The notes under the pieces were generated by a model. That model saw only the letters and a program-made list of their open reading frames with translations, did not search any database and had not been told where the DNA came from. Source: Bifidobacterium primatium (GTDB taxonomy: Bacteria; Actinomycetota; Actinomycetes; Actinomycetales; Bifidobacteriaceae). Taken from it: a stretch of 64,000 nucleotides of DNA. The position numbers and the translations under genes were made by a program. The stretch's first letter is position 1; each line of letters begins with the position of its first letter. This document shows, piece by piece, positions 1 to 64,000 of this stretch. Location: positions 62,001 through 126,000 of the forward strand of contig NZ_PEBI01000005.1 of assembly GCF_002802875.1 (NCBI RefSeq). The letters are read 5' to 3'.

Positions 1-2220
1 CATAATCTCGGCGGCACGTATCGCACGCTCGACTGGGCGAACGGCCGCATCCCCGTGGACGACGGCGTGAACAGCACCGACGGCTGGGCAGTGATCGACG
101 ATTCCGAATCCAACATCATCATCAAGGCCGATGAGGTCGGCGGCCACGCCAATCCGTTCGGCACATGGGTCGTGCCGAAGCCGGAGCCGACGACCGACCT
201 GTATCTGTTCGGCTACGGCCATCGCTACCGCGAGGCCGTGCATGATTTCTACAAGCTCACCGGCCCGACGCCGCTGCTGCCGCGATTCGTGCTGGGCAAC
301 TGGTGGAGCCGCTACCATCGCTACACCGAAGCCGAATACCAGGAGCTGGTCACGCGCTTCGAGGCCGAGGGACTGCCGTTCACGACGGCCGTCATCGACA
401 TGGACTGGCATCTGGTGGACGACGTCGACCCGAAGTACGGCTCGGGCTGGACGGGTTACACGTGGAACAGGGACTTCTTCCCCGACCCGCAGCGATTCCT
501 GCATTGGCTGCACGACCATGGCATGAAGACCACGCTGAACGTGCATCCTCGTGACGGCGTGCGCGCGTTCGAGGACGCCTACGCCGACATGGCCAAGGCG
601 ACGGGCGTGGACCCGAAGACCGGCGAGGCCGTGCAGTTCGACCTGACCGACCCGACGTTCATGGCCGCATACTTCGACAAGCTGCATCATCCGATGGAGG
701 ACGAGGGCGTCGACTTCTGGTGGCTCGACTGGCAGCAGGGCGGCGTGACCCGCCAGCGCGGCCTCGACCCGCTGTGGATGCTCAACCATCTGCATTACCT
801 GGATTCCGCGCGCGGCGACGCCCGTCGCGAAGGCGAGGATACCGATCCGGCGCAGAGGATGGACGCCCGCCCGCTCACGTTCTCGCGCTACGCCGGTCCG
901 GGCTCGCACCGCTACCCCATCGGCTTCTCCGGCGACACCGTGGTGACGTGGGAGTCGCTGAAGTTCCAGCCCGAGTTCACGGCCACGGCCTCGAACATCG
1001 GCTACGGCTGGTGGAGCCACGACATCGGCGGCCACATGTTCGGATACCGCGACGAGGAGCTGGAGGCGCGCTGGTACCAGCTGGGCACGTTCAGCCCCAT
1101 CAACCGCCTGCATTCCACCGATTCGCCGTTCAACGGCAAGGAGCCATGGAACTTCCACACCGAGGTGCGCGACGCGATGGATGCCACGCTGCGCTTGCGC
1201 CACGCGCTGATCCCGTACCTGTACACGATGAACTGGCGCGCCGCCCGCGAGGCCGAGCCGCTGGTGCAGCCGTTGTACTGGGACTACCCGGAGATCCGCG
1301 ACGCCTACAAGCTCACCGATGAGTTCCTCTTCGGTACGGAACTGCTGGTATCGCCGATCGTCACTCCGATCGACCGCGACGTGCAGATGGCGAAGGCCGA
1401 CGTGTGGCTGCCGCAGGGCACGTGGTTCGACTTCTTCGACGGCCGTCACTATGTGTCGCGACCTGCCGACGGACGTCGTCTCGAGGCGTGGCGCGGACTC
1501 GACCGGACGCCGGTGTTCGCCAGGGCCGGCGCCATCGTACCGCTGCAGGAGCTGCCGGAGAACGGCGCGGCGGCCGCAGGCGATGGCGGCACGCTGAACT
1601 CCGTCGCCAACCCCAAGGCCCTGCGCGTGCTGGTCTTCCCCGGTGCGAACGGCGAGTTCACCATGATCGAGGACGATGGCGCGGTGGAATCCGAAGTGCG
1701 TAAAACGACCACATGTTTCACGTGGAACATTGGCGGCGAGGTCGGCTCCGGCAATGCGTCGTTCGTCATCAATGCGGCCGAGGGCGCGACCGACGTCATC
1801 CCCGAGGAGCGCTCGTGGACGGTGGTGTTCCGCGGCGTGAAGGACTCGGCGGTCACGGTGTCGGCGGCCGGCAGCGCGGCGGTCGAGGCCCGGACGTCCT
1901 ACGACGAGGAGACGCTCAGCCTCATCGTCGAGATTCCCGCCACCGCAGTCAGCGAAACCATCACGCTCACGCTGACCGACGGCGCGACGGTCGCCGAGAA
2001 CCCGACGTCCGACGACGTGTTCCGCGTGCTCAAGGACGCGCAGATGTACTACCTCACCAAGGAGAAGGCCAAGTCCCTCATCGACGACCTCGGCGTCGCC
2101 GCCCTGCCGGGACTCGCCACCCTCGAGGACCTGCACGGCGTGGACGAGAGCCGCTACAACGACTCCCACATGCCGCAGTCGGTGGTCCAGGCGCTCGCCG
2201 AGGTGCTCACGCGCGCGTAG
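1..2220 (+). CDS. GH31 family glycoside hydrolase, 5'-truncated
   Basis: The reading frame is already open at base 1, so the N-terminus lies outside the window; 739 codons plus the stop are visible. The fragment has the GH31 (alpha/beta)8 barrel: WWLDWQQGG, with the expected nucleophile Asp at bases 727-729, and FSGDT with the likely acid/base Asp at 934-936, followed by the conserved HDIGGH segment. A beta-rich C-terminal region follows. GH31 enzymes are retaining alpha-glucosidases, alpha-xylosidases, alpha-galactosidases or related; the WLDWQ type motif differs from the DFGE type of YicI-like xylosidases, and I cannot fix the substrate. No signal peptide can be judged. It converges on a sugar-porter gene, which suggests uptake and hydrolysis of an alpha-glycoside. 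Confidence 0.93.
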   Translation, partial: HNLGGTYRTLDWANGRIPVDDGVNSTDGWAVIDDSESNIIIKADEVGGHANPFGTWVVPKPEPTTDLYLFGYGHRYREAVHDFYKLTGPTPLLPRFVLGNWWSRYHRYTEAEYQELVTRFEAEGLPFTTAVIDMDWHLVDDVDPKYGSGWTGYTWNRDFFPDPQRFLHWLHDHGMKTTLNVHPRDGVRAFEDAYADMAKATGVDPKTGEAVQFDLTDPTFMAAYFDKLHHPMEDEGVDFWWLDWQQGGVTRQRGLDPLWMLNHLHYLDSARGDARREGEDTDPAQRMDARPLTFSRYAGPGSHRYPIGFSGDTVVTWESLKFQPEFTATASNIGYGWWSHDIGGHMFGYRDEELEARWYQLGTFSPINRLHSTDSPFNGKEPWNFHTEVRDAMDATLRLRHALIPYLYTMNWRAAREAEPLVQPLYWDYPEIRDAYKLTDEFLFGTELLVSPIVTPIDRDVQMAKADVWLPQGTWFDFFDGRHYVSRPADGRRLEAWRGLDRTPVFARAGAIVPLQELPENGAAAAGDGGTLNSVANPKALRVLVFPGANGEFTMIEDDGAVESEVRKTTTCFTWNIGGEVGSGNASFVINAAEGATDVIPEERSWTVVFRGVKDSAVTVSAAGSAAVEARTSYDEETLSLIVEIPATAVSETITLTLTDGATVAENPTSDDVFRVLKDAQMYYLTKEKAKSLIDDLGVAALPGLATLEDLHGVDESRYNDSHMPQSVVQALAEVLTRA

Positions 2221-2297
2221 CCGCATGGGCATCGCATAGGCACATAGCCGCGTAGACACGTCCACATAGCACATGGGACATACGCGCGAACAGACAC

Positions 2298-2336
2298 CGA
2301 TGGGGCTGCACGGCGAAGCGTCGTGCAGCCCCATCG
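2298..2336. terminator. Bidirectional stem-loop terminator
   Basis: A perfect 15-bp inverted repeat (arms 2298-2312 and 2322-2336, nine-base loop) lies between two convergent genes, GH31 on the plus strand and the sugar porter on the minus strand. It probably ends both transcripts; the following bases are only moderately T-rich. Confidence 0.75.
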
Positions 2337-2390
2337 TCATATTTGCGATATCCATTGCGCCATTGCGATATCACCGCCGAAACGTCATCG

Positions 2391-3806
2391 TCACTTCTTC
2401 GGACGGAAGAACTCCTCGATCTCCTCGAGACGCTTGCCCTTGGTCTCGGGGACCAGGAACCTGACGCCGAGGAAGCCGATGATGTCGAGCGCCGCGAAGA
2501 ACAGGAACATGCCCTGGCCGCCCCAGCCGGAGAACATCATCGGGGTGAACTGGCCGACCAGCCACGCGGTGCCCCAGATGAACACGCCGCACAGGCCGGA
2601 GGCGCGGCCTCGCAGATGCGTGGGGAACAGTTCGGGAATCATCACCCAGGTGACCGGGCCCATGGAGAACGCGAACGCGGCGATGAATCCGCAGGCGAAC
2701 ACCACGACCAGCACCCCCGACGCATTGAACATGAAGGTCAGCGCCATGGCGATGGCGAACGCGGCCATCAGCGCCGTGCCCCACAGCATCAGCGGCTTGC
2801 GTCCCGCGCGGTCGATGAGCACCATGCCCACGACGGTGAACACCAGCTCGACGCCGCCCACCATGGTGGACGCCAGGAATTCCGAGTTGCCGCCGAAGCC
2901 GGCGTTGCGGAAGATGGTCGGTCCGTAGAAGGAGATGGTGTTCTGGCCGACCGCCTGATTGAACACGGCCAGGAAGATGCCCACCATCATCGCCTTGCGC
3001 AGACCGGGACCGAACAGTTCGGCGAAGCTGCCGCTCTGGTCGAGCTTGATGGACGCCTCGATGGCCTTGGCCTCCTCGCGCGCGCCTTCCGTGCCGTTGA
3101 TGCGTTCGAGGATCCTGAAGCCCTGCTCCTGCTTGCCGGACTGCATGAGGAATCGCGGGCTTTCCGGCGCGAGCAGCATGAACACGAACAGCACCAGCGC
3201 GGGCGCGGCGCCGATGCCGAGCACCCAGCGCCAGCCGGTGCTCACGCCCCATGCATGCGAGCCGGACTGGGCGATGCAGAAGTTGATGATGTTGGTGAGG
3301 AAGATGCCGATGATGCACAGGAACTGGTACATGGAAGACAACGTGCCTCGCCATTTCGCCGGCGCGCATTCGGTGACGTACGTGATGGATATCGACGACG
3401 ACAGGCCGATGCCGAGGCCACCGATGATTCGCGCGGCGATCAGCTGTTCGGGTGACTGGGTGAACGCGGCGAACAGGCCGGCGATGAAGAAGAACAGGGC
3501 GCCGAACATCATGACCTTGCGTCGGCCGATGCGGTCGCTGAGGAAGCCGGATGCGCCGACGCCGACCACGCCGCCGATGAAGATGCTGGAGACGATGAGG
3601 CCCTCATGGGCCGGGGTGAGGTCGTAGAGCTCCTGCAGGAAGCCGATGGCTCCGGAGATGCTCACGGCGTCGTAGCCGTAGAGCAGGCCTGCCATGCCGG
3701 CGCTGAGTGCCAGGATGATGACGTATTTCATGGATCCTTGCGAGACCGGCGTGGTCGACGGTCGGACGGCGTCGTCTTCGTTGACGACCTTGTGCGTGGA
3801 GGACAT
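2391..3806 (-). CDS. MFS sugar porter (2.A.1.1-type proton symporter)
   Basis: A 471-residue, 12-TM major facilitator of the sugar porter family (relatives of XylE, AraE, GalP). Visible hallmarks are SDRIGRR after TM2, PESPRFL before the central loop, the second-half repeat DRAGRK and the C-terminal PETKGK. The N-terminus is cytoplasmic, about 25 residues, before TM1. An AAGGA Shine-Dalgarno lies six bases before the ATG. A terminator at 3871-3909 separates it from the upstream DUF5107 gene, so it probably has its own promoter. Family members import pentoses or hexoses with protons; the actual sugar is not readable from sequence. The GH31 neighbour suggests a monosaccharide or small glycoside released from an alpha-glycan. 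Confidence 0.93.
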   Translation of the reverse strand: MSSTHKVVNEDDAVRPSTTPVSQGSMKYVIILALSAGMAGLLYGYDAVSISGAIGFLQELYDLTPAHEGLIVSSIFIGGVVGVGASGFLSDRIGRRKVMMFGALFFFIAGLFAAFTQSPEQLIAARIIGGLGIGLSSSISITYVTECAPAKWRGTLSSMYQFLCIIGIFLTNIINFCIAQSGSHAWGVSTGWRWVLGIGAAPALVLFVFMLLAPESPRFLMQSGKQEQGFRILERINGTEGAREEAKAIEASIKLDQSGSFAELFGPGLRKAMMVGIFLAVFNQAVGQNTISFYGPTIFRNAGFGGNSEFLASTMVGGVELVFTVVGMVLIDRAGRKPLMLWGTALMAAFAIAMALTFMFNASGVLVVVFACGFIAAFAFSMGPVTWVMIPELFPTHLRGRASGLCGVFIWGTAWLVGQFTPMMFSGWGGQGMFLFFAALDIIGFLGVRFLVPETKGKRLEEIEEFFRPKK

Positions 3807-3870
3807 GATGATTCCTTACTGTGATGACTGCGATATTGAGATGGTTACGGCTTCGTTGCCGATATGAAAA

Positions 3871-3909
3871 ACGGGACGTCCTGGAGGAGGAGAGATCAGG
3901 ACGCCCCGT
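3871..3909 (-). terminator. Rho-independent terminator of the DUF5107/TPR gene
   Basis: Inverted repeat with 13-bp arms (3871-3883 and 3897-3909, one mismatch). Read on the minus strand it is followed directly by five T residues, the standard intrinsic terminator pattern, downstream of the stop at 3986. Confidence 0.8.
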
Positions 3910-3985
3910 CTATGGAAGAAGGAGGGGAACCGGCCGCCGATATGGTCGGAGGAGTCGAACGTGTCGGCGGCCGGTATGAGGGGGA

Positions 3986-6900
3986 TCAGGCGTCGAGCGC
4001 GCCGAGCAGGTGCAGCTCGAACCTGGCCTTGAGGTTGTCGGGGTTGAGCTTCAGGCTCTCCTCGAACAGCTCGCGGGCGCCGGCCTTGTCGTTGAAGAAC
4101 AGGCGGCTGTAGGCGAGCGCGCGGACCGTTTCGGCCTTGTGCTCGGTCACGCCGTCGGGCACGAACGACAGGTGCAGCGAGGTGACGATGGGCTTGCGGT
4201 CGAGGTCGTTCTTCACGTCCTCCTCCCACTTGACCACGGAGGCGCTCATGTCCTTGCGGGAGATGATGTTGTCGCCGAGCAGGCGTTCGGCGAGCGCCAC
4301 GTAGTAGTCGGTCTCCGGTCCCATGTAGGGGCTGTAGTTGCTGTGGATGAAGGGCAGCAGGCGGGATGCGGCCTTGCGGGCCTCGTCCTCGCGGCCGAGC
4401 TTCTGCAGCGCGGCGGCCTCGAACCAGCGGGCGTAGTACAGCTGCTGGGTGTCCCACCATCCGGCGCGGAAGTTCGCGGGGATGATCTGCGCGTTGCGGT
4501 AGCATTCGAGCGCCTCTTCGACCTTGCCGTCGCGTTCGAGCAGTCGGCCCTTGCAGCACAGCGCGAAGGTGTACGACTCGGTGAGGTAGGTCTCCTGGCA
4601 TTCGGCGGCCACGAACTCGTGGTGCTTGAGCACGTCGAGCGCCTTGTCGAATTCGAACACGTTGCTGTAGGCGTCGGCCAGGTCCCAGGAGAGGGTGTCG
4701 GAGGGCTTGTCGGGCAGGTTGGCGAGCAGCCAGTCGAGGCGTTCGCGTCCGTCGACGCCGAGCTTGGCGGCCACGTAGTTGGTCTCGCGCACGAGCGTGT
4801 CGTCCTTCGGCTTGACCTCCACGGCCTTCTTCATGAGTTCCAGTGCCTCCTCGCGGCGGTCGAACTTGCTGAAGTAGGCGATGGCGAGGTTGCGCCATGC
4901 GATGTAGAAGCCGGGCTTCAGTTCGGTGACCTTCTTCCACTGGTCCGCGGCGGCCTTGTACTGCAGCTTGTTGTACAGGATGCAGCCGTACAGGTAGGCG
5001 GCGGTGTAGTCGGTCGGGTCGGCTTCGACGGCGGCCTTGAGCACGGGCAGCTCCTCGAGGCGGTACGGGAACACGTCCACGATCGGGCTGTCGGACACGG
5101 CCTTGCGGTTGGAGGCGGCGGATTCGGTCTTGCCGAGCGCGTCGTAGACGAAGGCGAGCGTGTAGTGGGTCATCGGCGTGGACTGTCCGGCGAGCTTGGC
5201 GCCTTCGAGCAGGGCGACGGCCTCGTCCTTCAGTCCGGCGAGCAGCAGGTCGAACGTGACGTCGAGGATGGTCTGCGCGGGGTTGCTCAGCAGGATCGAG
5301 TAGAACTCGCCGAGGTCCTTGCCGGAGTAGTAGAGGTGCGCGAAGCGTGCCAGGTGGTCGAGGCGGTCGCGGGCGATGATGCCTTCGAGCTCGGCCAGGC
5401 CGGTCTCCTTGTCGCCGAGCTTGATTTCGGCGATGGCCTTGTAGGTGCCGCAGATGGCGTGGTCGGCTTCCTTCTTGAGCGCCTGCTCGGCGTGCTCCTT
5501 CATCTTGGCCCAGTCGCCGCGCTGTCCGTCGATGCCGGCGATGTAGGTCATGGCCGGGGAGATGACGTTGTTGCTCCACGCGGCCTTGAAGAAGGTCTCG
5601 TAGGCGGCGTCGACCTCGCCCTTGCCGTACTCGCACAGCGCCTTGAGGTAGCTGTAGGTGCCGTCGTACGGGTTGTGGTTGAACCGGTTGAGCACCTTGT
5701 CGGCGCGGCGCAGGTATTCGAGCGCCTCGTCGTACAGGGCGTTGTTGTAGCGGTCCTCGGCCATGGCGAGCAGCGACGGCAGGTGCTCGGGGTCGCGTTC
5801 GAGCGCCACGAGGTAGTAGTCGCGCCCCTTGAACGACGGGTCGCGGTACTGGTCGATGTGCTGGCCGGCCACGTAGATCTCCTGCGCGGTGGTGAGCTCG
5901 TGCGGGGTGGGGATGCCGGGGTTGTCCTCGGGGATGCGCAGCACGTCGGGCTTGTCCTCGGTGTAGTTCATGAGCACGGTGCCGTCGGCGGCGGTCAGGC
6001 GCAACGTGTAGACGTCGGCCGGCAGCGCCACGTCGAACTCGCGGTAGTCGCCCGGGTCGAGCGTGATGCTTTCGCGCAGCACCGTGTTCTCGCCATCGGA
6101 CACTTCGAGCACGGCGTCGGCCACGCTCTTGGTGACGGCGATGCGCACCTCGCTGTTGGCCTTGTCGAGGTTGACCACGCCGTGGATGTTGGCGAAGGTC
6201 GGGGCCTTGGTGCCGTGGATCGGGAACCAGAACTGCGACCAGGTCTTCACCTCGTAGGGGGCGATGTACGTGAAGTCGGGCTGGTCGTCGGAGTAGGCGC
6301 CGGCCATGAGCTCGGCGTGCTCGCCGTCGTTGTCGGTGAGGTTGCCGTTCCATGCGTCGCCGAGGTCCTCGAGCGCCCACATGAACTGCTTCTTGCCGGG
6401 GACCATGTGGTGGTCGGCCACGTGCACGGTGCCGCAGTCGCGGTCGTGGTCGTAGCCGCCGAAGAAGTCGTACTTCGAGGGGGCGGCGAAGTAGGAGTTG
6501 CCCTTCAGCGTGTTCTTGTGGATGCTGATGTCAGTTTCCTCTTCGTGGTTCTCCACCGCGTACCAGCCCTTGGTGATCGGGAAGGTGGCGTGGTGGCGGT
6601 CGTAGTGGTGGTGCACGTAGCCGACGTCCTGCGGGAAGAACAGCTGGTAGTTGGCGTTGACGTGGATGCCGGCGTTCTCGTACCAGAGGAACGGATGCTT
6701 GACGGGCGTGCGGTTGTCGATCTTCACCACGGTCTCGTAGTAGGAGACGTCCGGGCGCAGCTTGACGCCCCACGTGCCCTTGAGACGGTACTGGCCCGGC
6801 GAGGGAGCGGCCTCGGAGCACCAGACGATCACGGTGCCGTCGTCGAGCTTCTCGATGCTGTAGTCGACGGCCATGTAGGTGCCGGGACGGTGGTGGAACG

Positions 6901-7267
6901 GGAAGTTGAACTCCATGCCGCCGGAGATCCAGTTGCCGTAGGAGCCGACGATGACGGGCTTGATGCGGTGGTGACGGTAGAGGAAGTTGTAGTCGTTGAC
7001 CTTGTCGTAGCCTTCGAGGATGCGGCCGCCGAGCTCGGGCAGGATCAGCAGGCGGATGTAGTCGTTTTCGAGGCGGACGACGGTGTACTCATGGTCGGTG
7101 AGCTTGTCGCGTTCCACGCCGAGCGTCACACGGTTCGGGTAGGCGTAGCCGGTGGAGCCCTGGTGCTGGCGGAACTCCGAGTACATGGGCATTTCGTCGG
7201 GGGCGGGCGGTTCGTAGGTCGGGATGATCATCTTCTCGACGCCGGTGACCACGGGATTGTGAGGCAT
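3986..7267 (-). CDS. DUF5107 and tetratricopeptide-repeat protein
   Basis: A 1093-residue protein. I chose the ATG at 7267 because AAGGAG lies six bases upstream; an in-frame start 29 codons further upstream has no such signal. Residues about 1-330 form a DUF5107-type beta-sandwich that looks like a carbohydrate-active fold (motifs LPELGGRI, FPFHHRPGTY, ENAGIHVNANYQ). A linker follows, and roughly residues 430-1060 are TPR helical repeats (W-LG-Y-A-P patterns). There is no signal peptide or TM segment, so it is cytoplasmic. DUF5107/TPR proteins commonly sit in sugar-utilisation loci of actinobacteria and firmicutes; the biochemical function is not established. The AraC gene lies directly upstream and a sugar porter downstream. 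Confidence 0.85.
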   Translation of the reverse strand: MPHNPVVTGVEKMIIPTYEPPAPDEMPMYSEFRQHQGSTGYAYPNRVTLGVERDKLTDHEYTVVRLENDYIRLLILPELGGRILEGYDKVNDYNFLYRHHRIKPVIVGSYGNWISGGMEFNFPFHHRPGTYMAVDYSIEKLDDGTVIVWCSEAAPSPGQYRLKGTWGVKLRPDVSYYETVVKIDNRTPVKHPFLWYENAGIHVNANYQLFFPQDVGYVHHHYDRHHATFPITKGWYAVENHEEETDISIHKNTLKGNSYFAAPSKYDFFGGYDHDRDCGTVHVADHHMVPGKKQFMWALEDLGDAWNGNLTDNDGEHAELMAGAYSDDQPDFTYIAPYEVKTWSQFWFPIHGTKAPTFANIHGVVNLDKANSEVRIAVTKSVADAVLEVSDGENTVLRESITLDPGDYREFDVALPADVYTLRLTAADGTVLMNYTEDKPDVLRIPEDNPGIPTPHELTTAQEIYVAGQHIDQYRDPSFKGRDYYLVALERDPEHLPSLLAMAEDRYNNALYDEALEYLRRADKVLNRFNHNPYDGTYSYLKALCEYGKGEVDAAYETFFKAAWSNNVISPAMTYIAGIDGQRGDWAKMKEHAEQALKKEADHAICGTYKAIAEIKLGDKETGLAELEGIIARDRLDHLARFAHLYYSGKDLGEFYSILLSNPAQTILDVTFDLLLAGLKDEAVALLEGAKLAGQSTPMTHYTLAFVYDALGKTESAASNRKAVSDSPIVDVFPYRLEELPVLKAAVEADPTDYTAAYLYGCILYNKLQYKAAADQWKKVTELKPGFYIAWRNLAIAYFSKFDRREEALELMKKAVEVKPKDDTLVRETNYVAAKLGVDGRERLDWLLANLPDKPSDTLSWDLADAYSNVFEFDKALDVLKHHEFVAAECQETYLTESYTFALCCKGRLLERDGKVEEALECYRNAQIIPANFRAGWWDTQQLYYARWFEAAALQKLGREDEARKAASRLLPFIHSNYSPYMGPETDYYVALAERLLGDNIISRKDMSASVVKWEEDVKNDLDRKPIVTSLHLSFVPDGVTEHKAETVRALAYSRLFFNDKAGARELFEESLKLNPDNLKARFELHLLGALDA

Positions 7268-7405
7268 GGGAAACTCCTTCATTTCGTATGCGTTCGTTGG
7301 GTTTTGCAATGTTCTTGACTGCGCTGTCACCATCAAAGTTACGCCCGAAACCAAGGGGTCGATTTATAAAAAATGCTTTCCGATATTTAAAAAACATCCA
7401 AGGAA

Positions 7406-7426
7406 CCGAACATCGATAATGTTCGG
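7406..7426. promoter_or_regulatory. Candidate operator: 8-bp-arm palindrome upstream of the DUF5107 gene
   Basis: CCGAACAT, five bases, ATGTTCGG: a perfect inverted repeat in the 228-bp gap between the AraC gene and the DUF5107 gene, just upstream of an AT-rich promoter-like stretch (7365-7395, containing TATAAA on the minus strand). It is a plausible binding site for a regulator of the DUF5107 gene, possibly the adjacent AraC protein, although AraC sites are often direct repeats. Confidence 0.45.
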
Positions 7427-7431
7427 ATAAG

Positions 7432-7491
7432 GGCGTCGTTTTCCGACCGGCCGACGATGTCGAAGGCACCGGCCGGCCAAAAAACGACGCC
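7432..7491 (-). terminator. Long stem-loop after the AraC gene
   Basis: Eleven-bp outer arms (7432-7442 and 7481-7491) and an inner GGCCGG/CCGGCC stem lie five bases after the AraC stop codon. The AAAA/TTTT ends of the arms make it a usable intrinsic terminator. Confidence 0.6.
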
Positions 7492-7495
7492 GACG

Positions 7496-8353
7496 CTATC
7501 CCCGCACCGACCGTCGGTACTCCAACGGCGTCATGCCCTCCGCGTTGCGGAACGCCAGACAGAACGCGCTCGGCGACGAAAACCCGCATTTTGCGCAGAT
7601 CCGTTTCAACGAATCGTCGGTCCTGGCAAGCAGCCGCTTCGCCGCGTCCATGCGCGCCTTGACGAGGAACGCGTGCGGCGTCAGTCCCGTCGCCCTGCGG
7701 AACTCCTTGATGAAATAGCCGCGGCTCATGCACGCCATATTCGCCAGCTCGTCGTTCGTCAACGGTTGGGCGAGATTCGCCACGATGAAATCCTGCACAT
7801 CCTCCATGGCGTACTGATGGGCGGACTCCCCCTCGGGCGCATCGTCGCCGGAACCGGCGCATTCGGTGAGAATGTCGGTCAGATACCGCGACATCAACGG
7901 TTCCGACATCCGCGTGCCCTCACGGAAGCCCTCGCCGATGCGTCGCAGACGATTCACCGCGAACTGCGAGTTGGCGGTGGAGAACACGTTGCCAGCGCGC
8001 TCGCTGATGAAGTCGTAGTACATGCGCGCGGAGATGCCGTTGAAGTGGATCCACAGCACCTCGCTGTCCGCCAACGCCTCATATGACTGCGGTTCGTAGC
8101 AGTCGATGAGCACGAAGTCGCCGGCATGCGCGACGATGCGGTCGCGTCCGGGGATGTCGATGCCGAATCTGCCCGATCGGATGAAGAACAGCAGGAAATT
8201 GTCGAGCGGGCCACGGTTGAGCCTGTAGCCGGCCACATACCGGTACGATCCCAGCCACTCGGGGTAGAGGAACACCTTCGCGCCCGAGTTGGTCGGCTGG
8301 TACCGATAATGCTCGGATTGCTCGTTGACCACGTTCCGTTCCGCCGGTTTCAT
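7496..8353 (-). CDS. AraC family transcriptional regulator
   Basis: A 285-residue regulator. The start is the ATG at 8353 because GAAGGAG precedes it at a normal distance; upstream in-frame ATGs have no such signal. Residues 1-150 are a cupin-like ligand-binding arm (the IPGRDRIVAHAGDF segment). The last ~100 residues hold two helix-turn-helix motifs, including LANMACMSRGYFIKEFRRATG and the AraC signature ICAKCGFSSPSAFCLAFR, ending GMTPLEYRR. It probably senses a sugar and controls the DUF5107 gene and possibly the adjacent sugar porter and GH31 gene. It is divergent from the galactose-type mutarotase, with a shared 128-bp intergenic region. Confidence 0.92.
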   Translation of the reverse strand: MKPAERNVVNEQSEHYRYQPTNSGAKVFLYPEWLGSYRYVAGYRLNRGPLDNFLLFFIRSGRFGIDIPGRDRIVAHAGDFVLIDCYEPQSYEALADSEVLWIHFNGISARMYYDFISERAGNVFSTANSQFAVNRLRRIGEGFREGTRMSEPLMSRYLTDILTECAGSGDDAPEGESAHQYAMEDVQDFIVANLAQPLTNDELANMACMSRGYFIKEFRRATGLTPHAFLVKARMDAAKRLLARTDDSLKRICAKCGFSSPSAFCLAFRNAEGMTPLEYRRSVRG

Positions 8354-8469
8354 GACGCACTCTCCTTCGAGTCGTTTGTCGGCCGTCCGCATCGTCGCGT
8401 CGGCATCGCTGCGCACTTTTCGATAACGTTACAGCACTTTTCATATAGTATGCCGCACGGCCATCGACG

Positions 8470-8475
8470 TAGCCT
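8470..8475 (+). promoter_or_regulatory. -10-like hexamer TAGCCT, leaderless galM
   Basis: TAGCCT ends six bases before the galM ATG at 8482, and no Shine-Dalgarno is present. The spacing places transcription start at or next to the A of the ATG. Confidence 0.5.
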
Positions 8476-8481
8476 GACCTC

Positions 8482-9525
8482 ATGGCACACCTTCAGGAAA
8501 CGCCCGCGCCGACATTCGACGACGATATCCGCGCGGTTGATATTGCAGGCCCGGACGGCATGGCCGCCCGTCTGACGAACCATGGCGCACGACTCATGTC
8601 ATTGACCGTGCCCGACCGCGACGGACGTATGACCGACGTGACGCTCGGCAAGGACGATCCGCACGACTACCTCACGGATGATACATTGATGGGCGCGATC
8701 GTCGGGCGCAACGCCAACCGCATCCAAAACGCGCGGCTCATGCTCGGCGGACGTCAATACCGGCTGACGGCGAACGAGGGACGGAACAACAATCACAGCC
8801 AGCCGAACGGATACGAGCATCGCAATTGGACGATTCTCGACGTCGGCGACTCGTTCGTCGAGTTTGCGTTGGACAGTCCCGACATGGACCAGGGATTCCC
8901 CGGACGGTTCCGCTTGCAGGTGCGGTATGCGCTGGTCGGCGGCGGATTGACGCTGACCGTGCGCGGCGGCTGCGACGAGACGACCGTCGCCAATCTGACC
9001 ACGCATACGTATTGGAATCTCAATGGCGAGGGAAGCGGCGACGTGCTCGGGCATCGACTGCATATACCGTCGGAACGGTTCCATCCGACCGACGAACGGT
9101 TCATTCCCCTACCGGAGCCGGCGGCCTCCGTCGCCGGCACGCCCATGGATTTTCGCGATACGGCCGTCATCGGCGAACGACTGCACGAAGGAGAACGACG
9201 TGGCGACCGGCAGATCGCGCTCGCCCGCGGATACAATCACGCGTTCCCGATCGAGGGAACTGGTCTGCGTCTTATGGCCGAAGCCGCCGGCGAGCGCAGC
9301 GGCATCCATATGGCGATGTATGCGAACGCCCCGACCGTGCTGCTGTACACGGCCGGATTCCTCGATGGCGTCTCCGGCAGACACGGCCATCGGTATGGCC
9401 CTTCCGCGGGACTATGTCTGGAGCCGGGATTCGTGCCGGATGCGGTGCATCGCACGGATTGCGCCAGGCCGGTTCTGCCCGCCGGCACCGGGTACCGGCT
9501 CGACGTGCTGTATCGGTTCGGATGA
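8482..9525 (+). CDS. galM: Aldose 1-epimerase (mutarotase)
   Basis: A 347-residue GalM-family protein that interconverts alpha and beta anomers of hexoses such as galactose or glucose. Visible signatures are GRNANRI in the N-terminal beta-supersandwich, the catalytic-base His in THTYWNLNGEGSGD, and the catalytic Glu in LCLEPGFVPDAVH near the C-terminus. There is no signal peptide, so it acts in the cytosol. The gene is divergent from the AraC regulator, hence probably part of the same sugar-response locus. A TAGCCT hexamer six bases before ATG and no ribosome binding site point to leaderless translation. Confidence 0.93.
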   Translation: MAHLQETPAPTFDDDIRAVDIAGPDGMAARLTNHGARLMSLTVPDRDGRMTDVTLGKDDPHDYLTDDTLMGAIVGRNANRIQNARLMLGGRQYRLTANEGRNNNHSQPNGYEHRNWTILDVGDSFVEFALDSPDMDQGFPGRFRLQVRYALVGGGLTLTVRGGCDETTVANLTTHTYWNLNGEGSGDVLGHRLHIPSERFHPTDERFIPLPEPAASVAGTPMDFRDTAVIGERLHEGERRGDRQIALARGYNHAFPIEGTGLRLMAEAAGERSGIHMAMYANAPTVLLYTAGFLDGVSGRHGHRYGPSAGLCLEPGFVPDAVHRTDCARPVLPAGTGYRLDVLYRFG

Positions 9526-9648
9526 GAGGCAGCGTGTCACGCTGGTCGGACGCGGGGCCGATTCGCGGGCATGAGCCGCCTAACCCACATAACGCAAACG
9601 GTCCATTCCATGCAGCCGAAAGCCCGGCCCGGTCACTCCCCCGCCCGA

Positions 9649-10371
9649 CTACGCAGCCAGGCGCTGCTTCACGAAGTCGCCGAGCAGCTGCGGGGTCACG
9701 CCGTCCCAGGTTTCGACGCAGGCGAACTGCGGTCCGTTCTTCGACGGCGGGTTGTCGGAGCGGATGTAGCCGGTCAGCGCAATGGTGGTGGCGCCGGCGC
9801 GGACCGCGGATTCCAAGCCCACGGCGGAATCCTCAAGCGCCACGCATTCGCGGATCTGATCGCCCTCGATGCCGAGCTTGGCCGCGGCCGCGAGGAACGG
9901 CGCGGGATTCGGCTTCTTCTCCTTCACGTCGTCGGCGCATACGTATGCGTCGAACACGCCCGCCGGGGCCTGTGCAATCGCCGACTCGGCCATGGCGCGC
10001 GGCGACGCCGTGACGAGCACATTCGGCACGCCGGCCTCATGCAGGGCCGACACCACGTCGAGCACGCCGGGAATCCACGGCATATGCTCCATCTCTCGCT
10101 TGGCCACGAAGGCGATGATGCCTTCGGTCAGCTCCTCCACGCCGAGCCTGATGCCGCGGTCGATCATCATCTGCGCCACCTGGGGCACGGGGGTGCCGGT
10201 GACCTTCCAGCCCATCTCCTCGCTCCAGTCGCCGCCGTGATGCTCGGCGAACCACAGCTCGGCCTCGTGCCAGATCGGTTCGGAGTTGATGAGCGTGCCG
10301 TCCATGTCCCAGAACGCCGCGCGTGGCAGCGTGCCGTCATACGTCGTCTTGTTCGTCGTTGTATTCGCCAT
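9649..10371 (-). CDS. HAD-superfamily hydrolase, beta-phosphoglucomutase/phosphatase-like
   Basis: A 240-residue HAD subfamily IA protein. Motif I is DMDGTL (nucleophile and acid/base Asp), motif II is VTASPR, motif III Lys lies in KKPNP, and motif IV is ALEDSAVGLESA. A helical cap domain sits between motifs I and II. Such proteins are sugar-phosphate phosphatases or phosphoglucomutases; the VLVTASPR and EDS segments fit a phosphatase acting on a small sugar phosphate, but the substrate is not determinable. The gene is convergent with galM. TAGAGT ends six bases before the ATG with no Shine-Dalgarno. Confidence 0.9.
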   Translation of the reverse strand: MANTTTNKTTYDGTLPRAAFWDMDGTLINSEPIWHEAELWFAEHHGGDWSEEMGWKVTGTPVPQVAQMMIDRGIRLGVEELTEGIIAFVAKREMEHMPWIPGVLDVVSALHEAGVPNVLVTASPRAMAESAIAQAPAGVFDAYVCADDVKEKKPNPAPFLAAAAKLGIEGDQIRECVALEDSAVGLESAVRAGATTIALTGYIRSDNPPSKNGPQFACVETWDGVTPQLLGDFVKQRLAA

Positions 10372-10377
10372 GATTTC

Positions 10378-10383
10378 ACTCTA
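10378..10383 (-). promoter_or_regulatory. -10-like hexamer TAGAGT, leaderless HAD gene
   Basis: Read on the minus strand, TAGAGT is followed by six bases and then the ATG at 10371. There is no purine-rich ribosome binding site in between. Confidence 0.5.
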
Positions 10384-10472
10384 AAAAACGACCCCAACAA
10401 ACGCGCGCCCGCGCACCGGCCACCATGCCGCCCGTGACGTACACTGGAACCACAGTGAACGAAGGGGTCATC

Positions 10473-11912
10473 ATGGGATTGTTCGGCGGCAAAGGCAACG
10501 ACGGCGACCACGACGCCAACGGCAGTACCGACGACTACATTTCACCGTTCGACAACCAATCGAACTACGTCAATATCGACGACTCCTCATACACCGGACC
10601 GGCCACGGGCTCACCGCAAACGCCCACGGTCGCGCCGTCCGGCCCACAGTCCGCATATACCGCGCCCGCATCCGTGCCGTCATCCGACCGCCGGCGGAAG
10701 GCCGGGCCGTCAAGCGCCGACGCGGCGCTGCGCAACAACACCCGATACCGCGACGCCCAATACAACAACACCCGCCATGGCAATGCCGACACCGTCGTCG
10801 ACACCGCAGCCTCCGCCGACACCGGTTCATCGGGCCGAAAATCGCAATCCACGTGGTGGAGCCGCCTCGTCACCATCGTCATCATCCTCTGCCTGCTGCC
10901 CAGCTTCTCCAACATCATCGGCGGACTGTTCGGATGGCATCGCGGCTCATCGCGAACGACCGGCGGCTACTCCACGACGACGCCCACGTCGAAGCCGGTG
11001 AAATACGAGGTGCTCGACCGCACCGGCAAGCTCATGTATCTTACGCAGTCCGACAAGACGCTCAGCGCCGAATTCACCGTCGTCTCCGCACAACGCGGCC
11101 CGAAAAGCTGCAGCGCGCAGAACACGGTTCTGGTGAAATACCGGGCGAAGAACACGTCGAAGACCGACATCGACATGCAGTCATATCTGTCGTTCGACGT
11201 CTATGATTCCGGCATCGGCCTGCGTCAGATCGGATGCTTCGCCGGCGGCAATCCGGACGGCTATGATTTCTCCGACACGATACGCAAGATCGCGCCCGGC
11301 GCATCGCTGGAGTTCATGAAGGCGTATGAGCTGCGCAACAACAACGACACGTTGTTCGATGTGCGCATCGGCAATTATGCGCGCAACCTGCCGAAGTCCG
11401 TCGGCGCCTCGTTCACGCTGCCCAAGGATTCCTCGGTCACCGACGTGACCGAGCCCGGCAAGGTCGTCAAACCCGATATGCCGCAAGGCTTCACGCTGGG
11501 TATGACGCGGTTGAACGGCGCCTCCTACCGACATGACGACGTATTCGACGACAAGCGGGCCGTCGACGTCAAGGCCACGGGCGTGACCCGTGGCCCGAAG
11601 ACCTACAACGGCAAGAACACGGTGATCGTGACGTATCAGTGGGTCAATCGCACGCCGATTCCGTTGACGTTCACCAATGCCGTGGCCACGACCGCGTACC
11701 AGGACGGCGTCGAGCTCAAGCAGACGGTGCTTTCCCAGCCGTTCGCCGGATATTCGGTGGCGACGCGCGACGTGCCGGTGATGGAGGACGTGCCGATGAC
11801 CACGACGATGGCATATGAGCTGCGCAGCGATTCGACACCGGTGACGACGTCCGTCAAGGGGTATGCCGGACTTGACGGCAGGACCGTGAAGAAGGAGTTT
11901 CCGCTGGGGTAA
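10473..11912 (+). CDS. Membrane-anchored protein with two DUF5067 domains
   Basis: 479 residues from the ATG at 10473, which has GAAGGGG just upstream; an in-frame ATG 16 codons earlier lacks one. Residues 1-135 are hydrophilic and rich in Ser, Asp, Asn and Ala. One TM helix follows (around residues 140-160, LVTIVIILCLLPS) and then two tandem beta-sandwich domains of the DUF5067 type, each with a similar core (RGPKSCSAQNTVLVKY and RGPKTYNGKNTVIVTY). The topology suggests a cytoplasmic N-terminus and an extracellular C-terminal half. The function is unknown. A strong terminator follows at 11926-11958. Confidence 0.82.
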   Translation: MGLFGGKGNDGDHDANGSTDDYISPFDNQSNYVNIDDSSYTGPATGSPQTPTVAPSGPQSAYTAPASVPSSDRRRKAGPSSADAALRNNTRYRDAQYNNTRHGNADTVVDTAASADTGSSGRKSQSTWWSRLVTIVIILCLLPSFSNIIGGLFGWHRGSSRTTGGYSTTTPTSKPVKYEVLDRTGKLMYLTQSDKTLSAEFTVVSAQRGPKSCSAQNTVLVKYRAKNTSKTDIDMQSYLSFDVYDSGIGLRQIGCFAGGNPDGYDFSDTIRKIAPGASLEFMKAYELRNNNDTLFDVRIGNYARNLPKSVGASFTLPKDSSVTDVTEPGKVVKPDMPQGFTLGMTRLNGASYRHDDVFDDKRAVDVKATGVTRGPKTYNGKNTVIVTYQWVNRTPIPLTFTNAVATTAYQDGVELKQTVLSQPFAGYSVATRDVPVMEDVPMTTTMAYELRSDSTPVTTSVKGYAGLDGRTVKKEFPLG

Positions 11913-11925
11913 GCGCCTTGCCGCG

Positions 11926-11958
11926 TTCACTCTTTTTGGGGAATCCAAAAAGAGTGAA
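11926..11958. terminator. Bidirectional intrinsic terminator
   Basis: Perfect 14-bp arms (11926-11939 and 11945-11958) with a five-base loop lie between convergent genes. The arms carry runs of five T or five A, so it works in both directions. Confidence 0.88.
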
Positions 11959-11971
11959 TCGGCCCCTTGCG

Positions 11972-13858
11972 CTAGCTCCGCTTTTTCGGCCGGTTCTTGC
12001 GGAAGATGTCGATGACGATCCATACCGACAGCAGGAACGCGACCACATATCCCATGAATCCGATGACGGGGATGCCGAAGATCACCGGCTTCATGCCCGC
12101 GTAGTACACGATCGACGAGCCGACGAACAGGCCGACGACGATCAGCGCCATCGTGAGCCTGTCGACCATGTAGCTCAGCTGGCGGATGGGCTCCTCGGAG
12201 CCGACCATCTCCACGTTGGCCTTGAGCTGGCCGCGGGTGAGCATGCGTGCGGCGGTGCGGGCCTCGGCGAGCGCGCCTAGGGTGCCGTGCAGCGCCTTCT
12301 GCCCCTCGATGCCCAGCGTCTTCATCTCCTCCTTGGCGGCGGATCTGAGGCCGCGCGTGGAGGCGATATGCGCGGTGATGATGGCGATCATGTCGGTGTC
12401 GGGAAGGAATTCGTCGAGCACTCCTTCGAGCGTGACGAGGCCACGCGCCACGGTGGTGACGATGCCGGGCAGTTCCACATGGTGCTTGCGCGAAAGCTGG
12501 ATGAGCGCGGTGACGAACGCGCCGATGTCGAGGTCCTGCAGGCTTACGGTGCCGAAGTCCTGCACGATGGCGTCGAGATCGGACAGCAGGCCGGGATAGT
12601 TGACCTCCGCGGTGTCGGAGGGACCGGCGAACCGGAGGAACGCCTCGGCGAGCGCGGGCGAGTCCTGCTTGCCGACGGCGAAGATGATGTCCTGGAGGAT
12701 GGATCGCGTGCGTGCGGAGAGCCGGCCGGTCATGCCGAGGTCGATCATCACGATCTTGCCGTCGTGGATGATGATGTTGCCGGGGTGGGGATCGGCGTGG
12801 AAGAAGCCTTCGTCGAGCACCTGAGCGGCGTAGTTGTCGACGAGCTTGGTGCCGATCTCGTTGAGCGAGTAGCCGGCTTCGACGAGCTGGTCGGGATGCG
12901 AGACGGAGATGCCCTCGACGTAGTCCATCACGACGATGTGCTCGGTGCACAGCGTGATGTACGGCTTGGGGCAGTCCATGTACTTGTAGTCCTTGGCGAA
13001 TTCGCGGAAGTCCACGAGGTTGCGGGCTTCGATGAGGAAGTTCGTTTCGGACTGGAAGCTGTCCCAGAGCTCCTCGATCACGCCGTTGAGGTCGATGATC
13101 TGCGCGGATTTGATGTATTTCGTGGCACGGCGGGAGATGGAGCGCATGATGTCGATGTCCTGCGCCATGGTCTCGCGCACGCCGGGCCGCTGCACCTTGA
13201 CGGCGACGTCCTCGCCGGTGACGAGCCTGGCGCGATGCACCTGCGCAAGCGATGCCGAGCCGAGCGGCGTGCGGTCGATGGAGGCGAAGATCTGGTCGAC
13301 CGGCCGGCCGTATTCGCGGGCGATTGTGTCGAGCACGGTCTCGTAGGGCATGGGGTCGGCGTCGGCGCGGAGCTTGGCGAGTTCGTCGCAGAATTCCTGC
13401 GGCAGGATCTCGCTTCGCATGGAGAGGGTCTGCCCGACCTTGACGAACGTGGGGCCGAGCGCCTCGAACATGAGCCTCATCTTCACCGGCGTCAGGCCGT
13501 GGAAGATGTCGAACTGGCGGGCGATGGCGAAGATCTCGCGCAGACGGTGCAGCCGGCCCTTGCGGGTGAGATGGTACTGTTCGGCGAACGTGGGCTCCCG
13601 GCTGCCGAACAGGCCGATGGTGCGTTCGGAGTCGGCGAGATGTCCCTCCTCCTCGCTGACGGGCGTGCCGGAGATGGCGTCGAGCACCTGCTCGTCGGTG
13701 AGCAAGGGGTCGTTCGACGCATCGGTGACGGGCGGGTCCGTGGCGGTCCCGCAGCCATTGTCCGTCATCCTGCCTGCCGTCTCGTCATCGGCCGCGGCGT
13801 CACCGGCCGTTTTGCCCGCCGTCGTATGCGACGCCGTCTTGTGCGTCTCCAATGTCAT
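11972..13858 (-). CDS. ABC1/UbiB-family protein kinase-like (ABC1K) membrane protein
   Basis: A 628-residue member of the ABC1K/UbiB atypical kinase family. The first ~85 residues are low-complexity (Thr/Asp/Ala-rich). The family-specific KxGQ motif appears as FVKVGQTLS, followed by the glycine-poor loop with GSASLAQVH, the nucleotide-binding Lys in VAVKVQRPG, and the catalytic HADPHPGN and DLGMTGRL segments. Two TM helices close the C-terminus before RKNRPKKRS. In other bacteria the family supports isoprenoid-quinone synthesis or membrane lipid homeostasis; bifidobacteria are not known to make ubiquinone, so its role here is open. The neighbour upstream is a phasin-like protein, but a repeat cluster lies between them. 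Confidence 0.9.
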   Translation of the reverse strand: MTLETHKTASHTTAGKTAGDAAADDETAGRMTDNGCGTATDPPVTDASNDPLLTDEQVLDAISGTPVSEEEGHLADSERTIGLFGSREPTFAEQYHLTRKGRLHRLREIFAIARQFDIFHGLTPVKMRLMFEALGPTFVKVGQTLSMRSEILPQEFCDELAKLRADADPMPYETVLDTIAREYGRPVDQIFASIDRTPLGSASLAQVHRARLVTGEDVAVKVQRPGVRETMAQDIDIMRSISRRATKYIKSAQIIDLNGVIEELWDSFQSETNFLIEARNLVDFREFAKDYKYMDCPKPYITLCTEHIVVMDYVEGISVSHPDQLVEAGYSLNEIGTKLVDNYAAQVLDEGFFHADPHPGNIIIHDGKIVMIDLGMTGRLSARTRSILQDIIFAVGKQDSPALAEAFLRFAGPSDTAEVNYPGLLSDLDAIVQDFGTVSLQDLDIGAFVTALIQLSRKHHVELPGIVTTVARGLVTLEGVLDEFLPDTDMIAIITAHIASTRGLRSAAKEEMKTLGIEGQKALHGTLGALAEARTAARMLTRGQLKANVEMVGSEEPIRQLSYMVDRLTMALIVVGLFVGSSIVYYAGMKPVIFGIPVIGFMGYVVAFLLSVWIVIDIFRKNRPKKRS

Positions 13859-13899
13859 AGTTCACCCATGGTAGTCAGGCGATGCACATCTTCTGTGAA

Positions 13900-14026
13900 C
13901 CCCCTCAGACCGCCTTCGGCGGCCAGCTCCCCTTACGCTGTAGGGGGAGCCAAGCGAACGACATCGTGCTCGGGCTCCCCTCATGATTGAGGGGAGCTGT
14001 CGGCGAAGCCGACTGAGGGGAGTTGA
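13900..14026. repeat. REP-like palindromic repeat cluster R1
   Basis: Two imperfect stem-loops built on complementary CTCCCCT/AGGGGAG and TCGGC/GCCGA blocks fill the gap between the ABC1K gene and the phasin-like gene. The second half is nearly identical to the repeat at 28971-29087, and the same blocks recur at 20447-20578 and 22495-22626. There is no coding potential. Confidence 0.75.
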
Positions 14027-14063
14027 CCCGGAACGGGTCTTACGCCAATACGTATCTGCGGAT

Positions 14064-14549
14064 TTATTCGGCCTGCTCGCCGGCGGGGGCGTCGGCCGGC
14101 GTCTCGGCGTCCGTGGATTTCGCAGGACCCTCGTCGTCCGGGGCAGCCGGGGCGTCCGGCGCGGCCTCGGCCTTCGCCGCCTTCGCGGCCTTTTCGGCGT
14201 TGATGGTTTCGGCGAGCTGTGCGACCTTGGCCACGTAGGCAGCGCGCTCCTCGTCGCTCATCACCGACAGCCGGGCCTTGAGCGCGGCCTCCTTCACGTC
14301 GTCGACGGTCTCGCGGGCCTTGGCGGCGGCGTCCTGCGCGCCGGTGAAGGCGTCCTTGGCGGCACCCTGGGCCTTGCGCGTCAGTTCGGAGTTCAGCACC
14401 TTGCCCTGGTCGACGGTCAGTTCGCCCTTCTTCACGAGGTCGTCGACGATCTGCTGGCCTTTTTCGGCTCCGGTCGCGACGGCGCCCACGCCGGCCAGGA
14501 AGATCGTACGCAGTCCCTCGCCCAAGTCGTTGAAGTTGAAATCAGCCAT
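14064..14549 (-). CDS. Phasin-like coiled-coil protein
   Basis: 161 residues with GAAGGAG upstream of the ATG. Residues 1-45 contain GEGLRTIFLAGVGAVATGAEKGQQIVDDLVKKGEL in pieces typical of the poly(hydroxyalkanoate) granule-associated / phasin-like family (an amphipathic helix followed by a long helix). The middle is predicted helical coiled coil, and the last ~45 residues are Ala/Pro/Glu/Asp-rich and disordered. In Proteobacteria this family coats PHA granules; bifidobacteria are not known for PHA, so here it is more likely a membrane-surface or lipid-associated helper protein. A stop of about 300 bp and repeats separate it from neighbouring genes. Confidence 0.7.
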   Translation of the reverse strand: MADFNFNDLGEGLRTIFLAGVGAVATGAEKGQQIVDDLVKKGELTVDQGKVLNSELTRKAQGAAKDAFTGAQDAAAKARETVDDVKEAALKARLSVMSDEERAAYVAKVAQLAETINAEKAAKAAKAEAAPDAPAAPDDEGPAKSTDAETPADAPAGEQAE

Positions 14550-14855
14550 GATATCGCTCCTTCACGTCGTGTTCGTCGGCGTTCGGCGATGCCCCGCGCG
14601 GCGTTGCGCGCGGCGGGCATGCGCCGCCGCCATCGCCTCCAACTTTACCGCAGCGGCAAGGCGCGGCGGATGAACAGCTCGCCCCGATATGTCGGCGCAC
14701 CGCTCCCCCGCCGGCCATACGGCAACGGCGGGCGGCCCGTGTGACGGGCGACGACCGTCCAACCCGACGACGCCGGCCGCCGGTTATCGCGGACGGCTGG
14801 CGGCCACGCGGCGGCGACGGCCGGCGCGTCACCGAAACGACGCCGGCTCCGTCCC
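14550..14855. other. GC-rich intergenic region, no gene seen
   Basis: 306 bp between gatD (ends 14856) and the phasin-like gene. Apart from the phasin Shine-Dalgarno and a TAAAGT -10-like hexamer around 14642-14647 on the minus strand, I see no supported feature. Several short GC-rich self-complementary stretches (for example 14760-14840) may serve as the gatD transcript end. Confidence 0.4.
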
Positions 14856-15623
14856 CTACCGCGGCCGGGATGCGGCCACGCGACGCGCCTCTACGGCGAA
14901 ATGCTCCAGACGGTCGAGCTCGGCTTTTGCCGTGTCGGTCACCTGCGGCTCGAACGCGCCGTAGCGGCGTTCGGCCGCCTTGGCGATCAGGAAGTCCGAG
15001 ATCTTCGGGTTCTTCGGCAGCAGCGAGCCGTGCATGTACGTGCCGATGACGTTGTTCACGCGCGCGCCCTCGGTGTGGTCCTCGCCGTTGTTGCCGCGTC
15101 CTTCGGCGTTCACGTGGCCGAGCGGCGCCACGCCTTCGCGCAGGAACGTCTGGCCGGAATGGTTCTCGTAGCCGATCACGTCGCCGAAATCGTTGGAATG
15201 CTCCACGAGGTTGCCTATCATGCGCACGTCCTGACCGACCGTGTACGCGCCGATCACGCCGATGCCGTCGAGCCGCTTGCCTTCGGACGTTTCGAAGTAT
15301 TCGCCGAACAGCTGGTACATGCCGCAGATCATGAGCATCGGCACGCCGTCGGCGGCGAGTTCGCGCAGCAGGTCTGCGCGCGTGAAGAAGTCGTCGATGA
15401 TCTTGCTTTGGCCGCTGTCCTGGCCGCCGCCGCCGAGGATCATGTCGACGTGCTCGGGCCAGTCGTCACCCTGGTTGTAGTGGTGGATCACCGGCTCGTA
15501 GCCGTATAGCGCAAGCCGCCTACGGATGGTGAGCACGTTGCCCGAATCGCCGTAGATGTTCATGTCGTTCGGGTACAGGGACACGACGTCGATCACGCGA
15601 CGTTCCGTCGTTTCGTTCGTCAT
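14856..15623 (-). CDS. gatD: Lipid II isoglutaminyl synthase glutaminase subunit
   Basis: A 255-residue CobB/CobQ-like class I glutamine amidotransferase. The nucleophile Cys lies in LMICGMYQLFGEYF and the catalytic His in TYMHGSLLPKNP, the usual GatD pattern. It supplies ammonia to MurT for amidating the alpha-carboxylate of D-Glu in lipid II. I chose the ATG at 15623, six bases after AAGGAG; another ATG overlaps three bases upstream. It begins 11 bases after the murT stop, so both subunits are co-transcribed. It acts on the cytoplasmic face of the membrane. Confidence 0.93.
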   Translation of the reverse strand: MTNETTERRVIDVVSLYPNDMNIYGDSGNVLTIRRRLALYGYEPVIHHYNQGDDWPEHVDMILGGGGQDSGQSKIIDDFFTRADLLRELAADGVPMLMICGMYQLFGEYFETSEGKRLDGIGVIGAYTVGQDVRMIGNLVEHSNDFGDVIGYENHSGQTFLREGVAPLGHVNAEGRGNNGEDHTEGARVNNVIGTYMHGSLLPKNPKISDFLIAKAAERRYGAFEPQVTDTAKAELDRLEHFAVEARRVAASRPR

Positions 15624-15634
15624 CATCAGCTCCT

Positions 15635-17056
15635 TTACTCCCGCCCCACGCCGGCGTCGGCGACGTCGGCGATGCGGCCGAGATGCGCGCGGACCTTCAG
15701 CATGGACGTGTACGTGCAGTAGATGCGCTTGGGACGACCGGCGTCCTTGGCGAGGAACGCGTCGACGGCGGCGTCGATGTCGGGGTTCACGTCGTCGACC
15801 GCGACATCGTCGTAGCCGAGGCGCAGGGCCATGTCCCACGCGCGCACACCGGAGACCATGCCGACGCCGGTGCCGCGCAGACCGGTGAAGTCGACGTCCC
15901 ACAGCCAGCTCATGTCGCGGCCGTCGGCGTATTCGTCGTTGATGACGATCATCGTGTCGTGGCCGGCCGGGTCGAACGACGTGAGCGCCAGCCGGAAGCC
16001 CATCGGGTTCTTGACGAGCAGGAGTTCGACGTTCGTGCCGTTGACGTCGATGGATTCGCCGCGGCCGAACGCGGGCGTGACCTCGGCGACGGCGGCGATG
16101 AGGTCGTCGTCGGTCGGATGGATGTTCGGCATCGCGTCGGCGGCGTCGGCGACGACCGCGCGGACGACGGCGAGCGCGGCGGCCGCGTTGAACAGGTTGT
16201 AGACGCCTTCGAGGTGCACGTCGGTGGAGAACGTCGCACCGTCCATGAGGAAGTCGGCGTGATGGTCGCCGACCCTGGTGAGCGCCACGTCGGCGGGGAG
16301 GGCATTGCCGGCCTTCCTCTCCCCTGTCGGCTGGCCGCCGTCGACGACGTCCGTCCTGTGCATGTCGTCGTCGGTGGGGAAGAACGAACGCAGGTCGTCG
16401 GAGAGTCCGAAATAGTAGACGCCGGTGCCGTCGGGCACGACGCCGGCGAGGCGCGCGATGCGCGGGTCCTCGCGGTTGAGCACGACGGTGCCGGTCGTGG
16501 TCTCGGCCACGTGGCTAAGCAATCGTGCGGTGTTGTCGATCTCGCCGAAGCGGTCGAGCTGGTCGCGCATCACGTTGAGCAGCAGCGCATAGCGCGGCCT
16601 GACCTGACGGACGAAGTGCACGGCGTAGGCCTCGTCGAGTTCGAGCACGGCGATGTCGGCGTCGAGACGGCCTCCCATCGTGACCTCGGTGAGCAGTGCG
16701 GAGACGACGCCGCGTGTGAAGTTCGAGCCGGTGGGGTTGGTGAACACCTTGAGTCCGAGACTGCGCAGCATGGAGGCGACCATGCGGGTGGTGGTGGTCT
16801 TGCCGTTGGTGCCGGAGACCAGTACCACGCCGAGCGGCAGCTGCGCGAGCGTGCGCGCGAGGAAGCCGGGGTCCACCTGTTCCACGATCCTGCCGGGGAA
16901 TGCGCTGCCGCCATGCTTGAGCAGCCTCGACAACGCGCGCACGCCCTTGCCTATCGCGGGCGTGGCGAACGCGTTCCACGCCTTGCGCGGCGCGGCGGTA
17001 TGCCGCACGTCGACGTCGTTGGCCGAAAGCCCGGCCTGGCCATTGCTTTTCACCAT
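15635..17056 (-). CDS. murT: Lipid II isoglutaminyl synthase ATP-dependent ligase subunit
   Basis: A 473-residue Mur ligase-fold protein. The P-loop is SGTNGKTTTTR, the central-domain motif is LELDEAYAV, and the C-terminal domain matches the MurT-specific DUF1727 (LVKNPMGF, NDEYADGRDMSWLWD). With GatD it converts the D-Glu of lipid II to D-isoglutamine. Compared with firmicute MurT the Cys4 zinc-ribbon insertion is missing: no CxxC pair occurs in the region after TTTGTVVLNREDPR. The start at 17056 has GAAAGG six bases upstream; an alternative ATG lies at 17086. It follows dnaB by 42 bases and precedes gatD by 11 bases, so the three may form one transcript. Confidence 0.92.
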   Translation of the reverse strand: MVKSNGQAGLSANDVDVRHTAAPRKAWNAFATPAIGKGVRALSRLLKHGGSAFPGRIVEQVDPGFLARTLAQLPLGVVLVSGTNGKTTTTRMVASMLRSLGLKVFTNPTGSNFTRGVVSALLTEVTMGGRLDADIAVLELDEAYAVHFVRQVRPRYALLLNVMRDQLDRFGEIDNTARLLSHVAETTTGTVVLNREDPRIARLAGVVPDGTGVYYFGLSDDLRSFFPTDDDMHRTDVVDGGQPTGERKAGNALPADVALTRVGDHHADFLMDGATFSTDVHLEGVYNLFNAAAALAVVRAVVADAADAMPNIHPTDDDLIAAVAEVTPAFGRGESIDVNGTNVELLLVKNPMGFRLALTSFDPAGHDTMIVINDEYADGRDMSWLWDVDFTGLRGTGVGMVSGVRAWDMALRLGYDDVAVDDVNPDIDAAVDAFLAKDAGRPKRIYCTYTSMLKVRAHLGRIADVADAGVGRE

Positions 17057-17098
17057 CTCATGCCTTTCCGATTCGCCCACCACCATAGCAAGCCGAGG

Positions 17099-18505
17099 TC
17101 ACACGCCCTGCTGGAAGTCCTGCGGCATGTCCTTGAACTTGGAGTTCGCGCCGAGGAACGCCAGGTTGAACGTTTCGGTGGGGCCGTTACGATGCTTCGC
17201 CATGATGATGTCGGCCTCGCCGGGACGGTCCTCCTTGTCGTAGAAGTCCGGCCTGTGCACGAGGAACACCACGTCGGCGTCCTGCTCGATGGAACCGGAT
17301 TCTCGCAGGTCGGAAAGCTGCGGCTTCTTGTCGTTGCGCATCTCGGGGCCACGGTTCAGCTGCGAAAGCGCCACGACCGGCACCTCGAGCTCCTTGGCGA
17401 GCAGCTTCAATGCTCGCGAGAATTCGGAGACCTCCTGCTGGCGGCTTTCGACGGCCTTGCCGGAGCTCATGAGCTGCAGGTAGTCGATGACGACGAGCTT
17501 CAGGTCGTTGGTCTGCTTGAGCCGGCGGCATTTCGCACGGATCTCCATGAGGCTCATGTTCGGCGAATCGTCGATGAACAGCGGGGCGTCGTTGAGCTTG
17601 CCCCAGAAGTTGTTCAGCGTGTTCCAGCGTTCCGGCGTGATCTCGTCGGCGCGGCGCAGCGCGCCCAGCGGAATGTTCGTCTCGGCGGCGATGATGCGCT
17701 GCGCGAGTTCGTTCTTGCTCATCTCCAGGGAGAACACGACGGTGGTCATATGCTCGTGCAATGCCGCATGGCGCGCGAAGTCGATGCCCAGCGTGGACTT
17801 GCCCATGGCGGGTCGGCCGGCGACCACGATCATCTGGCCGGGCTGCAGGCCCTGCGTCACGTCGTCGATGTCGCGGAATCCGGTGGGGACGCCCTTTTGG
17901 ATCAGGCCGTTCTGCAGGGCGTCGAGCTGGTTGAGCGTGTCCTCAACGACCGGTCCGATGGCCTCGTAGTCCTGTCGCACCTTGCCCACGCTCATCTCGT
18001 AGACCTCGGCCTGCGCGAGGTTCACGATGTCCTCGGCCTGCGAGCCCTCGGCCGAATAGCCCATCTGCGCGATCTTCGTGCCGGCGGCGATCACGTTGCG
18101 CAGGATGGCGCGCTGGTGCACGATGTCGGCGTAGTAGGTGGCGTTCGCGGCGGTCGGCACCGATGCGACGAGGCTATGCAGGTAGTCCGCGCCGCCGACC
18201 TTGTCGAGGTTGCCCTCCTTGAGCAGCTCGTTGGCCACGATCACCGCGTCGACCGGCTGCGAGGCGGAGAACAACGTGATGATGGCGTCGTACACCGTCT
18301 GGTGCTTCGGCTGGTAGAAGTCGGTGACGTCGATCATCTGACTGACCTCGCCGATGGCGTCCTTGCTCATGAGCATGCCGCCGAGCACGGCCATCTCCGC
18401 GTTGTCGTCGTGCGGCGGCACGCGGTCGAAGATCGGGTCGCGGTCGCCGTCCGCCCTCGAACCGTTTCCGGCGCGGTCATTCCTCTCAAACGTCTGTTCT
18501 GCCAT
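17099..18505 (-). CDS. dnaB: Replicative DNA helicase DnaB
   Basis: A 468-residue hexameric replicative helicase. An N-terminal DnaB domain (residues ~30-135, DNAEMAVLGGML) is linked to the RecA-like C-terminal domain with Walker A GRPAMGKST at residues 230-238, Walker B VVIDYLQLM, the sensor segment SQLNRGPEMR and the EQDADVV motif. There is no intein. It unwinds DNA at the fork after loading at the origin. The 5' end carries TAGAAT seven bases before ATG with no Shine-Dalgarno. A DnaA-box cluster lies 290 bp upstream (18797-18913), so DnaA could influence its expression. murT and gatD follow closely. Confidence 0.97.
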   Translation of the reverse strand: MAEQTFERNDRAGNGSRADGDRDPIFDRVPPHDDNAEMAVLGGMLMSKDAIGEVSQMIDVTDFYQPKHQTVYDAIITLFSASQPVDAVIVANELLKEGNLDKVGGADYLHSLVASVPTAANATYYADIVHQRAILRNVIAAGTKIAQMGYSAEGSQAEDIVNLAQAEVYEMSVGKVRQDYEAIGPVVEDTLNQLDALQNGLIQKGVPTGFRDIDDVTQGLQPGQMIVVAGRPAMGKSTLGIDFARHAALHEHMTTVVFSLEMSKNELAQRIIAAETNIPLGALRRADEITPERWNTLNNFWGKLNDAPLFIDDSPNMSLMEIRAKCRRLKQTNDLKLVVIDYLQLMSSGKAVESRQQEVSEFSRALKLLAKELEVPVVALSQLNRGPEMRNDKKPQLSDLRESGSIEQDADVVFLVHRPDFYDKEDRPGEADIIMAKHRNGPTETFNLAFLGANSKFKDMPQDFQQGV

Positions 18506-18512
18506 GGTCCCG

Positions 18513-18518
18513 ATTCTA
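18513..18518 (-). promoter_or_regulatory. -10 hexamer TAGAAT, leaderless dnaB
   Basis: On the minus strand TAGAAT is followed by seven bases and the dnaB ATG. It is close to the TATAAT consensus, with no ribosome binding site between. Confidence 0.55.
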
Positions 18519-18619
18519 GGAAGGCCATGGCGGCGATTGCGGGATGTACGCGCATCGCGTGCGGAATCATTGCATTACGCGCGCGTCCGGCGCATGGCCC
18601 CCAGGTCGACCCGGCAGGG

Positions 18620-18700
18620 GTTCCCAGAATTCTTAAGAAGAAAAGGCCAAAAGTTCTAAAAATTCTTCAGAAGGTCCGATATGCGTATATAGAAGAGTTC
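18620..18700. other. AT-rich stretch next to DnaA-box cluster
   Basis: A locally AT-rich segment in a GC-rich genome, containing the palindrome AGAATTCTTAAGAA and several short A and T runs. It lies between the dnaB promoter and the DnaA boxes. It could be an unwinding element if the cluster acts as an origin, or merely promoter DNA. Confidence 0.4.
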
Positions 18701-18796
18701 ACACTGTAGACGGTGTTTCGTGGGGTGAACGGCGGATGATGTTGTGTTTACCCTGTCGTAACCCGACGATGGGGAAATCCCCAATGATTCACGCTG

Positions 18797-18913
18797 TTAT
18801 CCACATGATGTGGATAAAAATAGTGAGTTATCCACATTTCAGGCGTGTCACCGTGGATAACAGCCAAGGTTTTCCACACAATGGGGATAACCGTGTGGAA
18901 AACTTGGGGATAA
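18797..18913. promoter_or_regulatory. Cluster of eight DnaA boxes (origin-like or DnaA-titration site)
   Basis: Three exact TTATCCACA boxes lie at 18797-18805 (+), 18809-18817 (-) and 18828-18836 (+). Boxes with one mismatch to TTATNCACA lie at 18852-18860 (-, TTATCCACG), 18870-18878 (+, TTTTCCACA), 18882-18890 (-, TTATCCCCA), 18894-18902 (-, TTTTCCACA) and 18905-18913 (-, TTATCCCCA). Eight boxes in 117 bp is far above chance. The region lies between dnaB and the MATE gene; dnaA and dnaN are not in the window. Confidence 0.82.
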
Positions 18914-19068
18914 CCACGTGCATGTGAACAACCGAATTGACAACGCCGCCGCTGCATTGTATTGCACATCAATCGAAAAACCTCACATCGTTCATGTTCG
19001 ATTTTCCGTTTCGCGGTCACTAGCCATGGGTGCTGATAAACCGTTAGAGGCGAAACGGAGGGAAAGGC

Positions 19069-20424
19069 ATGACGACGCAACACAACGACATCACGGCGGA
19101 CGGTACGCGAGGCTCCACGGCGCGCAGACTCGCGGCGCTGGCGATTCCCACGTTCGGCCAGCTCATCGCCGAACCGACGTTCATCCTCATCGACACCGCC
19201 ATCGTGGGCCATATCGGCGATGCTGCACTGGCGGGCCTCTCCATCGGGTCGACCATCATCCTCACGGCCGTGGGACTATGCATCTTTCTTGCGTATTCGA
19301 CCACCGCGCAGGTGGCGCATCTGCTCGGCGCGGGCAAGCGCCGCGAGGGACTGCAGGCCGGCATCGACGGACTGTGGCTGGCGCTGCTCATCGGCGTGGT
19401 GCTGGGCATCGGCCTGTTCGCCGGAGCGGAGCCGCTGTGCCGTGCGCTCGGCGGGCAGGGCGCGGTGCTCTACCAGGCCGTGCGCTACACGAGGGCCGTG
19501 GTGCTCGGCGCCCCCGGCATGCTGCTCGTGTATGCGGCGAACGGCATCTTCCGAGGACTGCAGAAGGTACGCATCACGCTGGTGGCGGCGGTCGCCGGCG
19601 CCGTGGTGAACACGGTGCTCGAACTGCTGTTCGTGCTCGTGTTCGACTGGGGCATCACCGGTTCGGGCGCGGCCACGCTCATCGCGCAATGGTTCATGGG
19701 ACTGTTCCTGGTGGTGCCGGCGGTGCTGTGGTCGCGCGCCGACGGGGTGAGCCTGCGCCCGCAGTTGGCCGGCATCGTGGCGGCAGGCGGCGACGGATTG
19801 CCGCTGTTCATCCGCACGCTGGCGATCCGCGCGGCCATGGTCATGACGGTGGCGAGCGCCGCCCGCATGGGCACGCATGTGCTCGCCGGCTTCCAGGCCG
19901 TGAACTCCTCGTGGAATTTCGCGATGAACGTGCTTGATTCGGTGGGCATCGCCGGTCAGACGCTGGTGGGCGCGGCGCTCGGCGCACGCGACTGGCGACG
20001 GGCCCGCTCGCTCACGCGGGCGACGGGCCTCGCCGGACTGGCCGTCGGCACGGCGCTTGGCCTGGCGTTCGCGCTCGTCGGCCTGTTCGCCGGGCACTTC
20101 TTCTCCCCCAGTCCGGCGATCCAGCTGCTTACGGCCGTCGGCATGGTGACGATGGGACTGTTCTTCCCGCTGCAGGGCTGGATGATGGCACTTGACGGCA
20201 TCCTCATCGGCGCACGTGATTTCCGCTATCTTGCGGCCACATGCACGGCCACGGCGGTCGTCTACATCGCCGCGTTGTTCGCGATCGTGCGTCTCGTCGT
20301 GCCGATGCTGCCGAACGACCCGGCGCGCACGGCGGTATTGTGGCTGGCGTTCAATGTCGTGCTGATGGGCGGGCGCGGCCTGGCCAACGGCCTGCGCGCC
20401 CGGGGTGACGCGTGGATGAGATAA
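19069..20424 (+). CDS. MATE family efflux transporter (DinF-like)
   Basis: A 451-residue, 12-TM multidrug and toxin extrusion protein. TM1 begins ALAIPTFGQLIAEPTFILIDTAIVGHIG, close to the DinF branch (P-x-hydrophobic and D in TM1), and the second half repeats the pattern (GIAGQTLVGAALGARDW). It uses a Na+ or H+ gradient to expel small cationic or other amphipathic compounds. A GGAGG ribosome site precedes the ATG. Transcription starts from the intergenic region shared with dnaB; the DnaA boxes end about 155 bp upstream of the start codon. Confidence 0.93.
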   Translation: MTTQHNDITADGTRGSTARRLAALAIPTFGQLIAEPTFILIDTAIVGHIGDAALAGLSIGSTIILTAVGLCIFLAYSTTAQVAHLLGAGKRREGLQAGIDGLWLALLIGVVLGIGLFAGAEPLCRALGGQGAVLYQAVRYTRAVVLGAPGMLLVYAANGIFRGLQKVRITLVAAVAGAVVNTVLELLFVLVFDWGITGSGAATLIAQWFMGLFLVVPAVLWSRADGVSLRPQLAGIVAAGGDGLPLFIRTLAIRAAMVMTVASAARMGTHVLAGFQAVNSSWNFAMNVLDSVGIAGQTLVGAALGARDWRRARSLTRATGLAGLAVGTALGLAFALVGLFAGHFFSPSPAIQLLTAVGMVTMGLFFPLQGWMMALDGILIGARDFRYLAATCTATAVVYIAALFAIVRLVVPMLPNDPARTAVLWLAFNVVLMGGRGLANGLRARGDAWMR

Positions 20425-20446
20425 CGAAAAGACGGCCGACGAGGCA

Positions 20447-20578
20447 CTCCCCTCAGTCACGGCCTTCGACCGCGACAGCTCCCCTCCGTCGGGAGGGGAG
20501 CCTTAGGCAGACTGCCCCGTCTTTTCTGGCTCCCCCTTTCAGGGGGAGCTGTCAGGCAGAGCCTGACTGAGGGGGTGA
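20447..20578. repeat. REP-like repeat cluster R2 (3' side of glnD)
   Basis: Two composite palindromes with the CTCCCCT/AGGGGAG theme. The first 57 bases match the repeat at 22495-22551 at 54 positions, in the same orientation, so glnD is bracketed by direct copies. It may also end the MATE and glnD transcripts. Confidence 0.78.
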
Positions 20579-20584
20579 CGCCAC

Positions 20585-22447
20585 CTACTGCGCGTCTGTT
20601 CGGGTACGCCGGGCGCGCACGGCGTCGGCCCTTGCGGCGCCGTACATCGCGCCGACGAGCGACGCACGCCATTTCGACCACCCGTATTTCTTGGTGATCT
20701 GCTCGCCGGCGGTCGCGCCCAATGACGAGCCGTCGGCCCGCGTGAGGTCGAACAGCATGTCGAGCATGAGCGGGTCGTTGCCGAGGCGCGCGGCGAGTTC
20801 CGTGGTCGCCTGCTCGTCGTCGGGGCTCTTCGTGGAGGCGAACTCCGAAAGCGTCAGATGCTCGCGCACCAGCGTCGTCACCATATCGATGGCCTTCTCG
20901 TCGAACTTCATGCGCTTCATGATCGCCGGCACATGACGTGCGCCCTCGGCGGCATGGTCGGCGATGCGCGGACGCTTGCCGATGTCGTGCAGGATGCCGG
21001 CCATGAGCAGCACGGTGTAGTGCTCGTCGTCATAGCGTTCGCCGGTCGGTGCGGTGCGGCCGAGGCGGGACACCACTTCGACCATATGCCGGTCGATGGT
21101 GTAGCGGTGTGCGGCCGATGCAGACGGACGGTTGCGAATGCCCAGCCATTCGGGGATCAGACGGCCGGGGATGTCGACGAAGTCGAGCTCCTCCCAGGTG
21201 CGCAGCAGCGCCGGACCGGTGGCGAGAAGCCGCACGAAGCGGTCGCGTGATTCGGGCGTCCACGCGGTGTCGCGCAGGGCGCAGCGCTTGATGTTCGTCA
21301 GCGTACCCGGCGCGATGGGCAGGTTGTTTTCGGCTGCGGCCACGGCCACGCGCAGGGCGAGCGTGCGGTCTCTGGTCGGGTCGGCGCCGGGCGCGAGCAC
21401 GGCCTCGCCCTCGTGCCTGGCCACGCCCTCGGCGATGATGTCGAATCGCGGCGCCTCGCGTCGGCCGCCTCCACGCGGCTGGAAGATCTGGAAGAACGAG
21501 AATCGCGGCTGCTCGTGCGTGAGCGAATGCGCGGCGCGCGAGGCCGTGGAGTCGAGGGCGAACGCGATGCGCCGGCCGTAGCGGGCGAGCACGGTCTGCA
21601 TGTTCTCGATGGATTCGCCGTCGCGCTGGTCCGGGTCGGGAATGGTCGGATCGCTCAGGCCCATCATCTTCGCCACCTTCACCTGGTAGGCGGGCAGCAG
21701 CATGTTGGTGTCCTTGTTCGCGGCCAGGTGGATGCAGTCGCGCGCGTCGAGCAGGTGCTCGACGGCGTCGTCGTAGCTGCCGTGCGGGCGGTCGGCCAGC
21801 CACGAGGTCGCCAGTGCGGAGACGAGCACGGTGTCGCGCAGTCCGCCTCGTGCCTCCTTGATGTCCGGCTGGTTGAGGTACGGCAGCTGGCCGAAGCGGT
21901 CGAAACGTTCCTTCGCGGAGTCGGTGAGCTCGGGCAGGCGCTTGCGGGCGGCCTTGCGCCAGCGGGAGAGAATCGAATCGGACGTCGACTGGATGAGATC
22001 GGTGTCGCCGGCGACGGGCAGCACGTCGAGCCAGCCCATGGCGGCCGGCAAATCGGAATCGGTCACGGCCTCGCACTGCTGCTTGGTGCGGACGGAATGG
22101 TCGAGGTCGAGACCGGAATCCCAGAGCGGATACCAGAGCTTGTCGGCCAGCTTGGTCACGTTCGCGTCGGAGATCGCATGCGCATCGTAGATGAGCACGA
22201 GATCGAGGTCGGAGCATGGGCCGATCTGACGGCGGGCCAGCGAGCCGACGGCGGCGAGTCCGACGCCGTGGTCCGGAGCGTCGGCGCCCATCGATGCGAT
22301 GGCGTCCGCCCACAGCTGTCGCAATGATTCGAGTACGATGTCGACGCGTTTGGCGCGCTTCGCGGCGCCGTCGCGATACACGCCGTCATCGTCCGGCTGG
22401 CTGACGGCGACCAGCCTTGCTTTGAGACCATCCACTGCAGAGGCCAT
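20585..22447 (-). CDS. glnD: Short GlnD: PII nucleotidylyltransferase without ACT domains
   Basis: A 620-residue GlnD homologue. The nucleotidyltransferase motif is GSLARRQIGPCSDLDLVLIY (G-S...D-x-D), followed by the GlnD-specific all-alpha linker (NQPDIKEARGGLRD) and an HD domain with LHDIGKRPRIADHAAEG and REHLTL. Typical GlnD is about 850-900 residues with two C-terminal ACT domains that sense glutamine; this one stops about 90 residues after the HD domain, so both ACT domains are absent. It modifies PII (GlnB, two genes upstream) on Tyr51, by uridylylation in enterics or adenylylation in some actinobacteria, and removes the group through the HD domain. A stem-loop and REP repeats separate it from glnB, so it is probably transcribed apart. 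The stop codon is natural; no frameshift is visible. Confidence 0.9.
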   Translation of the reverse strand: MASAVDGLKARLVAVSQPDDDGVYRDGAAKRAKRVDIVLESLRQLWADAIASMGADAPDHGVGLAAVGSLARRQIGPCSDLDLVLIYDAHAISDANVTKLADKLWYPLWDSGLDLDHSVRTKQQCEAVTDSDLPAAMGWLDVLPVAGDTDLIQSTSDSILSRWRKAARKRLPELTDSAKERFDRFGQLPYLNQPDIKEARGGLRDTVLVSALATSWLADRPHGSYDDAVEHLLDARDCIHLAANKDTNMLLPAYQVKVAKMMGLSDPTIPDPDQRDGESIENMQTVLARYGRRIAFALDSTASRAAHSLTHEQPRFSFFQIFQPRGGGRREAPRFDIIAEGVARHEGEAVLAPGADPTRDRTLALRVAVAAAENNLPIAPGTLTNIKRCALRDTAWTPESRDRFVRLLATGPALLRTWEELDFVDIPGRLIPEWLGIRNRPSASAAHRYTIDRHMVEVVSRLGRTAPTGERYDDEHYTVLLMAGILHDIGKRPRIADHAAEGARHVPAIMKRMKFDEKAIDMVTTLVREHLTLSEFASTKSPDDEQATTELAARLGNDPLMLDMLFDLTRADGSSLGATAGEQITKKYGWSKWRASLVGAMYGAARADAVRARRTRTDAQ

Positions 22448-22494
22448 TATCCTGTCCGTTTCTCCTAGAGTTGCATCGTTGCTGCATCAATCGG

Positions 22495-22626
22495 CTCCCC
22501 TCAGTCACGGCCTTCGGCCATGACAGCTCCCCTCCGTCGGGAGGGGAGCCTATGAAAGTCCATCAACCCATTGGCTTCCCCTGGCGCCAGGGGGAGCTGT
22601 CCGCCACAGGCGGACTGAGGGGGTGC
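22495..22626. repeat. REP-like repeat cluster R3 (5' side of glnD)
   Basis: Composite palindromes almost identical in their first 57 bases to the cluster at 20447 and in the same orientation. It lies between the glnB terminator and the glnD start. Confidence 0.78.
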
Positions 22627-22664
22627 CTCCGTTCACCTATCGCTGTACGTTCACATACGACGAA

Positions 22665-22694
22665 GTCCCCGTGACGGCGAACCGTCGCGGGGAC
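22665..22694 (-). terminator. Stem-loop after glnB
   Basis: Thirteen-bp arms (22665-22677 and 22682-22694, one mismatch) and a four-base loop; a second small stem-loop sits at 22714-22741 directly after the glnB stop. Together they should end the amtB-glnB mRNA before the glnD promoter. Confidence 0.65.
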
Positions 22695-22743
22695 CTCTTT
22701 CATCAATCAGAACGGTCAGAGCGGTACTCGACCGGTCTGACAA

Positions 22744-24370
<1,627 letters not shown>

Positions 24371-24500
24371 GAATACCTCCCTCTCTCTTGTACAACTCCC
24401 GATCTCTTCGGTCGGGTCTTACTGTCCGTTTCGTTGTTTCGGTCCCGCCCATGGCGAGAACCATCGTCTGTATGAAACGACGCTCGGATTTCCCCAGCAA

Positions 24501-24544
24501 TTACGCCGTGTTACGGAGGTGTTAACCGAAACGGGATTCGTTAC
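24501..24544. promoter_or_regulatory. Candidate nitrogen-control sites upstream of amtB (GTTAC repeats)
   Basis: TTAC/TTAA blocks occur at 24501, 24511, 24522 and 24541; the second and third form GTTAC-N6-GTTAA, 11 bp apart, which resembles half of an actinobacterial GlnR box (GTnAC-N6-GAAAC), and a GAAAC lies at 24528-24532. They are about 130-175 bp upstream of the amtB start. The rest of the 349-bp gap (24371-24719) shows no other clear element. The match is imperfect. Confidence 0.35.
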
Positions 24545-24719
24545 ATTGCCCAAGTCGCGTTTTCATGGCCGTCGGACGGCCGAAAACGTTGGAATTCGTA
24601 TGCAGGGAGATAATATTCGGCCCCGCCGCGGCGATGACGCCGCATGCGGGGCCGATGATGGATATGGGTTCGCATTATGGCATCGGAATGATGTCCATAA
24701 TGCGAAATCAGGCGTTTGC

Positions 24720-26060
24720 TCAGCCGAGGATGCCGTCGACGAAGCCTTCGGGATCGAACGGGGCGAGGTCGTCGGGACCTTCGCCGAGGCCGATGAGCTT
24801 GACGGGCACGCCGAGTTCCTTCTGCACGCTGATGACGATGCCGCCCTTGGCGGAGCCGTCGAGCTTGGTGAGCACGATGCCGGTGATGCCGATGGCCTCG
24901 GCGAACACCTTGGCCTGCGCCATGCCGTTCTGGCCGGTGGTGGCGTCGAGCACGAGCAGCACCTCCTCGACCGGCAGCGTCTTTTCGGTGACGCGGCGGA
25001 TCTTGCCGAGCTCGTCCATGAGGTTCGCCTTGTTCTGCAGTCGGCCGGCGGTGTCGATGATGAGCACGTCGGCGTTCTGCTCCTTGGCGGCCTTGGCGGC
25101 CTCGAAGGCCACGGACGCGGGGTCGGCGCCGTCCTTCTCGCTGCGCACGACGGGCACGTTCACGCGGCGGCCCCAGGTTTCGAGCTGGTCGGCGGCGGCG
25201 GCACGGAAGGTGTCGGCCGCACCCATGACGACCTTCTTGTCCTCGGCGACGAACAGTCGGGCGAGCTTGCCGGCGGTGGTGGTCTTGCCGGTGCCGTTGA
25301 CGCCGACCATCATGATGACCGACGGGCCGGCGTCGGCCGGACGCGGGCGGCTGGCGTTGAGCGAGCGGTCCATGTCGCGGCCGACGAGGTCGAGCAGGCG
25401 GTCGCGCAGCATGCCACGCACGGCCGCGGGGGTCTTCTCGTCGTTGACGCGGGCGTCCTTGCGAAGCTCCTCGACGAGCTGTTCGCTCGCGTCGGCGCCG
25501 ACGTCGGCGAGCAGCAGCGTGTCCTCGACGTCCTCCCAGTCGGCCTCGGAGAGGTTGTCCTTGGTGAGGATGGCGAACAGGGCCTTGCCGAACGGGTTGG
25601 CGCTGTTGGCGAGACGGGACTTGAGTCGGGTCAGGCGGCTGGCGGCGGGCTCGGGCTTGACGACCTCGGCCTTGGGTGCGGGAGCGGGCTTCTCCTCGGC
25701 TTCCGCAGGTTCGGGCTCGGCGGCGGGCTCTTCCTCCGACTCCGGTTCGGCGGCGGGCTCGGATTCCGGTTCCTCCGCTTTGGCCCCGGCCGGTTTCCCG
25801 GTTTCGGCCAGCTGTTCCTCGGTCTCGGCCTTCTCGGCTTCTTCGGCCTTCTTCCCAGCCTCCTCAGCCTCTGCTTTCTTCAGGGCCGGTTCAACGACCG
25901 TGGCGAACAGGTCCGGACCTTTATCCACCTGCTGAGACTCGGTCTCCGGCGGCGGCACGGCGGCGCCGCTCTGCTTTTTGCGATTGGCCACAACGGCGAC
26001 GATCGCGATAATCGCCACCACGGCAACAATGCCGATAATCAATAACGTCATGCTATCCAT
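24720..26060 (-). CDS. ftsY: Signal recognition particle receptor FtsY
   Basis: A 446-residue SRP receptor GTPase. An N-terminal TM helix (residues ~5-25) is followed by an acidic Glu/Ala/Pro-rich A domain up to ~residue 140 (as in other actinobacterial FtsY), and then the NG domain: G1 GVNGTGKTTTAGKLA, DTFRAAAADQL, G3 DTAGRL, and G4 TKLDGSAKGG. It docks ribosome-SRP complexes at the membrane. TAGGGT lies seven bases before ATG without a clear Shine-Dalgarno. It is followed by amtB. Confidence 0.97.
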   Translation of the reverse strand: MDSMTLLIIGIVAVVAIIAIVAVVANRKKQSGAAVPPPETESQQVDKGPDLFATVVEPALKKAEAEEAGKKAEEAEKAETEEQLAETGKPAGAKAEEPESEPAAEPESEEEPAAEPEPAEAEEKPAPAPKAEVVKPEPAASRLTRLKSRLANSANPFGKALFAILTKDNLSEADWEDVEDTLLLADVGADASEQLVEELRKDARVNDEKTPAAVRGMLRDRLLDLVGRDMDRSLNASRPRPADAGPSVIMMVGVNGTGKTTTAGKLARLFVAEDKKVVMGAADTFRAAAADQLETWGRRVNVPVVRSEKDGADPASVAFEAAKAAKEQNADVLIIDTAGRLQNKANLMDELGKIRRVTEKTLPVEEVLLVLDATTGQNGMAQAKVFAEAIGITGIVLTKLDGSAKGGIVISVQKELGVPVKLIGLGEGPDDLAPFDPEGFVDGILG

Positions 26061-26067
26061 ACCCCCA

Positions 26068-26073
26068 ACCCTA
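26068..26073 (-). promoter_or_regulatory. -10-like hexamer TAGGGT, leaderless ftsY
   Basis: On the minus strand TAGGGT is followed by seven bases and the ftsY ATG. The spacer TGGGGGT is G-rich, so weak ribosome pairing cannot be excluded. Confidence 0.4.
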
Positions 26074-26160
26074 TGTGTCGGAGAGGATAATCACGGCGAA
26101 AACCCAGGTTGCGGGCGTTCGGTTCCGTTCAGGCAGGCGCCGGCAACCCGTCATTCGTTG

Positions 26161-26529
26161 CTACTTGGCGGACCTGTCCTCGGATTCGACCCCGTCACCG
26201 GCTGCGGCCGCGGCCCCGTTTTCCTCGCCTTCGACGGCGGAACCGTCGCGCAGACCATGGACCTCCAACACGGAGGAGTGGTTCACGTAGACCGGCGTCT
26301 CATCGGTGGCGTCCGGTTCGCGACCGGCCGCGTCGGAACGCGAACCGGATGGGGTGAAGGCGATGCGTGTGCTCACCACGCGTGGCTTGCGCGGCCCCGA
26401 CTCCTCGGGATGCTGCATCGTGTAGAGAAAATCACTGCCATGCGAATCGCGACGTGCCTGACGCAGGACGAACACGATCATCAATACGACTATGGCAATC
26501 CATAGGACAATCACAATAAGCATCGGCAT
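26161..26529 (-). CDS. Small single-TM protein of unknown function
   Basis: 122 residues. Residues 1-22 form one TM helix (IVIVLWIAIVVLMIVFVL) followed by RQARRDSHGSD on the presumed cytoplasmic side. The rest is hydrophilic, rich in Glu, Gly, Ala, and probably disordered. No known domain is recognised. It lies 100 bp upstream of ftsY on the same strand and is divergent from the TetR gene. An internal ATG at the third codon could be the true start (TACCGT lies six bases before it). Confidence 0.6.
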   Translation of the reverse strand: MPMLIVIVLWIAIVVLMIVFVLRQARRDSHGSDFLYTMQHPEESGPRKPRVVSTRIAFTPSGSRSDAAGREPDATDETPVYVNHSSVLEVHGLRDGSAVEGEENGAAAAAGDGVESEDRSAK

Positions 26530-26643
26530 ACGGTATATTGTGGCAGTTTTTCACGATTCCTCCAGCGGAACGCGCCAATCATCGCCGCTTGTTTACAAGA
26601 GGGCACACAAAACCGCGTCCGCAATGACAACCGCTCGTGGACA

Positions 26644-27414
26644 ATGGAACATATGAGCGGTACTTCCAGAATGACGGCATGGCAGCGGCGCGAGCAACTC
26701 ATCGCGGTGGGGCGCTCGCTGTTCGCCGCCAAGGGCTTCGAAGCGGTGAGCGTGGAGGAGATCGCCGCCACCGCCAAGGTGAGCAAGCCCATCGTGTACG
26801 AGCATTTCGGCGGCAAGGAGGGACTGTACGCCGTGGTCGTCGACCGTGAGATGCAGACGCTCACCGAATCGGTGATGGAGACGCTCTCCCGCCCAGCGCA
26901 GGGGTCGCGGCAGATCGTGGAGAACGCGGCTATGGCGTTCCTCACCTATATAGAGGAGCACACCGACGGTTTCCAGGTGCTGGTGCGCGACCGCCCGACC
27001 ACCGACCCCTCCGGATCGTTCAATTCATTGCTCGGCGACGTGAGCATCCGTGTGGAGGATCTGCTCGTCACCGCGTTCAAACGCCATAAGATCCCGGCGA
27101 AGGGCGTGCCGTACTATGCGCAGATGCTCGTCGGCATGATGGTGTTCACCGGCCAGTACTGGGCCACGCATCGCAAGCTGAGCAAGGAGCAGCTCGCCGC
27201 ATACATCGTGAACCTGGCGTGGAACGGCCTTTCGCAACTCGAACCCAAGCCGGAGCTGCGTTACGTCGGCGACAAAGGCGACAGGAAGGCCGCCAAGGCC
27301 GATGCCCATGATTCCAAGACCGATGCCCGTGATTCCGAGACCGACGACGCGACGGACCCCTCCTCCACCAGCGCCGACTCCAACGTCACGCCCACCGCAT
27401 CCGATGCCGACTGA
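26644..27414 (+). CDS. TetR family transcriptional regulator
   Basis: 256 residues. Residues 12-60 hold the TetR HTH: LIAVGRSLFAAKGFEAVSVEEIAATAKVSKPIVYEHFGGKEGLYA in pieces. The middle is the ligand-binding helical domain (GMMVFTGQYWATHRK). The last ~45 residues are repetitive and charged (DAHDSKTDARDSET) and likely unstructured. An in-frame ATG at 26653 is an alternative start; neither has a strong ribosome site. It precedes a lysophospholipase-like gene on the same strand and is divergent from the small TM protein, so those are its first candidate targets. The inducer is unknown. Confidence 0.9.
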   Translation: MEHMSGTSRMTAWQRREQLIAVGRSLFAAKGFEAVSVEEIAATAKVSKPIVYEHFGGKEGLYAVVVDREMQTLTESVMETLSRPAQGSRQIVENAAMAFLTYIEEHTDGFQVLVRDRPTTDPSGSFNSLLGDVSIRVEDLLVTAFKRHKIPAKGVPYYAQMLVGMMVFTGQYWATHRKLSKEQLAAYIVNLAWNGLSQLEPKPELRYVGDKGDRKAAKADAHDSKTDARDSETDDATDPSSTSADSNVTPTASDAD

Positions 27415-27458
27415 TCCTCCCCAGCGAACGGATTCCCACGTGTGACAGCCTCCTGCGC

Positions 27459-27464
27459 TAGGCT
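27459..27464 (+). promoter_or_regulatory. -10-like hexamer TAGGCT before the lipase-type gene
   Basis: TAGGCT is followed by seven bases and the ATG at 27472, without Shine-Dalgarno, consistent with a leaderless transcript. Confidence 0.4.
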
Positions 27465-27471
27465 CGGTCGT

Positions 27472-28773
27472 ATGGAGTTGCAGTTGATTGACGAGCACGA
27501 TTACGCCAGGACGATGACCGAGACCGTGCTGCCGGCATTGGCGGCCTGCCGCAGCGAAGGATGGATGGAGCCTTCGCACGACGCCGACCTCGCGCCGTTG
27601 GATTCACTGCAAACGGCCCCGACCCCGAGGCAGCCGAAGCGCGGCACGCCCGGCAATCCAATCTTCGGCGAGCATGGGGAGCTGGCCGAGGTCATCAACA
27701 ACGCCAAGGAGGATATCAAGGCCGACGTCAAGGCCAATACCATTCGTCTCCGTAAGCCCAACGTCAACGACAGTCCGACCAACGCCCGGTTCGCCGAGGA
27801 CGCCAACGTCGGCGCCGGCAACACCGACCGCCCTGCGGTCACGAACGCCGACCATACCGGCCAGCTGCATTACGTCTGCTACGACGCCGCGAAATTCGAC
27901 GCCGTCCGCGAGCATGGCGCGACGGCCACGTTCCGCGGCGCCGTCGTGATCTCGCATGGCTTCACCGAATTCGCGGAACGGTTCGCCGAACTCGCGTGGT
28001 ATCTGCTGCTCGACGGCTTCAGCGTCTGCATTCTCGAACATCGCGGCCACGGCTATTCGCCGCGCGATGTGGCCGACGAAAGCCTCGTCTGGATCGACGA
28101 CTGGCATCGGTACGTCGACGACCTCGCGAAGTTCTGCTCCACCATCGGCCAGGATTATGCCCTCGGCTCGCCGCTGTACCTGTATGGCCATTCGATGGGC
28201 GGCGGCATCGCGGCGGCGATGCTGGAACGCTATCCCACGATCATCGACAAGGCGGTGCTGTCCGCGCCGATGATCGCACCGAAGACCGGCATGCCGCTGT
28301 GGCTTTCGCCGTGGATCGTGGAACTGGCCTGCGCCGTGGGGCTGAGCAAGCATATCGCGCCCACGCAGCAGTATTTCAGCGAGGATTTCGACGAGCAGTT
28401 CTATCGTGGACTGAGTCTGCCGCGCGCCCGCTGGGTGCATGACCTGCGAGTGAAGCATCCCGAATACCATACGAACGCGGCGACGTTCGGCTGGGTGCGC
28501 GAGGGACTGCGCATGTACCGGTCGGTGCTGCGGCCGGCCGCGTGCGCCGAGGTGGAGGCGCCGCTGCTGGTGTTCCAGGCCGACAACGACTCGTATGTGC
28601 TGCCGCAGCCGCAGAACCGCTTCGTATCGTTGGTGCGTGCCGGCGGATGCCCGGCACAGCTGGTGCATCTCAGGGGCTCGCGTCACGAGATGACGACCGA
28701 ACGCAACGAGATCATGCGGCAGTACGTCGGCCGCATCCTCGAGTTCCTGCACACCCCGCTGGCCGAGGAGTAG
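27472..28773 (+). CDS. Alpha/beta hydrolase, monoacylglycerol lipase/lysophospholipase-like
   Basis: 433 residues from the ATG at 27472 (a GTG at 27442 is an alternative). About 130 N-terminal residues are variable and hydrophilic. The rest is a hydrolase_4 fold: HGFTEFAERFAELAWYL (oxyanion loop region), nucleophile Ser in YGHSMGGGIAA, acid Asp near FQADNDSYV, and His in GSRHEMTTER. No signal peptide is evident, so cytosolic or membrane-associated. Family members cleave monoacylglycerols or lysophospholipids. It follows the TetR gene by about 60 bases, so the regulator may control it. Confidence 0.87.
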   Translation: MELQLIDEHDYARTMTETVLPALAACRSEGWMEPSHDADLAPLDSLQTAPTPRQPKRGTPGNPIFGEHGELAEVINNAKEDIKADVKANTIRLRKPNVNDSPTNARFAEDANVGAGNTDRPAVTNADHTGQLHYVCYDAAKFDAVREHGATATFRGAVVISHGFTEFAERFAELAWYLLLDGFSVCILEHRGHGYSPRDVADESLVWIDDWHRYVDDLAKFCSTIGQDYALGSPLYLYGHSMGGGIAAAMLERYPTIIDKAVLSAPMIAPKTGMPLWLSPWIVELACAVGLSKHIAPTQQYFSEDFDEQFYRGLSLPRARWVHDLRVKHPEYHTNAATFGWVREGLRMYRSVLRPAACAEVEAPLLVFQADNDSYVLPQPQNRFVSLVRAGGCPAQLVHLRGSRHEMTTERNEIMRQYVGRILEFLHTPLAEE

Positions 28774-28809
28774 GAACGCCCCTCTGTCAGCCTGAGCGGA
28801 CACTCCTCT

Positions 28810-28897
28810 GTCATCCTGAGCGAAGCCCGAAGGGCGAAGTCGAAGGATCTTCGCACGCCACAAGATCCTTCGACTCGCTACGCTCGCTCAGGATGAC
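28810..28897. repeat. Long inverted repeat, bifidobacterial/gut-type intergenic palindrome
   Basis: GTCATCCTGAGCGAAG... pairs with ...CGCTCAGGATGAC at 28897, and an inner AAGGATCTT/AAGATCCTT block completes a long hairpin. A related truncated copy of CTCAGGATGAC follows near 28918-28929. It lies right after the hydrolase stop, within a 330-bp gene-free gap that also holds repeat R4. Confidence 0.7.
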
Positions 28898-28970
28898 ATG
28901 AGGTAATGTAGCGCCTCGCTCAGGATGACGAAAAGATACTCTTCTGACATCGCATGGCTCCCGCCTCTGG

Positions 28971-29087
28971 TTCCCCTCAAGATTGAGGGGAGCTGTCGGC
29001 TGCAAGCCGACTGAGGGGAGTTGACTGCACAGCACACCAACCACCCCCAGCCTGCCTTCGGCGGCCAGCCCCCGCCGGCGGGGGCCA
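28971..29087. repeat. REP-like palindromic repeat cluster R4
   Basis: Two palindromic modules. The first is nearly identical to the second half of the cluster at 13900-14026, and the second resembles its first half (CTGCCTTCGGCGGCCAG), so the same modules occur in swapped order. Confidence 0.72.
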
Positions 29088-29103
29088 AATCTCCTCTCTC
29101 AGC

Positions 29104-29853
29104 CTACATGATGCCGCTGGTGATGTTGTTGTCGAGCAGCCACTGGCGGGTGTCATCGAACTCGGTCAGGCTCACGGCATGATCGAGCTTCGGATACTCC
29201 TTGAGCTTGAGGTACGTGTTCTCCTCCAGCCATGCACTCAGGGCGTTGTGCTGGTTGCGCGGCACGACCTGGTCCTTGTCGCCGAACGCGAAGAACACCG
29301 GGATGTCAAGCGACGCCAATGCGTCGTCGTAGGGCGCGGTGCCGGCGACGATGCCCGGCGCCATGAAGCCGGAAAGGCATACGACCGCGCGATACCGCTT
29401 CGGGTTCGTGCGCAGCAGATGCACGGCCACGAGTCCGCCCTGCGAGAATCCGAGCGGTACGATCTCGCGGTCGTCGGGAACGTTGGCGGCCACCCAGTCG
29501 TTCACGGCCTTCGCGGCGGCGTAGGCGTCGTAGTCGAGGTCTTCGCCGGTGGGCACGGAATCATGCAGCCAGGTGTAGCCTTCGGGCGCGTATTTGGCGA
29601 ACTGCGGCGGCATCGACATGGGCGCGCGCAGCGACGCATAGTCGTTGTAGGGGGCGATGTATCCCATGAGGTCGGCGATCTCCTGCTCGTTCGACCCCCA
29701 GCCGTGCATGATGAGGAACATCGGCTTGGCCGGATTCGCCTTGCCGTCGCCGCGAGACCATAGCGCATGCGTCACCGCAAGCGGTTCTCCGAAATGGCCG
29801 GGCACTACGTCGGACTCGCGTCCAATCAGATTCGTCTTCTCGTCGTTAGTCAT
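29104..29853 (-). CDS. Alpha/beta hydrolase, phospholipase/carboxylesterase-like
   Basis: 249 residues. Motifs: oxyanion loop LIMHGWGSNEQE, nucleophile Ser in LGFSQGGLVAV, acid Asp in FGDKDQVVP and His in LDHAVS. This pattern fits the carboxylesterase / YpfH-type hydrolases. I start at the ATG 29853 (MTNDEKTN), not the upstream ATG, because TATAGT lies exactly six bases before it and the longer form would add residues unlike the family. It is cytoplasmic. The substrate is unknown (short acyl esters or lysophospholipids are typical). Confidence 0.86.
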   Translation of the reverse strand: MTNDEKTNLIGRESDVVPGHFGEPLAVTHALWSRGDGKANPAKPMFLIMHGWGSNEQEIADLMGYIAPYNDYASLRAPMSMPPQFAKYAPEGYTWLHDSVPTGEDLDYDAYAAAKAVNDWVAANVPDDREIVPLGFSQGGLVAVHLLRTNPKRYRAVVCLSGFMAPGIVAGTAPYDDALASLDIPVFFAFGDKDQVVPRNQHNALSAWLEENTYLKLKEYPKLDHAVSLTEFDDTRQWLLDNNITSGIM

Positions 29854-29859
29854 ACAACC

Positions 29860-29865
29860 ACTATA
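29860..29865 (-). promoter_or_regulatory. -10 hexamer TATAGT, leaderless hydrolase
   Basis: On the minus strand TATAGT is followed by six bases and the ATG; there is no Shine-Dalgarno in the spacer. Confidence 0.5.
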
Positions 29866-29933
29866 TGTGCCAGCAATCACGGCGACATTCCACAATATGT
29901 GCCGTTGGTCACAGTTGTGGCGTCGACCGTCGT

Positions 29934-32174
29934 CTACATCAGCCTGGTGCTTTCGAGATTGCGGATGATCCAGTCGTTCAGTCTGATCACCGGCTTGCGC
30001 AGCACGAGGCCGAGCAGCAGCGACGGAATGATGAACAATGCCAGCATGCCGAGCTCACGCCAGTATTCCATGCCATACGACCCGGCCATCGCCGCATGCA
30101 TGGCGGCGATGCCGTGGGGGAACGGCAGGAACGGATACAGCGCCTGGAAGAACGGCGGCAGCGTCTCTATCGGGAATGTGCCGCCGGAGCCGGCCACCTG
30201 CATGACGAGCAGCACCACGGCGACGGCCTTGCCGATGTCGCCGAACGACAGCGCCAACGTGTAGGTGATGTTCGAGAACACCAGTCCCGAGACGATGCAC
30301 ACCAGCAGGTACTTCATCGGGTCGATGGACTGCACGCCCAGATAATAGAGGTCGCCGCACGCCACCAGCGCGCTTTGCAATGCCGCCATCACCACGAACG
30401 TGATGTAGCGGCCGAAATACTCCTCGTGCAGACGGAGTATCGGAATGCCTTTATGCACACGCTGCTCGCGCAGGTTGCGCGGCAGCATGGCCGTCACCTC
30501 CCTGCGGCCGCGGTCCGACATCGCCACCTTCATCATGGCGACGAGGATGATGGACCCGACCCAGATGGACAGGATCGTGTAGAACGGTGCCATCGCCGAA
30601 CCGTAGTTCGCGATGTGGTAGACAGCCACGCGGTCGAGCTTCACCGGCGACGACAGCAGCGTGGCGAGTGTGTCGGCGTCGACGTCGGCCAGGCTGCCGA
30701 GTTTCGCGGGATCGCCGTTGTTGTAGAACGCCACGAGCTGGTTGCTCAGGGTCTGCAAGCGGTCGGACGCGGCGGAAAGCCGTTTCGACGAACGGTCGAG
30801 CAGCGTGCGGATGGAGGCGATGGACGTCGAGGCGTCGCCGGAGACGCCCTTCAATCCGTCGACCGTGTCGGCAAGATCGTCGGCCACGGCGCGCGTCTGC
30901 GTGTTGAGGTCGCCGATCGACGACGCCAACGCGTCGAGTTTCGGCTTCAGATCGGTGGTATACGAGTCCTTCACCGTCGTGATGGACTTCTTCGCCGACG
31001 CCACCTGCTGTTTGAGCGTCCTGCGCTGCGCGGCCGCGTCGTCGACGCCGGCCGCCAGCGAGGCCTTGGCCTTGCGCAGGCCTGCGGCGAGGTCCTTCTG
31101 CGACTGTTGCGCGTTCTTCGCGGCGTCGAGTACGGCGGCCAGCGCCTTGCCGGCGGCATCATCGCCGGCGCCGTTCTTCTGCAGGTCCTCGAGCGCGGCG
31201 ATCAGATCGTCGTAGCCGGCGGCGGACGTGTCGACGCGTTTGGCGAGCGCCTCCAGCTGCGTCTGCGCGGCGTCGGATTGTTTGCCGATGGCGTCGAATG
31301 ACGCGTCGAGCTGCTTGTCGACGGCGTCGTAGCCGGCGGCGCTCTGCTTCAGCGACGTGTTGAGCACGTCGGCCGTGCCGCCGAGCGCATCGTCCAACGA
31401 CCTGACGCCCTGCACGGCCTGGTTCAGTCCCTTTTTCGCACCGTCGACCGACGAGCCGGACGATGCGATCAGGCTGTTCGTGGAGGCGATGATGTCCTCC
31501 GACGCCTTGAGCAGCTTCGAATACGACGCCACCTGGGCCGACGCGCCGCCGAGCTGGCGGCCCATGGATTCGATATGCCCGGTGGCCGTGTTCACGTAGT
31601 TCTTCATCTCGTCGCTGTTCGAATATCTGAGCAGCGTCGACATGAGGTCGATGCCGACCTCGCCGATGGTCTTCGAGAACGTGCTGTCGATCTGGCTGAC
31701 GATGGTGGTCGCGCCCTGGTCGGTGATATGCGGCGCGATGGCGTTCGCCTTCTCGTTGAGATAGTACTTGAGCTGCGTGTGCCTGACCTCGGGCGAGAAC
31801 AGCGTCATCATGTCGGCGCTGAAGCTTTTCGGAATCACGATCGCCGCATAGTAGTCGCCGGACCGCACGCCGTCGACGGCCGCCGACGAGTCGGTGAACA
31901 CCCAGTCGAGCTGCTTGTTGGCGCGCAGCGTCGAAATGACCGTCTCCCCCACGTTGATCTTCACGGGGATGAGGTCGGAGCGGTATCCGGCGTCGTCGCT
32001 GGCGACGGCCACCTTGAGGTCCTTCGTATTGCCGTACGGGTCCCAGCTGGCCGCGATGTTGAACCACGCGTACAGCGACGGCACGATGACCAGTCCCATC
32101 GTCACGATGATGCCGATGACGTTGCCGGTGGCGTTGCGCACGTCGCGCAGGAAGATGTGCCAGATGTTGCGCAT
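29934..32174 (-). CDS. YhgE/Pip-type membrane protein, second of pair
   Basis: 746 residues: one TM helix near residues 18-40 (VIGIIVTMGLVIVPSLYAWFNIAASWDPYGNT), a large extracytoplasmic region with the Pip signature KVAVASDDAG and long Ala/Ser-rich coiled-coil stretches (~residues 180-500), then five to six ABC-2-like TM helices at the C-terminus (IILVAMMKVAM, ...). The YhgE/Pip family includes the Lactococcus phage-infection protein and EsaA of type VII secretion; its function here is unknown. Its ATG shares one base with the stop codon of the upstream paralogue, so the two are translationally coupled. Confidence 0.88.
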   Translation of the reverse strand: MRNIWHIFLRDVRNATGNVIGIIVTMGLVIVPSLYAWFNIAASWDPYGNTKDLKVAVASDDAGYRSDLIPVKINVGETVISTLRANKQLDWVFTDSSAAVDGVRSGDYYAAIVIPKSFSADMMTLFSPEVRHTQLKYYLNEKANAIAPHITDQGATTIVSQIDSTFSKTIGEVGIDLMSTLLRYSNSDEMKNYVNTATGHIESMGRQLGGASAQVASYSKLLKASEDIIASTNSLIASSGSSVDGAKKGLNQAVQGVRSLDDALGGTADVLNTSLKQSAAGYDAVDKQLDASFDAIGKQSDAAQTQLEALAKRVDTSAAGYDDLIAALEDLQKNGAGDDAAGKALAAVLDAAKNAQQSQKDLAAGLRKAKASLAAGVDDAAAQRRTLKQQVASAKKSITTVKDSYTTDLKPKLDALASSIGDLNTQTRAVADDLADTVDGLKGVSGDASTSIASIRTLLDRSSKRLSAASDRLQTLSNQLVAFYNNGDPAKLGSLADVDADTLATLLSSPVKLDRVAVYHIANYGSAMAPFYTILSIWVGSIILVAMMKVAMSDRGRREVTAMLPRNLREQRVHKGIPILRLHEEYFGRYITFVVMAALQSALVACGDLYYLGVQSIDPMKYLLVCIVSGLVFSNITYTLALSFGDIGKAVAVVLLVMQVAGSGGTFPIETLPPFFQALYPFLPFPHGIAAMHAAMAGSYGMEYWRELGMLALFIIPSLLLGLVLRKPVIRLNDWIIRNLESTRLM

Positions 32175-34828
32175 CAGTCGTCACCGTCCTTTCGTGCGGT
32201 TTTTCCTTCCGCGCCGTGCCGCGCGTATGCGTGCGAATGCGGGTTGAGTCGGCGGATGACCGTTCTGCGGAACTCGTCGCCCTCCATCACGCTCATGTCG
32301 ATCTGGCGGGCGAAGCTCTCGTACATGTATTCGACCACGATGAGATAGATGTCGATGAGGATGATGGACGTGATCCACGCCACGAGCATCACGATCTTCG
32401 ACTCCACGCTGAACATGAGCACGAGGAACACGAGCGGCAGCACGCAGATCATGATCAGGCCGGCGCGGATGAGATACGGATACAGCTTGAAGAACCGGTG
32501 CGCACGGCTGCGAATCTGCTCGCGGTACTCCTTGACGCCCATCAGGAGCTTGATGATGGCGACGAGACGGAACCGGTCGTTGGTCATGGTGTTCTTCTCG
32601 GCGACCATGAGGTCGGTGGCCCACAGGCGACGGTCGAACAGGGCGTTGAGGTTGAGCATGTACGGGCGTCCGACGATGCCGAGGAACAACGCGGCGGCGA
32701 GGAACCATACGAGCGAGCCGAGATCATGCCAATAGTCGCTGCCGTAGGCGCCGCCGATGGTCTCGCGCATGGCGTTGATGCCGTAGGTGAACGGCAGGAA
32801 CGGATTGAGCCGCTGGAAGAAGCCGGGCATCATCTCTATCGGATACATACCCGACGAGCCCGGGATCTGCACGATGACGAGAATCACCGCCACGGCCTTG
32901 CCGATGTGTTTGAGCGAGACGGCCAGCGCATAGATGATGTTGATGTAGACGAACGAGATGACGACGCCGGCGAACACGAAGGCGGCCGGATTCGTGCATT
33001 GCACGCCGATGACGAGGTCGCCGACGGTGACGATGAGCGCCTGCAGTACGCCGACGGTGACGAGCAGCAGCCAACGGCCGAAATAGGCCTGGGTGGCGTG
33101 GAACTTGCCGAGACCCTCGCGGTCGACCTCCAGCTTGTAGATGGCGATGAGCACGAAGCCGCCCACCCACAGCGCAAGGTTCGTATAGAACGGCGTGACG
33201 GCCGAACCGTAGTTGGCCACCGGATAGAGCGTCTGCGTGACGAGCTTGACCGGCGAGCCCATGAAATCGCCGATCTCGTCGCCGTCGAGATCGAAGTGCC
33301 TGGCGATGGACTGCCACGTGGCGGAGCTGGTGAGCGCGTTGACGTCGGTGCGCGTGGTGATGAGCCCCTCGGTCACGGAGTCGAGTGACTTCGATGTGTC
33401 GGCAAGCGTGCTTTTCGTTTCGTCGAGCGTGGACTGCAACTGTTTGACCAGCGACTGCGTCTGGCCGACGGTGGAGTTCAGGCCGGCGAGCGTGCCGGAG
33501 AACGTGCCGGTCATGGCGGAGAACGAGTCCATGCCGGCGAGCAGCGATGGCGTGATGGTGGTGTTCAATCCATTGCGGGCGGTGTTGAGCCCGTTGATGC
33601 CGTTGGTGGCGGCGGTGCCGACCGCGGAGGCCAGCCCCTTCGTGGCGTCGATGCCGGAGCCGGTGATCGTGGCGCTGCCGGATGAGATGGAGTCGAGCAG
33701 CGTCTGCTGGTCGTCGAGCTTGGTGCTGACGGCATCGAGTTGGGAGAGCAGCCTGGTCTTCTGCGCTTCGGTGAGCACGTCGGAATCCTGTATCTGCCTG
33801 CGCATGGAGGCGACCGTGGTCTTGCCGTTGGCTATGGCGGCATTCGGCCCGGCCACGGCCTTGTCGATGTCGTTCTGCGTGGCGGTGAATCCGCTGACGA
33901 GCCCGCCGGCCGCCGTGTTCGTGGAGATTTGGATGCCACCCAGGTCGCCGGTGCCCTTGAGCATGGCGGCGTCGAGTGTGTTGGAGAATTGCAGCGACTG
34001 CTTGCGGGCTTCGCCGAGCGTATCGTTCGCGTTCTTCAACGCGGTGTTCGCTGCGGAGATCTGGCGTTTCAGGGAGGCCAGCGACGTGTTGGCCGAGTCG
34101 AGCGTGGCATCGGCCTTGCCGAGCGTGCCGGTCAGGGAGTCCATGGCGTTCTGCGCGGCGGCGACGTCGTCGATGCCCTGGCCGAGCTGCTTGTCGATGT
34201 CGGCCGTGCCCTTGTCGACCTTGGATTGCAGGTCGCCGCCGGCCTGACGGATCATCGAGACGACCGTCGACGTGACGGTGGATATGAACGTCTGGTTGAT
34301 CTGCCGGTCGATGGTGTTCGCCCCCGTGTCGGTGATCTTCGGCGCGGTGGCGTTCTTCTTTTCGTTGACGTAGTAGGTGATGGTCGGACGGGTGGATTTC
34401 GATGCCGACGTGGATTTTGCCGACGTAGACTTCGAGGAGGCGGACTTCACGTCGACCGTACCCAGCAGGTCCTTGCTGAAATCCCGCGGAATCACGATCG
34501 CCGCATAGTATTTTCCGGATGCGACGCCGTCGCGCGCCTCGCTTTCGCCGACGAACCGCCATCCGAGCTGATGATTGTTCTTCAGCTGTTCGACGACCTG
34601 CGCGCCGGCGTTGAGCTTGCCGGCGAGCGCGCTGCTGGCGCCTGCGTCATCGTTCGCCACGGCCACCTGGATGTTGCCGGTGTTCGAATACGGGTCCCAG
34701 TTTGCGATGATGTTGAACCACGCGTATAGCGAGGGGATGAGCGCGACGCCGAGCGTGATGACCACGGCGACCGGATTTCTCAGCAGACGAAGAAGGTCAC
34801 GCCGAAAAATCCGCAAAATCATCCGCAT
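32174..34828 (-). CDS. YhgE/Pip-type membrane protein, first of pair
   Basis: 884 residues from the ATG at 34828, which follows GGAGG by eight bases; the open frame extends upstream but without a start signal and into palindromic DNA. Architecture matches its neighbour: TM helix with NWDPYSNTGNIQVAVANDDAG, a coiled-coil extracellular domain, and a C-terminal ABC-2-type membrane block. Two differences are a Ser/Thr/Lys tract (SSKSTSAKSTSASKSTRP) and an extra ~140-residue C-terminal part with two more TM helices (LVFLVLMFSV, IILIDIYLIVV). They probably act together as one membrane complex. Loss of a TetR or regulator neighbour in between is not seen. Confidence 0.88.
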   Translation of the reverse strand: MRMILRIFRRDLLRLLRNPVAVVITLGVALIPSLYAWFNIIANWDPYSNTGNIQVAVANDDAGASSALAGKLNAGAQVVEQLKNNHQLGWRFVGESEARDGVASGKYYAAIVIPRDFSKDLLGTVDVKSASSKSTSAKSTSASKSTRPTITYYVNEKKNATAPKITDTGANTIDRQINQTFISTVTSTVVSMIRQAGGDLQSKVDKGTADIDKQLGQGIDDVAAAQNAMDSLTGTLGKADATLDSANTSLASLKRQISAANTALKNANDTLGEARKQSLQFSNTLDAAMLKGTGDLGGIQISTNTAAGGLVSGFTATQNDIDKAVAGPNAAIANGKTTVASMRRQIQDSDVLTEAQKTRLLSQLDAVSTKLDDQQTLLDSISSGSATITGSGIDATKGLASAVGTAATNGINGLNTARNGLNTTITPSLLAGMDSFSAMTGTFSGTLAGLNSTVGQTQSLVKQLQSTLDETKSTLADTSKSLDSVTEGLITTRTDVNALTSSATWQSIARHFDLDGDEIGDFMGSPVKLVTQTLYPVANYGSAVTPFYTNLALWVGGFVLIAIYKLEVDREGLGKFHATQAYFGRWLLLVTVGVLQALIVTVGDLVIGVQCTNPAAFVFAGVVISFVYINIIYALAVSLKHIGKAVAVILVIVQIPGSSGMYPIEMMPGFFQRLNPFLPFTYGINAMRETIGGAYGSDYWHDLGSLVWFLAAALFLGIVGRPYMLNLNALFDRRLWATDLMVAEKNTMTNDRFRLVAIIKLLMGVKEYREQIRSRAHRFFKLYPYLIRAGLIMICVLPLVFLVLMFSVESKIVMLVAWITSIILIDIYLIVVEYMYESFARQIDMSVMEGDEFRRTVIRRLNPHSHAYARHGAEGKTARKDGDD

Positions 34829-34925
34829 GTCATCCGCCTCCGCCACGTATTCCTCCGCACAGTATAGGCAATACTCCGGTCGGCGCGGACCGAACGCGCT
34901 GCCGGTCATCGGAATCGTGCGGATT

Positions 34926-35208
34926 TTTGATGGACTGCGGCGATTTATCGGTGAAATGTAACGGAATCCATCAAAGTCAGGGCATTTTGATGGACTGTGG
35001 CATATTTTGGGCAAAATGCGACGCAGTCCATCGCGAATCATGAATCGGAAAATCAAGAACGTTGCAATTTCAACGATTCGTAATTGCGATCACGCAATCG
35101 CCGATGGATTGCGTTGCATATTCGCGAAATTGCAGCGCAATCCATCGAAACCACCACGAATCCGATGGACCACGCTGCATTTTCGCTCAAATGCAGCGTC
35201 GTCCATCG
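34926..35208. repeat. Four tandem large palindromes (about 46 bp each)
   Basis: Units at 34926-34975, 34989-35032, 35102-35147 and 35163-35208. Each starts with GATGGA(C/T) and ends with (G/A)TCCATC, and encloses an inner hairpin such as GCTGCATTT...AAATGCAGC. Unit 3 pairs perfectly in the outer arms (CGATGGATTGCG/CGCAATCCATCG). The copies differ in loop sequence but preserve pairing, so base-pairing appears to be selected. Unit 4 overlaps the nagA stop codon at 35187-35189. A smaller CGTTG/CAACG hairpin lies at about 35060-35076. Confidence 0.8.
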
Positions 35209-36533
35209 CACCAGACAGACTGCACCTGCCATGTGGCGGAATCGAGCAATAGTATGTCGGCCGCGAAGCCGGGGGCGAGCAGGCCGACGGGAGAGCCGGT
35301 GACGTCGTTGGGCCGGTCGAATCCGAACGCCTTGGCGGGGGTCAGCGTGGCGGCCTCGACCGCGTCGACCGGAGAGATGCCCAGCTCGAGCACGGCTCGG
35401 CTGACCGCGCGTTCCAAAACGAGTGTCGATCCGGCGATGGCGTTGTTAGAGACGAGCCGTGCATGACCGTCGACCACGTTGACGTCAAGGGCGCCGAGTC
35501 GATAATGACCGTCCGGGCAGTCGGTGGCGGCCATGGCGTCGGTGACGAACGCCGTGCGATGCGGCGCGAATCCGAAGGCCAGCGAAACCATGGGATTCTG
35601 CACGTGGAATCCGTCGTTGATGAGTTCGACGGTGACGCGCGGGTCTTCCACGGCGGCGGGAATCGGGCCGGGTTCGCGGTGGTGCAGACCGTTCATGGCG
35701 TTGAACATGTGGGTCATGATGGTCGCGCCGGCGTTGAACGCGCGGACGGCGGTCTCGTAGTCGGCGCTGCAATGGCCGACGGCGGGAACGACGCCGGCGG
35801 CGGCGAACCGACGTATGGCATCGATGCCGTGGTCGAGTTCAGGCGCGATGGTGATCTGCCGCAGGCATCCGTCGGCGGCGTCGAGCAGACGGTCGACCAG
35901 TTCGGGAACGGGGTCACGCAGGCAGTCGGGATCGTGCGCGCCCTTGCGGGCGAGCGCGAGGAACGGTCCTTCGAGATGCGCGCCGAGAATATCCGGCCGG
36001 CTCGGCATGAGCCGACGGACGGTCTCGAGGTTGGCGCACATCGTGTCGATGGGGTTGGTGATGAGGCTGAGCACCTGCCGCGTGGTGCCGTGGGTCATGT
36101 GTCCGGCGCGGGCGAGCGCGATGGCGTCGGGGCCGTCGTCGAAGGCCGTGCCCCATGCGCCATGGGCGTGGATGTCGATGTAGCCGGGGGTCATGATGCG
36201 ACCGGCGGCATCGATGACCGGCAGATTCGAGAAGTCGGCGGGGATGCCGTCGGATTCGAGGGCGGTGGCGGTCGCAGCTGCGGCGGTGTCATCAGTGCCG
36301 ATGGCGACGATGATGCCGTTTCGCACCGCGATCCAGCAATGGTCCTGCACGCCGCGCGCGTCGATCTTACGCGCGTCGCGAATCACGAACGATTCCGGCG
36401 GTCGACTCAACGCCTCGCCGATGGCGTTTGCCCGACGGCGACGCGACGACTCCTCGCGTTCGGACTCCCCATGTTCCGCCTGCATCCGTTCCGATTGTGT
36501 TTGCTCCGGCTGTGCTTCGCAGTCCATTCCCAT
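35187..36533 (-). CDS. nagA: N-acetylglucosamine-6-phosphate deacetylase
   Basis: 448 residues from the ATG at 36533, preceded by AAGGAG at 11 bases; a start 13 codons upstream has no such signal. About 75 charged N-terminal residues precede the amidohydrolase fold. Metal and active-site residues are seen: HAHG in IDIHAHGAWG, Glu in HLEGPFL, His in VGHCSAD, HMFNAM, and the catalytic Asp in VTDAMAATDC. It releases acetate from GlcNAc-6-P to give GlcN-6-P for NagB. It is 57 bases downstream of nagB in the same operon. The unusually long N-terminal extension (Ser/Arg/Glu-rich) is not needed for the fold. Confidence 0.94.
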   Translation of the reverse strand: MGMDCEAQPEQTQSERMQAEHGESEREESSRRRRANAIGEALSRPPESFVIRDARKIDARGVQDHCWIAVRNGIIVAIGTDDTAAAATATALESDGIPADFSNLPVIDAAGRIMTPGYIDIHAHGAWGTAFDDGPDAIALARAGHMTHGTTRQVLSLITNPIDTMCANLETVRRLMPSRPDILGAHLEGPFLALARKGAHDPDCLRDPVPELVDRLLDAADGCLRQITIAPELDHGIDAIRRFAAAGVVPAVGHCSADYETAVRAFNAGATIMTHMFNAMNGLHHREPGPIPAAVEDPRVTVELINDGFHVQNPMVSLAFGFAPHRTAFVTDAMAATDCPDGHYRLGALDVNVVDGHARLVSNNAIAGSTLVLERAVSRAVLELGISPVDAVEAATLTPAKAFGFDRPNDVTGSPVGLLAPGFAADILLLDSATWQVQSVWCDGRRCI

Positions 36534-36590
36534 ACGACTTCGCGCTCCTTGCATTCGGTATATCGACGTCATCGAATCGGAGGATTCGAC

Positions 36591-37379
36591 TCAGATGCCC
36601 TGCCAGGCCGGCTTGTGCGCGTAGGCCCAGCGGTAGTAGTCCTTGTTGCGCAGGCGCGAGGCGGCGGCCTCGTCCACGATGACCGTGGCATGCGGGTGCA
36701 GCTGCAGGGCCGACGCGGGGCAGAGCGCGGAGACGCCGCCTTCGACGGTCTCGGCCACGGCTTCGGCCTTGCCGTCGCCGAACGCCATGAGCACCAGATG
36801 ACGCGCCTTCATGATGGTGCCGATGCCCTGCGTGATGCAATGCGTGGGCACCTGGTCGATGTCGCCGTCGAAGAACCGGGCGTTGTCGATGCGGGTCTGC
36901 TCGGTGAGCGTCTTGATGCGGGTGCCCGAGGCGAGCGAGGACCCCGGCTCGTTGAAGCCGATATGGCCGTCGGTGCCGATGCCGAGAATCTGCAGGTCGA
37001 CTCCGCCGGCGGCGGCGATGGCCTCATCGTATTCATGGCCCGCCTCCCGGATGGTGTCGAGATTGCCGTTCGGCACATGGACCTGATCGGGATTGAGACC
37101 GAGCGGCTCCACCACGGTGCGGGTGATGACGCTGCGATACGATTCGGGATGGTTCGGGTCAAGACCTGCGTATTCGTCGAGCGCAAAGCCACGCACTCCC
37201 GACACGTCGATGCCCTCGTCCTTGATGAGCTGCGCCAGATGACGGTATCCGGCCAGCGGGCTGGAACCCGTGGCCAGTCCGAGCACGCAGTCCGGCTTGG
37301 CCTTGATGAGATCGGCCACGCACCGCGCATAGATCTCGCCGGCCTCGTCCTCGTTCTTCACGATGATGACTTCCGCCAT
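36591..37379 (-). CDS. nagB: Glucosamine-6-phosphate deaminase
   Basis: 262 residues from the ATG at 37379 (AGAAGGAA upstream). Signatures: GLATGSSPL phosphate-binding loop, FALDEYAGL with the active-site acidic residues, and GTDGHIGFNEPGS with the catalytic His. It converts GlcN-6-P to fructose-6-P and ammonia, linking GlcNAc and chitosugar catabolism to the bifid shunt. It lies between the ROK kinase (39 bases upstream) and nagA. Confidence 0.96.
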   Translation of the reverse strand: MAEVIIVKNEDEAGEIYARCVADLIKAKPDCVLGLATGSSPLAGYRHLAQLIKDEGIDVSGVRGFALDEYAGLDPNHPESYRSVITRTVVEPLGLNPDQVHVPNGNLDTIREAGHEYDEAIAAAGGVDLQILGIGTDGHIGFNEPGSSLASGTRIKTLTEQTRIDNARFFDGDIDQVPTHCITQGIGTIMKARHLVLMAFGDGKAEAVAETVEGGVSALCPASALQLHPHATVIVDEAAASRLRNKDYYRWAYAHKPAWQGI

Positions 37380-37418
37380 GATTCCTTCTTTCTGTTGGAG
37401 TGGTGTTGAGAAGTACAA

Positions 37419-38468
37419 TTAGCTGTGCATCGGTATTGCCGCGCAAGCGGCTCCGATTGCGCCTATGGGCTTGCCGTCAGGCACCAGAACGACTCGCTCC
37501 GGCAGGTGCAGCGAATCGATGAAAGCGCTGCCCGACTCGCGACGACGCAACTCCGCACGAATCTCGTCCAGCAACGGTTTACCGGTTTTCACCGTTCCCC
37601 CGCCAAGAATGATGATGCGAGGATCCACGGTGACGGCGAGAATGTCTATGGCGCTCGCAATTGCACGAACAATGGTATTGAGTGTGCGCACGGCCGCCGT
37701 ATGACGAGGGCTGGTTTCGTCGTATGCCTTGGCGATGATATCCGGCAACGGAGGGTTGGCCTCAGGCCATTGACGCATGATCGCGGCACCACCACACGCC
37801 GTCTCCAGGCATCCGTACTGCCCGCATGCGCATTTCCAGCAATGCGGTTCTACCGGAATATGACCGATTTCACCGACCACACCACTACTGCCATGGTCCA
37901 GTACTCCATTACGGAGAATACCGGCGGCCACGCCGGTTCCAAGATTCAGGAAGGCGACCACATCTTCGTTGCGTTCATGGTCGCCGCCCATTACCGCGTG
38001 GGCGCCGAGAGCGGCGGTATTGACGTCATTCTCCACATATACCGCCAGTCCGGTCGCCGCACCTATCTCCTTCGCAAACTCAAGACGGGAAACATCAAGA
38101 TTGGCGATATGCTCCACCACTCCCGCAGCGCTGTCCACTCGTCCGGGAGTTCCGATACCGACGCTCGAGACGGAGGAACCGTCATTACGTTCCGACACCC
38201 TGTCGCACAGCATCCGGATCACGGAAAGCACATCCTCCATCACCCGCCGCTCTCCACGGCGGGCGGGAATACGCACGTCATCGATGACCTGCGGAATCCC
38301 ATGACCGTCCAAGCCGATAAGCACGCCCTCGATCTTCGTGCCTCCCACATCCACGCCGATATGCAACGTGGTATGACCGTCGGCATCATTATCATCGGAA
38401 ACGGGGCTCACACCACCGTCAAAGGCTCTATCAAGTTCAATCAGCCGATCACTCGTCAGTTGGCTCAT
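37419..38468 (-). CDS. ROK-family sugar kinase (candidate GlcNAc/glucose kinase)
   Basis: 349 residues from the ATG at 38468 (AAAGGAGG 10 bases upstream). ATP site DVGGTKIEG, catalytic Asp in ENDVNTAALGAH, ROK zinc motif CWKCACGQYGCLE with three Cys and one His, and GIGTPGRVD. No HTH is present, so it is a kinase and not a repressor. Setting between a ROK repressor, nagB and nagA makes GlcNAc (to GlcNAc-6-P) the best-supported substrate, but glucose or ManNAc cannot be excluded. Its start lies inside the 3' end of the upstream repressor gene (20-base overlap), giving translational coupling. Confidence 0.9.
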   Translation of the reverse strand: MSQLTSDRLIELDRAFDGGVSPVSDDNDADGHTTLHIGVDVGGTKIEGVLIGLDGHGIPQVIDDVRIPARRGERRVMEDVLSVIRMLCDRVSERNDGSSVSSVGIGTPGRVDSAAGVVEHIANLDVSRLEFAKEIGAATGLAVYVENDVNTAALGAHAVMGGDHERNEDVVAFLNLGTGVAAGILRNGVLDHGSSGVVGEIGHIPVEPHCWKCACGQYGCLETACGGAAIMRQWPEANPPLPDIIAKAYDETSPRHTAAVRTLNTIVRAIASAIDILAVTVDPRIIILGGGTVKTGKPLLDEIRAELRRRESGSAFIDSLHLPERVVLVPDGKPIGAIGAACAAIPMHS

Positions 38469-39660
38469 GATGTGGCCGACCTCCTTTCTGACTATGCGCG
38501 GTCTGCTGCGATGCAGACTGCTGGTCGGAACCGCCCGATGAATCGGCAACGGCATCGTTATGGATACGGTCGATTAGCAGTCGCACTACAGCCACTGCCT
38601 GACCGCGCAAAATCAGGTCATCCCCCTGCTGGCACCGATGCAGCAACGGGGTCTGGCGATAATCGGCGGAAATCTCCGATTCGAGTTCCTCACGCATGGC
38701 ACCGATGAACGCCTCGCCCACGATTTCCGGAGGACCGAACACCGAGATATCGCTGAGGTCAAGCAGGCTTACCGACATCGACAACGCGCTGCCCAGCCGC
38801 TGACCGGCCTCGGCCAAGATTGCGGTCCTGGTTTCCGGCTCTGCCTCGATGCGCTTGCGCAACCGCGGCGCGGACAGCAGGGCTTCCAAGCAGCCGCGCT
38901 TGCCGCATACGCATTTCGGCCCCTTGGGATCTACCACCACATGACCGATTTCACCTGCGGCGCAGCTTCTTCCCATGACGATTTCGCCATTGACGCATAC
39001 AGCAGCGCCAACGCCTTCATCCACACTCATGAACATGGAATTCGCCGAGCACTGACCGAATGTGCATTCCCCCAACAGGGCCATGTTGGTGTCGTTGCAG
39101 ACGACGGCGGGAATATGGAATCGTTCCTCCAAACGCTCCTTGAGCGGCACATTGGTCCAACCAAGATTGACGGCCCTGATCACCATGCCGTCATCGTCCA
39201 CGATTCCAGGCACAGCAACACCCACGCCAAGTATCGGCTTGTCGGTTTTGGCCAGCAGTCGTTCGCACAGGTCGCATACGGTTTCCGGAAGGACATCACC
39301 GACGCTGTCACAGGGAATTTCCGTTCTATCGACGATGCGGCCGCACAAATCGGTCAACGCACCTCGAATCACAAATCGCCTCGTCAGGTCGATGGACACA
39401 ATGCGCCATCCCTCCGAATCGACGGCCAACATCACCGAGCGCTTGCCGCGACCGGATCGGCGGTCCATGCCCATTTCACGCAGCAGATGGCTCCCCACCA
39501 TCTCCGCCACCACTTCGCTGATGGCCATGCGGGAAAGCCCCACCTGGCGCCCCAATTCGGCGCGAGACATCTGGCCGGAAGGAAACAGCAAACGAAATAC
39601 AGCCCGAATATTACTGGCACGGACATCGGAAGGATTTGATTTCAGGGTCTTGGACGGCAT
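38449..39660 (-). CDS. ROK-family transcriptional repressor (NagC/XylR-like)
   Basis: 403 residues from the ATG at 39660 (AAAGGAG seven bases upstream). Residues ~10-70 are a winged HTH (SRAELGRQVGLSRMAISEVVAEMV). The rest is a ROK domain that lost kinase function or senses sugar: GVAVPGIVDDDG, NDTNMALLGE, the zinc motif CVCGKRGCLE and AGEIGHVVVD. It most likely represses the co-transcribed kinase-nagB-nagA genes and itself until GlcNAc or GlcNAc-6-P is present. A perfect 14-bp palindrome about 160 bp upstream is a candidate operator. Confidence 0.9.
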   Translation of the reverse strand: MPSKTLKSNPSDVRASNIRAVFRLLFPSGQMSRAELGRQVGLSRMAISEVVAEMVGSHLLREMGMDRRSGRGKRSVMLAVDSEGWRIVSIDLTRRFVIRGALTDLCGRIVDRTEIPCDSVGDVLPETVCDLCERLLAKTDKPILGVGVAVPGIVDDDGMVIRAVNLGWTNVPLKERLEERFHIPAVVCNDTNMALLGECTFGQCSANSMFMSVDEGVGAAVCVNGEIVMGRSCAAGEIGHVVVDPKGPKCVCGKRGCLEALLSAPRLRKRIEAEPETRTAILAEAGQRLGSALSMSVSLLDLSDISVFGPPEIVGEAFIGAMREELESEISADYRQTPLLHRCQQGDDLILRGQAVAVVRLLIDRIHNDAVADSSGGSDQQSASQQTAHSQKGGRPHHEPTDE

Positions 39661-39821
39661 AGACGTTCTCCTTTGCATGGATTCACCCATTTTCCGCTGA
39701 GGCACCCCCAAATTCGTCACCATCATTGCGTTTTTAGATGCCAAAATCGCATGCAATGACGATGAACGCTGCTGAGATATGTCCTCGCCGCCCATTGTCA
39801 GCCTTTCCATCGAATATTCAT

Positions 39822-39835
39822 CATCAATTGATGAC
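39822..39835. promoter_or_regulatory. Candidate ROK repressor operator TCATCAATTGATGA
   Basis: A perfect 14-bp palindrome about 160 bp upstream of the ROK repressor start, in the AT-rich promoter region. ROK repressors bind such AT-rich palindromes. Confidence 0.45.
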
Positions 39836-40043
39836 AATCAATGTTTTTATGTCAACAATCTTTACTTTATATCATTTATGAATCGACACGCCACAATAAT
39901 CCACAAATTACAATCCCCTCAAGGTGTTACATTGCCTATAATTTCAACGAAGTTGGAGAAAAATAATTTATGTAATTTTTATTGACATTAATATCGCGAT
40001 ATCGCGGTTCCGTCAGCCGGATCCCCGTGAAGAGACATAGGCA

Positions 40044-40086
40044 AGCGGCCCTGCAACCGGCATACAGCGCCGGCCACAGGGCCGCT
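40044..40086 (-). terminator. Stem-loop terminator of the fucose operon
   Basis: Ten-bp outer arms (40044-40053 and 40077-40086) plus an inner GCCGG pairing lie 20 bases past the aldolase stop. The T tail is poor, so it may stop transcription weakly. Confidence 0.6.
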
Positions 40087-40105
40087 ATGGGAAAAATGAC
40101 GATTG

Positions 40106-41002
40106 TTATTGAAGAATCGCCTGAATATTGCCGTACTGGTCGTCGGTAAGCTGCACGGCGGGTTCACGCACGAGCGTCGAGATGGGCAGTCCCTTGGCCT
40201 TGACGGCGCCCTTGATGGCGGAGATGAACAGGTCGGCCTGGTCATAGATGGCCATGAGGTGGCTGATGCGTTCGGCGGCCGCGATGGCGGTGGCGTAGTC
40301 GCCGTCGTCGTACGCCTTGTTGAGCCTGGCGAAGGTCTCGGGCTCCACGTTGGTCAGTCCACAGATCACGCCCGAGCCGCCGGAGACGCGGTTGACGAGA
40401 TAGTACTCGTCGAAGCCCGAGAACACGGCGAAATTCGGCTTGACCTCATGCACCGCCCGGACGACCTTCCTCGTGTGGCTGATGGTGTCGACCGTGTCCT
40501 TGATGCCCACAATCGTCGGGTATTCGGCGGCGAGCCCGGCAACGAGCCCGGGCGTCAGGTCGCTGCCGGTGCGAGGCGGGAAGTTGTAGAGGATCACCGG
40601 CAGGTCGGTCGCGGATGCGACCGCGCCGAAGTATGCCTTCGCCGCCCCCGGCGTGGGGCCGAAGTAGTACGGGGAGACGACCACCAGCGCATCCACGCCG
40701 CTCTTTTCGGCCGACTTGGCGAAGTCGACGACCTTGGCGAGGTTCGTGTCGCCCACGCCGGCGAACACCTTGATGCGCCCGGCCACGTGCTTGACGACGA
40801 AGTCGACCGCCTGCTTCTTGGTTTCAAGCGGGAAGGCGTAGAACTCGCCGATGCTGCCGAACACGAGCACGCCGTCGATGCCCGCCTCGATGAGGTGGTC
40901 GAGATGCCTGCCCCACAGTTCGTAGTCGATGTTGCCGTCGTCGTCGGTGATGGTGATTGACGGGCAGATCACACCGGAGAACACGGTTGCGCTCTTGGTC
41001 AT
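40106..41002 (-). CDS. DapA-family aldolase, predicted 2-keto-3-deoxy-L-fuconate aldolase
   Basis: 298 residues of the dihydrodipicolinate synthase/N-acetylneuraminate lyase family. The Schiff-base Lys lies in IVGIKDTVD, the pyruvate-binding motif is GSIGEF, and the Tyr lies in ILYNFPPRTG. In this operon, after dehydrogenase, lactonase and dehydratase, it should cleave 2-keto-3-deoxy-L-fuconate to pyruvate and L-lactaldehyde. Its ATG overlaps the fuconolactonase stop by four bases (ATGA). Family members with other roles (dihydrodipicolinate or KDG) are possible, but context is strong. Confidence 0.88.
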   Translation of the reverse strand: MTKSATVFSGVICPSITITDDDGNIDYELWGRHLDHLIEAGIDGVLVFGSIGEFYAFPLETKKQAVDFVVKHVAGRIKVFAGVGDTNLAKVVDFAKSAEKSGVDALVVVSPYYFGPTPGAAKAYFGAVASATDLPVILYNFPPRTGSDLTPGLVAGLAAEYPTIVGIKDTVDTISHTRKVVRAVHEVKPNFAVFSGFDEYYLVNRVSGGSGVICGLTNVEPETFARLNKAYDDGDYATAIAAAERISHLMAIYDQADLFISAIKGAVKAKGLPISTLVREPAVQLTDDQYGNIQAILQ

Positions 41003-41784
41003 TGCATGTCCTTTCCTAAAGTGATGCCGTAGGCGCGTACGGCGTTGTTCATGAAGAAGTCCTCGTCCTCGCCGAACGTGTCGAGCATGAGCTGGAAGTG
41101 CGTGGCGAACGTGGAGTTGAGTTCCACCACCGGCCAGTTAGAGCTGTAGAGCACCTTCTTCGGCCCGAACGTGTCGCGGACGTACTTCACGATGTCGGGG
41201 TCGACGGGGTTGTCGCCGGAGACCTTGATGTACGAGTTCGGCAGGGCCGCCATGTCGGCGAGCGCCTTCTTCGTGGTCTCGTCGAGTCCCGGCGCGTTGC
41301 CGAGGTGGTCCATGATGACGGTGACCTCGGGCACCTGGGCGAACGCCTTGGCCATGTCGGGCAGTTCCTCGCCGCGGTTGCACAGTTCGAACGGCATGCC
41401 CTTGGCGGCCATGGCCCTGAGTCCTTCGATGAACGAGGGTTCGAGGCATCGGCCGCGGGGCTCGGAGTCGACGTGCAGGGGCTCGCGGATGCCGTCGGCG
41501 TTGATGGGCACGCGCATGGTGGGGCTGAGCTTCACGCGCAGCATGCGCTTGAGGATCTTCGGGGACTTGTTCTCGTACAGTAGGCGGTCCTCCTGTTCGT
41601 GGTCGGCCGCGTCGACCTCCACATATACGCCGCCGAGGAAGTTCACGCCGAACCTGGCGTATTCGGCCTCGAGGTCCCCGATGGTGTACGTGTTCTGCAG
41701 CTTCGGCAGTCCGGCCAGCCAGGGCAGGTCCTGCACCTGAGGGTTCCAGATATGGAAGTGGGAGTCAATGACCCGCAACGTCAT
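40999..41784 (-). CDS. Amidohydrolase, predicted L-fuconolactonase
   Basis: 261 residues, COG3618/amidohydrolase_2 TIM barrel. The N-terminal metal motif is DSHFHIW; the barrel also has IMDHLGNAPG. In the last motif, where many relatives read SDWP, this protein has SSNWPV, with Asn at the usual metal-ligand Asp. It would open L-fucono-1,5- or 1,4-lactone to L-fuconate. It lies ten bases after fucU and overlaps the aldolase gene. The Asn may mean a changed metal requirement; some relatives with SNFP are known to be active. Confidence 0.86.
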   Translation of the reverse strand: MTLRVIDSHFHIWNPQVQDLPWLAGLPKLQNTYTIGDLEAEYARFGVNFLGGVYVEVDAADHEQEDRLLYENKSPKILKRMLRVKLSPTMRVPINADGIREPLHVDSEPRGRCLEPSFIEGLRAMAAKGMPFELCNRGEELPDMAKAFAQVPEVTVIMDHLGNAPGLDETTKKALADMAALPNSYIKVSGDNPVDPDIVKYVRDTFGPKKVLYSSNWPVVELNSTFATHFQLMLDTFGEDEDFFMNNAVRAYGITLGKDMQ

Positions 41785-41794
41785 ATGCCGTCAC

Positions 41795-42265
41795 CTACCG
41801 TTCCGGAGTCCAGACGTCATCGCCGAGTACGCATCCCTTACGGATAAGCAGGTTGGCGTACTGTGCCGATTCACTGGTGGCGATGACGCAATGGGCCCGT
41901 TTGGCGGCTTCGTAGAAGGCGAATCGCTCCAGGGTCTTGAACGCCTTCTCCCCTCGCGCGTCATAACGGCGGACGGCGTCATGGTACTGCTGCCAAATCG
42001 GCGTTTCCACAGGATCGCCCGGCACTACCTCCATCAGCGTGATGGGCTCGTCGTCGTAGGTGTCGATGGGCAATACCGCGAGCACGGCTTCGAGCACCTC
42101 CAAAGCACCGTGGCCGTCGCATCGTATGACCGTATGGCCTTCGGAGGAACCGATTGATTCCGCCGGAAAATTGCCATCGGCGATGACGAGTTCATCGCCA
42201 TGCCCCATTTCATCAAGTGCCTTCAACAGTTCCGGAGACAGCAGCGGCGGAATTCCCTTCAGCAT
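41795..42265 (-). CDS. fucU: L-fucose mutarotase
   Basis: 156 residues of the RbsD/FucU family: GHGDELVIADGNFPAES near the N-terminus with the active-site His and Asp, CDGHGALEVLEAVL and the C-terminal Lys/Tyr region (QYANLLIRKG). It speeds alpha/beta interconversion of L-fucose, giving the anomer that the dehydrogenase uses. It sits nine bases after the dehydrogenase stop, inside the fucose operon. Ribosome site GAGGAG precedes the ATG. Confidence 0.93.
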   Translation of the reverse strand: MLKGIPPLLSPELLKALDEMGHGDELVIADGNFPAESIGSSEGHTVIRCDGHGALEVLEAVLAVLPIDTYDDEPITLMEVVPGDPVETPIWQQYHDAVRRYDARGEKAFKTLERFAFYEAAKRAHCVIATSESAQYANLLIRKGCVLGDDVWTPER

Positions 42266-42274
42266 GGCATCTCC

Positions 42275-43066
42275 TCAGCTCAGGGCGCGGTCGAGGTGCA
42301 CGTAGCCGCCGTCGGGGAATATCCACTGGCCGGTGGTATGCGACGAACGGTCGGAAAGGAGGAACGCCGCGGCGGCTCCGATCTCCTCCGTAGTCGTCAT
42401 GCGATGCCCAAGTGGAATCTTGTCGGTGATGACGCTGAGACGGGCCTTCTGAGCGTCCTCGTCTCCGAATGTCTTGATCCAATTAGCATACAGCGGTGTC
42501 CAGCATTCCGCCACGACGATGGCGTTCACACGCACCTCGTCGGGAGCCAGCGCCGCCGCCCATTCACGGGTCAGGCCCAGTATGGCGCCCTTGGCCGCAG
42601 CGTAGGCGCTGGTCTTGCCTTGACCGGTCAATGCGGTCTTGGACGAGATGTTCACCACCGAGCCCTTACTCTCTTTGAGATAGCCGACTGCGGCATGGAC
42701 CAGTTCATAGTAGTGGGTCAGATTGCCGTGGATGGACTCCTCGAACTCACGCCATGATGTGGATTCGAGGTCCTTGTTGTCATTCCGGCCGGCATTGTTC
42801 ACGATGCCATCGATATGCCCGTATTTGGCATAGACGTCCTCGACTATCGGGGCGATCTTGTCGGTGTCGTTGAGGTCCAGCAGATATACGGAGTAGTCCT
42901 TCGTATACTGTTCGATCTCCGCCTTGAACTCTTCGGTTTTGTCGTCGTCGCGATTCAGGATGACGGGGATGGCCCCTTCATGGACGAGTTCCATGACGAT
43001 GCCCTTGCCGATGCCTTTGAATCCGCCGGTGACGATGATGACCTTTCCCTGAAGATGCAAATCCAT
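42275..43066 (-). CDS. SDR oxidoreductase, predicted L-fucose dehydrogenase
   Basis: 263 residues, classical short-chain dehydrogenase. NAD(P) motif TGGFKGIGKG, NNAG, and the catalytic Ser-Tyr-Lys in NISSKTALTGQGKTSAYAAAKGA, with the C-terminal motif RVNAI. In the operon order (mutarotase, lactonase, dehydratase, aldolase) it should oxidise L-fucose (beta-pyranose) to L-fuconolactone. It is separated by 55 bases from the dehydratase gene. Confidence 0.87.
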   Translation of the reverse strand: MDLHLQGKVIIVTGGFKGIGKGIVMELVHEGAIPVILNRDDDKTEEFKAEIEQYTKDYSVYLLDLNDTDKIAPIVEDVYAKYGHIDGIVNNAGRNDNKDLESTSWREFEESIHGNLTHYYELVHAAVGYLKESKGSVVNISSKTALTGQGKTSAYAAAKGAILGLTREWAAALAPDEVRVNAIVVAECWTPLYANWIKTFGDEDAQKARLSVITDKIPLGHRMTTTEEIGAAAAFLLSDRSSHTTGQWIFPDGGYVHLDRALS

Positions 43067-43121
43067 GAGAGCTCCTTTACTCTTGTCGTTATTGCCTATA
43101 CACGTGAAACATAGCCGCGGT

Positions 43122-44405
43122 CTAGCCTTTGTAGAGGTATTTCTCGGCGGTTTCGAGGGTCATCTCGGTGCCGTTGCCGGGCGCGGTCGGGGCCATGTAG
43201 CTGCCGTTGCGGATCACGGTGGGGTGCACGAAGTGCTCGTGCTGGTTGTCCACGTACTCGATCATGCGGCCCTCGGTCGTGCCGGACACGGCCACGTAGT
43301 CGAACATCGCGAAGTGGCACACCGCCTCGCACAGGCCCACGCCGCCCGCGTGCGGGCACACCGGCTTGTTGAACTTCCTGGCCAGCAGGTACTCCAGCAC
43401 GATCTCCTGGGGGCCCGCCACACGGGTCGCGTCGATCTGCATGATGCCGAACGCGTTGGCCTGCAGGTACTGCTTGAACATGATGCGGCTCTGCATCTGC
43501 TCGCCCGTGGCCACCGGGATCGGGTTGATCGCCCGGGCGATGGTCGCGTGCCCGATCACGTCGTCCGGGCTGGTGGGCTCCTCCACCCACGCCAGGTCGA
43601 ACTCGTGGAACCGGTTGATCCACTCGATCGCCGTGGGCACGTCCCACACCTGGTTCGCGTCCACCGCCAGACGCACGTCCGGGCCGATCGCCTCGCGCGC
43701 CAGGGCCAGGCGGCGCAGGTCGTCGTCCACGTTCTGGCCGACCTTGAGCTTGATCTGCCTGAAGCCCTTGACCCGGCTCTCCTCCCTGGCCAAGGCGACC
43801 ATCTTCTCGTCGGAGTAACCCAGCCAGCCTGCCGCGGTCGAATAGCCCGGGTAGCCGGTCTCGAGCAGATGCTCGATGCGCTCGGCCTTGCCCCTCTGCC
43901 CGGCCCTGAGGATCTCGACGGCCTCCTCGGGGGTCAGCGCGTCGGTCATGTACCGGAAGTCCAGCGTGGAGACCAGCTCCTCGGGCTCCATCTCCGCCAG
44001 CAGCCTCCACAGCGGCTTGCCGGCGCGCTTCGCCTTGATGTCCCACAGGGCGGAGAGCACCGCGCCGATGGCCATGTGCTCCACGCCCTTCTCCGGACCC
44101 AGCCAACGCAGCTGGGAGTCATGGACGAACAGGTCCCACGCCCTCTTCATGTCGTCCAGCAGCGGCTCGACCTCCATGCCGACCAGACGCTCGCCCATCG
44201 ACTCGATCGCCTTGCACACCACGTCGTTGCCGCGCCCGATCGTGAACACGAAGCCCACGCCCCTGACGCCATCGTCCGCATCCGTATGCAACTCCACATA
44301 CGCCGACGAATAATCCGGATCTGGGTTCATCGCATCCGAACCCGACAACGTGTTCGACGTCGGAAAACGAAAATCGAACGTTTTCACTGCGGTAAAACGA
44401 CTCAT
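43122..44405 (-). CDS. L-fuconate dehydratase (enolase superfamily)
   Basis: 427 residues, enolase superfamily MR subgroup. Catalytic Lys in KLKVGQN, metal ligands in VDANQVWD and WVEEPT, ATGEQ (Glu) and the catalytic His in CPHAGGVGL. The long N-terminal capping domain (~150 residues with PDPDYSSAYVELHTDADDGVRGVGF) matches fuconate dehydratases. It removes water from L-fuconate to give 2-keto-3-deoxy-L-fuconate. First gene of the operon; promoter with TTGAAA-N17-TATCCT lies 39-67 bp upstream. Confidence 0.93.
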   Translation of the reverse strand: MSRFTAVKTFDFRFPTSNTLSGSDAMNPDPDYSSAYVELHTDADDGVRGVGFVFTIGRGNDVVCKAIESMGERLVGMEVEPLLDDMKRAWDLFVHDSQLRWLGPEKGVEHMAIGAVLSALWDIKAKRAGKPLWRLLAEMEPEELVSTLDFRYMTDALTPEEAVEILRAGQRGKAERIEHLLETGYPGYSTAAGWLGYSDEKMVALAREESRVKGFRQIKLKVGQNVDDDLRRLALAREAIGPDVRLAVDANQVWDVPTAIEWINRFHEFDLAWVEEPTSPDDVIGHATIARAINPIPVATGEQMQSRIMFKQYLQANAFGIMQIDATRVAGPQEIVLEYLLARKFNKPVCPHAGGVGLCEAVCHFAMFDYVAVSGTTEGRMIEYVDNQHEHFVHPTVIRNGSYMAPTAPGNGTEMTLETAEKYLYKG

Positions 44406-44443
44406 GATAGGCTCCTTCGCCTTGCAATAGGTTCTTACAGTAA

Positions 44444-44472
44444 AGGATAATGTACGGTAAGGAAATTTTCAA
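44444..44472 (-). promoter_or_regulatory. Sigma70-type promoter of the fucose catabolic operon
   Basis: On the minus strand -35 TTGAAA (44467-44472), a 17-base spacer and -10 TATCCT (44444-44449), about 39 bp before the dehydratase ATG; 5' UTR near 30 nt with GAAGGAG. Confidence 0.65.
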
Positions 44473-44494
44473 TATTGTTTTAGAATTTTTCCAT
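44459..44494. promoter_or_regulatory. Two candidate LacI-regulator sites at the fucose operon promoter
   Basis: AGGAAATTTTCAA at 44459-44472 covers the spacer and -35, and TTTAGAATTTTTCCAT at 44479-44494 lies just upstream. They share GGAAATTTT and TTTTTCCA halves with the palindrome TTGGAAATTTTTCCAA before lacI at 47482-47497 (12 of 16 bases for the second). Confidence 0.45.
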
Positions 44495-44503
44495 TCATGA
44501 GCG

Positions 44504-44550
44504 AGGCGGCCGCGCCGGCCGGAAATGCGCCGACCGGACTGCGACCGCCT
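44504..44550 (-). terminator. Stem-loop after the GH29 fucosidase gene
   Basis: AGGCGG/CCGCCT outer arms with inner CCGG/CCGG pairing lie 18 bases past the GH29 stop. No T tract follows; it may attenuate rather than stop transcription. Confidence 0.4.
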
Positions 44551-44567
44551 TTATGGATAAGGGCCGA

Positions 44568-45920
44568 TTAGTGTCGAGCAAAACGCACGACCTGAGGGCC
44601 GGCGACATCCGTCGCGGGAATCTCCGCGGTCAGCATATCGCCGTCCGCCTCCACGACAACGTTGCCACCGCCAAGAATGGTTGCGGAATCCACATCGACC
44701 GCACCCGCATCGATGCGCAGCGGAACCCTGCCCGCAGCATCGACGACGGCATAGATGCTCTTGCCGTCTCCGGTCCAACGAACCCACGGCTCGCCGTCCC
44801 CCTCTCCGGAAGGCGAGGCTTCCGGCACCGGTTCGACATCATGAATGCTCGGCGCGTTCACGGCCATCCAGTCCGCCATGCCCTCGAGGCACTTCCGCTG
44901 CAGTTCGGGGATGCGACCGGCCGCATCGGGGCCGATGTCGAGCAGCAGGTTGCCGCCCATCGACACGACGTCGGCGAGTAGCTTCACCGCCTCCGGACCG
45001 GTCATGTAGGAGTCGGCATCCTCCATCTGGTTGTAGCCGAAGGAGTATCCGATGCCGCGGGTCATCTCCCACATGCCCTTGCCCATGAGCTCCTTGCCCT
45101 GCTCGTATTCGACGGTACGGAAGTCCCAATGGGTCAGGCCCCAACGGTCGTTGACCACGCCATCCGGCACCACATCGTAGTAGTGCTCGAACAATCGCGC
45201 CACGCTGAAATCGTTGTCCTCTTCCGAGATCTTCGGCACGTCGATATCTCCCCACAGGATGGACGGCTGGTACTTGTCGATGAGGTCCATCACATGCGAG
45301 TACATATAGCGGGCGTAGCTCTCGCTCTGCGGCACGTATTCCGCGGCGTCACCGAGAATCGGCATGTTGGGCTCTTTGTGCCAGTCCAGTCCGGAAGAAT
45401 AGTAGACGCCGAACTTCAGTCCCTTGTCACGCATGGCATCCGCGAATTCCTTGACCAGGTCACGATGCGGGCCGCGGTCGACGGTGTTCCATCCGTCGTT
45501 GTCGGGGGCCTTCCACAGGGTGATGCCCTCGTGATGCTTCGTAGTCGGCACGAAGTAGCGGGCGCCGGCACGAGCGAACAGATCGGCCATGTCGTCGGGG
45601 TCGAACGCCTCGGCCTTCCACATGTCGATGAAGTCCTCATATGGCATGTCGCCATAGACTTCCTTCTGATGTTCGGCGGCCGGGGAGCCCTCGATGCTCA
45701 TCGTGTTCCAGTACCACTCCGCATACGGGTTATGGGTGTTCCAGTACAGCGGATCGTCGAAGGTACCGAGCGCGCCGATGGGCTGCGCCCATGCCGGCAC
45801 CGAATACGAGCCCCAATGGGCGAAGATGCCGAGGCCGGCGCCCTTGAACCACTCGGGCGTATCATGCACAAACTTCTCGTACATCTTGGGACGCTGCGGA
45901 TTTACCATGAACAACACCAT
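44568..45920 (-). CDS. GH29 alpha-L-fucosidase, intracellular
   Basis: 450 residues, GH29. N-terminal barrel signature FKGAGLGIFAHWGSYSVPAWA, HHEG and YYSSGLDWHKEPN; the expected nucleophile Asp lies in SILWGDIDVP. A beta-sandwich C-terminal domain follows. No signal peptide is present, so it works on imported sugars. It releases L-fucose from fucosyl-oligosaccharides (human-milk- or mucin-type). Ribosome site AAAGGAG. It lies 67 bp after MFS1, with a small hairpin between; probably co-transcribed with that transporter. Confidence 0.93.
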   Translation of the reverse strand: MVLFMVNPQRPKMYEKFVHDTPEWFKGAGLGIFAHWGSYSVPAWAQPIGALGTFDDPLYWNTHNPYAEWYWNTMSIEGSPAAEHQKEVYGDMPYEDFIDMWKAEAFDPDDMADLFARAGARYFVPTTKHHEGITLWKAPDNDGWNTVDRGPHRDLVKEFADAMRDKGLKFGVYYSSGLDWHKEPNMPILGDAAEYVPQSESYARYMYSHVMDLIDKYQPSILWGDIDVPKISEEDNDFSVARLFEHYYDVVPDGVVNDRWGLTHWDFRTVEYEQGKELMGKGMWEMTRGIGYSFGYNQMEDADSYMTGPEAVKLLADVVSMGGNLLLDIGPDAAGRIPELQRKCLEGMADWMAVNAPSIHDVEPVPEASPSGEGDGEPWVRWTGDGKSIYAVVDAAGRVPLRIDAGAVDVDSATILGGGNVVVEADGDMLTAEIPATDVAGPQVVRFARH

Positions 45921-45969
45921 GTCGAAACTCCTTTGTTTTGCTTGTTGTCCGATTGTTTTCTGATTGTTG

Positions 45970-45984
45970 CGGCCGAATCGGCCG
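45970..45984 (-). other. Intercistronic hairpin CGGCCG-aat-CGGCCG
   Basis: A six-bp perfect stem just after the MFS1 stop and before GH29. It may stabilise the upstream mRNA or lower read-through. A similar hairpin lies at the corresponding place in the MFS2 module (51559-51587). Confidence 0.4.
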
Positions 45985-45987
45985 TGA

Positions 45988-47205
45988 TCACACCGTGAGC
46001 TTCTTGTCCAGCTTGAGGGTAATCAGTTCGATGACCACCATCACGAAGTACAGCGCACCACCGACGATGATGGCGAATCCGGCCGAGGAATTGCCGAAGA
46101 TACTCGCCGTCATGGCGAAGAAGTACGGGGAGATCAGGTAGCCGATGTTGATGCCGATGATCACGATGGACGTGGTCAGATTCATCGAATGGGCCGGCGA
46201 ATAGTCCACGAATCGTGCCGTCAGCGCGGGATTGATGATGCCCCATGCGAAACCGGCGATGAGCACCAGCGCGAACATCAACGGCACGTTCTTCGTCATC
46301 GCGGTGGCGATGAAGCAGATGCCGATGACCACTTCGGAGATGGTCACCGTCAGGCGCTTGGTGACCTTGGCGACCTTGTCGAAGACCACGCCGGAAAGGA
46401 TGGTGGCGACGATGAGGAAGCTGAAGATCAACGTGGCGAGCGAGGCCGATCCGATGCCCTCGTCGACCACATAGCTGGCGAGTTTGATGGACATGACGTT
46501 GTAGATCATGGAAACCACCAGGAAGATGAACGCCAACCACAGCACCTGCCAATTCGTCGTCTGCTTCTGGGATGCGCTCTTGTCCACGACATGGCCTTCA
46601 TCATCGACGACGGCGCTGCGAATACTGAAGTTATCGAACTCTTTCGGAATGAACATGCCGACGAGCACCATCGGTATGAACAGCAGGAAGAAGATAAGAT
46701 ACGTGGACTGCCAGCTGATGGTGATGAGCAGACTGGCGATGAACAGCAGAACGGCATCGCCAAGATTGCCGACGGCCTGACGCCAGCCAAGCAGTTTGCG
46801 TTGCATATCGCCGTCGTAGAGGTCGGTGATGTAGGAGACGCTGAGCGTGACGAACAGCGCCGAACCGAAGCCGAAGAACATACGCGATATGAGAATCGGC
46901 CAATAGTACGGGAAGAACGCCGGAATCACACCGGTGACGGCCGATATGAAGAACCCAGCCATTGCGATTTTCTTACGTCCGATGGCATTGGCGAATATAC
47001 CCGTCAAGGCCGTACCCACCATGGTGCCGATCGTCGGCACTGTGGTCAGCAGCTCGACGTTCGCCGTGGAATAGTCGGAGAACGCCTCCTTCATTGCCGG
47101 AATGGTGCCGCTGATTGCATTGCTTGCCGACATCAGCAGCGACATCGACAGGACACCGACAACCAGGGTCTTGGATTTCAACGCTTTGGCAACGTCTAAC
47201 GCCAT
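45988..47205 (-). CDS. MFS transporter 1, candidate L-fucose or fucosyl-oligosaccharide importer
   Basis: 405 residues from the ATG at 47205 (AAGGGGG upstream; a TTG 14 codons earlier is less likely). Twelve TM helices; N-terminal SNAISGTIPAMKEAFSDYST and GTMVGTALTGIFANAIGRKK are MFS hallmarks. It is a close paralogue of MFS2 at 51598 (same length, same motifs such as SVSYITDLYDGDMQR). It is unlike the FucP family. Its gene lies directly before an intracellular fucosidase, so it probably imports the fucosylated sugar intact or fucose. A divergent LacI gene lies upstream. Confidence 0.87.
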   Translation of the reverse strand: MALDVAKALKSKTLVVGVLSMSLLMSASNAISGTIPAMKEAFSDYSTANVELLTTVPTIGTMVGTALTGIFANAIGRKKIAMAGFFISAVTGVIPAFFPYYWPILISRMFFGFGSALFVTLSVSYITDLYDGDMQRKLLGWRQAVGNLGDAVLLFIASLLITISWQSTYLIFFLLFIPMVLVGMFIPKEFDNFSIRSAVVDDEGHVVDKSASQKQTTNWQVLWLAFIFLVVSMIYNVMSIKLASYVVDEGIGSASLATLIFSFLIVATILSGVVFDKVAKVTKRLTVTISEVVIGICFIATAMTKNVPLMFALVLIAGFAWGIINPALTARFVDYSPAHSMNLTTSIVIIGINIGYLISPYFFAMTASIFGNSSAGFAIIVGGALYFVMVVIELITLKLDKKLTV

Positions 47206-47573
47206 TGTTTCTGGCCCCCTTTTTTCTTTCGATATGCCGAAAGACAACGTCGTCTTTCGAAATGCGGCCGCATGATCATCGTCGATTATGCGGAAGAGGA
47301 AATTCGCTCCTTACAGGCTTGACTGGGACATTGATGCGGGACAAGGACCATGCCACATGGTTTTGCCGGTGGCGGAAGCAAACGATGCTCGTCGACGGTG
47401 GCGGGCCTCATCGCTTCGGTTCTTTATGTAATGAAGATTGACAGTATCGTAACACTGGAATCAGAAATATGTAAACCCGTGTTGGAAATTTTTCCAATCC
47501 TTTTCGTCGATATTTTCCATTTCCCATGACTCGAACCGGTAGTATGAAAACGACGATGGAGAAGGAGCGACCG
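47206..47573. other. Divergent regulatory region between MFS1 and lacI-type gene
   Basis: 368 bp. It holds the LacI palindrome at 47482-47497, a plus-strand TTGACA at 47438-47443, and a weak minus-strand promoter (-35 TTACGA 47447-47452, 16 bases, -10 TACATA 47425-47430) for MFS1. The ribosome site AAGGAG for the regulator lies at 47562-47567. No small gene seen. Confidence 0.6.
47482..47497. promoter_or_regulatory. Candidate operator TTGGAAATTTTTCCAA
   Basis: Seven-bp arms TTGGAAA/TTTCCAA around two bases, about 75 bp before the LacI-type start and about 30 bp upstream of the MFS1 promoter. LacI-family regulators bind short palindromes of this size, so autoregulation and control of MFS1-GH29 are likely. 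Confidence 0.6.
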
Positions 47574-48608
47574 ATGAGCACCAACCGAAAGCCGAAGATC
47601 AGCGAAATCGCGGAGCTTGCCAACGTGTCGCCCTCGACCGTCTCCAAGGTCATCAATGGGCGGGCCGGCATATCGGAACAGACCAGGTCCCAGGTGGAGG
47701 AAGCGCTCGCCAAACTCGGCTATTCCAAGCCGCTGGTCAGCACCAAGGTCTCCCAAACCATCGAGATCATCACCGAGTACATCGAAAACAACGGCACCAT
47801 CGAACTCATTCGTCATGCCGCGATCTGGGGCAAGCGACATCAGCTCGGCATCACGGTGAATCAAAAGGACCCCGATGAATCACTGGGCGACTGCCTACGG
47901 CAGATCATCAATCGCAACCCCTCCGGCGTAATCATCCAACAGTTCTCCAAGCTCTCCGAAGACGATCAGGCGCTACTGGACTCCCGCGACATTCCATGGG
48001 TGATCATCGATCCCGTTGACGTACCGGACGATAATGTCAACAGTGTATCGGTCGATAATTGGACCGGTGGCTACCAGGCCACGCAATACCTCGTTCAACA
48101 AGGCCATACCCGTATCGGAGTCATCAGCGGACTCAAGCAGACGCAATCGGCCATCGCCCGTTTCAGCGGCTATCTGGCGGCATTGCGTCAGGCGGGAATC
48201 GAATACGATTCCTCAATTACTCGGGAAAGTGATTACCGCTCGGAAAGCGGCTACCAGGCCGCATGCTCATTGTTGGATATGCCCAATCCCCCGACGGCGA
48301 TATTCGCCTGCAACGACCTCACCGCAGTCAATGTCTACAAGGCGGCGAACGAGCGGGGATTGGAACTGCCGCGGCAGCTTTCCGTAGTCGGCTTCGACGA
48401 CGTATATCCGGCCGCATATCTCAGCCCTCCGCTGACCACGGTCGAGCAGCCGTTCGGTGCCATCGCGAATGCCGCAGTGCAGATGATTATGAATATCCGT
48501 GCGCACAAAACAGTCGAGCGGCACATTACGTTACCGACCCATCTCATCGTGCGAGATAGCGTGACGGCACCGCTCGAACATCATGACGCCGGATCGGCGA
48601 ATGCCTGA
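47574..48608 (+). CDS. LacI family regulator of the fucose cluster
   Basis: 344 residues from the ATG at 47574 (AAGGAG six bases before; in-frame ATGs upstream lack one). HTH at residues 8-30 (ISEIAELANVSPSTVSKVINGRAGISE), then a periplasmic-binding-like sensor (GYQATQYLVQQGHTRIGVISG, FACNDLTAVNVYKAANERGLELP, VGFDD). The sugar or derivative it senses (fucose, fuconate or a fucosylated glycan) is unknown. It is placed between the two transporter-glycosidase modules and is divergent from MFS1. Confidence 0.92.
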   Translation: MSTNRKPKISEIAELANVSPSTVSKVINGRAGISEQTRSQVEEALAKLGYSKPLVSTKVSQTIEIITEYIENNGTIELIRHAAIWGKRHQLGITVNQKDPDESLGDCLRQIINRNPSGVIIQQFSKLSEDDQALLDSRDIPWVIIDPVDVPDDNVNSVSVDNWTGGYQATQYLVQQGHTRIGVISGLKQTQSAIARFSGYLAALRQAGIEYDSSITRESDYRSESGYQAACSLLDMPNPPTAIFACNDLTAVNVYKAANERGLELPRQLSVVGFDDVYPAAYLSPPLTTVEQPFGAIANAAVQMIMNIRAHKTVERHITLPTHLIVRDSVTAPLEHHDAGSANA

Positions 48609-48660
48609 CGGGTGAGACAGCTTCCGCCACCATGTTTATTATGGCCCATCTTCGATGACT

Positions 48661-48679
48661 TCCATGCCGTCACGGCATG
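48661..48679. terminator. Short hairpin at the lacI/cutC convergence
   Basis: CCATGCCG-tca-CGGCATGG, perfect eight-bp arms, overlapping the cutC stop codon. Convergent genes meet here; the hairpin may help end both. Confidence 0.4.
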
Positions 48680-49464
48680 GGAATCCCATGCAACACGCGA
48701 ACCGCTTCACGAACGATGCGCTCGTCGGTGCGTTCGATCATGGCGTCGACGCCGCCCCCTCCGGGTCCGCCGGCCGACTTGACGACATGCTTGGCGGAAA
48801 GATGCAGGGCATCAACGCCCGTGGCCGACACCGCAGAAAAATCCTGAGGCCGAAGACCGCCTCCGGCCATGATCTCAATGCGGCCCGCCGCCCAATCCGT
48901 CAATTCGGCGAGTGCATTCACGCCTTCGGGAGCACTAGGAGCCCCGCCCGAAGTCAGGATTCTTGTATACCCGAGCGAAATCAATGTTTCCAAAGCTTTC
49001 CGCCGGTCATTCACCACATCGAACGCACGATGGAACGTCATATCAATATCGGAGCGCCCCAAACGCTCCGCTTCCTCATGTGCGGTTTCAATAAGCAGCC
49101 GGGCGAACCTGATGTCGACGGATCCGTTGGCATCAAGCCCCCCGACGACCAAGCCTGAAGCACCCGCCTCCAATGCGGGGCGCACATCGGCCAATTGCAT
49201 GGCCTTGTCATCGTCGTCATAAACGAAATCCCCACCACGAGAGCGAATCAGAACCTGCACGCCAAGCTGGGGAGCCGCTTCGGCACACAGGCGAATTGCA
49301 CCGAAACTCGGCGTAAGTCCTCCGGTAGGGCCGAGGGCCGAGCACAATTCGATGCGGTCGGCCCCCGCCTGCTGTGCGATACGTGCACCCTTCACATCCT
49401 GCACGGCGATTTCCAACACAGGACGGACGGAATCAGAATGATGAAGAGCATCGGCGTATCGCAT
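48670..49464 (-). CDS. cutC: CutC-family TIM-barrel protein
   Basis: 264 residues. Motifs LEIAVQDVKGARIAQQAGADRIELCSAL, GGLTPSFG, FHRAFD and GGA/GG near the C-terminus match the CutC family (PF03932). Early work linked CutC to copper handling, but later studies question this; its TIM barrel may act on a sugar. Here it begins 11 bases after the GH151-like gene and is surely co-transcribed with it, which favours a role in glycan processing. Confidence 0.9.
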   Translation of the reverse strand: MRYADALHHSDSVRPVLEIAVQDVKGARIAQQAGADRIELCSALGPTGGLTPSFGAIRLCAEAAPQLGVQVLIRSRGGDFVYDDDDKAMQLADVRPALEAGASGLVVGGLDANGSVDIRFARLLIETAHEEAERLGRSDIDMTFHRAFDVVNDRRKALETLISLGYTRILTSGGAPSAPEGVNALAELTDWAAGRIEIMAGGGLRPQDFSAVSATGVDALHLSAKHVVKSAGGPGGGGVDAMIERTDERIVREAVRVLHGIPMP

Positions 49465-49475
49465 GTCATCACCCC

Positions 49476-51497
49476 TTACTTGAGCGAGATCTCCACGACC
49501 TCATAGCCATCGATCTTCGGAATGGAAAGCGTGAGGTAACCGTCGGCGACCTCATACCGGGACGGATCGATGATTTCGCCGGAGCGAACGGCGGTGACCG
49601 ACGCAACCTGAGCGTCGCCCACCTTCACCCGCACCTGCTGATCGTACAGCGGCACCTTCTCATCAATGGTGTAGAGATTCACGGCCTGCTTCTTGCACGG
49701 ATAGTACAGGCAGTGCAGCAGCAGGGAATTCCGCTCCTCGGACTTGCGCAGCTGCAGCTCGAGAGAACTGACCTGACGGTCACCGACCTTCTCCACCAAG
49801 CGGTCCGGCAGCAGCAGATCGAGTGCATCGGCGAAGATGTCCTTGACCCACAGCGGCGCATAGTCACGGTAGATGCGGAACAGCGGGTGGGAGAAGTACA
49901 CGACATCGCCATGTCGTACGGCTGCCGGGAATCCGGTCACGCCGGTGGACGGGGCGTGCTGGTGCGAGCAGAAGGTCTTGCCCTCACGGTTGAAATACGG
50001 TTGCACGGAATCGAGCAGCACTTCGGCGTCCACCGGCTGCACACGGGCGCCACGCTCGTACATCACCAGCTCTTCCTTGGGGAAGGCCTTGCCGATGACA
50101 TCATTCGGCATGATGAAGTCACGATCCCAGTAGGATTCGCCCAGCATGGACGTGCCGTAGAGCTCGTTGACGGCGTCACCACCGTTGTCCATCGACATAT
50201 AGGTGCCGATGACCTTGCCGCCGGCCTTGACATAGGCGTCCAGCTTGGTCTTGAGCTCCTCCGTCGCGACGATTTCGTCAGGCAGGACGATGAGACGATA
50301 GCGTCCGAAATCCATGTCGGGATCGATGATGTCGAACTGGCAGCCGAGTTCGGTGAGCATGCGGTTGGCACCGATCAGCGATTCGGAAAGATGGGATTCC
50401 ATGTTCCATTCGCGTTCCGGGGTCATCACGGCGATGTCGACCATGTCTTCGGTGCCCTGCGTCACCGGCTCGAGTGCCTCGACCTGACCGTACACCTTGC
50501 CGATCAGGTCATAGGCGGCATCGGACAGCTTGCCGCTGGGGTGCAGCTGGTCGCCGATGGAGCATCCGGCGCCCATGGTGAGCATCTGGAAGCATTCGTA
50601 TTCAAGGGCGTTGATGTTCTTCAGCGAGTGGAAGTCTCCCCAGTAGGTGTGGAACTTGCCGGTCATGCCGATGACGTGCTTGCCGAGGTTGCGCACATAC
50701 TTCATCACGATCGGGAAGTTGTCGTATCCCCAAGTGCCGCCGGGCAGGCTCTCGATTTCGAGATGCGAGTAGGTATCCAACGAGGCCTTGTTCGACGGTC
50801 CGATATGCGAGCCGTTGAAGAAGATGGTGGCGCCGGGCACACGGCGGGCGAGAAGATCGCGGGTCTCACGCTTGAACTCATCAAGAAGCACGGCGCAGTA
50901 GGCCTCACGCTGACGAATGTCGGTGTGGTCGAATCCGTGGCGCTTCATCTGTACCTGGCAACGCGGGCAATCACATGGCACGAGGAAGAAGATGTCGAGG
51001 AACAGGCCGTCGATGCGATCGGGGCCGAGCGTATCGATGATGTCGTTGATGTGATCGAGCAGATATTCGCGGTAATTGCTGTTCAGGCAGAGCGAATCGT
51101 AGAAGTTCGGCTTGGGAACCATCGGCTGGCCGCTGATCGGGTTGCCGTCGGGATCGAGCGCGAGCCATTCGGGATGGTTCAGCGCGCTGTATTCGTCCCA
51201 TTCCACGGTGGTGTATACCGGCACGCGGATGCCGCGCTTATGGCAGGCGTCAATCTGCTCGATAAGCAGGTTGTGGTCCTTGAGATGGGGATGAATCAGT
51301 TCAGGATGGCGCTTGGACGGGTAGAACAGATAGCCGTGGTGGTCGCGGGCGAAGCAGGTGATCGAGTTGATATGCGCCTTCTCGAGCCGGTCGGCGAAGG
51401 CCTCGGCGTCGAAATCGGCGGCCACATTGTCGATGTACGGGCTGGTGTGGAAGTCCAGATGAATCTGACGGTCATGAGGCTTTTGGATTGTCGTCAT
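49476..51497 (-). CDS. GHL6/GH151-like glycosidase, candidate intracellular alpha-L-fucosidase
   Basis: 673 residues with a TIM-barrel of the hypothetical glycosyl hydrolase 6 type: HLDFHTSPYIDNVAADFDAEAFAD, CFARDHHGYLFYPSK, DGLFLDIFF (candidate acidic residue), CPRCQ, and EIESLPGG. A middle domain resembling the GH42 trimerisation fold (DIIDPDMDFGRYRLIVLPDE) and a small C-terminal beta domain follow. This composition matches GH151, which contains alpha-L-fucosidases, though beta-galactosidase-like activity cannot be excluded. No signal peptide. It is preceded by MFS2 by about 100 bp and followed at once by cutC. Confidence 0.72.
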   Translation of the reverse strand: MTTIQKPHDRQIHLDFHTSPYIDNVAADFDAEAFADRLEKAHINSITCFARDHHGYLFYPSKRHPELIHPHLKDHNLLIEQIDACHKRGIRVPVYTTVEWDEYSALNHPEWLALDPDGNPISGQPMVPKPNFYDSLCLNSNYREYLLDHINDIIDTLGPDRIDGLFLDIFFLVPCDCPRCQVQMKRHGFDHTDIRQREAYCAVLLDEFKRETRDLLARRVPGATIFFNGSHIGPSNKASLDTYSHLEIESLPGGTWGYDNFPIVMKYVRNLGKHVIGMTGKFHTYWGDFHSLKNINALEYECFQMLTMGAGCSIGDQLHPSGKLSDAAYDLIGKVYGQVEALEPVTQGTEDMVDIAVMTPEREWNMESHLSESLIGANRMLTELGCQFDIIDPDMDFGRYRLIVLPDEIVATEELKTKLDAYVKAGGKVIGTYMSMDNGGDAVNELYGTSMLGESYWDRDFIMPNDVIGKAFPKEELVMYERGARVQPVDAEVLLDSVQPYFNREGKTFCSHQHAPSTGVTGFPAAVRHGDVVYFSHPLFRIYRDYAPLWVKDIFADALDLLLPDRLVEKVGDRQVSSLELQLRKSEERNSLLLHCLYYPCKKQAVNLYTIDEKVPLYDQQVRVKVGDAQVASVTAVRSGEIIDPSRYEVADGYLTLSIPKIDGYEVVEISLK

Positions 51498-51558
51498 TGG
51501 TAACTCCTTTGTTTATTGACGAATGCATTGAGAAATCACGGGTATCTATCTATAAGAA

Positions 51559-51587
51559 AGGCCGGCCGGCATGACGCCCGACCGGCC
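51559..51587 (-). other. Intercistronic hairpin between MFS2 and GH151-like gene
   Basis: On the minus strand GGCCGGTCGGGC and GCCGGCCGGCC pair around a short loop and are followed by TTTCTT, resembling a weak terminator. It would lower downstream expression relative to the transporter. Confidence 0.45.
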
Positions 51588-51597
51588 CGAGGGTGCA

Positions 51598-52809
51598 TCA
51601 GATGGTCAGCTGCTTGTCGGCCTTGACGGTGACAAGGTCGATGGCCGCAACGACCAGATACAGCACGCCACCGATGATGATGGCGAGCGCCGGCGAGTCA
51701 TTGCCGAACAGGTGCGCGAACATCGCGAAGAAGTACGGCGAGATGAGGAAGCCGATGTTGATGGTGATGACGATGATGGACGTGCTGAGGTTCATGGAGT
51801 TTGCCGGGGAGACGTCGACCAGGCGGGAGGTCAGGGCCGGGTTGATGATGCCCCATGCGAAGCCGGCGAGCAGAACAAGGGCCATGAGCACGGGCACGTT
51901 GTGCACGAAGGCGACGGCGACGTAGCACACGCCGATAACGATTTCGAAGATGAAGACAGTGAGACGCTTGGTGATCTTCGAGATCTTCTCGAACAGGATG
52001 CCGGAGAAGATGGCGGCGAGCACGAGGAAGCTGAAGATCCAGGTGGCGGTGGCCGCGGTGCCGATGCCCGTGGTGACGACGTAGCTGGCGAACTTCAGAG
52101 CGATGACGTTGTAGAACATCGAGATGAGCATGAAGATGACGGCCAGGAAGATGACCTTCCAGTTGGTGGACGGACGGGCCGAGGTCTCGGCGGCGTGGAT
52201 GTGGCCTTCCTCGTCGACGGAGCTGCTCTTGATGTTGAAGTTATCGAATTCCTTAGGCACGAACAGCGTGATGAGCACAACCGGGACAAGCAGCACCAGG
52301 AAGACGAGATATGTGGTGTTCCAGCTGAAGGTGATGAGCAGGCCGGCGATGAAGAGCATGATGGTATCGCCAAGGTTGCTGGCCGCCTGACGATAGCCGA
52401 GCAGACTACGCTGACGGTCGCCTTCATACAGATCGGTGATGTAGGAGACGCTCAGCGGGTTGAAGATACCCATGCCGACGCCGAACATGAAGCGGGAGAT
52501 GAGGATGGGCCAATATTCGGGGAAGAAGGTGGGGAAGATACCGGCGATGCAGGCGATAAGCAGGCCGGACAGCACGGACTTCTTCTTGCCGAGATAGTTC
52601 GAGAAGACACCGGTGAGCACGGTGCCCACCATCACGCCGGCCGTCGGGATGGTGGTCAGCAGCTCGACGTTGGCCTTGGAGACGTTGGAGAAGGCCTCCT
52701 CCATGGCGGGAATGGTGCCGCTGATGGCATTACTGGCCGAAAGCAGGAACGACATCGATAGGACGCCGACCATCAACCTCTTGGATTTCAGTGTTTTCTC
52801 GATATCCAT
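51598..52809 (-). CDS. MFS transporter 2, candidate fucosylated-sugar importer
   Basis: 403 residues from the ATG at 52809 (AAAGGA five bases upstream). Twelve TM; SNAISGTIPAMEEAFSNVSK and VMVGTVLTGVFSNYLGKKK; same central loop and C-terminus (KADKQLTI) as MFS1. The two probably arose by duplication. The substrate is likely the one cleaved by its GH151-like neighbour. The upstream region (52810-53258) is AT-rich and long. Confidence 0.87.
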   Translation of the reverse strand: MDIEKTLKSKRLMVGVLSMSFLLSASNAISGTIPAMEEAFSNVSKANVELLTTIPTAGVMVGTVLTGVFSNYLGKKKSVLSGLLIACIAGIFPTFFPEYWPILISRFMFGVGMGIFNPLSVSYITDLYEGDRQRSLLGYRQAASNLGDTIMLFIAGLLITFSWNTTYLVFLVLLVPVVLITLFVPKEFDNFNIKSSSVDEEGHIHAAETSARPSTNWKVIFLAVIFMLISMFYNVIALKFASYVVTTGIGTAATATWIFSFLVLAAIFSGILFEKISKITKRLTVFIFEIVIGVCYVAVAFVHNVPVLMALVLLAGFAWGIINPALTSRLVDVSPANSMNLSTSIIVITINIGFLISPYFFAMFAHLFGNDSPALAIIIGGVLYLVVAAIDLVTVKADKQLTI

Positions 52810-53258
52810 GATCATCCTTTCTCGATATCGATGGCATCTTCACCAGTCAAATCATCATTGATTGGATCAAGGCTTTAATTGTCAATTATCCTAACATAAA
52901 AATATCCACAACACGACATTTACCTAAAATAAATGCCTTCGCCCCTATCCAACCAGTAACCAACCGGTCGAACAATCCTTTGATTTCACCAGAAAATAAA
53001 GGATTACCGATAACACCTCTTTCATCTTTCACCAAGGAAATCTTTTTGTAAACTTCCCTGCTAATAAATGTACACTTCATTGTTACCGAGACTTTTCCAC
53101 CCGATTACGGCCCCTGCTTCCCGAAGTGGGACAGCGCCCAGACTATACGAAAAGGACCATTGCCGTCGGCACCGACTCATTTTGGAGTGTTCCGGCAACC
53201 AGCACGACATCGATGCCGGCACCCCCATTCCCCTCCCCGCCGAGGCTATACTGGCTTC
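52810..53258. other. AT-rich divergent intergenic region
   Basis: 449 bp between MFS2 and the mutarotase gene. Much lower GC than the surrounding genes (52860-53080). TTGACA occurs on the minus strand near 52877-52882. No supported gene. The fucose palindrome is not present here; only a poor GGAAAT...TTTTT match is seen near 53034-53049. Confidence 0.55.
53247..53252 (+). promoter_or_regulatory. -10 hexamer TATACT, leaderless mutarotase
   Basis: TATACT is followed by six bases and ATG at 53259 with no Shine-Dalgarno. Confidence 0.5.
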
Positions 53259-54140
53259 ATGAACGATTGCTTTATCACTCGCGATTTCGTCAATGACGAC
53301 GCATCCGCAACCATCACCGATTACGGCGCACACGTGCTCGACTGGACGCCCGCCGGACAGCCGAAGGTCCTCTGGCATCCCCGCGCCATCACGCTGTCGA
53401 ACGGGGTCGCCATCCGCGGCGGCATTCCGCTCGTGTTCCCGTGGTTCAATTCCGGCTTCGAGAACGGCCATGTGGCCGACAAGCAGCCCAAGCACGGGTT
53501 CGCCCGCATCTCGTTCTGGCATTTCGACGAGGAGGCGTCATCGAACGCCGTCGCACGATACACGTTGACGTCGGACGACGTTCCCGACGACCTGCTGCGC
53601 ACGATGGGTGGCGGCGAAAAGGCCTCGTTCCACGCGACGTACGAGGTCCGTTGCGGCAAGGAGTTCCAGGCATCGTTCACCGTGACCAACGACGGCGAGC
53701 ATCCGTTCTCCTATGACGAGGCGCTGCACACGTACCTGCATGTGGGCGATGTGCGCCGCATCAGTGTCACCGGCCTGGAAGGCGCGACGTATTTCGACAC
53801 GACGATCGAGGGGCATCCGACGCGTGTGCAGCCGGATGAGCCCATCACGTTCGACGGCACGATGACCGACAGCATCTATCAGGCCGCCAGCGACGGAGAG
53901 AACGCCGTCGTGCGTGTGCATGACGAGACGCTCGGCCGCACGATTGTGGTGGAGAAGAGCGGTTCGAGCAACACCGTGGTGTGGAATCCGGGCGAGCAGG
54001 GCGCCGCCGGCATCGGCGACATCGCGAACGACGAATGGCCCGGATTCGTCTGCGTGGAGGCGGCCAACAACCATGGCACGCCGGTCACACTCGCGCCGGG
54101 CGAATCCCATACGCTGTCGCAGACGCTGCGCGTGGAGTGA
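53259..54140 (+). CDS. Hexose-6-phosphate mutarotase-like (YeaD family)
   Basis: 293 residues. Motifs GAHVLDW, RGGIPLVFPWF, KHGFARISFW, EALHTYLHVGD (active-site His) and a C-terminal W/EAANNH segment match D-glucose-6-phosphate 1-epimerase (YeaD) proteins in the aldose epimerase superfamily. It likely interconverts anomers of glucose-6-phosphate or another sugar. It is a separate lineage from galM at 8482. I chose the start at 53259 because of the -10 hexamer. It stands alone; the next gene is convergent. Confidence 0.87.
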   Translation: MNDCFITRDFVNDDASATITDYGAHVLDWTPAGQPKVLWHPRAITLSNGVAIRGGIPLVFPWFNSGFENGHVADKQPKHGFARISFWHFDEEASSNAVARYTLTSDDVPDDLLRTMGGGEKASFHATYEVRCGKEFQASFTVTNDGEHPFSYDEALHTYLHVGDVRRISVTGLEGATYFDTTIEGHPTRVQPDEPITFDGTMTDSIYQAASDGENAVVRVHDETLGRTIVVEKSGSSNTVVWNPGEQGAAGIGDIANDEWPGFVCVEAANNHGTPVTLAPGESHTLSQTLRVE

Positions 54141-54243
54141 CGACGGAGCAGACGTGAAATGACCGTGGAATAGGAACGGCGCACCATAGGAGATGATGCC
54201 CGATCACCGTCCCGCATGGAATGCCGTAAAGACCATATGACAT

Positions 54244-54285
54244 AGCTGGGCCGGTGCCGCACAGGATGGCGGCACCGGCCCAGCT
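54244..54285. terminator. Strong bidirectional stem-loop terminator
   Basis: Perfect 17-bp arms (54244-54260 and 54269-54285) with an eight-base loop between the convergent mutarotase and 5'-nucleotidase genes. Tail is only moderately T-rich. Confidence 0.8.
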
Positions 54286-54333
54286 TGTTGGTTTCCTGTC
54301 CGGCCCCGGCGATGGACGCCGGGGCATCGGGCG

Positions 54334-57228
54334 TCAGTACCTCCGCAGGCGGGAGATGTGGATGGCACCGCCGGCCACGCCGAGAACGATCAGCGCGACG
54401 ACGATCAGCATCGTCGGGTCGGAGCCGGTCCTGGCCAGTCCGTTGTTGCCGGACTGCGCGGCGGAGGCCGAAGCCGGCTTCTGCGCCGACGCGGCCGCGG
54501 CCTCGCCGACCGTCACCGGCAGTTCGGCCTTGAGAGCCTTGCCGTCGATGGTGGCGGTGATGGTGATCGTGGCCTTGCCGTCCTTGTGGGCGAGCAGGGT
54601 CTGCTCGTTGAACGCCACGGCGTTGGCGGCGGCGCTCTTCGGCTTGTTCTGCGCGGACTTCGGGGCGAAGCTCACGGTCTGCGGGTCGGAGGACTTCCAG
54701 TACACCGGCTTGCCTTCGACGCTCTTGCCTTCGGCCACGGCCCACAGCTTCTGGGACGCGCCCTTCTTGAGCTTGAGCGACGTGATCTTCTTGCCGTTGG
54801 TGTCGGTGAAGTAGAGCGCGGGCTTGACCACCTTGCCGTCACGGACGGCGACCGGCAGTTCGGCCTTCAGCTCCTTGCCATTGACGGTGGCGGTAACGGT
54901 GATGACCACGATGCCGTCCTTGTGGGCGAGCAGGGTCTGCTCGTCGTAGCCGACGGAGGCGGCGCGGCTCTTGCCGTTCTGCGCGGACTGGTCGCCGGCC
55001 TTCGGCTTGAAGCTCACGACGCTGGGGTCGGAGGACTTCCAGTAGACCGGCGTGCCTTCGACGTTCTCGCCCTTGACGTAGGCGCGCACGACCTTTTCGT
55101 CGTTCGGCTTCAGGGTGAGGGACTTCAGGGCGTTGCCGTCCTTGTCGGCGAGCGCGATGGCCGGCTCGGTCGGCTGCGGCTGGTCGGCTGCGGCCACGGT
55201 GAGCGGCAGGGTCACGGTGGTGCCGTCGGTGGCGCCGGTGATGGTGAGCGTGGCGGCGCCGGCCTGGGCGTCGGCGGGCACGGTCACGGTCAGGGCTGCG
55301 GTGTCGCCGTCCTTGACGTCGGCGGAACCGACCTCGGCGTCGCCGATCTTCGCGGTGAGCTTGGTCTCGGCGGGCACGCCCAGCGAGGTGAGCGTGAGCT
55401 TGGAGAAGTTCAGCGTGAAGGATTCACCGGCCTTCACCTTGCCGTCGGTCGGCAGTCCGGTGACGGCCACGGCGCGGCGGTCGTAGCGGGGCTTGAGCGG
55501 CGAGTTCTTGGAGATGTAGTCGATCCAGGCGTCACGGTCGACGAGGCCCGTGTCCTTGGTGTTCGTGCCCTGGGCGAAGGCGCGGAAGTTGTCGCCGCCC
55601 TGCAGCAGGAAGCTGAACGAGCCGATGCGGTATTCGGCCGTCGGGTCGAGCGGCTTGCCGTTGATGGTCACGGACGTGATGTGCTCGCCCTGCTTGGCGT
55701 TCGGGTCGTAGGTGTAGGAGACGTTGTGCGACAGGCCGAGCTGCAGGTACGGACGCGAGGGCGTGGTGCCGTCGGTCGTGGTCTGCCACTGCTGCTCGAG
55801 GGCCTCCTTGAACTGGGCGCCGGTGAGCGTGGTGGTCCACAGGTTGTTGAGGAACGGCAGCACGGCGTTGGCCTGGGCGTAGGTCACGGAGCCGTCGGTG
55901 GCGAGCGTGCAGGAGGCGTTGTCGCCGGTCTTGCACAGTTCGGCGCGCAGGCCGCCGGGGTTGACGACGCCGATCTGGGCGCCGCCGCGGTCGGCGGAGG
56001 AGAGCGAGTCGAGCAGGGAGTCGGCCACGAGGTTGCCAAGCGTGGACTCGGAACCGCGGTCGTCGCGCTTGCCGTCGGCGAAGGCGGTGGTGATGTCGGA
56101 AGCCACGGAGCCGACCTTCTTGTTGCCTTCCTCGGTGCCGGTCTTCACGGCGGCATCCACGATGCTCTTGACCTCGGCGGTCACGCCGGTCTTGTCGGCG
56201 TCCGCGAGCTGCTGGTCGAAGTCGGCCTTGCTCGTGCCGCTCGGCACGCTCGGGGCGGCCACGTTGCCGAACTTCTCATAGCTCACGGCGCCGCTCTTCT
56301 TGTTGTAGTCGAGCACGACCTGGCCGACGTTCGCGGCGTAGTTGCCGGTCTGGATGACCGGACGGTTGTTGTGCTTGGCGTCGGTGTAGGAGTAGGCCAT
56401 GTGCGTGTGGCCGTTGAAGATGGCGTTGACGGCCGGGTCGGTGTCGTCGACGATGTGCTTGAACACGGGGCTTGCGGCCTCCTGCTCGTCGATCGTGGGC
56501 TTGCCGGTCTCGACGTTCTCGGACTCGGGCGCGCCCTCGTGGTATTCGGCCACGAGCACGTCGGCCTCGCCGTTGGATTCGTCGCCGTCGGTGAGCTGCT
56601 TGGCCACGCGGTTCACGGCCTCGACCGGGTCGCCGAAGTCAAGGTCCTTCACGCCGCCGGGGGAGACGAGCGTCGGGGTCTCCTGCGTCACGGCGCCGAT
56701 CACACCGACCTTCACGCCGTCGACGTCCTGGATGCTGTATTCCTTGAGCGCCGGGGTCGTGGTGCCCTTCTTGTATACGTTGGCGCCGAGGTAGTCCCAC
56801 TTGGCGTTGCGTGCGCCGTCGGCGCCGATCACGCGGTTGGTGAGGTCGTCAAAGCCCTGGTCGAACTCGTGGTTGCCGACCGACGAGGCCTTGAGGTCCA
56901 GGGCGTTGAGCACGTCGATGGTCGGCTGGTCCTTCTGGACCGACGAGTTGAACAGCGAGGCGCCGATGAGGTCGCCGGCGCCAAGGAACAGCGACGAGTT
57001 CGGGTATTCGGCCTTGAGCTGCTGCACGGTCGATGCGAACGGCACGGTCAGGCCTGTGTCGATGCGGCCGTGGAAATCGTTGACGTTCAGCAGATTGATG
57101 GTGGCGGTGTCGCCGTCGGCGGCCGGCTGGGCCTCGGCGGCCGACGCGGCCTGCGCGGGGACGACCACCGCGGCGAACAGCATCGCGGTCGCCAGCAGTC
57201 CTCCCTGCAAACGTTTCATGATTCTCAT
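54334..57228 (-). CDS. Surface 5'-nucleotidase/2',3'-cyclic phosphodiesterase-type with LARTG anchor
   Basis: 964 residues from the ATG at 57228 (AGGGGAAG upstream). A signal peptide (residues 1-34, MRIMKRLQGGLLATAMLFAA...) is followed by a calcineurin-like metallophosphatase domain: VNDFHGRID, GAGDLIGAS, GNHEFDQG, EYHEG, NGHTHMAYSY; then a 5_nucleotid_C domain (TLGNLVADSLLD, PGGLRAEL). Two tandem ~110-residue Ig-like repeats (TPVYWKSSDPSVVSF and KPVYWKSSDPQTVSF) and LARTG with a TM helix and RLRRY tail follow; the tail is a sortase-type signal. It dephosphorylates nucleotides outside the cell, giving phosphate and nucleosides. It is transcribed apart from the nuclease gene upstream. Confidence 0.93.
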   Translation of the reverse strand: MRIMKRLQGGLLATAMLFAAVVVPAQAASAAEAQPAADGDTATINLLNVNDFHGRIDTGLTVPFASTVQQLKAEYPNSSLFLGAGDLIGASLFNSSVQKDQPTIDVLNALDLKASSVGNHEFDQGFDDLTNRVIGADGARNAKWDYLGANVYKKGTTTPALKEYSIQDVDGVKVGVIGAVTQETPTLVSPGGVKDLDFGDPVEAVNRVAKQLTDGDESNGEADVLVAEYHEGAPESENVETGKPTIDEQEAASPVFKHIVDDTDPAVNAIFNGHTHMAYSYTDAKHNNRPVIQTGNYAANVGQVVLDYNKKSGAVSYEKFGNVAAPSVPSGTSKADFDQQLADADKTGVTAEVKSIVDAAVKTGTEEGNKKVGSVASDITTAFADGKRDDRGSESTLGNLVADSLLDSLSSADRGGAQIGVVNPGGLRAELCKTGDNASCTLATDGSVTYAQANAVLPFLNNLWTTTLTGAQFKEALEQQWQTTTDGTTPSRPYLQLGLSHNVSYTYDPNAKQGEHITSVTINGKPLDPTAEYRIGSFSFLLQGGDNFRAFAQGTNTKDTGLVDRDAWIDYISKNSPLKPRYDRRAVAVTGLPTDGKVKAGESFTLNFSKLTLTSLGVPAETKLTAKIGDAEVGSADVKDGDTAALTVTVPADAQAGAATLTITGATDGTTVTLPLTVAAADQPQPTEPAIALADKDGNALKSLTLKPNDEKVVRAYVKGENVEGTPVYWKSSDPSVVSFKPKAGDQSAQNGKSRAASVGYDEQTLLAHKDGIVVITVTATVNGKELKAELPVAVRDGKVVKPALYFTDTNGKKITSLKLKKGASQKLWAVAEGKSVEGKPVYWKSSDPQTVSFAPKSAQNKPKSAAANAVAFNEQTLLAHKDGKATITITATIDGKALKAELPVTVGEAAAASAQKPASASAAQSGNNGLARTGSDPTMLIVVALIVLGVAGGAIHISRLRRY

Positions 57229-57298
57229 TGTTCTTCCCCTGTCTGTAGTCCCGCCATGAATCGAATAACCCACGCGAACGTACACATAGACATGATTC

Positions 57299-57364
57299 AC
57301 GCTAGGACCGCTACGACAACGCGATACGGCGGGAAGGCAACGGACGGGGCAACACCATATGAAC
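57299..57364 (-). promoter_or_regulatory. Promoter with PHO-box-like repeats, 5'-nucleotidase gene
   Basis: Read on the minus strand: GTTCATATGGT, GTTGCCCCGTC, CGTTGCCTTCC, CGCCGTATCGC, GTTGTCGTAGC, then a -10 TAGCGT (57299-57304). These are 11-base steps and align without gaps to the nuclease promoter at 62051-62116. No -35 consensus is present, so an activator is needed. Confidence 0.6.
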
Positions 57365-57368
57365 AACA

Positions 57369-57435
57369 GAAGCCGACTACGTAGTCGCAGTCGGCTTCCA
57401 TCACGTATGCCGCCGCTTGTCGGCGACGGCATACG
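57369..57435 (-). terminator. Two stem-loops after the ExeM-type nuclease gene
   Basis: Hairpin at 57404-57435 (nine-bp arms plus an inner GCCG/CGGC) and another at 57369-57398 (ten-bp arms GAAGCCGACT/AGTCGGCTTC), starting 30 bases after the nuclease stop. They separate the nuclease mRNA from the 5'-nucleotidase promoter. Confidence 0.7.
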
Positions 57436-57464
57436 TTGTTGCGTTCAGTGCAACACGTCGCACA

Positions 57465-60400
57465 TCAGTGACGGCGACGATGGGCCATACGCATGGACGC
57501 GAATCCGATGCCGAGGATGACAACCACGGCGAGCACGATGCCGCCGATCGCCGCACCGGTCTTCGACAGCGCGCCGCTCGATGCGACCGGGCCGTTGACA
57601 CCGGACCGTCCGTTGGCACCGGCATTCACATTCGTGCCGGCGTTGGAACCGGCGTTGCCATTGCCATTGCCGGAAACACCGCCCTGGCCTGGCTTGTTCG
57701 GCTTGTTCGGCTGCTGTCCGCCGGGCTGTTCGCCGCCGTTGCCTCCGGGCTGCTGCGAGGCCGTGGCCTCGATGTAGCCCATGCGCAGAGAGTGACCGTC
57801 GGTCACGGAGTCGTCGGCCCAGAACACCGGCTTGTAGGTCTTGCCGTCCTTGCCGCCGGCGACCTTGGCGGCTTCGGCATCGGGCGTGATGGCGAAGCCT
57901 TCGGTGTTGCCTGCGGCCACAGCGGCCGGCTCCTCGTTCAGCTTGGTGAGCTGGAGCGTGCCGTCCTTGCCGAACTCGTAGGTGGCGAGCATGGCCTTGG
58001 TGGGCTTCTCGTCGGCGCCGATGGTGTTGTCGCCCTGAGCGAGCAGCTGCTCGTGCTCGGCGTCCCAGGTCAGGTCGCGCGGTCCGGAGTAGCCGGCGTT
58101 GGCGGCGGCCTCGGGCAGCGGGATCTGTGCGACCGGGAAGGCGTTGTCGTGGCCGTCCTTGGTGGCCTGGAGGGCGAACGCGTAGATGGCGTTGGTCTTC
58201 TCCAGTGCCACGAGGAACAGCCCGCCGTAGCTGTTGCCGAAGCCGTTCGGATCGTAGTCGTGCACGTTCTTCGGATCCACGTTCACCTTGAACTTCCTGG
58301 CGGTGAGCACGGAGTCCGGGATGAACGCCACGCCTTCGACGCCGAGGTTGGCGTCGTCGCCGTCGGCGAGCTGCACGCCGAACTGGCTCAGGCCGCCGAC
58401 GAGATTCCACTCGTGCGTGGCGGTGAGGTCCTGCGCGCCGTCGCCGTTGGCGTCGGTGGTCTTGGCGGTCACGTCGTAGCTGAGGATGGACGGGCGCGGC
58501 TTGTTCTTGTCGGTGTTGTCGCGTTCCGCACCGATGAACACGCCCTTGTTCGGGTCGCCGCCGATAAGCGTGATGCCTTCGGAATCGACTCCGCCCTTGC
58601 CGTCCTTGAAGTGCAGCTGCTTGCCGCCCTTGGCGATGCCGTCCTTCGTGAAGCCCCAGCCGTCGTTCGTATCCTGCTTCCAGGATCCGGACTTGGCGTC
58701 GTAGACGAACTTGTTGATGGAGCCGGCGCCCTTCGGTCCGGTGATGCCGAGCGTGGGGTTGAGGTCGTTGTCGGCGGCCCACAGCGTGCCGGGCTTGCCG
58801 TTGGCGCCGGGCTGGTAGGCCAGTCCGGAGAGGTTGCCGTCGGTGTGCTCGCCGGTGGCCTTGCCGGCACCGAATTCGTCGACGCCGTCGATGGCCTTCA
58901 CCGTGTCGAGGCCGGGCCAGGCGTCCACGACCATCTTGTCGCCGGACGGCTGGTCGGTGCCTCCGCCCTGGCCCTGCTTGACCATGGCGTCGGCGTCGGT
59001 GTTGGCCACGTAGATGGCCTTGCCGTCATCGCCCTTCCAGGTGAATTGGAGGATCTGCTTGCCGGACTTGTCGAACACACGTACCTGGTCGGACTTGCCG
59101 AGGCCGATGCCGGCGAGCTTGTCGAGGTTGAACTCGACTTCGCCGCCCGCCTTGAGCACGGTGCCGTCCGGCACGGTGTAGATGTGGTCGGCGGAGTCCT
59201 TGTCGTCACGGATTGTCCAGCCGGAGAGGTCGACGTCCTTGGTGTTCTTGGAGCCGAGCGTGACGGTGTCGGTGCCGACGTCGATCTTCTTGAGGTAGAC
59301 GGCGGTGCCTTCATCCTTGATGGTGTCCTTGAACTCCGGCGGAACGGGGGTCTCGCCAGTGGTCTTGAGGCCGACGACGACCGGATCGTGGTCGGAGGCG
59401 CGGAACTGGTCGGCGACATACAGGTTCTTCGCGTTGTAGTTGTAGCGCGAGTATTCCAGGGCCACGGATTCCACGGAGTTGATGTTCCAGATGTCGGCGC
59501 CGGTGACGTCCTTGAGCGCGGCCGCGTTGGCGAAGATGTGGTCGAGCGAGCCGACGCCGCCGTTCGTGTTGCCCTTGTCGTCGGTGACGGTGTAGGCGTA
59601 CGTGTACTTGCCGGTCTTCTCGCTCACCTGTTCGCTCAGGTCGGTGTATCCGGCATCCACGATCTTCTGGATGGGCTTCTCGGCGTAGTAGGCGTTGAAG
59701 TCACCCACGAGGAACACCTTCTCAAGACCGAGCTCGGACTTGACCGAATCGGTGAACTTGAGCAGCGCGTCGGCCTGGGCCTGACGCGTGTAGTCGGCGT
59801 TGCCGGAACCGTCGCCGGGGTCCTGGTTCTGCTCGTTGCTGGCCGAGCCCTTCGACTTGAAGTGGTTGGCCACGACGAGGAACGCGTTCGAGTCCGCAGC
59901 GCCCGCGGCCTTGAACGCCTGCGCGTCGGGCTGGCGGCCGTGTTCGTAGCCGTTCTTGCCGTTGAAGGCGTCGGAGTCGGTGAGGATGTGCGTCTCGCCC
60001 ACGGTCGCGACCTTGGCGGGCTTGTAGATGAACGCAGTGCGGATCACGTCCTCGGCGTCGAGGGCGGGCAGCGTCTTCGGGCTGGGCACGTAGGCCCACG
60101 TGCCGGCGCCGGCCTCGGCGTTCAGCGCGTCGACCAGCGTGGAGAGCGCGTAGTCGCGGCGGTTGCCCTTGAAGTCGTTCGGCACCACGCTGGCGGCCTT
60201 GGCGGAGTTCTCGATCTCCTCAAGCGAGACGACGTCCGCGCCGAGCTTGTTGATGGCCTTGACGATCTTCGCGCGCTGACGTTCCATGTTCGCCTTGTCC
60301 CAGGCGCCGCGCACGTCGCAGTTCTTCGCGGTCACGGGGTTGCCGGCGCGGTCCACGTAGGCGTTCTTCGTGGCGCAGCCGGTCTCGTCGGCCGTGGTGG

Positions 60401-62003
60401 AGAAGTAGTTGAGCACGTTGAACGTGCCGAGCTTCACGTCGCCGCCGACGGTCTTGAGGTCCGGGGTGTCGGTGCGGGTGTTGGAGAACGTCACCGGCTG
60501 CACGTCCTTCGCGTTGTCGCCGGTCAGGCGGGTCGTCGGCTGGAACCTCCACGAGTTGTTGCGGTAGTCGAACACGACCGGCTTGGTGAACGTCACCTTC
60601 TCACCCACACGCACCGGCTGGTCGTTGCTCAGGTACGGCAGCGGCGTATTGGCGTTGTCCGGGTACTTCGTGTCGAGGAAGTTGCGGCTGGAGCCGTCGT
60701 CGAGAGTGACGCTCTCGGATTCCAGACGGTCGACCTCGGCCTGGTATGCGGCGCCGGTCTTGGCGTCGCCCTTGAGTCCCTTGACGGTCGGGTTGAGGAA
60801 CGGCGTCTTGGCGGCGGCCAGTCCGACCTCGCCGTACTTGTTCGTGTTGTACACGTCGGAGACCGTGTAGTCGCCCTGCGGGGCCACGAGCATGCTTTCG
60901 AGGCTTTCGCGCTGGGCATCGGCCTTCGGGTACGCGACCTTCGCCGGCGTGGGGTCGGCGACCTTGTCGTTCAGCTTGGTGGCGGTGGTGGCGTTGAGTT
61001 CGGTCAGGCCGTAGTATTCGCTGACCTTGCCGGAGACCTCCACGTAGTCGCCGGTCTTGAGGTTTCCGACGTTCTTCGTGTCGTAGACGAACAGGCCGTC
61101 GGACGCCTTGTGCGTGGCGAGGTTCACGTCGCCGCCGGTCGCCGGCGTCTGGATGGTGTAGCCGTTGAAGCCGCCGTCCGGGTAGGTGGCGGTGACCACG
61201 CCCTTGGTGGTCACGGTCTTGTCGACGTACGGGCTGGTGTCGCCGTCGCCCTGGATTTCGGCGATGGTCTTCTCATCGGCCGGCTGGGTGCCCGGGTCGG
61301 GATTCGGCTGCGAACCGCCATCGGTGACGTTGGCCTTGCCGGGCGTGATCGTGGCGCTGAGCGTGAAGTCCTTGCTGTTGTCGTTCGTGTCGGCGCCGTT
61401 CGTGCGGTCAAGCGACTTGACGTCGGTGTTGGACGTCGGCGCCGTGGCTGCGACCTTCTCGAACGTGTTCGTCGCGCCATATCCGAGCGCGTCGACGATC
61501 TGCGTGTTCGCCGTGGTGTCGCCGGTCGCGGGGCTGAGCTTGTCGGTCGTGGCGGCGAGGAACAGCGTGCCCTTGGTGCCGCTGGCGTTCAGGCCGGTAG
61601 CGTCGACGTCGGCCGCCGGCAGATCGGCGCCGTTGTCGCCGTTCGATCCGGCCTTGACGAGGTAGTATCCCTTGGATTTGATGGTGCCGGTGAGGTCGGC
61701 GCTGGAGTTCGCCGCGCCGGTGCCCGCAGACGAACGGTACTGCAGCGACGAACCGGCCAGGTTGATGTCCTTGTCGGTCGTGTTGTACAGTTCGACGAAC
61801 TTGTTCTTGTATGCGGCTCCCTTGCTGCCGCCCGAAAGATACGCCTCGTTGATGACGACGCCGGCGTACGGCGACGCCGCGCCGGCGGACGGCTGCGAGC
61901 CGCCCTCATCGGCGGCCGCCGTCTGCACGGGGATGACCGCCACGGCGAGCAGCATCGACGCCGCCAGCAGTCCTCCCTGAATACGTTTGATGAATCGATC
62001 CAT
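57465..62003 (-). CDS. ExeM/NucH-type extracellular nuclease with phytase-like domain and wall anchor
   Basis: 1512 residues. Signal peptide 1-31, lamin-tail domain (~45-190), OB-fold-like region (~245-335), exo/endonuclease/phosphatase domain (~520-870: KLGTFNVLNYFSTT, SLEEIEN, VGDFNAYYAEKP, SDHDPVVVGL), second lamin-tail domain (~885-985: VTLGSKNTKDVDLSGWTIRD), then an esterase-like-phytase beta-propeller (~1040-1390: GTLWAADNDLNP, DSEGITLIGGD, VEGVAFIPDS). A Gly/Asn/Pro-rich linker, LSKTG, a TM helix and HRRRH close it. It probably cuts extracellular DNA; the phytase-like domain may free phosphate from esters. AGGGGAAG precedes ATG. Confidence 0.9.
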   Translation of the reverse strand: MDRFIKRIQGGLLAASMLLAVAVIPVQTAAADEGGSQPSAGAASPYAGVVINEAYLSGGSKGAAYKNKFVELYNTTDKDINLAGSSLQYRSSAGTGAANSSADLTGTIKSKGYYLVKAGSNGDNGADLPAADVDATGLNASGTKGTLFLAATTDKLSPATGDTTANTQIVDALGYGATNTFEKVAATAPTSNTDVKSLDRTNGADTNDNSKDFTLSATITPGKANVTDGGSQPNPDPGTQPADEKTIAEIQGDGDTSPYVDKTVTTKGVVTATYPDGGFNGYTIQTPATGGDVNLATHKASDGLFVYDTKNVGNLKTGDYVEVSGKVSEYYGLTELNATTATKLNDKVADPTPAKVAYPKADAQRESLESMLVAPQGDYTVSDVYNTNKYGEVGLAAAKTPFLNPTVKGLKGDAKTGAAYQAEVDRLESESVTLDDGSSRNFLDTKYPDNANTPLPYLSNDQPVRVGEKVTFTKPVVFDYRNNSWRFQPTTRLTGDNAKDVQPVTFSNTRTDTPDLKTVGGDVKLGTFNVLNYFSTTADETGCATKNAYVDRAGNPVTAKNCDVRGAWDKANMERQRAKIVKAINKLGADVVSLEEIENSAKAASVVPNDFKGNRRDYALSTLVDALNAEAGAGTWAYVPSPKTLPALDAEDVIRTAFIYKPAKVATVGETHILTDSDAFNGKNGYEHGRQPDAQAFKAAGAADSNAFLVVANHFKSKGSASNEQNQDPGDGSGNADYTRQAQADALLKFTDSVKSELGLEKVFLVGDFNAYYAEKPIQKIVDAGYTDLSEQVSEKTGKYTYAYTVTDDKGNTNGGVGSLDHIFANAAALKDVTGADIWNINSVESVALEYSRYNYNAKNLYVADQFRASDHDPVVVGLKTTGETPVPPEFKDTIKDEGTAVYLKKIDVGTDTVTLGSKNTKDVDLSGWTIRDDKDSADHIYTVPDGTVLKAGGEVEFNLDKLAGIGLGKSDQVRVFDKSGKQILQFTWKGDDGKAIYVANTDADAMVKQGQGGGTDQPSGDKMVVDAWPGLDTVKAIDGVDEFGAGKATGEHTDGNLSGLAYQPGANGKPGTLWAADNDLNPTLGITGPKGAGSINKFVYDAKSGSWKQDTNDGWGFTKDGIAKGGKQLHFKDGKGGVDSEGITLIGGDPNKGVFIGAERDNTDKNKPRPSILSYDVTAKTTDANGDGAQDLTATHEWNLVGGLSQFGVQLADGDDANLGVEGVAFIPDSVLTARKFKVNVDPKNVHDYDPNGFGNSYGGLFLVALEKTNAIYAFALQATKDGHDNAFPVAQIPLPEAAANAGYSGPRDLTWDAEHEQLLAQGDNTIGADEKPTKAMLATYEFGKDGTLQLTKLNEEPAAVAAGNTEGFAITPDAEAAKVAGGKDGKTYKPVFWADDSVTDGHSLRMGYIEATASQQPGGNGGEQPGGQQPNKPNKPGQGGVSGNGNGNAGSNAGTNVNAGANGRSGVNGPVASSGALSKTGAAIGGIVLAVVVILGIGFASMRMAHRRRH

Positions 62004-62050
62004 GTTCTTCCCCTATTGATTCCGTAGGCGGATATCCGCCATACGAATCC

Positions 62051-62116
62051 ACGCTATCGTTGCAACGGCAACGGAACGCGGAGGGAAGATGAATCACGCA
62101 ACGCCTTTGGATGAAC
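62051..62116 (-). promoter_or_regulatory. Promoter with PHO-box-like repeats, nuclease gene
   Basis: On the minus strand: GTTCATCCAAA, GGCGTTGCGTG, ATTCATCTTCC, CTCCGCGTTCC, GTTGCCGTTGC, then -10 TAGCGT (62051-62056). Two TTCATC units are 22 bp apart. Same 66-bp layout as 57299-57364. Confidence 0.6.
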
Positions 62117-62136
62117 AGCGAAAGTCGGTTACGTAG

Positions 62137-62670
62137 TCAGACGACAGGATTGGAAACATCGGTGCCGACGGCGGCACCGGTGTCGCGACGGGCATCGGCG
62201 TGACCATGGCCACGGGCTTCGAGGGCGTTGAGTCGCTGCTCCACCGAATGCAGGCTCCTTCGGATCTTTTCGAGCAGGAGCACCTGCTGCCGCATCAGCA
62301 TTTCGATTTCGGCGAGGTGACGACCATCATCGGTGGTTTCGGCCGAGATGTCGGCCTCCGTCTGCGGGATGGCGGCGAAGTCGGACGGTTTGGCGACGGG
62401 TTCCGCGTTCGCGCTGATGTCGACGCCGAGCTCCGCCGCGCGGTCGTGCCAGCGGGCGATGCAGCGTTCGATGCGCTTGCGTCCGATGATCGAGGGGCCG
62501 AGGCCCGCTTCGCGGAAGATGCGCGTGGGAGAGTCGCCGGCGGCGTACCGCTGCACTACGTAACGCTTGAACGTCTCGCTGTAGTAGATTCTGTCGCTCA
62601 TCACCGATTCGACCGCAGGCAGCGATTCCAGATAGGATTTCATCTCCGAATCGATTTCCTTGTTGGCCAT
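62137..62670 (-). CDS. HTH protein, IS3 OrfA-like (domesticated transposase fragment or regulator)
   Basis: 177 residues from ATG 62670 (AAAGGAG seven bases before). Residues ~25-75 contain SDRIYYSETFKRYVVQRYAAGDSPTRIFREAGLGPSIIGRKRIERC in pieces: this is the IS3/IS911 OrfA type HTH, but the rest of a transposase is missing. A C-terminal helix (HLAEIEMLMRQQVLLLEKIRRSLHSVEQRLNALEA) is a coiled coil. I infer a small DNA-binding protein. It lies between the nuclease gene and a pilin-type gene. No inverted repeats or OrfB nearby. Confidence 0.7.
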   Translation of the reverse strand: MANKEIDSEMKSYLESLPAVESVMSDRIYYSETFKRYVVQRYAAGDSPTRIFREAGLGPSIIGRKRIERCIARWHDRAAELGVDISANAEPVAKPSDFAAIPQTEADISAETTDDGRHLAEIEMLMRQQVLLLEKIRRSLHSVEQRLNALEARGHGHADARRDTGAAVGTDVSNPVV

Positions 62671-62726
62671 GGCGGCGCTCCTTTGCATGAAATTGGTGAG
62701 ATTGCACGAAGGCGATGTACAGATGC

Positions 62727-62805
62727 CAGTGGCCAGGAATCCATTGGACTCCCGGCCACTGATGATTCATGATTCGCGGCCGATCAGGCCGGCTGCGGAA
62801 TCATG
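62727..62805 (-). terminator. Two stem-loops after the pilin-type gene
   Basis: Arms CATGATTC...GGAATCATG with inner GGCC/GGCC (62768-62805) and CAGTGGCC/GGCCACTG (62727-62734, 62754-62761). They lie within 5-85 bases of the pilin stop codon. No clear T tract. Confidence 0.6.
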
Positions 62806-62808
62806 CGA

Positions 62809-64000
62809 TCAGGCGTTCAGCATGCGGCTGGCCTTGCGGGACTTGGCGAACACGGTGGCCGCGGCGCCGGCGAGCAGCACGCCGAGGGCTGCGAACAGGG
62901 CGATGCCGGCGGCACCGGTCTTCGGCAGCTCGGTGATGTTGCGCACGTTCTTCACGGCGTAGGTGTCATCGTCGGTCTTGCCGCTCAGGCTCGGGGCAAG
63001 ACCCCAGGCGTCGGCGCCCTCGAAGTCCGTGGCCTCTCCGCCGGAGATGGTCACGTAGAACTTGGCCATGAAGTTGGCAAAGCCGCTCGGGGCCTGGGTC
63101 TCGGTGACGAGGTAACGGCCGTCGGCGAGGCCCTTGAACTCCACCTTGCCGTTCGCGTCGGCTTCGGCGGCGGCGTTGGTCGGGGTGACGGGCACGACGT
63201 CGTCGGTATCGTCATCGTCGGCGGCCTCGATCGTGAACTTGGCACCGTCGAGAGCGTTGCCCTGGGCGTCGGTCTTGACGAAGTCGAACTTGCCGAGGGT
63301 GAGGTTGGTGTGGTCCTTGACCTCGGTGCCGTTGTTGTTCACCGAGACGTCGTTGGTGACGGGGTCGGTGTCGGCGGTCACCTTGGCGGTGTAGGTCACG
63401 ACGACGGTCTTGCCGTAGTAGGGCTTGGTGTTGTATTCGGCGTTGGCGAGCAGCTTGGCGAAGTCGATGGTGAAGGACTTGGCGCCATCGGCGGTGAACT
63501 TGGCGGCATCGGTCGTGTCGTCGTAGGTCAGTTCGTAGTCGGTGCCTTCGGTGACCTCGGTGCCGTCGACGGTGACCTTGACGTCCTTGTTCACGTCCTG
63601 GCCGACGCCGGGCGTATCGACGATCTTGAAGGTGTAGTTGGCGAAGCCGGTGGTGATAGGCAGCTGGGTGGTGACGGTGTACTTCACGTCCTGGCCGGTT
63701 GAGACGGTGTTGTCCTTGTCATCGGTGGTCTTGGCCACGGTGGTGATGTGGTTCTTGAGGTTCACCTCGGCGGCGGTCGTCGGGTCGGTGATGACCTTGT
63801 CGGTCTTGTCGAGCGTGCCGGAGGAGACGACCATGGCGGCGGACTGCGCGGTCAGAACCTTGGCATCGTTGTCCGTCGAGGAGGCGGCGGTGTCGAGGAA
63901 CAGGTACACGCCGGCGGGCAGGCTGACGGTCTTGGCGTTGTCGGCGGCATCGGTCAGCGTGGCGACGGTCAGGTCAGTGGCGACCAGGGCATTCTTCAGC
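62809..64000 (-). CDS. LPKTG wall-anchored pilin-type surface protein, 5'-truncated
   Basis: About 397 codons visible; the N-terminus is beyond the window. Domains: a fimbrial isopeptide-forming region (VKYTVTTQLPITTGFANYTFKIVDTPG), a repeat region (YGKTVVVTYTAKVTADTDPVTNDV), a Cna B-like domain (KFDFVKTDAQGNALDGAKFTIEA, GRYLVTETQAPSGFANF) and LPKTG with a TM helix and KSRKASRML tail. Typical of sortase-assembled pilus subunits or adhesins. A class C sortase is expected outside the window. Possible pilin Lys and E-box (TETQAPSGF) are present. Confidence 0.88.
   Translation of the reverse strand, partial: LKNALVATDLTVATLTDAADNAKTVSLPAGVYLFLDTAASSTDNDAKVLTAQSAAMVVSSGTLDKTDKVITDPTTAAEVNLKNHITTVAKTTDDKDNTVSTGQDVKYTVTTQLPITTGFANYTFKIVDTPGVGQDVNKDVKVTVDGTEVTEGTDYELTYDDTTDAAKFTADGAKSFTIDFAKLLANAEYNTKPYYGKTVVVTYTAKVTADTDPVTNDVSVNNNGTEVKDHTNLTLGKFDFVKTDAQGNALDGAKFTIEAADDDDTDDVVPVTPTNAAAEADANGKVEFKGLADGRYLVTETQAPSGFANFMAKFYVTISGGEATDFEGADAWGLAPSLSGKTDDDTYAVKNVRNITELPKTGAAGIALFAALGVLLAGAAATVFAKSRKASRMLNA

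Follow-up and report, generated by a model that had tools for sequence, protein, structure and literature searches.

In L. casei, import of fucosylated glycans by an MFS permease together with an intracellular GH29 fucosidase (alfH-alfC) has been shown by gene deletion, and deletion of alfH or alfC abolishes the use of 6'-fucosyl-GlcNAc-Asn; alfH homologues also occur in bifidobacteria (PMC6960285). Studies of how bifidobacteria use fucosylated host sugars have centred on ABC importers. The B. infantis cluster Blon_0341-0346 has an ABC fucosyllactose importer together with a GH151 enzyme and a fuconate dehydratase (PMC7522266, PMC11206791), and in other bifidobacteria the fucose operon, with its LacI regulator and oxidation enzymes, includes FucP or is accompanied by an ABC importer. 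In the portion of the B. infantis NagR regulon description cited here, the ROK regulator NagR controls N-acetylglucosamine (GlcNAc) genes and host-glycan importers, and no MFS-fucosidase pair is included (PMC9599254).

We analysed a 64,000-nucleotide stretch of the Bifidobacterium primatium genome (the window), in which a 13-kb island of fucose genes adjoins GlcNAc genes. Like the alf-2 cluster of L. casei BL23, with its MFS carrier gene beside an intracellular alpha-1,6-fucosidase gene (PMC6960285), the island has a carrier (MFS1) next to a GH29 fucosidase. Unlike alf-2, its GH29 is of another type (Blon_0248-like), no asnA2, pepV or asdA lies beside the GH29 gene, the fucose is predicted to be oxidised whereas L. 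casei excretes it, and a second pair, MFS2-GH151, is present. As in Blon_0341-0346, the GH151 is accompanied by a transporter and by a fuconate dehydratase, but the transporter is an MFS carrier and nag genes are also near.

The initial annotation had suggested an unreported transport route; this goes too far, as alfH-alfC was already known and bifidobacterial alfH homologues had already been noted (PMC6960285). The parts of the island are known, while the combination and the joint control look new. Added to earlier reports are 13 fucosidase-paired MFS genes that form one clade with three partner-matched sets. We consider it probable that the island is a catabolic system for small fucosylated, GlcNAc-containing host glycans, which would be taken up by two AlfH-type carriers and cleaved in the cytosol, with both halves used.

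Gene content and position of the island

On re-examination of the window, all genes of the island were found at the coordinates first given; they lie on the minus strand, except for the LacI gene. MFS2 (51598-52815; Pfam MFS_1, E 5e-44) adjoins a GH151 alpha-L-fucosidase-like gene (49476-51497; GHL6 and GH42M domains), which is followed by a CutC-family gene (48670-49464; PF03932, E 6e-57). The LacI-family gene, encoding a probable fucose regulator, is on the plus strand at 47526-48608 (Pfam LacI). MFS1 (45988-47205; Pfam MFS_1) is taken to start at 47205, since the TTG start listed at 47247 probably makes the gene too long; it adjoins the GH29 alpha-L-fucosidase gene of Blon_0248 type (44568-45920; PF01120, E 6e-88). 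Next come genes for an L-fuconate dehydratase of the enolase superfamily (43122-44405), an L-fucose dehydrogenase of the SDR type (42275-43066; NF052481, 405.8 bits against a cut-off of 300), an L-fucose mutarotase of the FucU/RbsD family (41795-42265; PF05025, E 7.7e-41), an amidohydrolase-family fuconolactonase (40999-41784; PF04909), whose score is below the NF052480 cut-off and whose assignment follows from superfamily and position only, and a 2-keto-3-deoxy-fuconate aldolase of the DHDPS family (40106-41002; PF00701, E 6e-68). The non-phosphorylating L-fucose pathway set is therefore complete.

After the aldolase gene comes an intact nag cluster (39837-35187), also on the minus strand. 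It consists of a NagC/Mlc-like ROK-family regulator gene (38449-39837), orthologous to NagR by position, the nag gene order being the same in relatives; a ROK-family sugar kinase gene, probably nagK (37419-38468); nagB, for glucosamine-6-phosphate deaminase (36591-37379, over cut-off); and nagA, for N-acetylglucosamine-6-phosphate deacetylase (35187-36572; TIGR00221, 222 bits against a cut-off of 225.65). The island, directly upstream of nagR-K-B-A, has its insertion point precisely between the genes for NagR and an aldose-1-epimerase, which are adjacent in three relatives. Its gene order is syntenic in Bifidobacterium catulorum, where it is spread over two contigs, so the arrangement is not due to chance.

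The initial annotation had described the MFS1-GH29 and MFS2-GH151 pairs as flanking a LacI regulator, with five genes of fucose breakdown beside MFS1-GH29. Both pairs are at the positions it gave and the genes were confirmed by domain matches, but its list lacked the CutC gene and the nag cluster. That both glycosidases are without signal peptides was also borne out: neither shows a hydrophobic stretch at its N-terminus (within the first 45 residues, the largest mean over 19 residues is 0.60 in one protein and -0.01 in the other).

MFS carriers and their fucosidase partners

MFS1 and MFS2 are 62% identical. MFS1 is 93-95% identical to the copies of B. kashiwanohense and B. catulorum, each beside the same GH29, and MFS2 is 97% identical to the B. 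catulorum copy and 82% to that of the genome G109, both adjoined by GH151. The survey of 189 Bifidobacteriaceae genomes gave 13 MFS genes in the MFS1/MFS2 clade (support 100/100), and a fucosidase gene adjoins every one of them (13/13); none adjoins the eight nearest outgroup MFS genes of the family (about 30% identity). The clade falls into three sets with one fucosidase type each, namely Blon_0248-type GH29, GH151 and AlfC-type GH29. The GH29 partner tested for the third set is of TT1819/AlfC type, and in the three loci tested the carrier gene is divergent from an Asparaginase_2 gene, as in the L. casei alf-2 cluster. In bee bifidobacteria, the MFS genes beside AlfC-type GH29 share 47-49% identity with MFS1, and through these homologues MFS1 and MFS2 probably belong to the AlfH-type permeases.

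A phylum-wide sample of 396 genomes gave no further member of the clade apart from the window genome. Plasmids searched for MFS or AlfC relatives yielded no alfH, and the carriers found were distant ones with other genes as neighbours in the four regions inspected. A structural model of MFS1 (mean pLDDT 75) resembled a large number of MFS proteins with similar scores and was uninformative on substrate.

Comparison with other bifidobacterial fucosidase loci, which the initial annotation had proposed as a check, thus showed that the pairing is kept by partner across species. This favours its suggestion that the two carriers serve two different fucosylated glycans, the glycans themselves being predictions. 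If this is true, a secondary carrier family tracking three fucosidase types would add another route of uptake, directed at small remnants like core-fucosyl-GlcNAc and not at intact milk sugars.

The carriers might instead import free L-fucose as FucP analogues, the glycosidase substrates entering by other routes. In relatives a FucP gene lies between the dehydrogenase and lactonase genes; it is absent from the window operon, which has MFS1-GH29 as its uptake part, so some carrier must supply fucose. This explanation is nevertheless improbable. Two carriers tracking two fucosidases across species would be unexpected for one monosaccharide, two FucP-family genes over cut-off lie elsewhere in the genome, and B. 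kashiwanohense DSM 21854 (= JCM 15439), which has MFS1-GH29, did not use L-fucose (PMC5080750). FucP identity itself was ruled out, in line with the initial view that neither protein resembles FucP: the fucP model (TIGR00885) found three other loci in the window genome and neither carrier, and it is absent among the NCBIfam matches of both.

Fucosidases and predicted cargo

The closest solved relative of the GH29 is the T. maritima fucosidase (E 3e-97). The GH29 itself is 93-94% identical to BBKW_1714 of B. kashiwanohense JCM 15439, which was published as identical to Blon_0248 (PMC5080750). Blon_0248 is an alpha-1,6-specific fucosidase (PMC9430343), reported without activity on 2'-FL or 3-FL (PMC7522266, PMC9430343). 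From this identity we infer that the window GH29 is alpha-1,6-specific, and 2'-FL and 3-FL are therefore unlikely substrates of MFS1. Blon_0248, Blon_0426 and BBKW_1714 are all alpha-1,6-fucosidases, and BBKW_1714 likewise has MFS1 directly upstream; unlike in the window, the B. kashiwanohense pair is isolated, with no fucose, nag, LacI or GH151 genes near.

The GH151 matches the solved GH151 fucosidase 6tvk over its full length (residues 8-670, E 1.5e-114) and is present in only 3 of the 189 family genomes. The fucosidase activity of the GH151 family is disputed (PMC8395109), and the MFS2-GH151 pair offers a testable handle on its natural substrate. No GH95 was found in the window genome, so the GH29 and the GH151 of the island are the fucosidases detected in it.

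MFS1 would import fucosyl-alpha-1,6-GlcNAc or a close relative, a remnant of core-fucosylated N-glycans, for cleavage by the cytosolic GH29. MFS2 would import a second fucosylated glycan for the cytosolic GH151, probably also containing GlcNAc but in another linkage. The freed fucose would enter the adjacent pathway and yield pyruvate and lactaldehyde, and the freed GlcNAc would pass to the ROK kinase, NagA and NagB. Substrates, transport direction and regulation are inferred here. Several points count against the proposal, among them these: the window genome lacks an Asparaginase_2-type enzyme, as needed for the Asn form of 6'-fucosyl-GlcNAc, and AlfR2-deleted L. casei grows poorly on free 6'-fucosyl-GlcNAc. 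No Asparaginase_2 gene having been found in the genome, a glycoamino acid (Asn-linked) substrate is disfavoured, though the bee homologues have such a gene.

Export of fucose or another breakdown product, easing sugar stress, would fit the release of fucose by B. kashiwanohense, which carries MFS1, during growth on fucosyllactose (PMC5080750). We regard it as very improbable, because a complete fucose oxidation pathway adjoins in the window organism, the fucosidases act in the cytosol and so depend on an importer, and L. casei alfH is required for import (PMC6960285).

NagR-operator-like sites and possible control of the carriers

The genes, the conserved pairings and the insertion point are read from the sequence, and so are NagR-operator-like sites. 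The motif, with 18 scored positions, was derived from G109 and may differ from the published matrix. Two sites lie upstream of nagR, at 39968-39990 (15/18, with no mismatch to the relaxed pattern) and 39847-39869 (15/18), and one lies between MFS1 and LacI at 47424-47446 (14/18). These are the three best matches in the 2.70-Mb genome. With this motif, the MFS1/LacI site has P 0.001; it has an aligned counterpart in B. catulorum, while B. kashiwanohense MFS1 has no such site. A weaker site (13/18; P 0.025 against shuffled versions of its region) lies upstream of MFS2 at 52877-52899.

The carriers appear to be tied to NagR by these sites. The GlcNAc link, through nag genes and operators, was missing from the initial annotation and changes the substrate prediction. 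NagR would hold the carriers repressed until GlcNAc metabolites accumulate, the LacI protein would contribute a fucose signal, and the carriers would couple fucose use to GlcNAc sensing.

The link could hold for MFS1-GH29 only, with MFS2-GH151 serving a Fuc-alpha-1,2-Gal (H-antigen type) glycan without GlcNAc. The B. infantis GH151 Blon_0346 is reported active on Fuc-alpha-1,2-Gal (PMC8395109), and the MFS2 sites are weak (P 0.025 each). We think this unlikely, though less so than free-fucose import, since G109, of a different lineage, has MFS2-GH151 alone directly upstream of nagR-K-B-A, and a 13/18 site precedes MFS2 in both lineages. Returning to the GlcNAc-containing cargo for both carriers, a wider idea can be put forward tentatively, with more doubt than belief: bifidobacteria may have a NagR-controlled MFS importer family, diversified by glycan, each member evolving with its own fucosidase, and the MFS2 cargo may be a fucosyl-GlcNAc of a linkage without a known importer. 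This cargo would then be the natural substrate of GH151.

LacI genes 45-57% identical to that of the window sit at the fucose operons of other bifidobacteria, and a search for a common LacI operator in these operons gave no shared palindrome. A strong, LacI-operator-like palindrome lies before MFS1 (47238-47259). In B. catulorum its arms are altered yet still pair, and therefore a 5'-leader hairpin is as likely as a LacI operator.

Gene order and borders of the island

MFS2 (51598-52815), GH151 (49476-51497) and a CutC-family gene (48670-49464) are consecutive on the minus strand. A plus-strand LacI gene lies between the CutC gene and MFS1 (45988-47205), which is followed by GH29 (44568-45920) and five fucose-oxidation genes ending at 40106, again on the minus strand. 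nagR, a ROK kinase gene, nagB and nagA are located directly past the fucose-oxidation genes. Every gene of the initial annotation was recovered in place. An N-terminal hydrophobic segment was found in neither GH29 nor GH151, in line with its view that both glycosidases lack signal peptides. MFS1 and MFS2 share 62% identity; FucP was tried as an identity for both and rejected by profile searches, as the same annotation had held. The CutC-family gene between GH151 and LacI is also present in B. catulorum and is absent from G109, another genome of the comparison set.

In three genus relatives (G001, G007 and G003), nagR and an aldose-1-epimerase gene are divergent neighbours, and no fucose genes separate them. 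In the window these two genes enclose the entire block of about 13 kb. The gene order is shared by Bifidobacterium catulorum, where it is spread across two contigs. G+C content was 54-58% around both MFS genes versus 67-69% past 54 kb. These AT-rich spots fit acquisition, although the fucose genes of the block are not themselves AT-rich. No tRNA genes were found within the 64-kb window. Beyond the island (54334-62003) are two very large genes that read as secreted proteins, one 5'-nucleotidase-like and one extracellular nuclease-like.

Pairing of carriers with fucosidases

The carrier-fucosidase pairs are specific by fucosidase type. Across 189 Bifidobacteriaceae genomes, 13 MFS genes matched MFS1 at E below 1e-100, and all 13 adjoin a fucosidase gene; none of the next eight MFS matches (about 30% identity) does. 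The partner is a Blon_0248-type GH29 for MFS1-like genes (window, B. catulorum and B. kashiwanohense JCM 15439) and GH151 for MFS2-like genes (window, B. catulorum and G109). A third set, in seven genomes, has a short GH29 (342-361 residues in copies with a clear start); the one representative tested was of the TT1819/AlfC type, scoring 787 bits against TT1819 of B. asteroides and 619 bits against AlfC of L. casei. A maximum-likelihood tree placed all 13 genes in one clade with 100/100 support, on a long branch (2.11) and with near copies that inflate the shuffle test. Within it the MFS1 and AlfC sets each had 100/100 support, and the three MFS2 sequences were near neighbours without separate support.

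The MFS1-GH29 pair of B. kashiwanohense JCM 15439 is isolated (L008:9893-12708), and a mobile element lies beside its fucosidase gene (PMC5080750). A ROK regulator gene and a GH20 hexosaminidase gene, again a neighbour of GlcNAc type, are transcribed away from the MFS-GH29 pair of G134 (L037:9394-14396).

Precedent and candidate substrate

The alf-2 cluster of L. casei BL23 includes alfH (MFS) and alfC (GH29). Deletion of either abolishes growth on fucosyl-alpha-1,6-GlcNAc-Asn and, once the repressor is removed, use of related 6'-fucosyl sugars (PMC6960285). Import by an MFS carrier with an intracellular fucosidase is therefore already known, and the initial annotation's suggestion of a possible "unreported transport route" does not hold; its idea of fucosylated-glycan import was right in kind. 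The novelty lies in three sets of carriers that each match their own fucosidase type, in the pairing with GH151, in an island complete for both fucose and GlcNAc, and in the probable control of the locus by NagR. For the window carriers, "works like AlfH" is better supported than "is an AlfH".

B. asteroides and B. actinocoloniiforme have clusters like alf-2, and further bifidobacteria have alfH (PMC6960285). Third-set loci agree with these: in all three that were tested, the MFS gene has a divergent Asparaginase_2 neighbour. Asparaginase_2 was not found in the window genome, which makes an Asn-linked glycan a less likely substrate there.

The window GH29 shares 93-94% identity with BBKW_1714 of B. 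kashiwanohense JCM 15439, an enzyme reported to be 100% identical to Blon_0248/Blon_0426 (PMC5080750). Blon_0248 and Blon_0426 are reported to be alpha-1,6-fucose specific, to cleave core fucose only once the outer glycan is gone (PMC9430343), and to show no activity on 2'-FL or 3-FL (PMC7522266). Judged from this identity, the best candidate substrate of MFS1-GH29 would therefore be Fuc-alpha-1,6-GlcNAc or a short relative. According to a reference in PMC8406136, B. catulorum was described from faeces of baby marmoset; other marmoset bifidobacteria carry nag genes within N-glycan islands (PMC8406136). Both would suit an N-glycan-derived substrate.

Putative regulatory sites and fucose genes

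The motif, treated as NagR-operator-like, was the 23-bp palindrome TTATGTCAA-N5-TTGACATAA upstream of nagR in G109, the genome from which it was chosen. Only four sites of at least 13/18 occur in the 64-kb window, versus 0.45 expected: two before nagR, one at 47424 (MFS1/LacI gap) and one at 52877 (before MFS2). Shuffles of the same intergenic stretches gave P of 0.001, 0.001 and 0.025, respectively. With a relaxed pattern, the top three sites genome-wide were the two at nagR and that at MFS1/LacI; this ranking is not fully independent, because the relaxation was made with the window sites already in view. The relaxed pattern gave 13 matches versus 3 when reversed, several of the 13 being both strands of one site. 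The MFS1/LacI site is at the aligned position in B. catulorum (15/18), and a 13/18 site precedes MFS2 in G109; none was found upstream of B. kashiwanohense MFS1. In G109, MFS2-GH151 stands alone directly upstream of nagR, the kinase gene, nagB and nagA, without fucose-oxidation genes (L029:10264-18499). The predicted link to GlcNAc is good in the case of MFS1; for MFS2 it is suggestive.

Another palindrome, CGAAAGACAACGTCGTCTTTCG (47238-47259), lies between the MFS1 start and LacI, with a similar one in B. kashiwanohense. Because its arms are altered yet still pair in B. catulorum, it may form a hairpin in the leader instead of serving as an operator.

LacI is probably a fucose regulator, since genes 45-57% identical to it occur at fucose operons of other bifidobacteria; no LacI operator shared across those operons was found. 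In relatives the fucose operon includes FucP (G006 and G144, both just below the fucP cut-off) or is accompanied by an ABC importer (B. kashiwanohense), whereas the window operon has MFS1-GH29 instead. GH95 was not found in the window genome. Its two FucP-family genes lie elsewhere, away from fucose genes. A FucP-family gene directly follows what reads as an anhydro-N-acetylmuramate kinase-like gene (L059:6996-9863, contig C1), so it may transport a muramic-acid sugar rather than fucose. The same genome has a second fuconate dehydratase, 96% identical (L111:9104-10423, contig C2), beside a different MFS gene and alcohol-dehydrogenase-like and sugar-lactonase-like genes, an arrangement that is the same in G005 and largely the same in G004.
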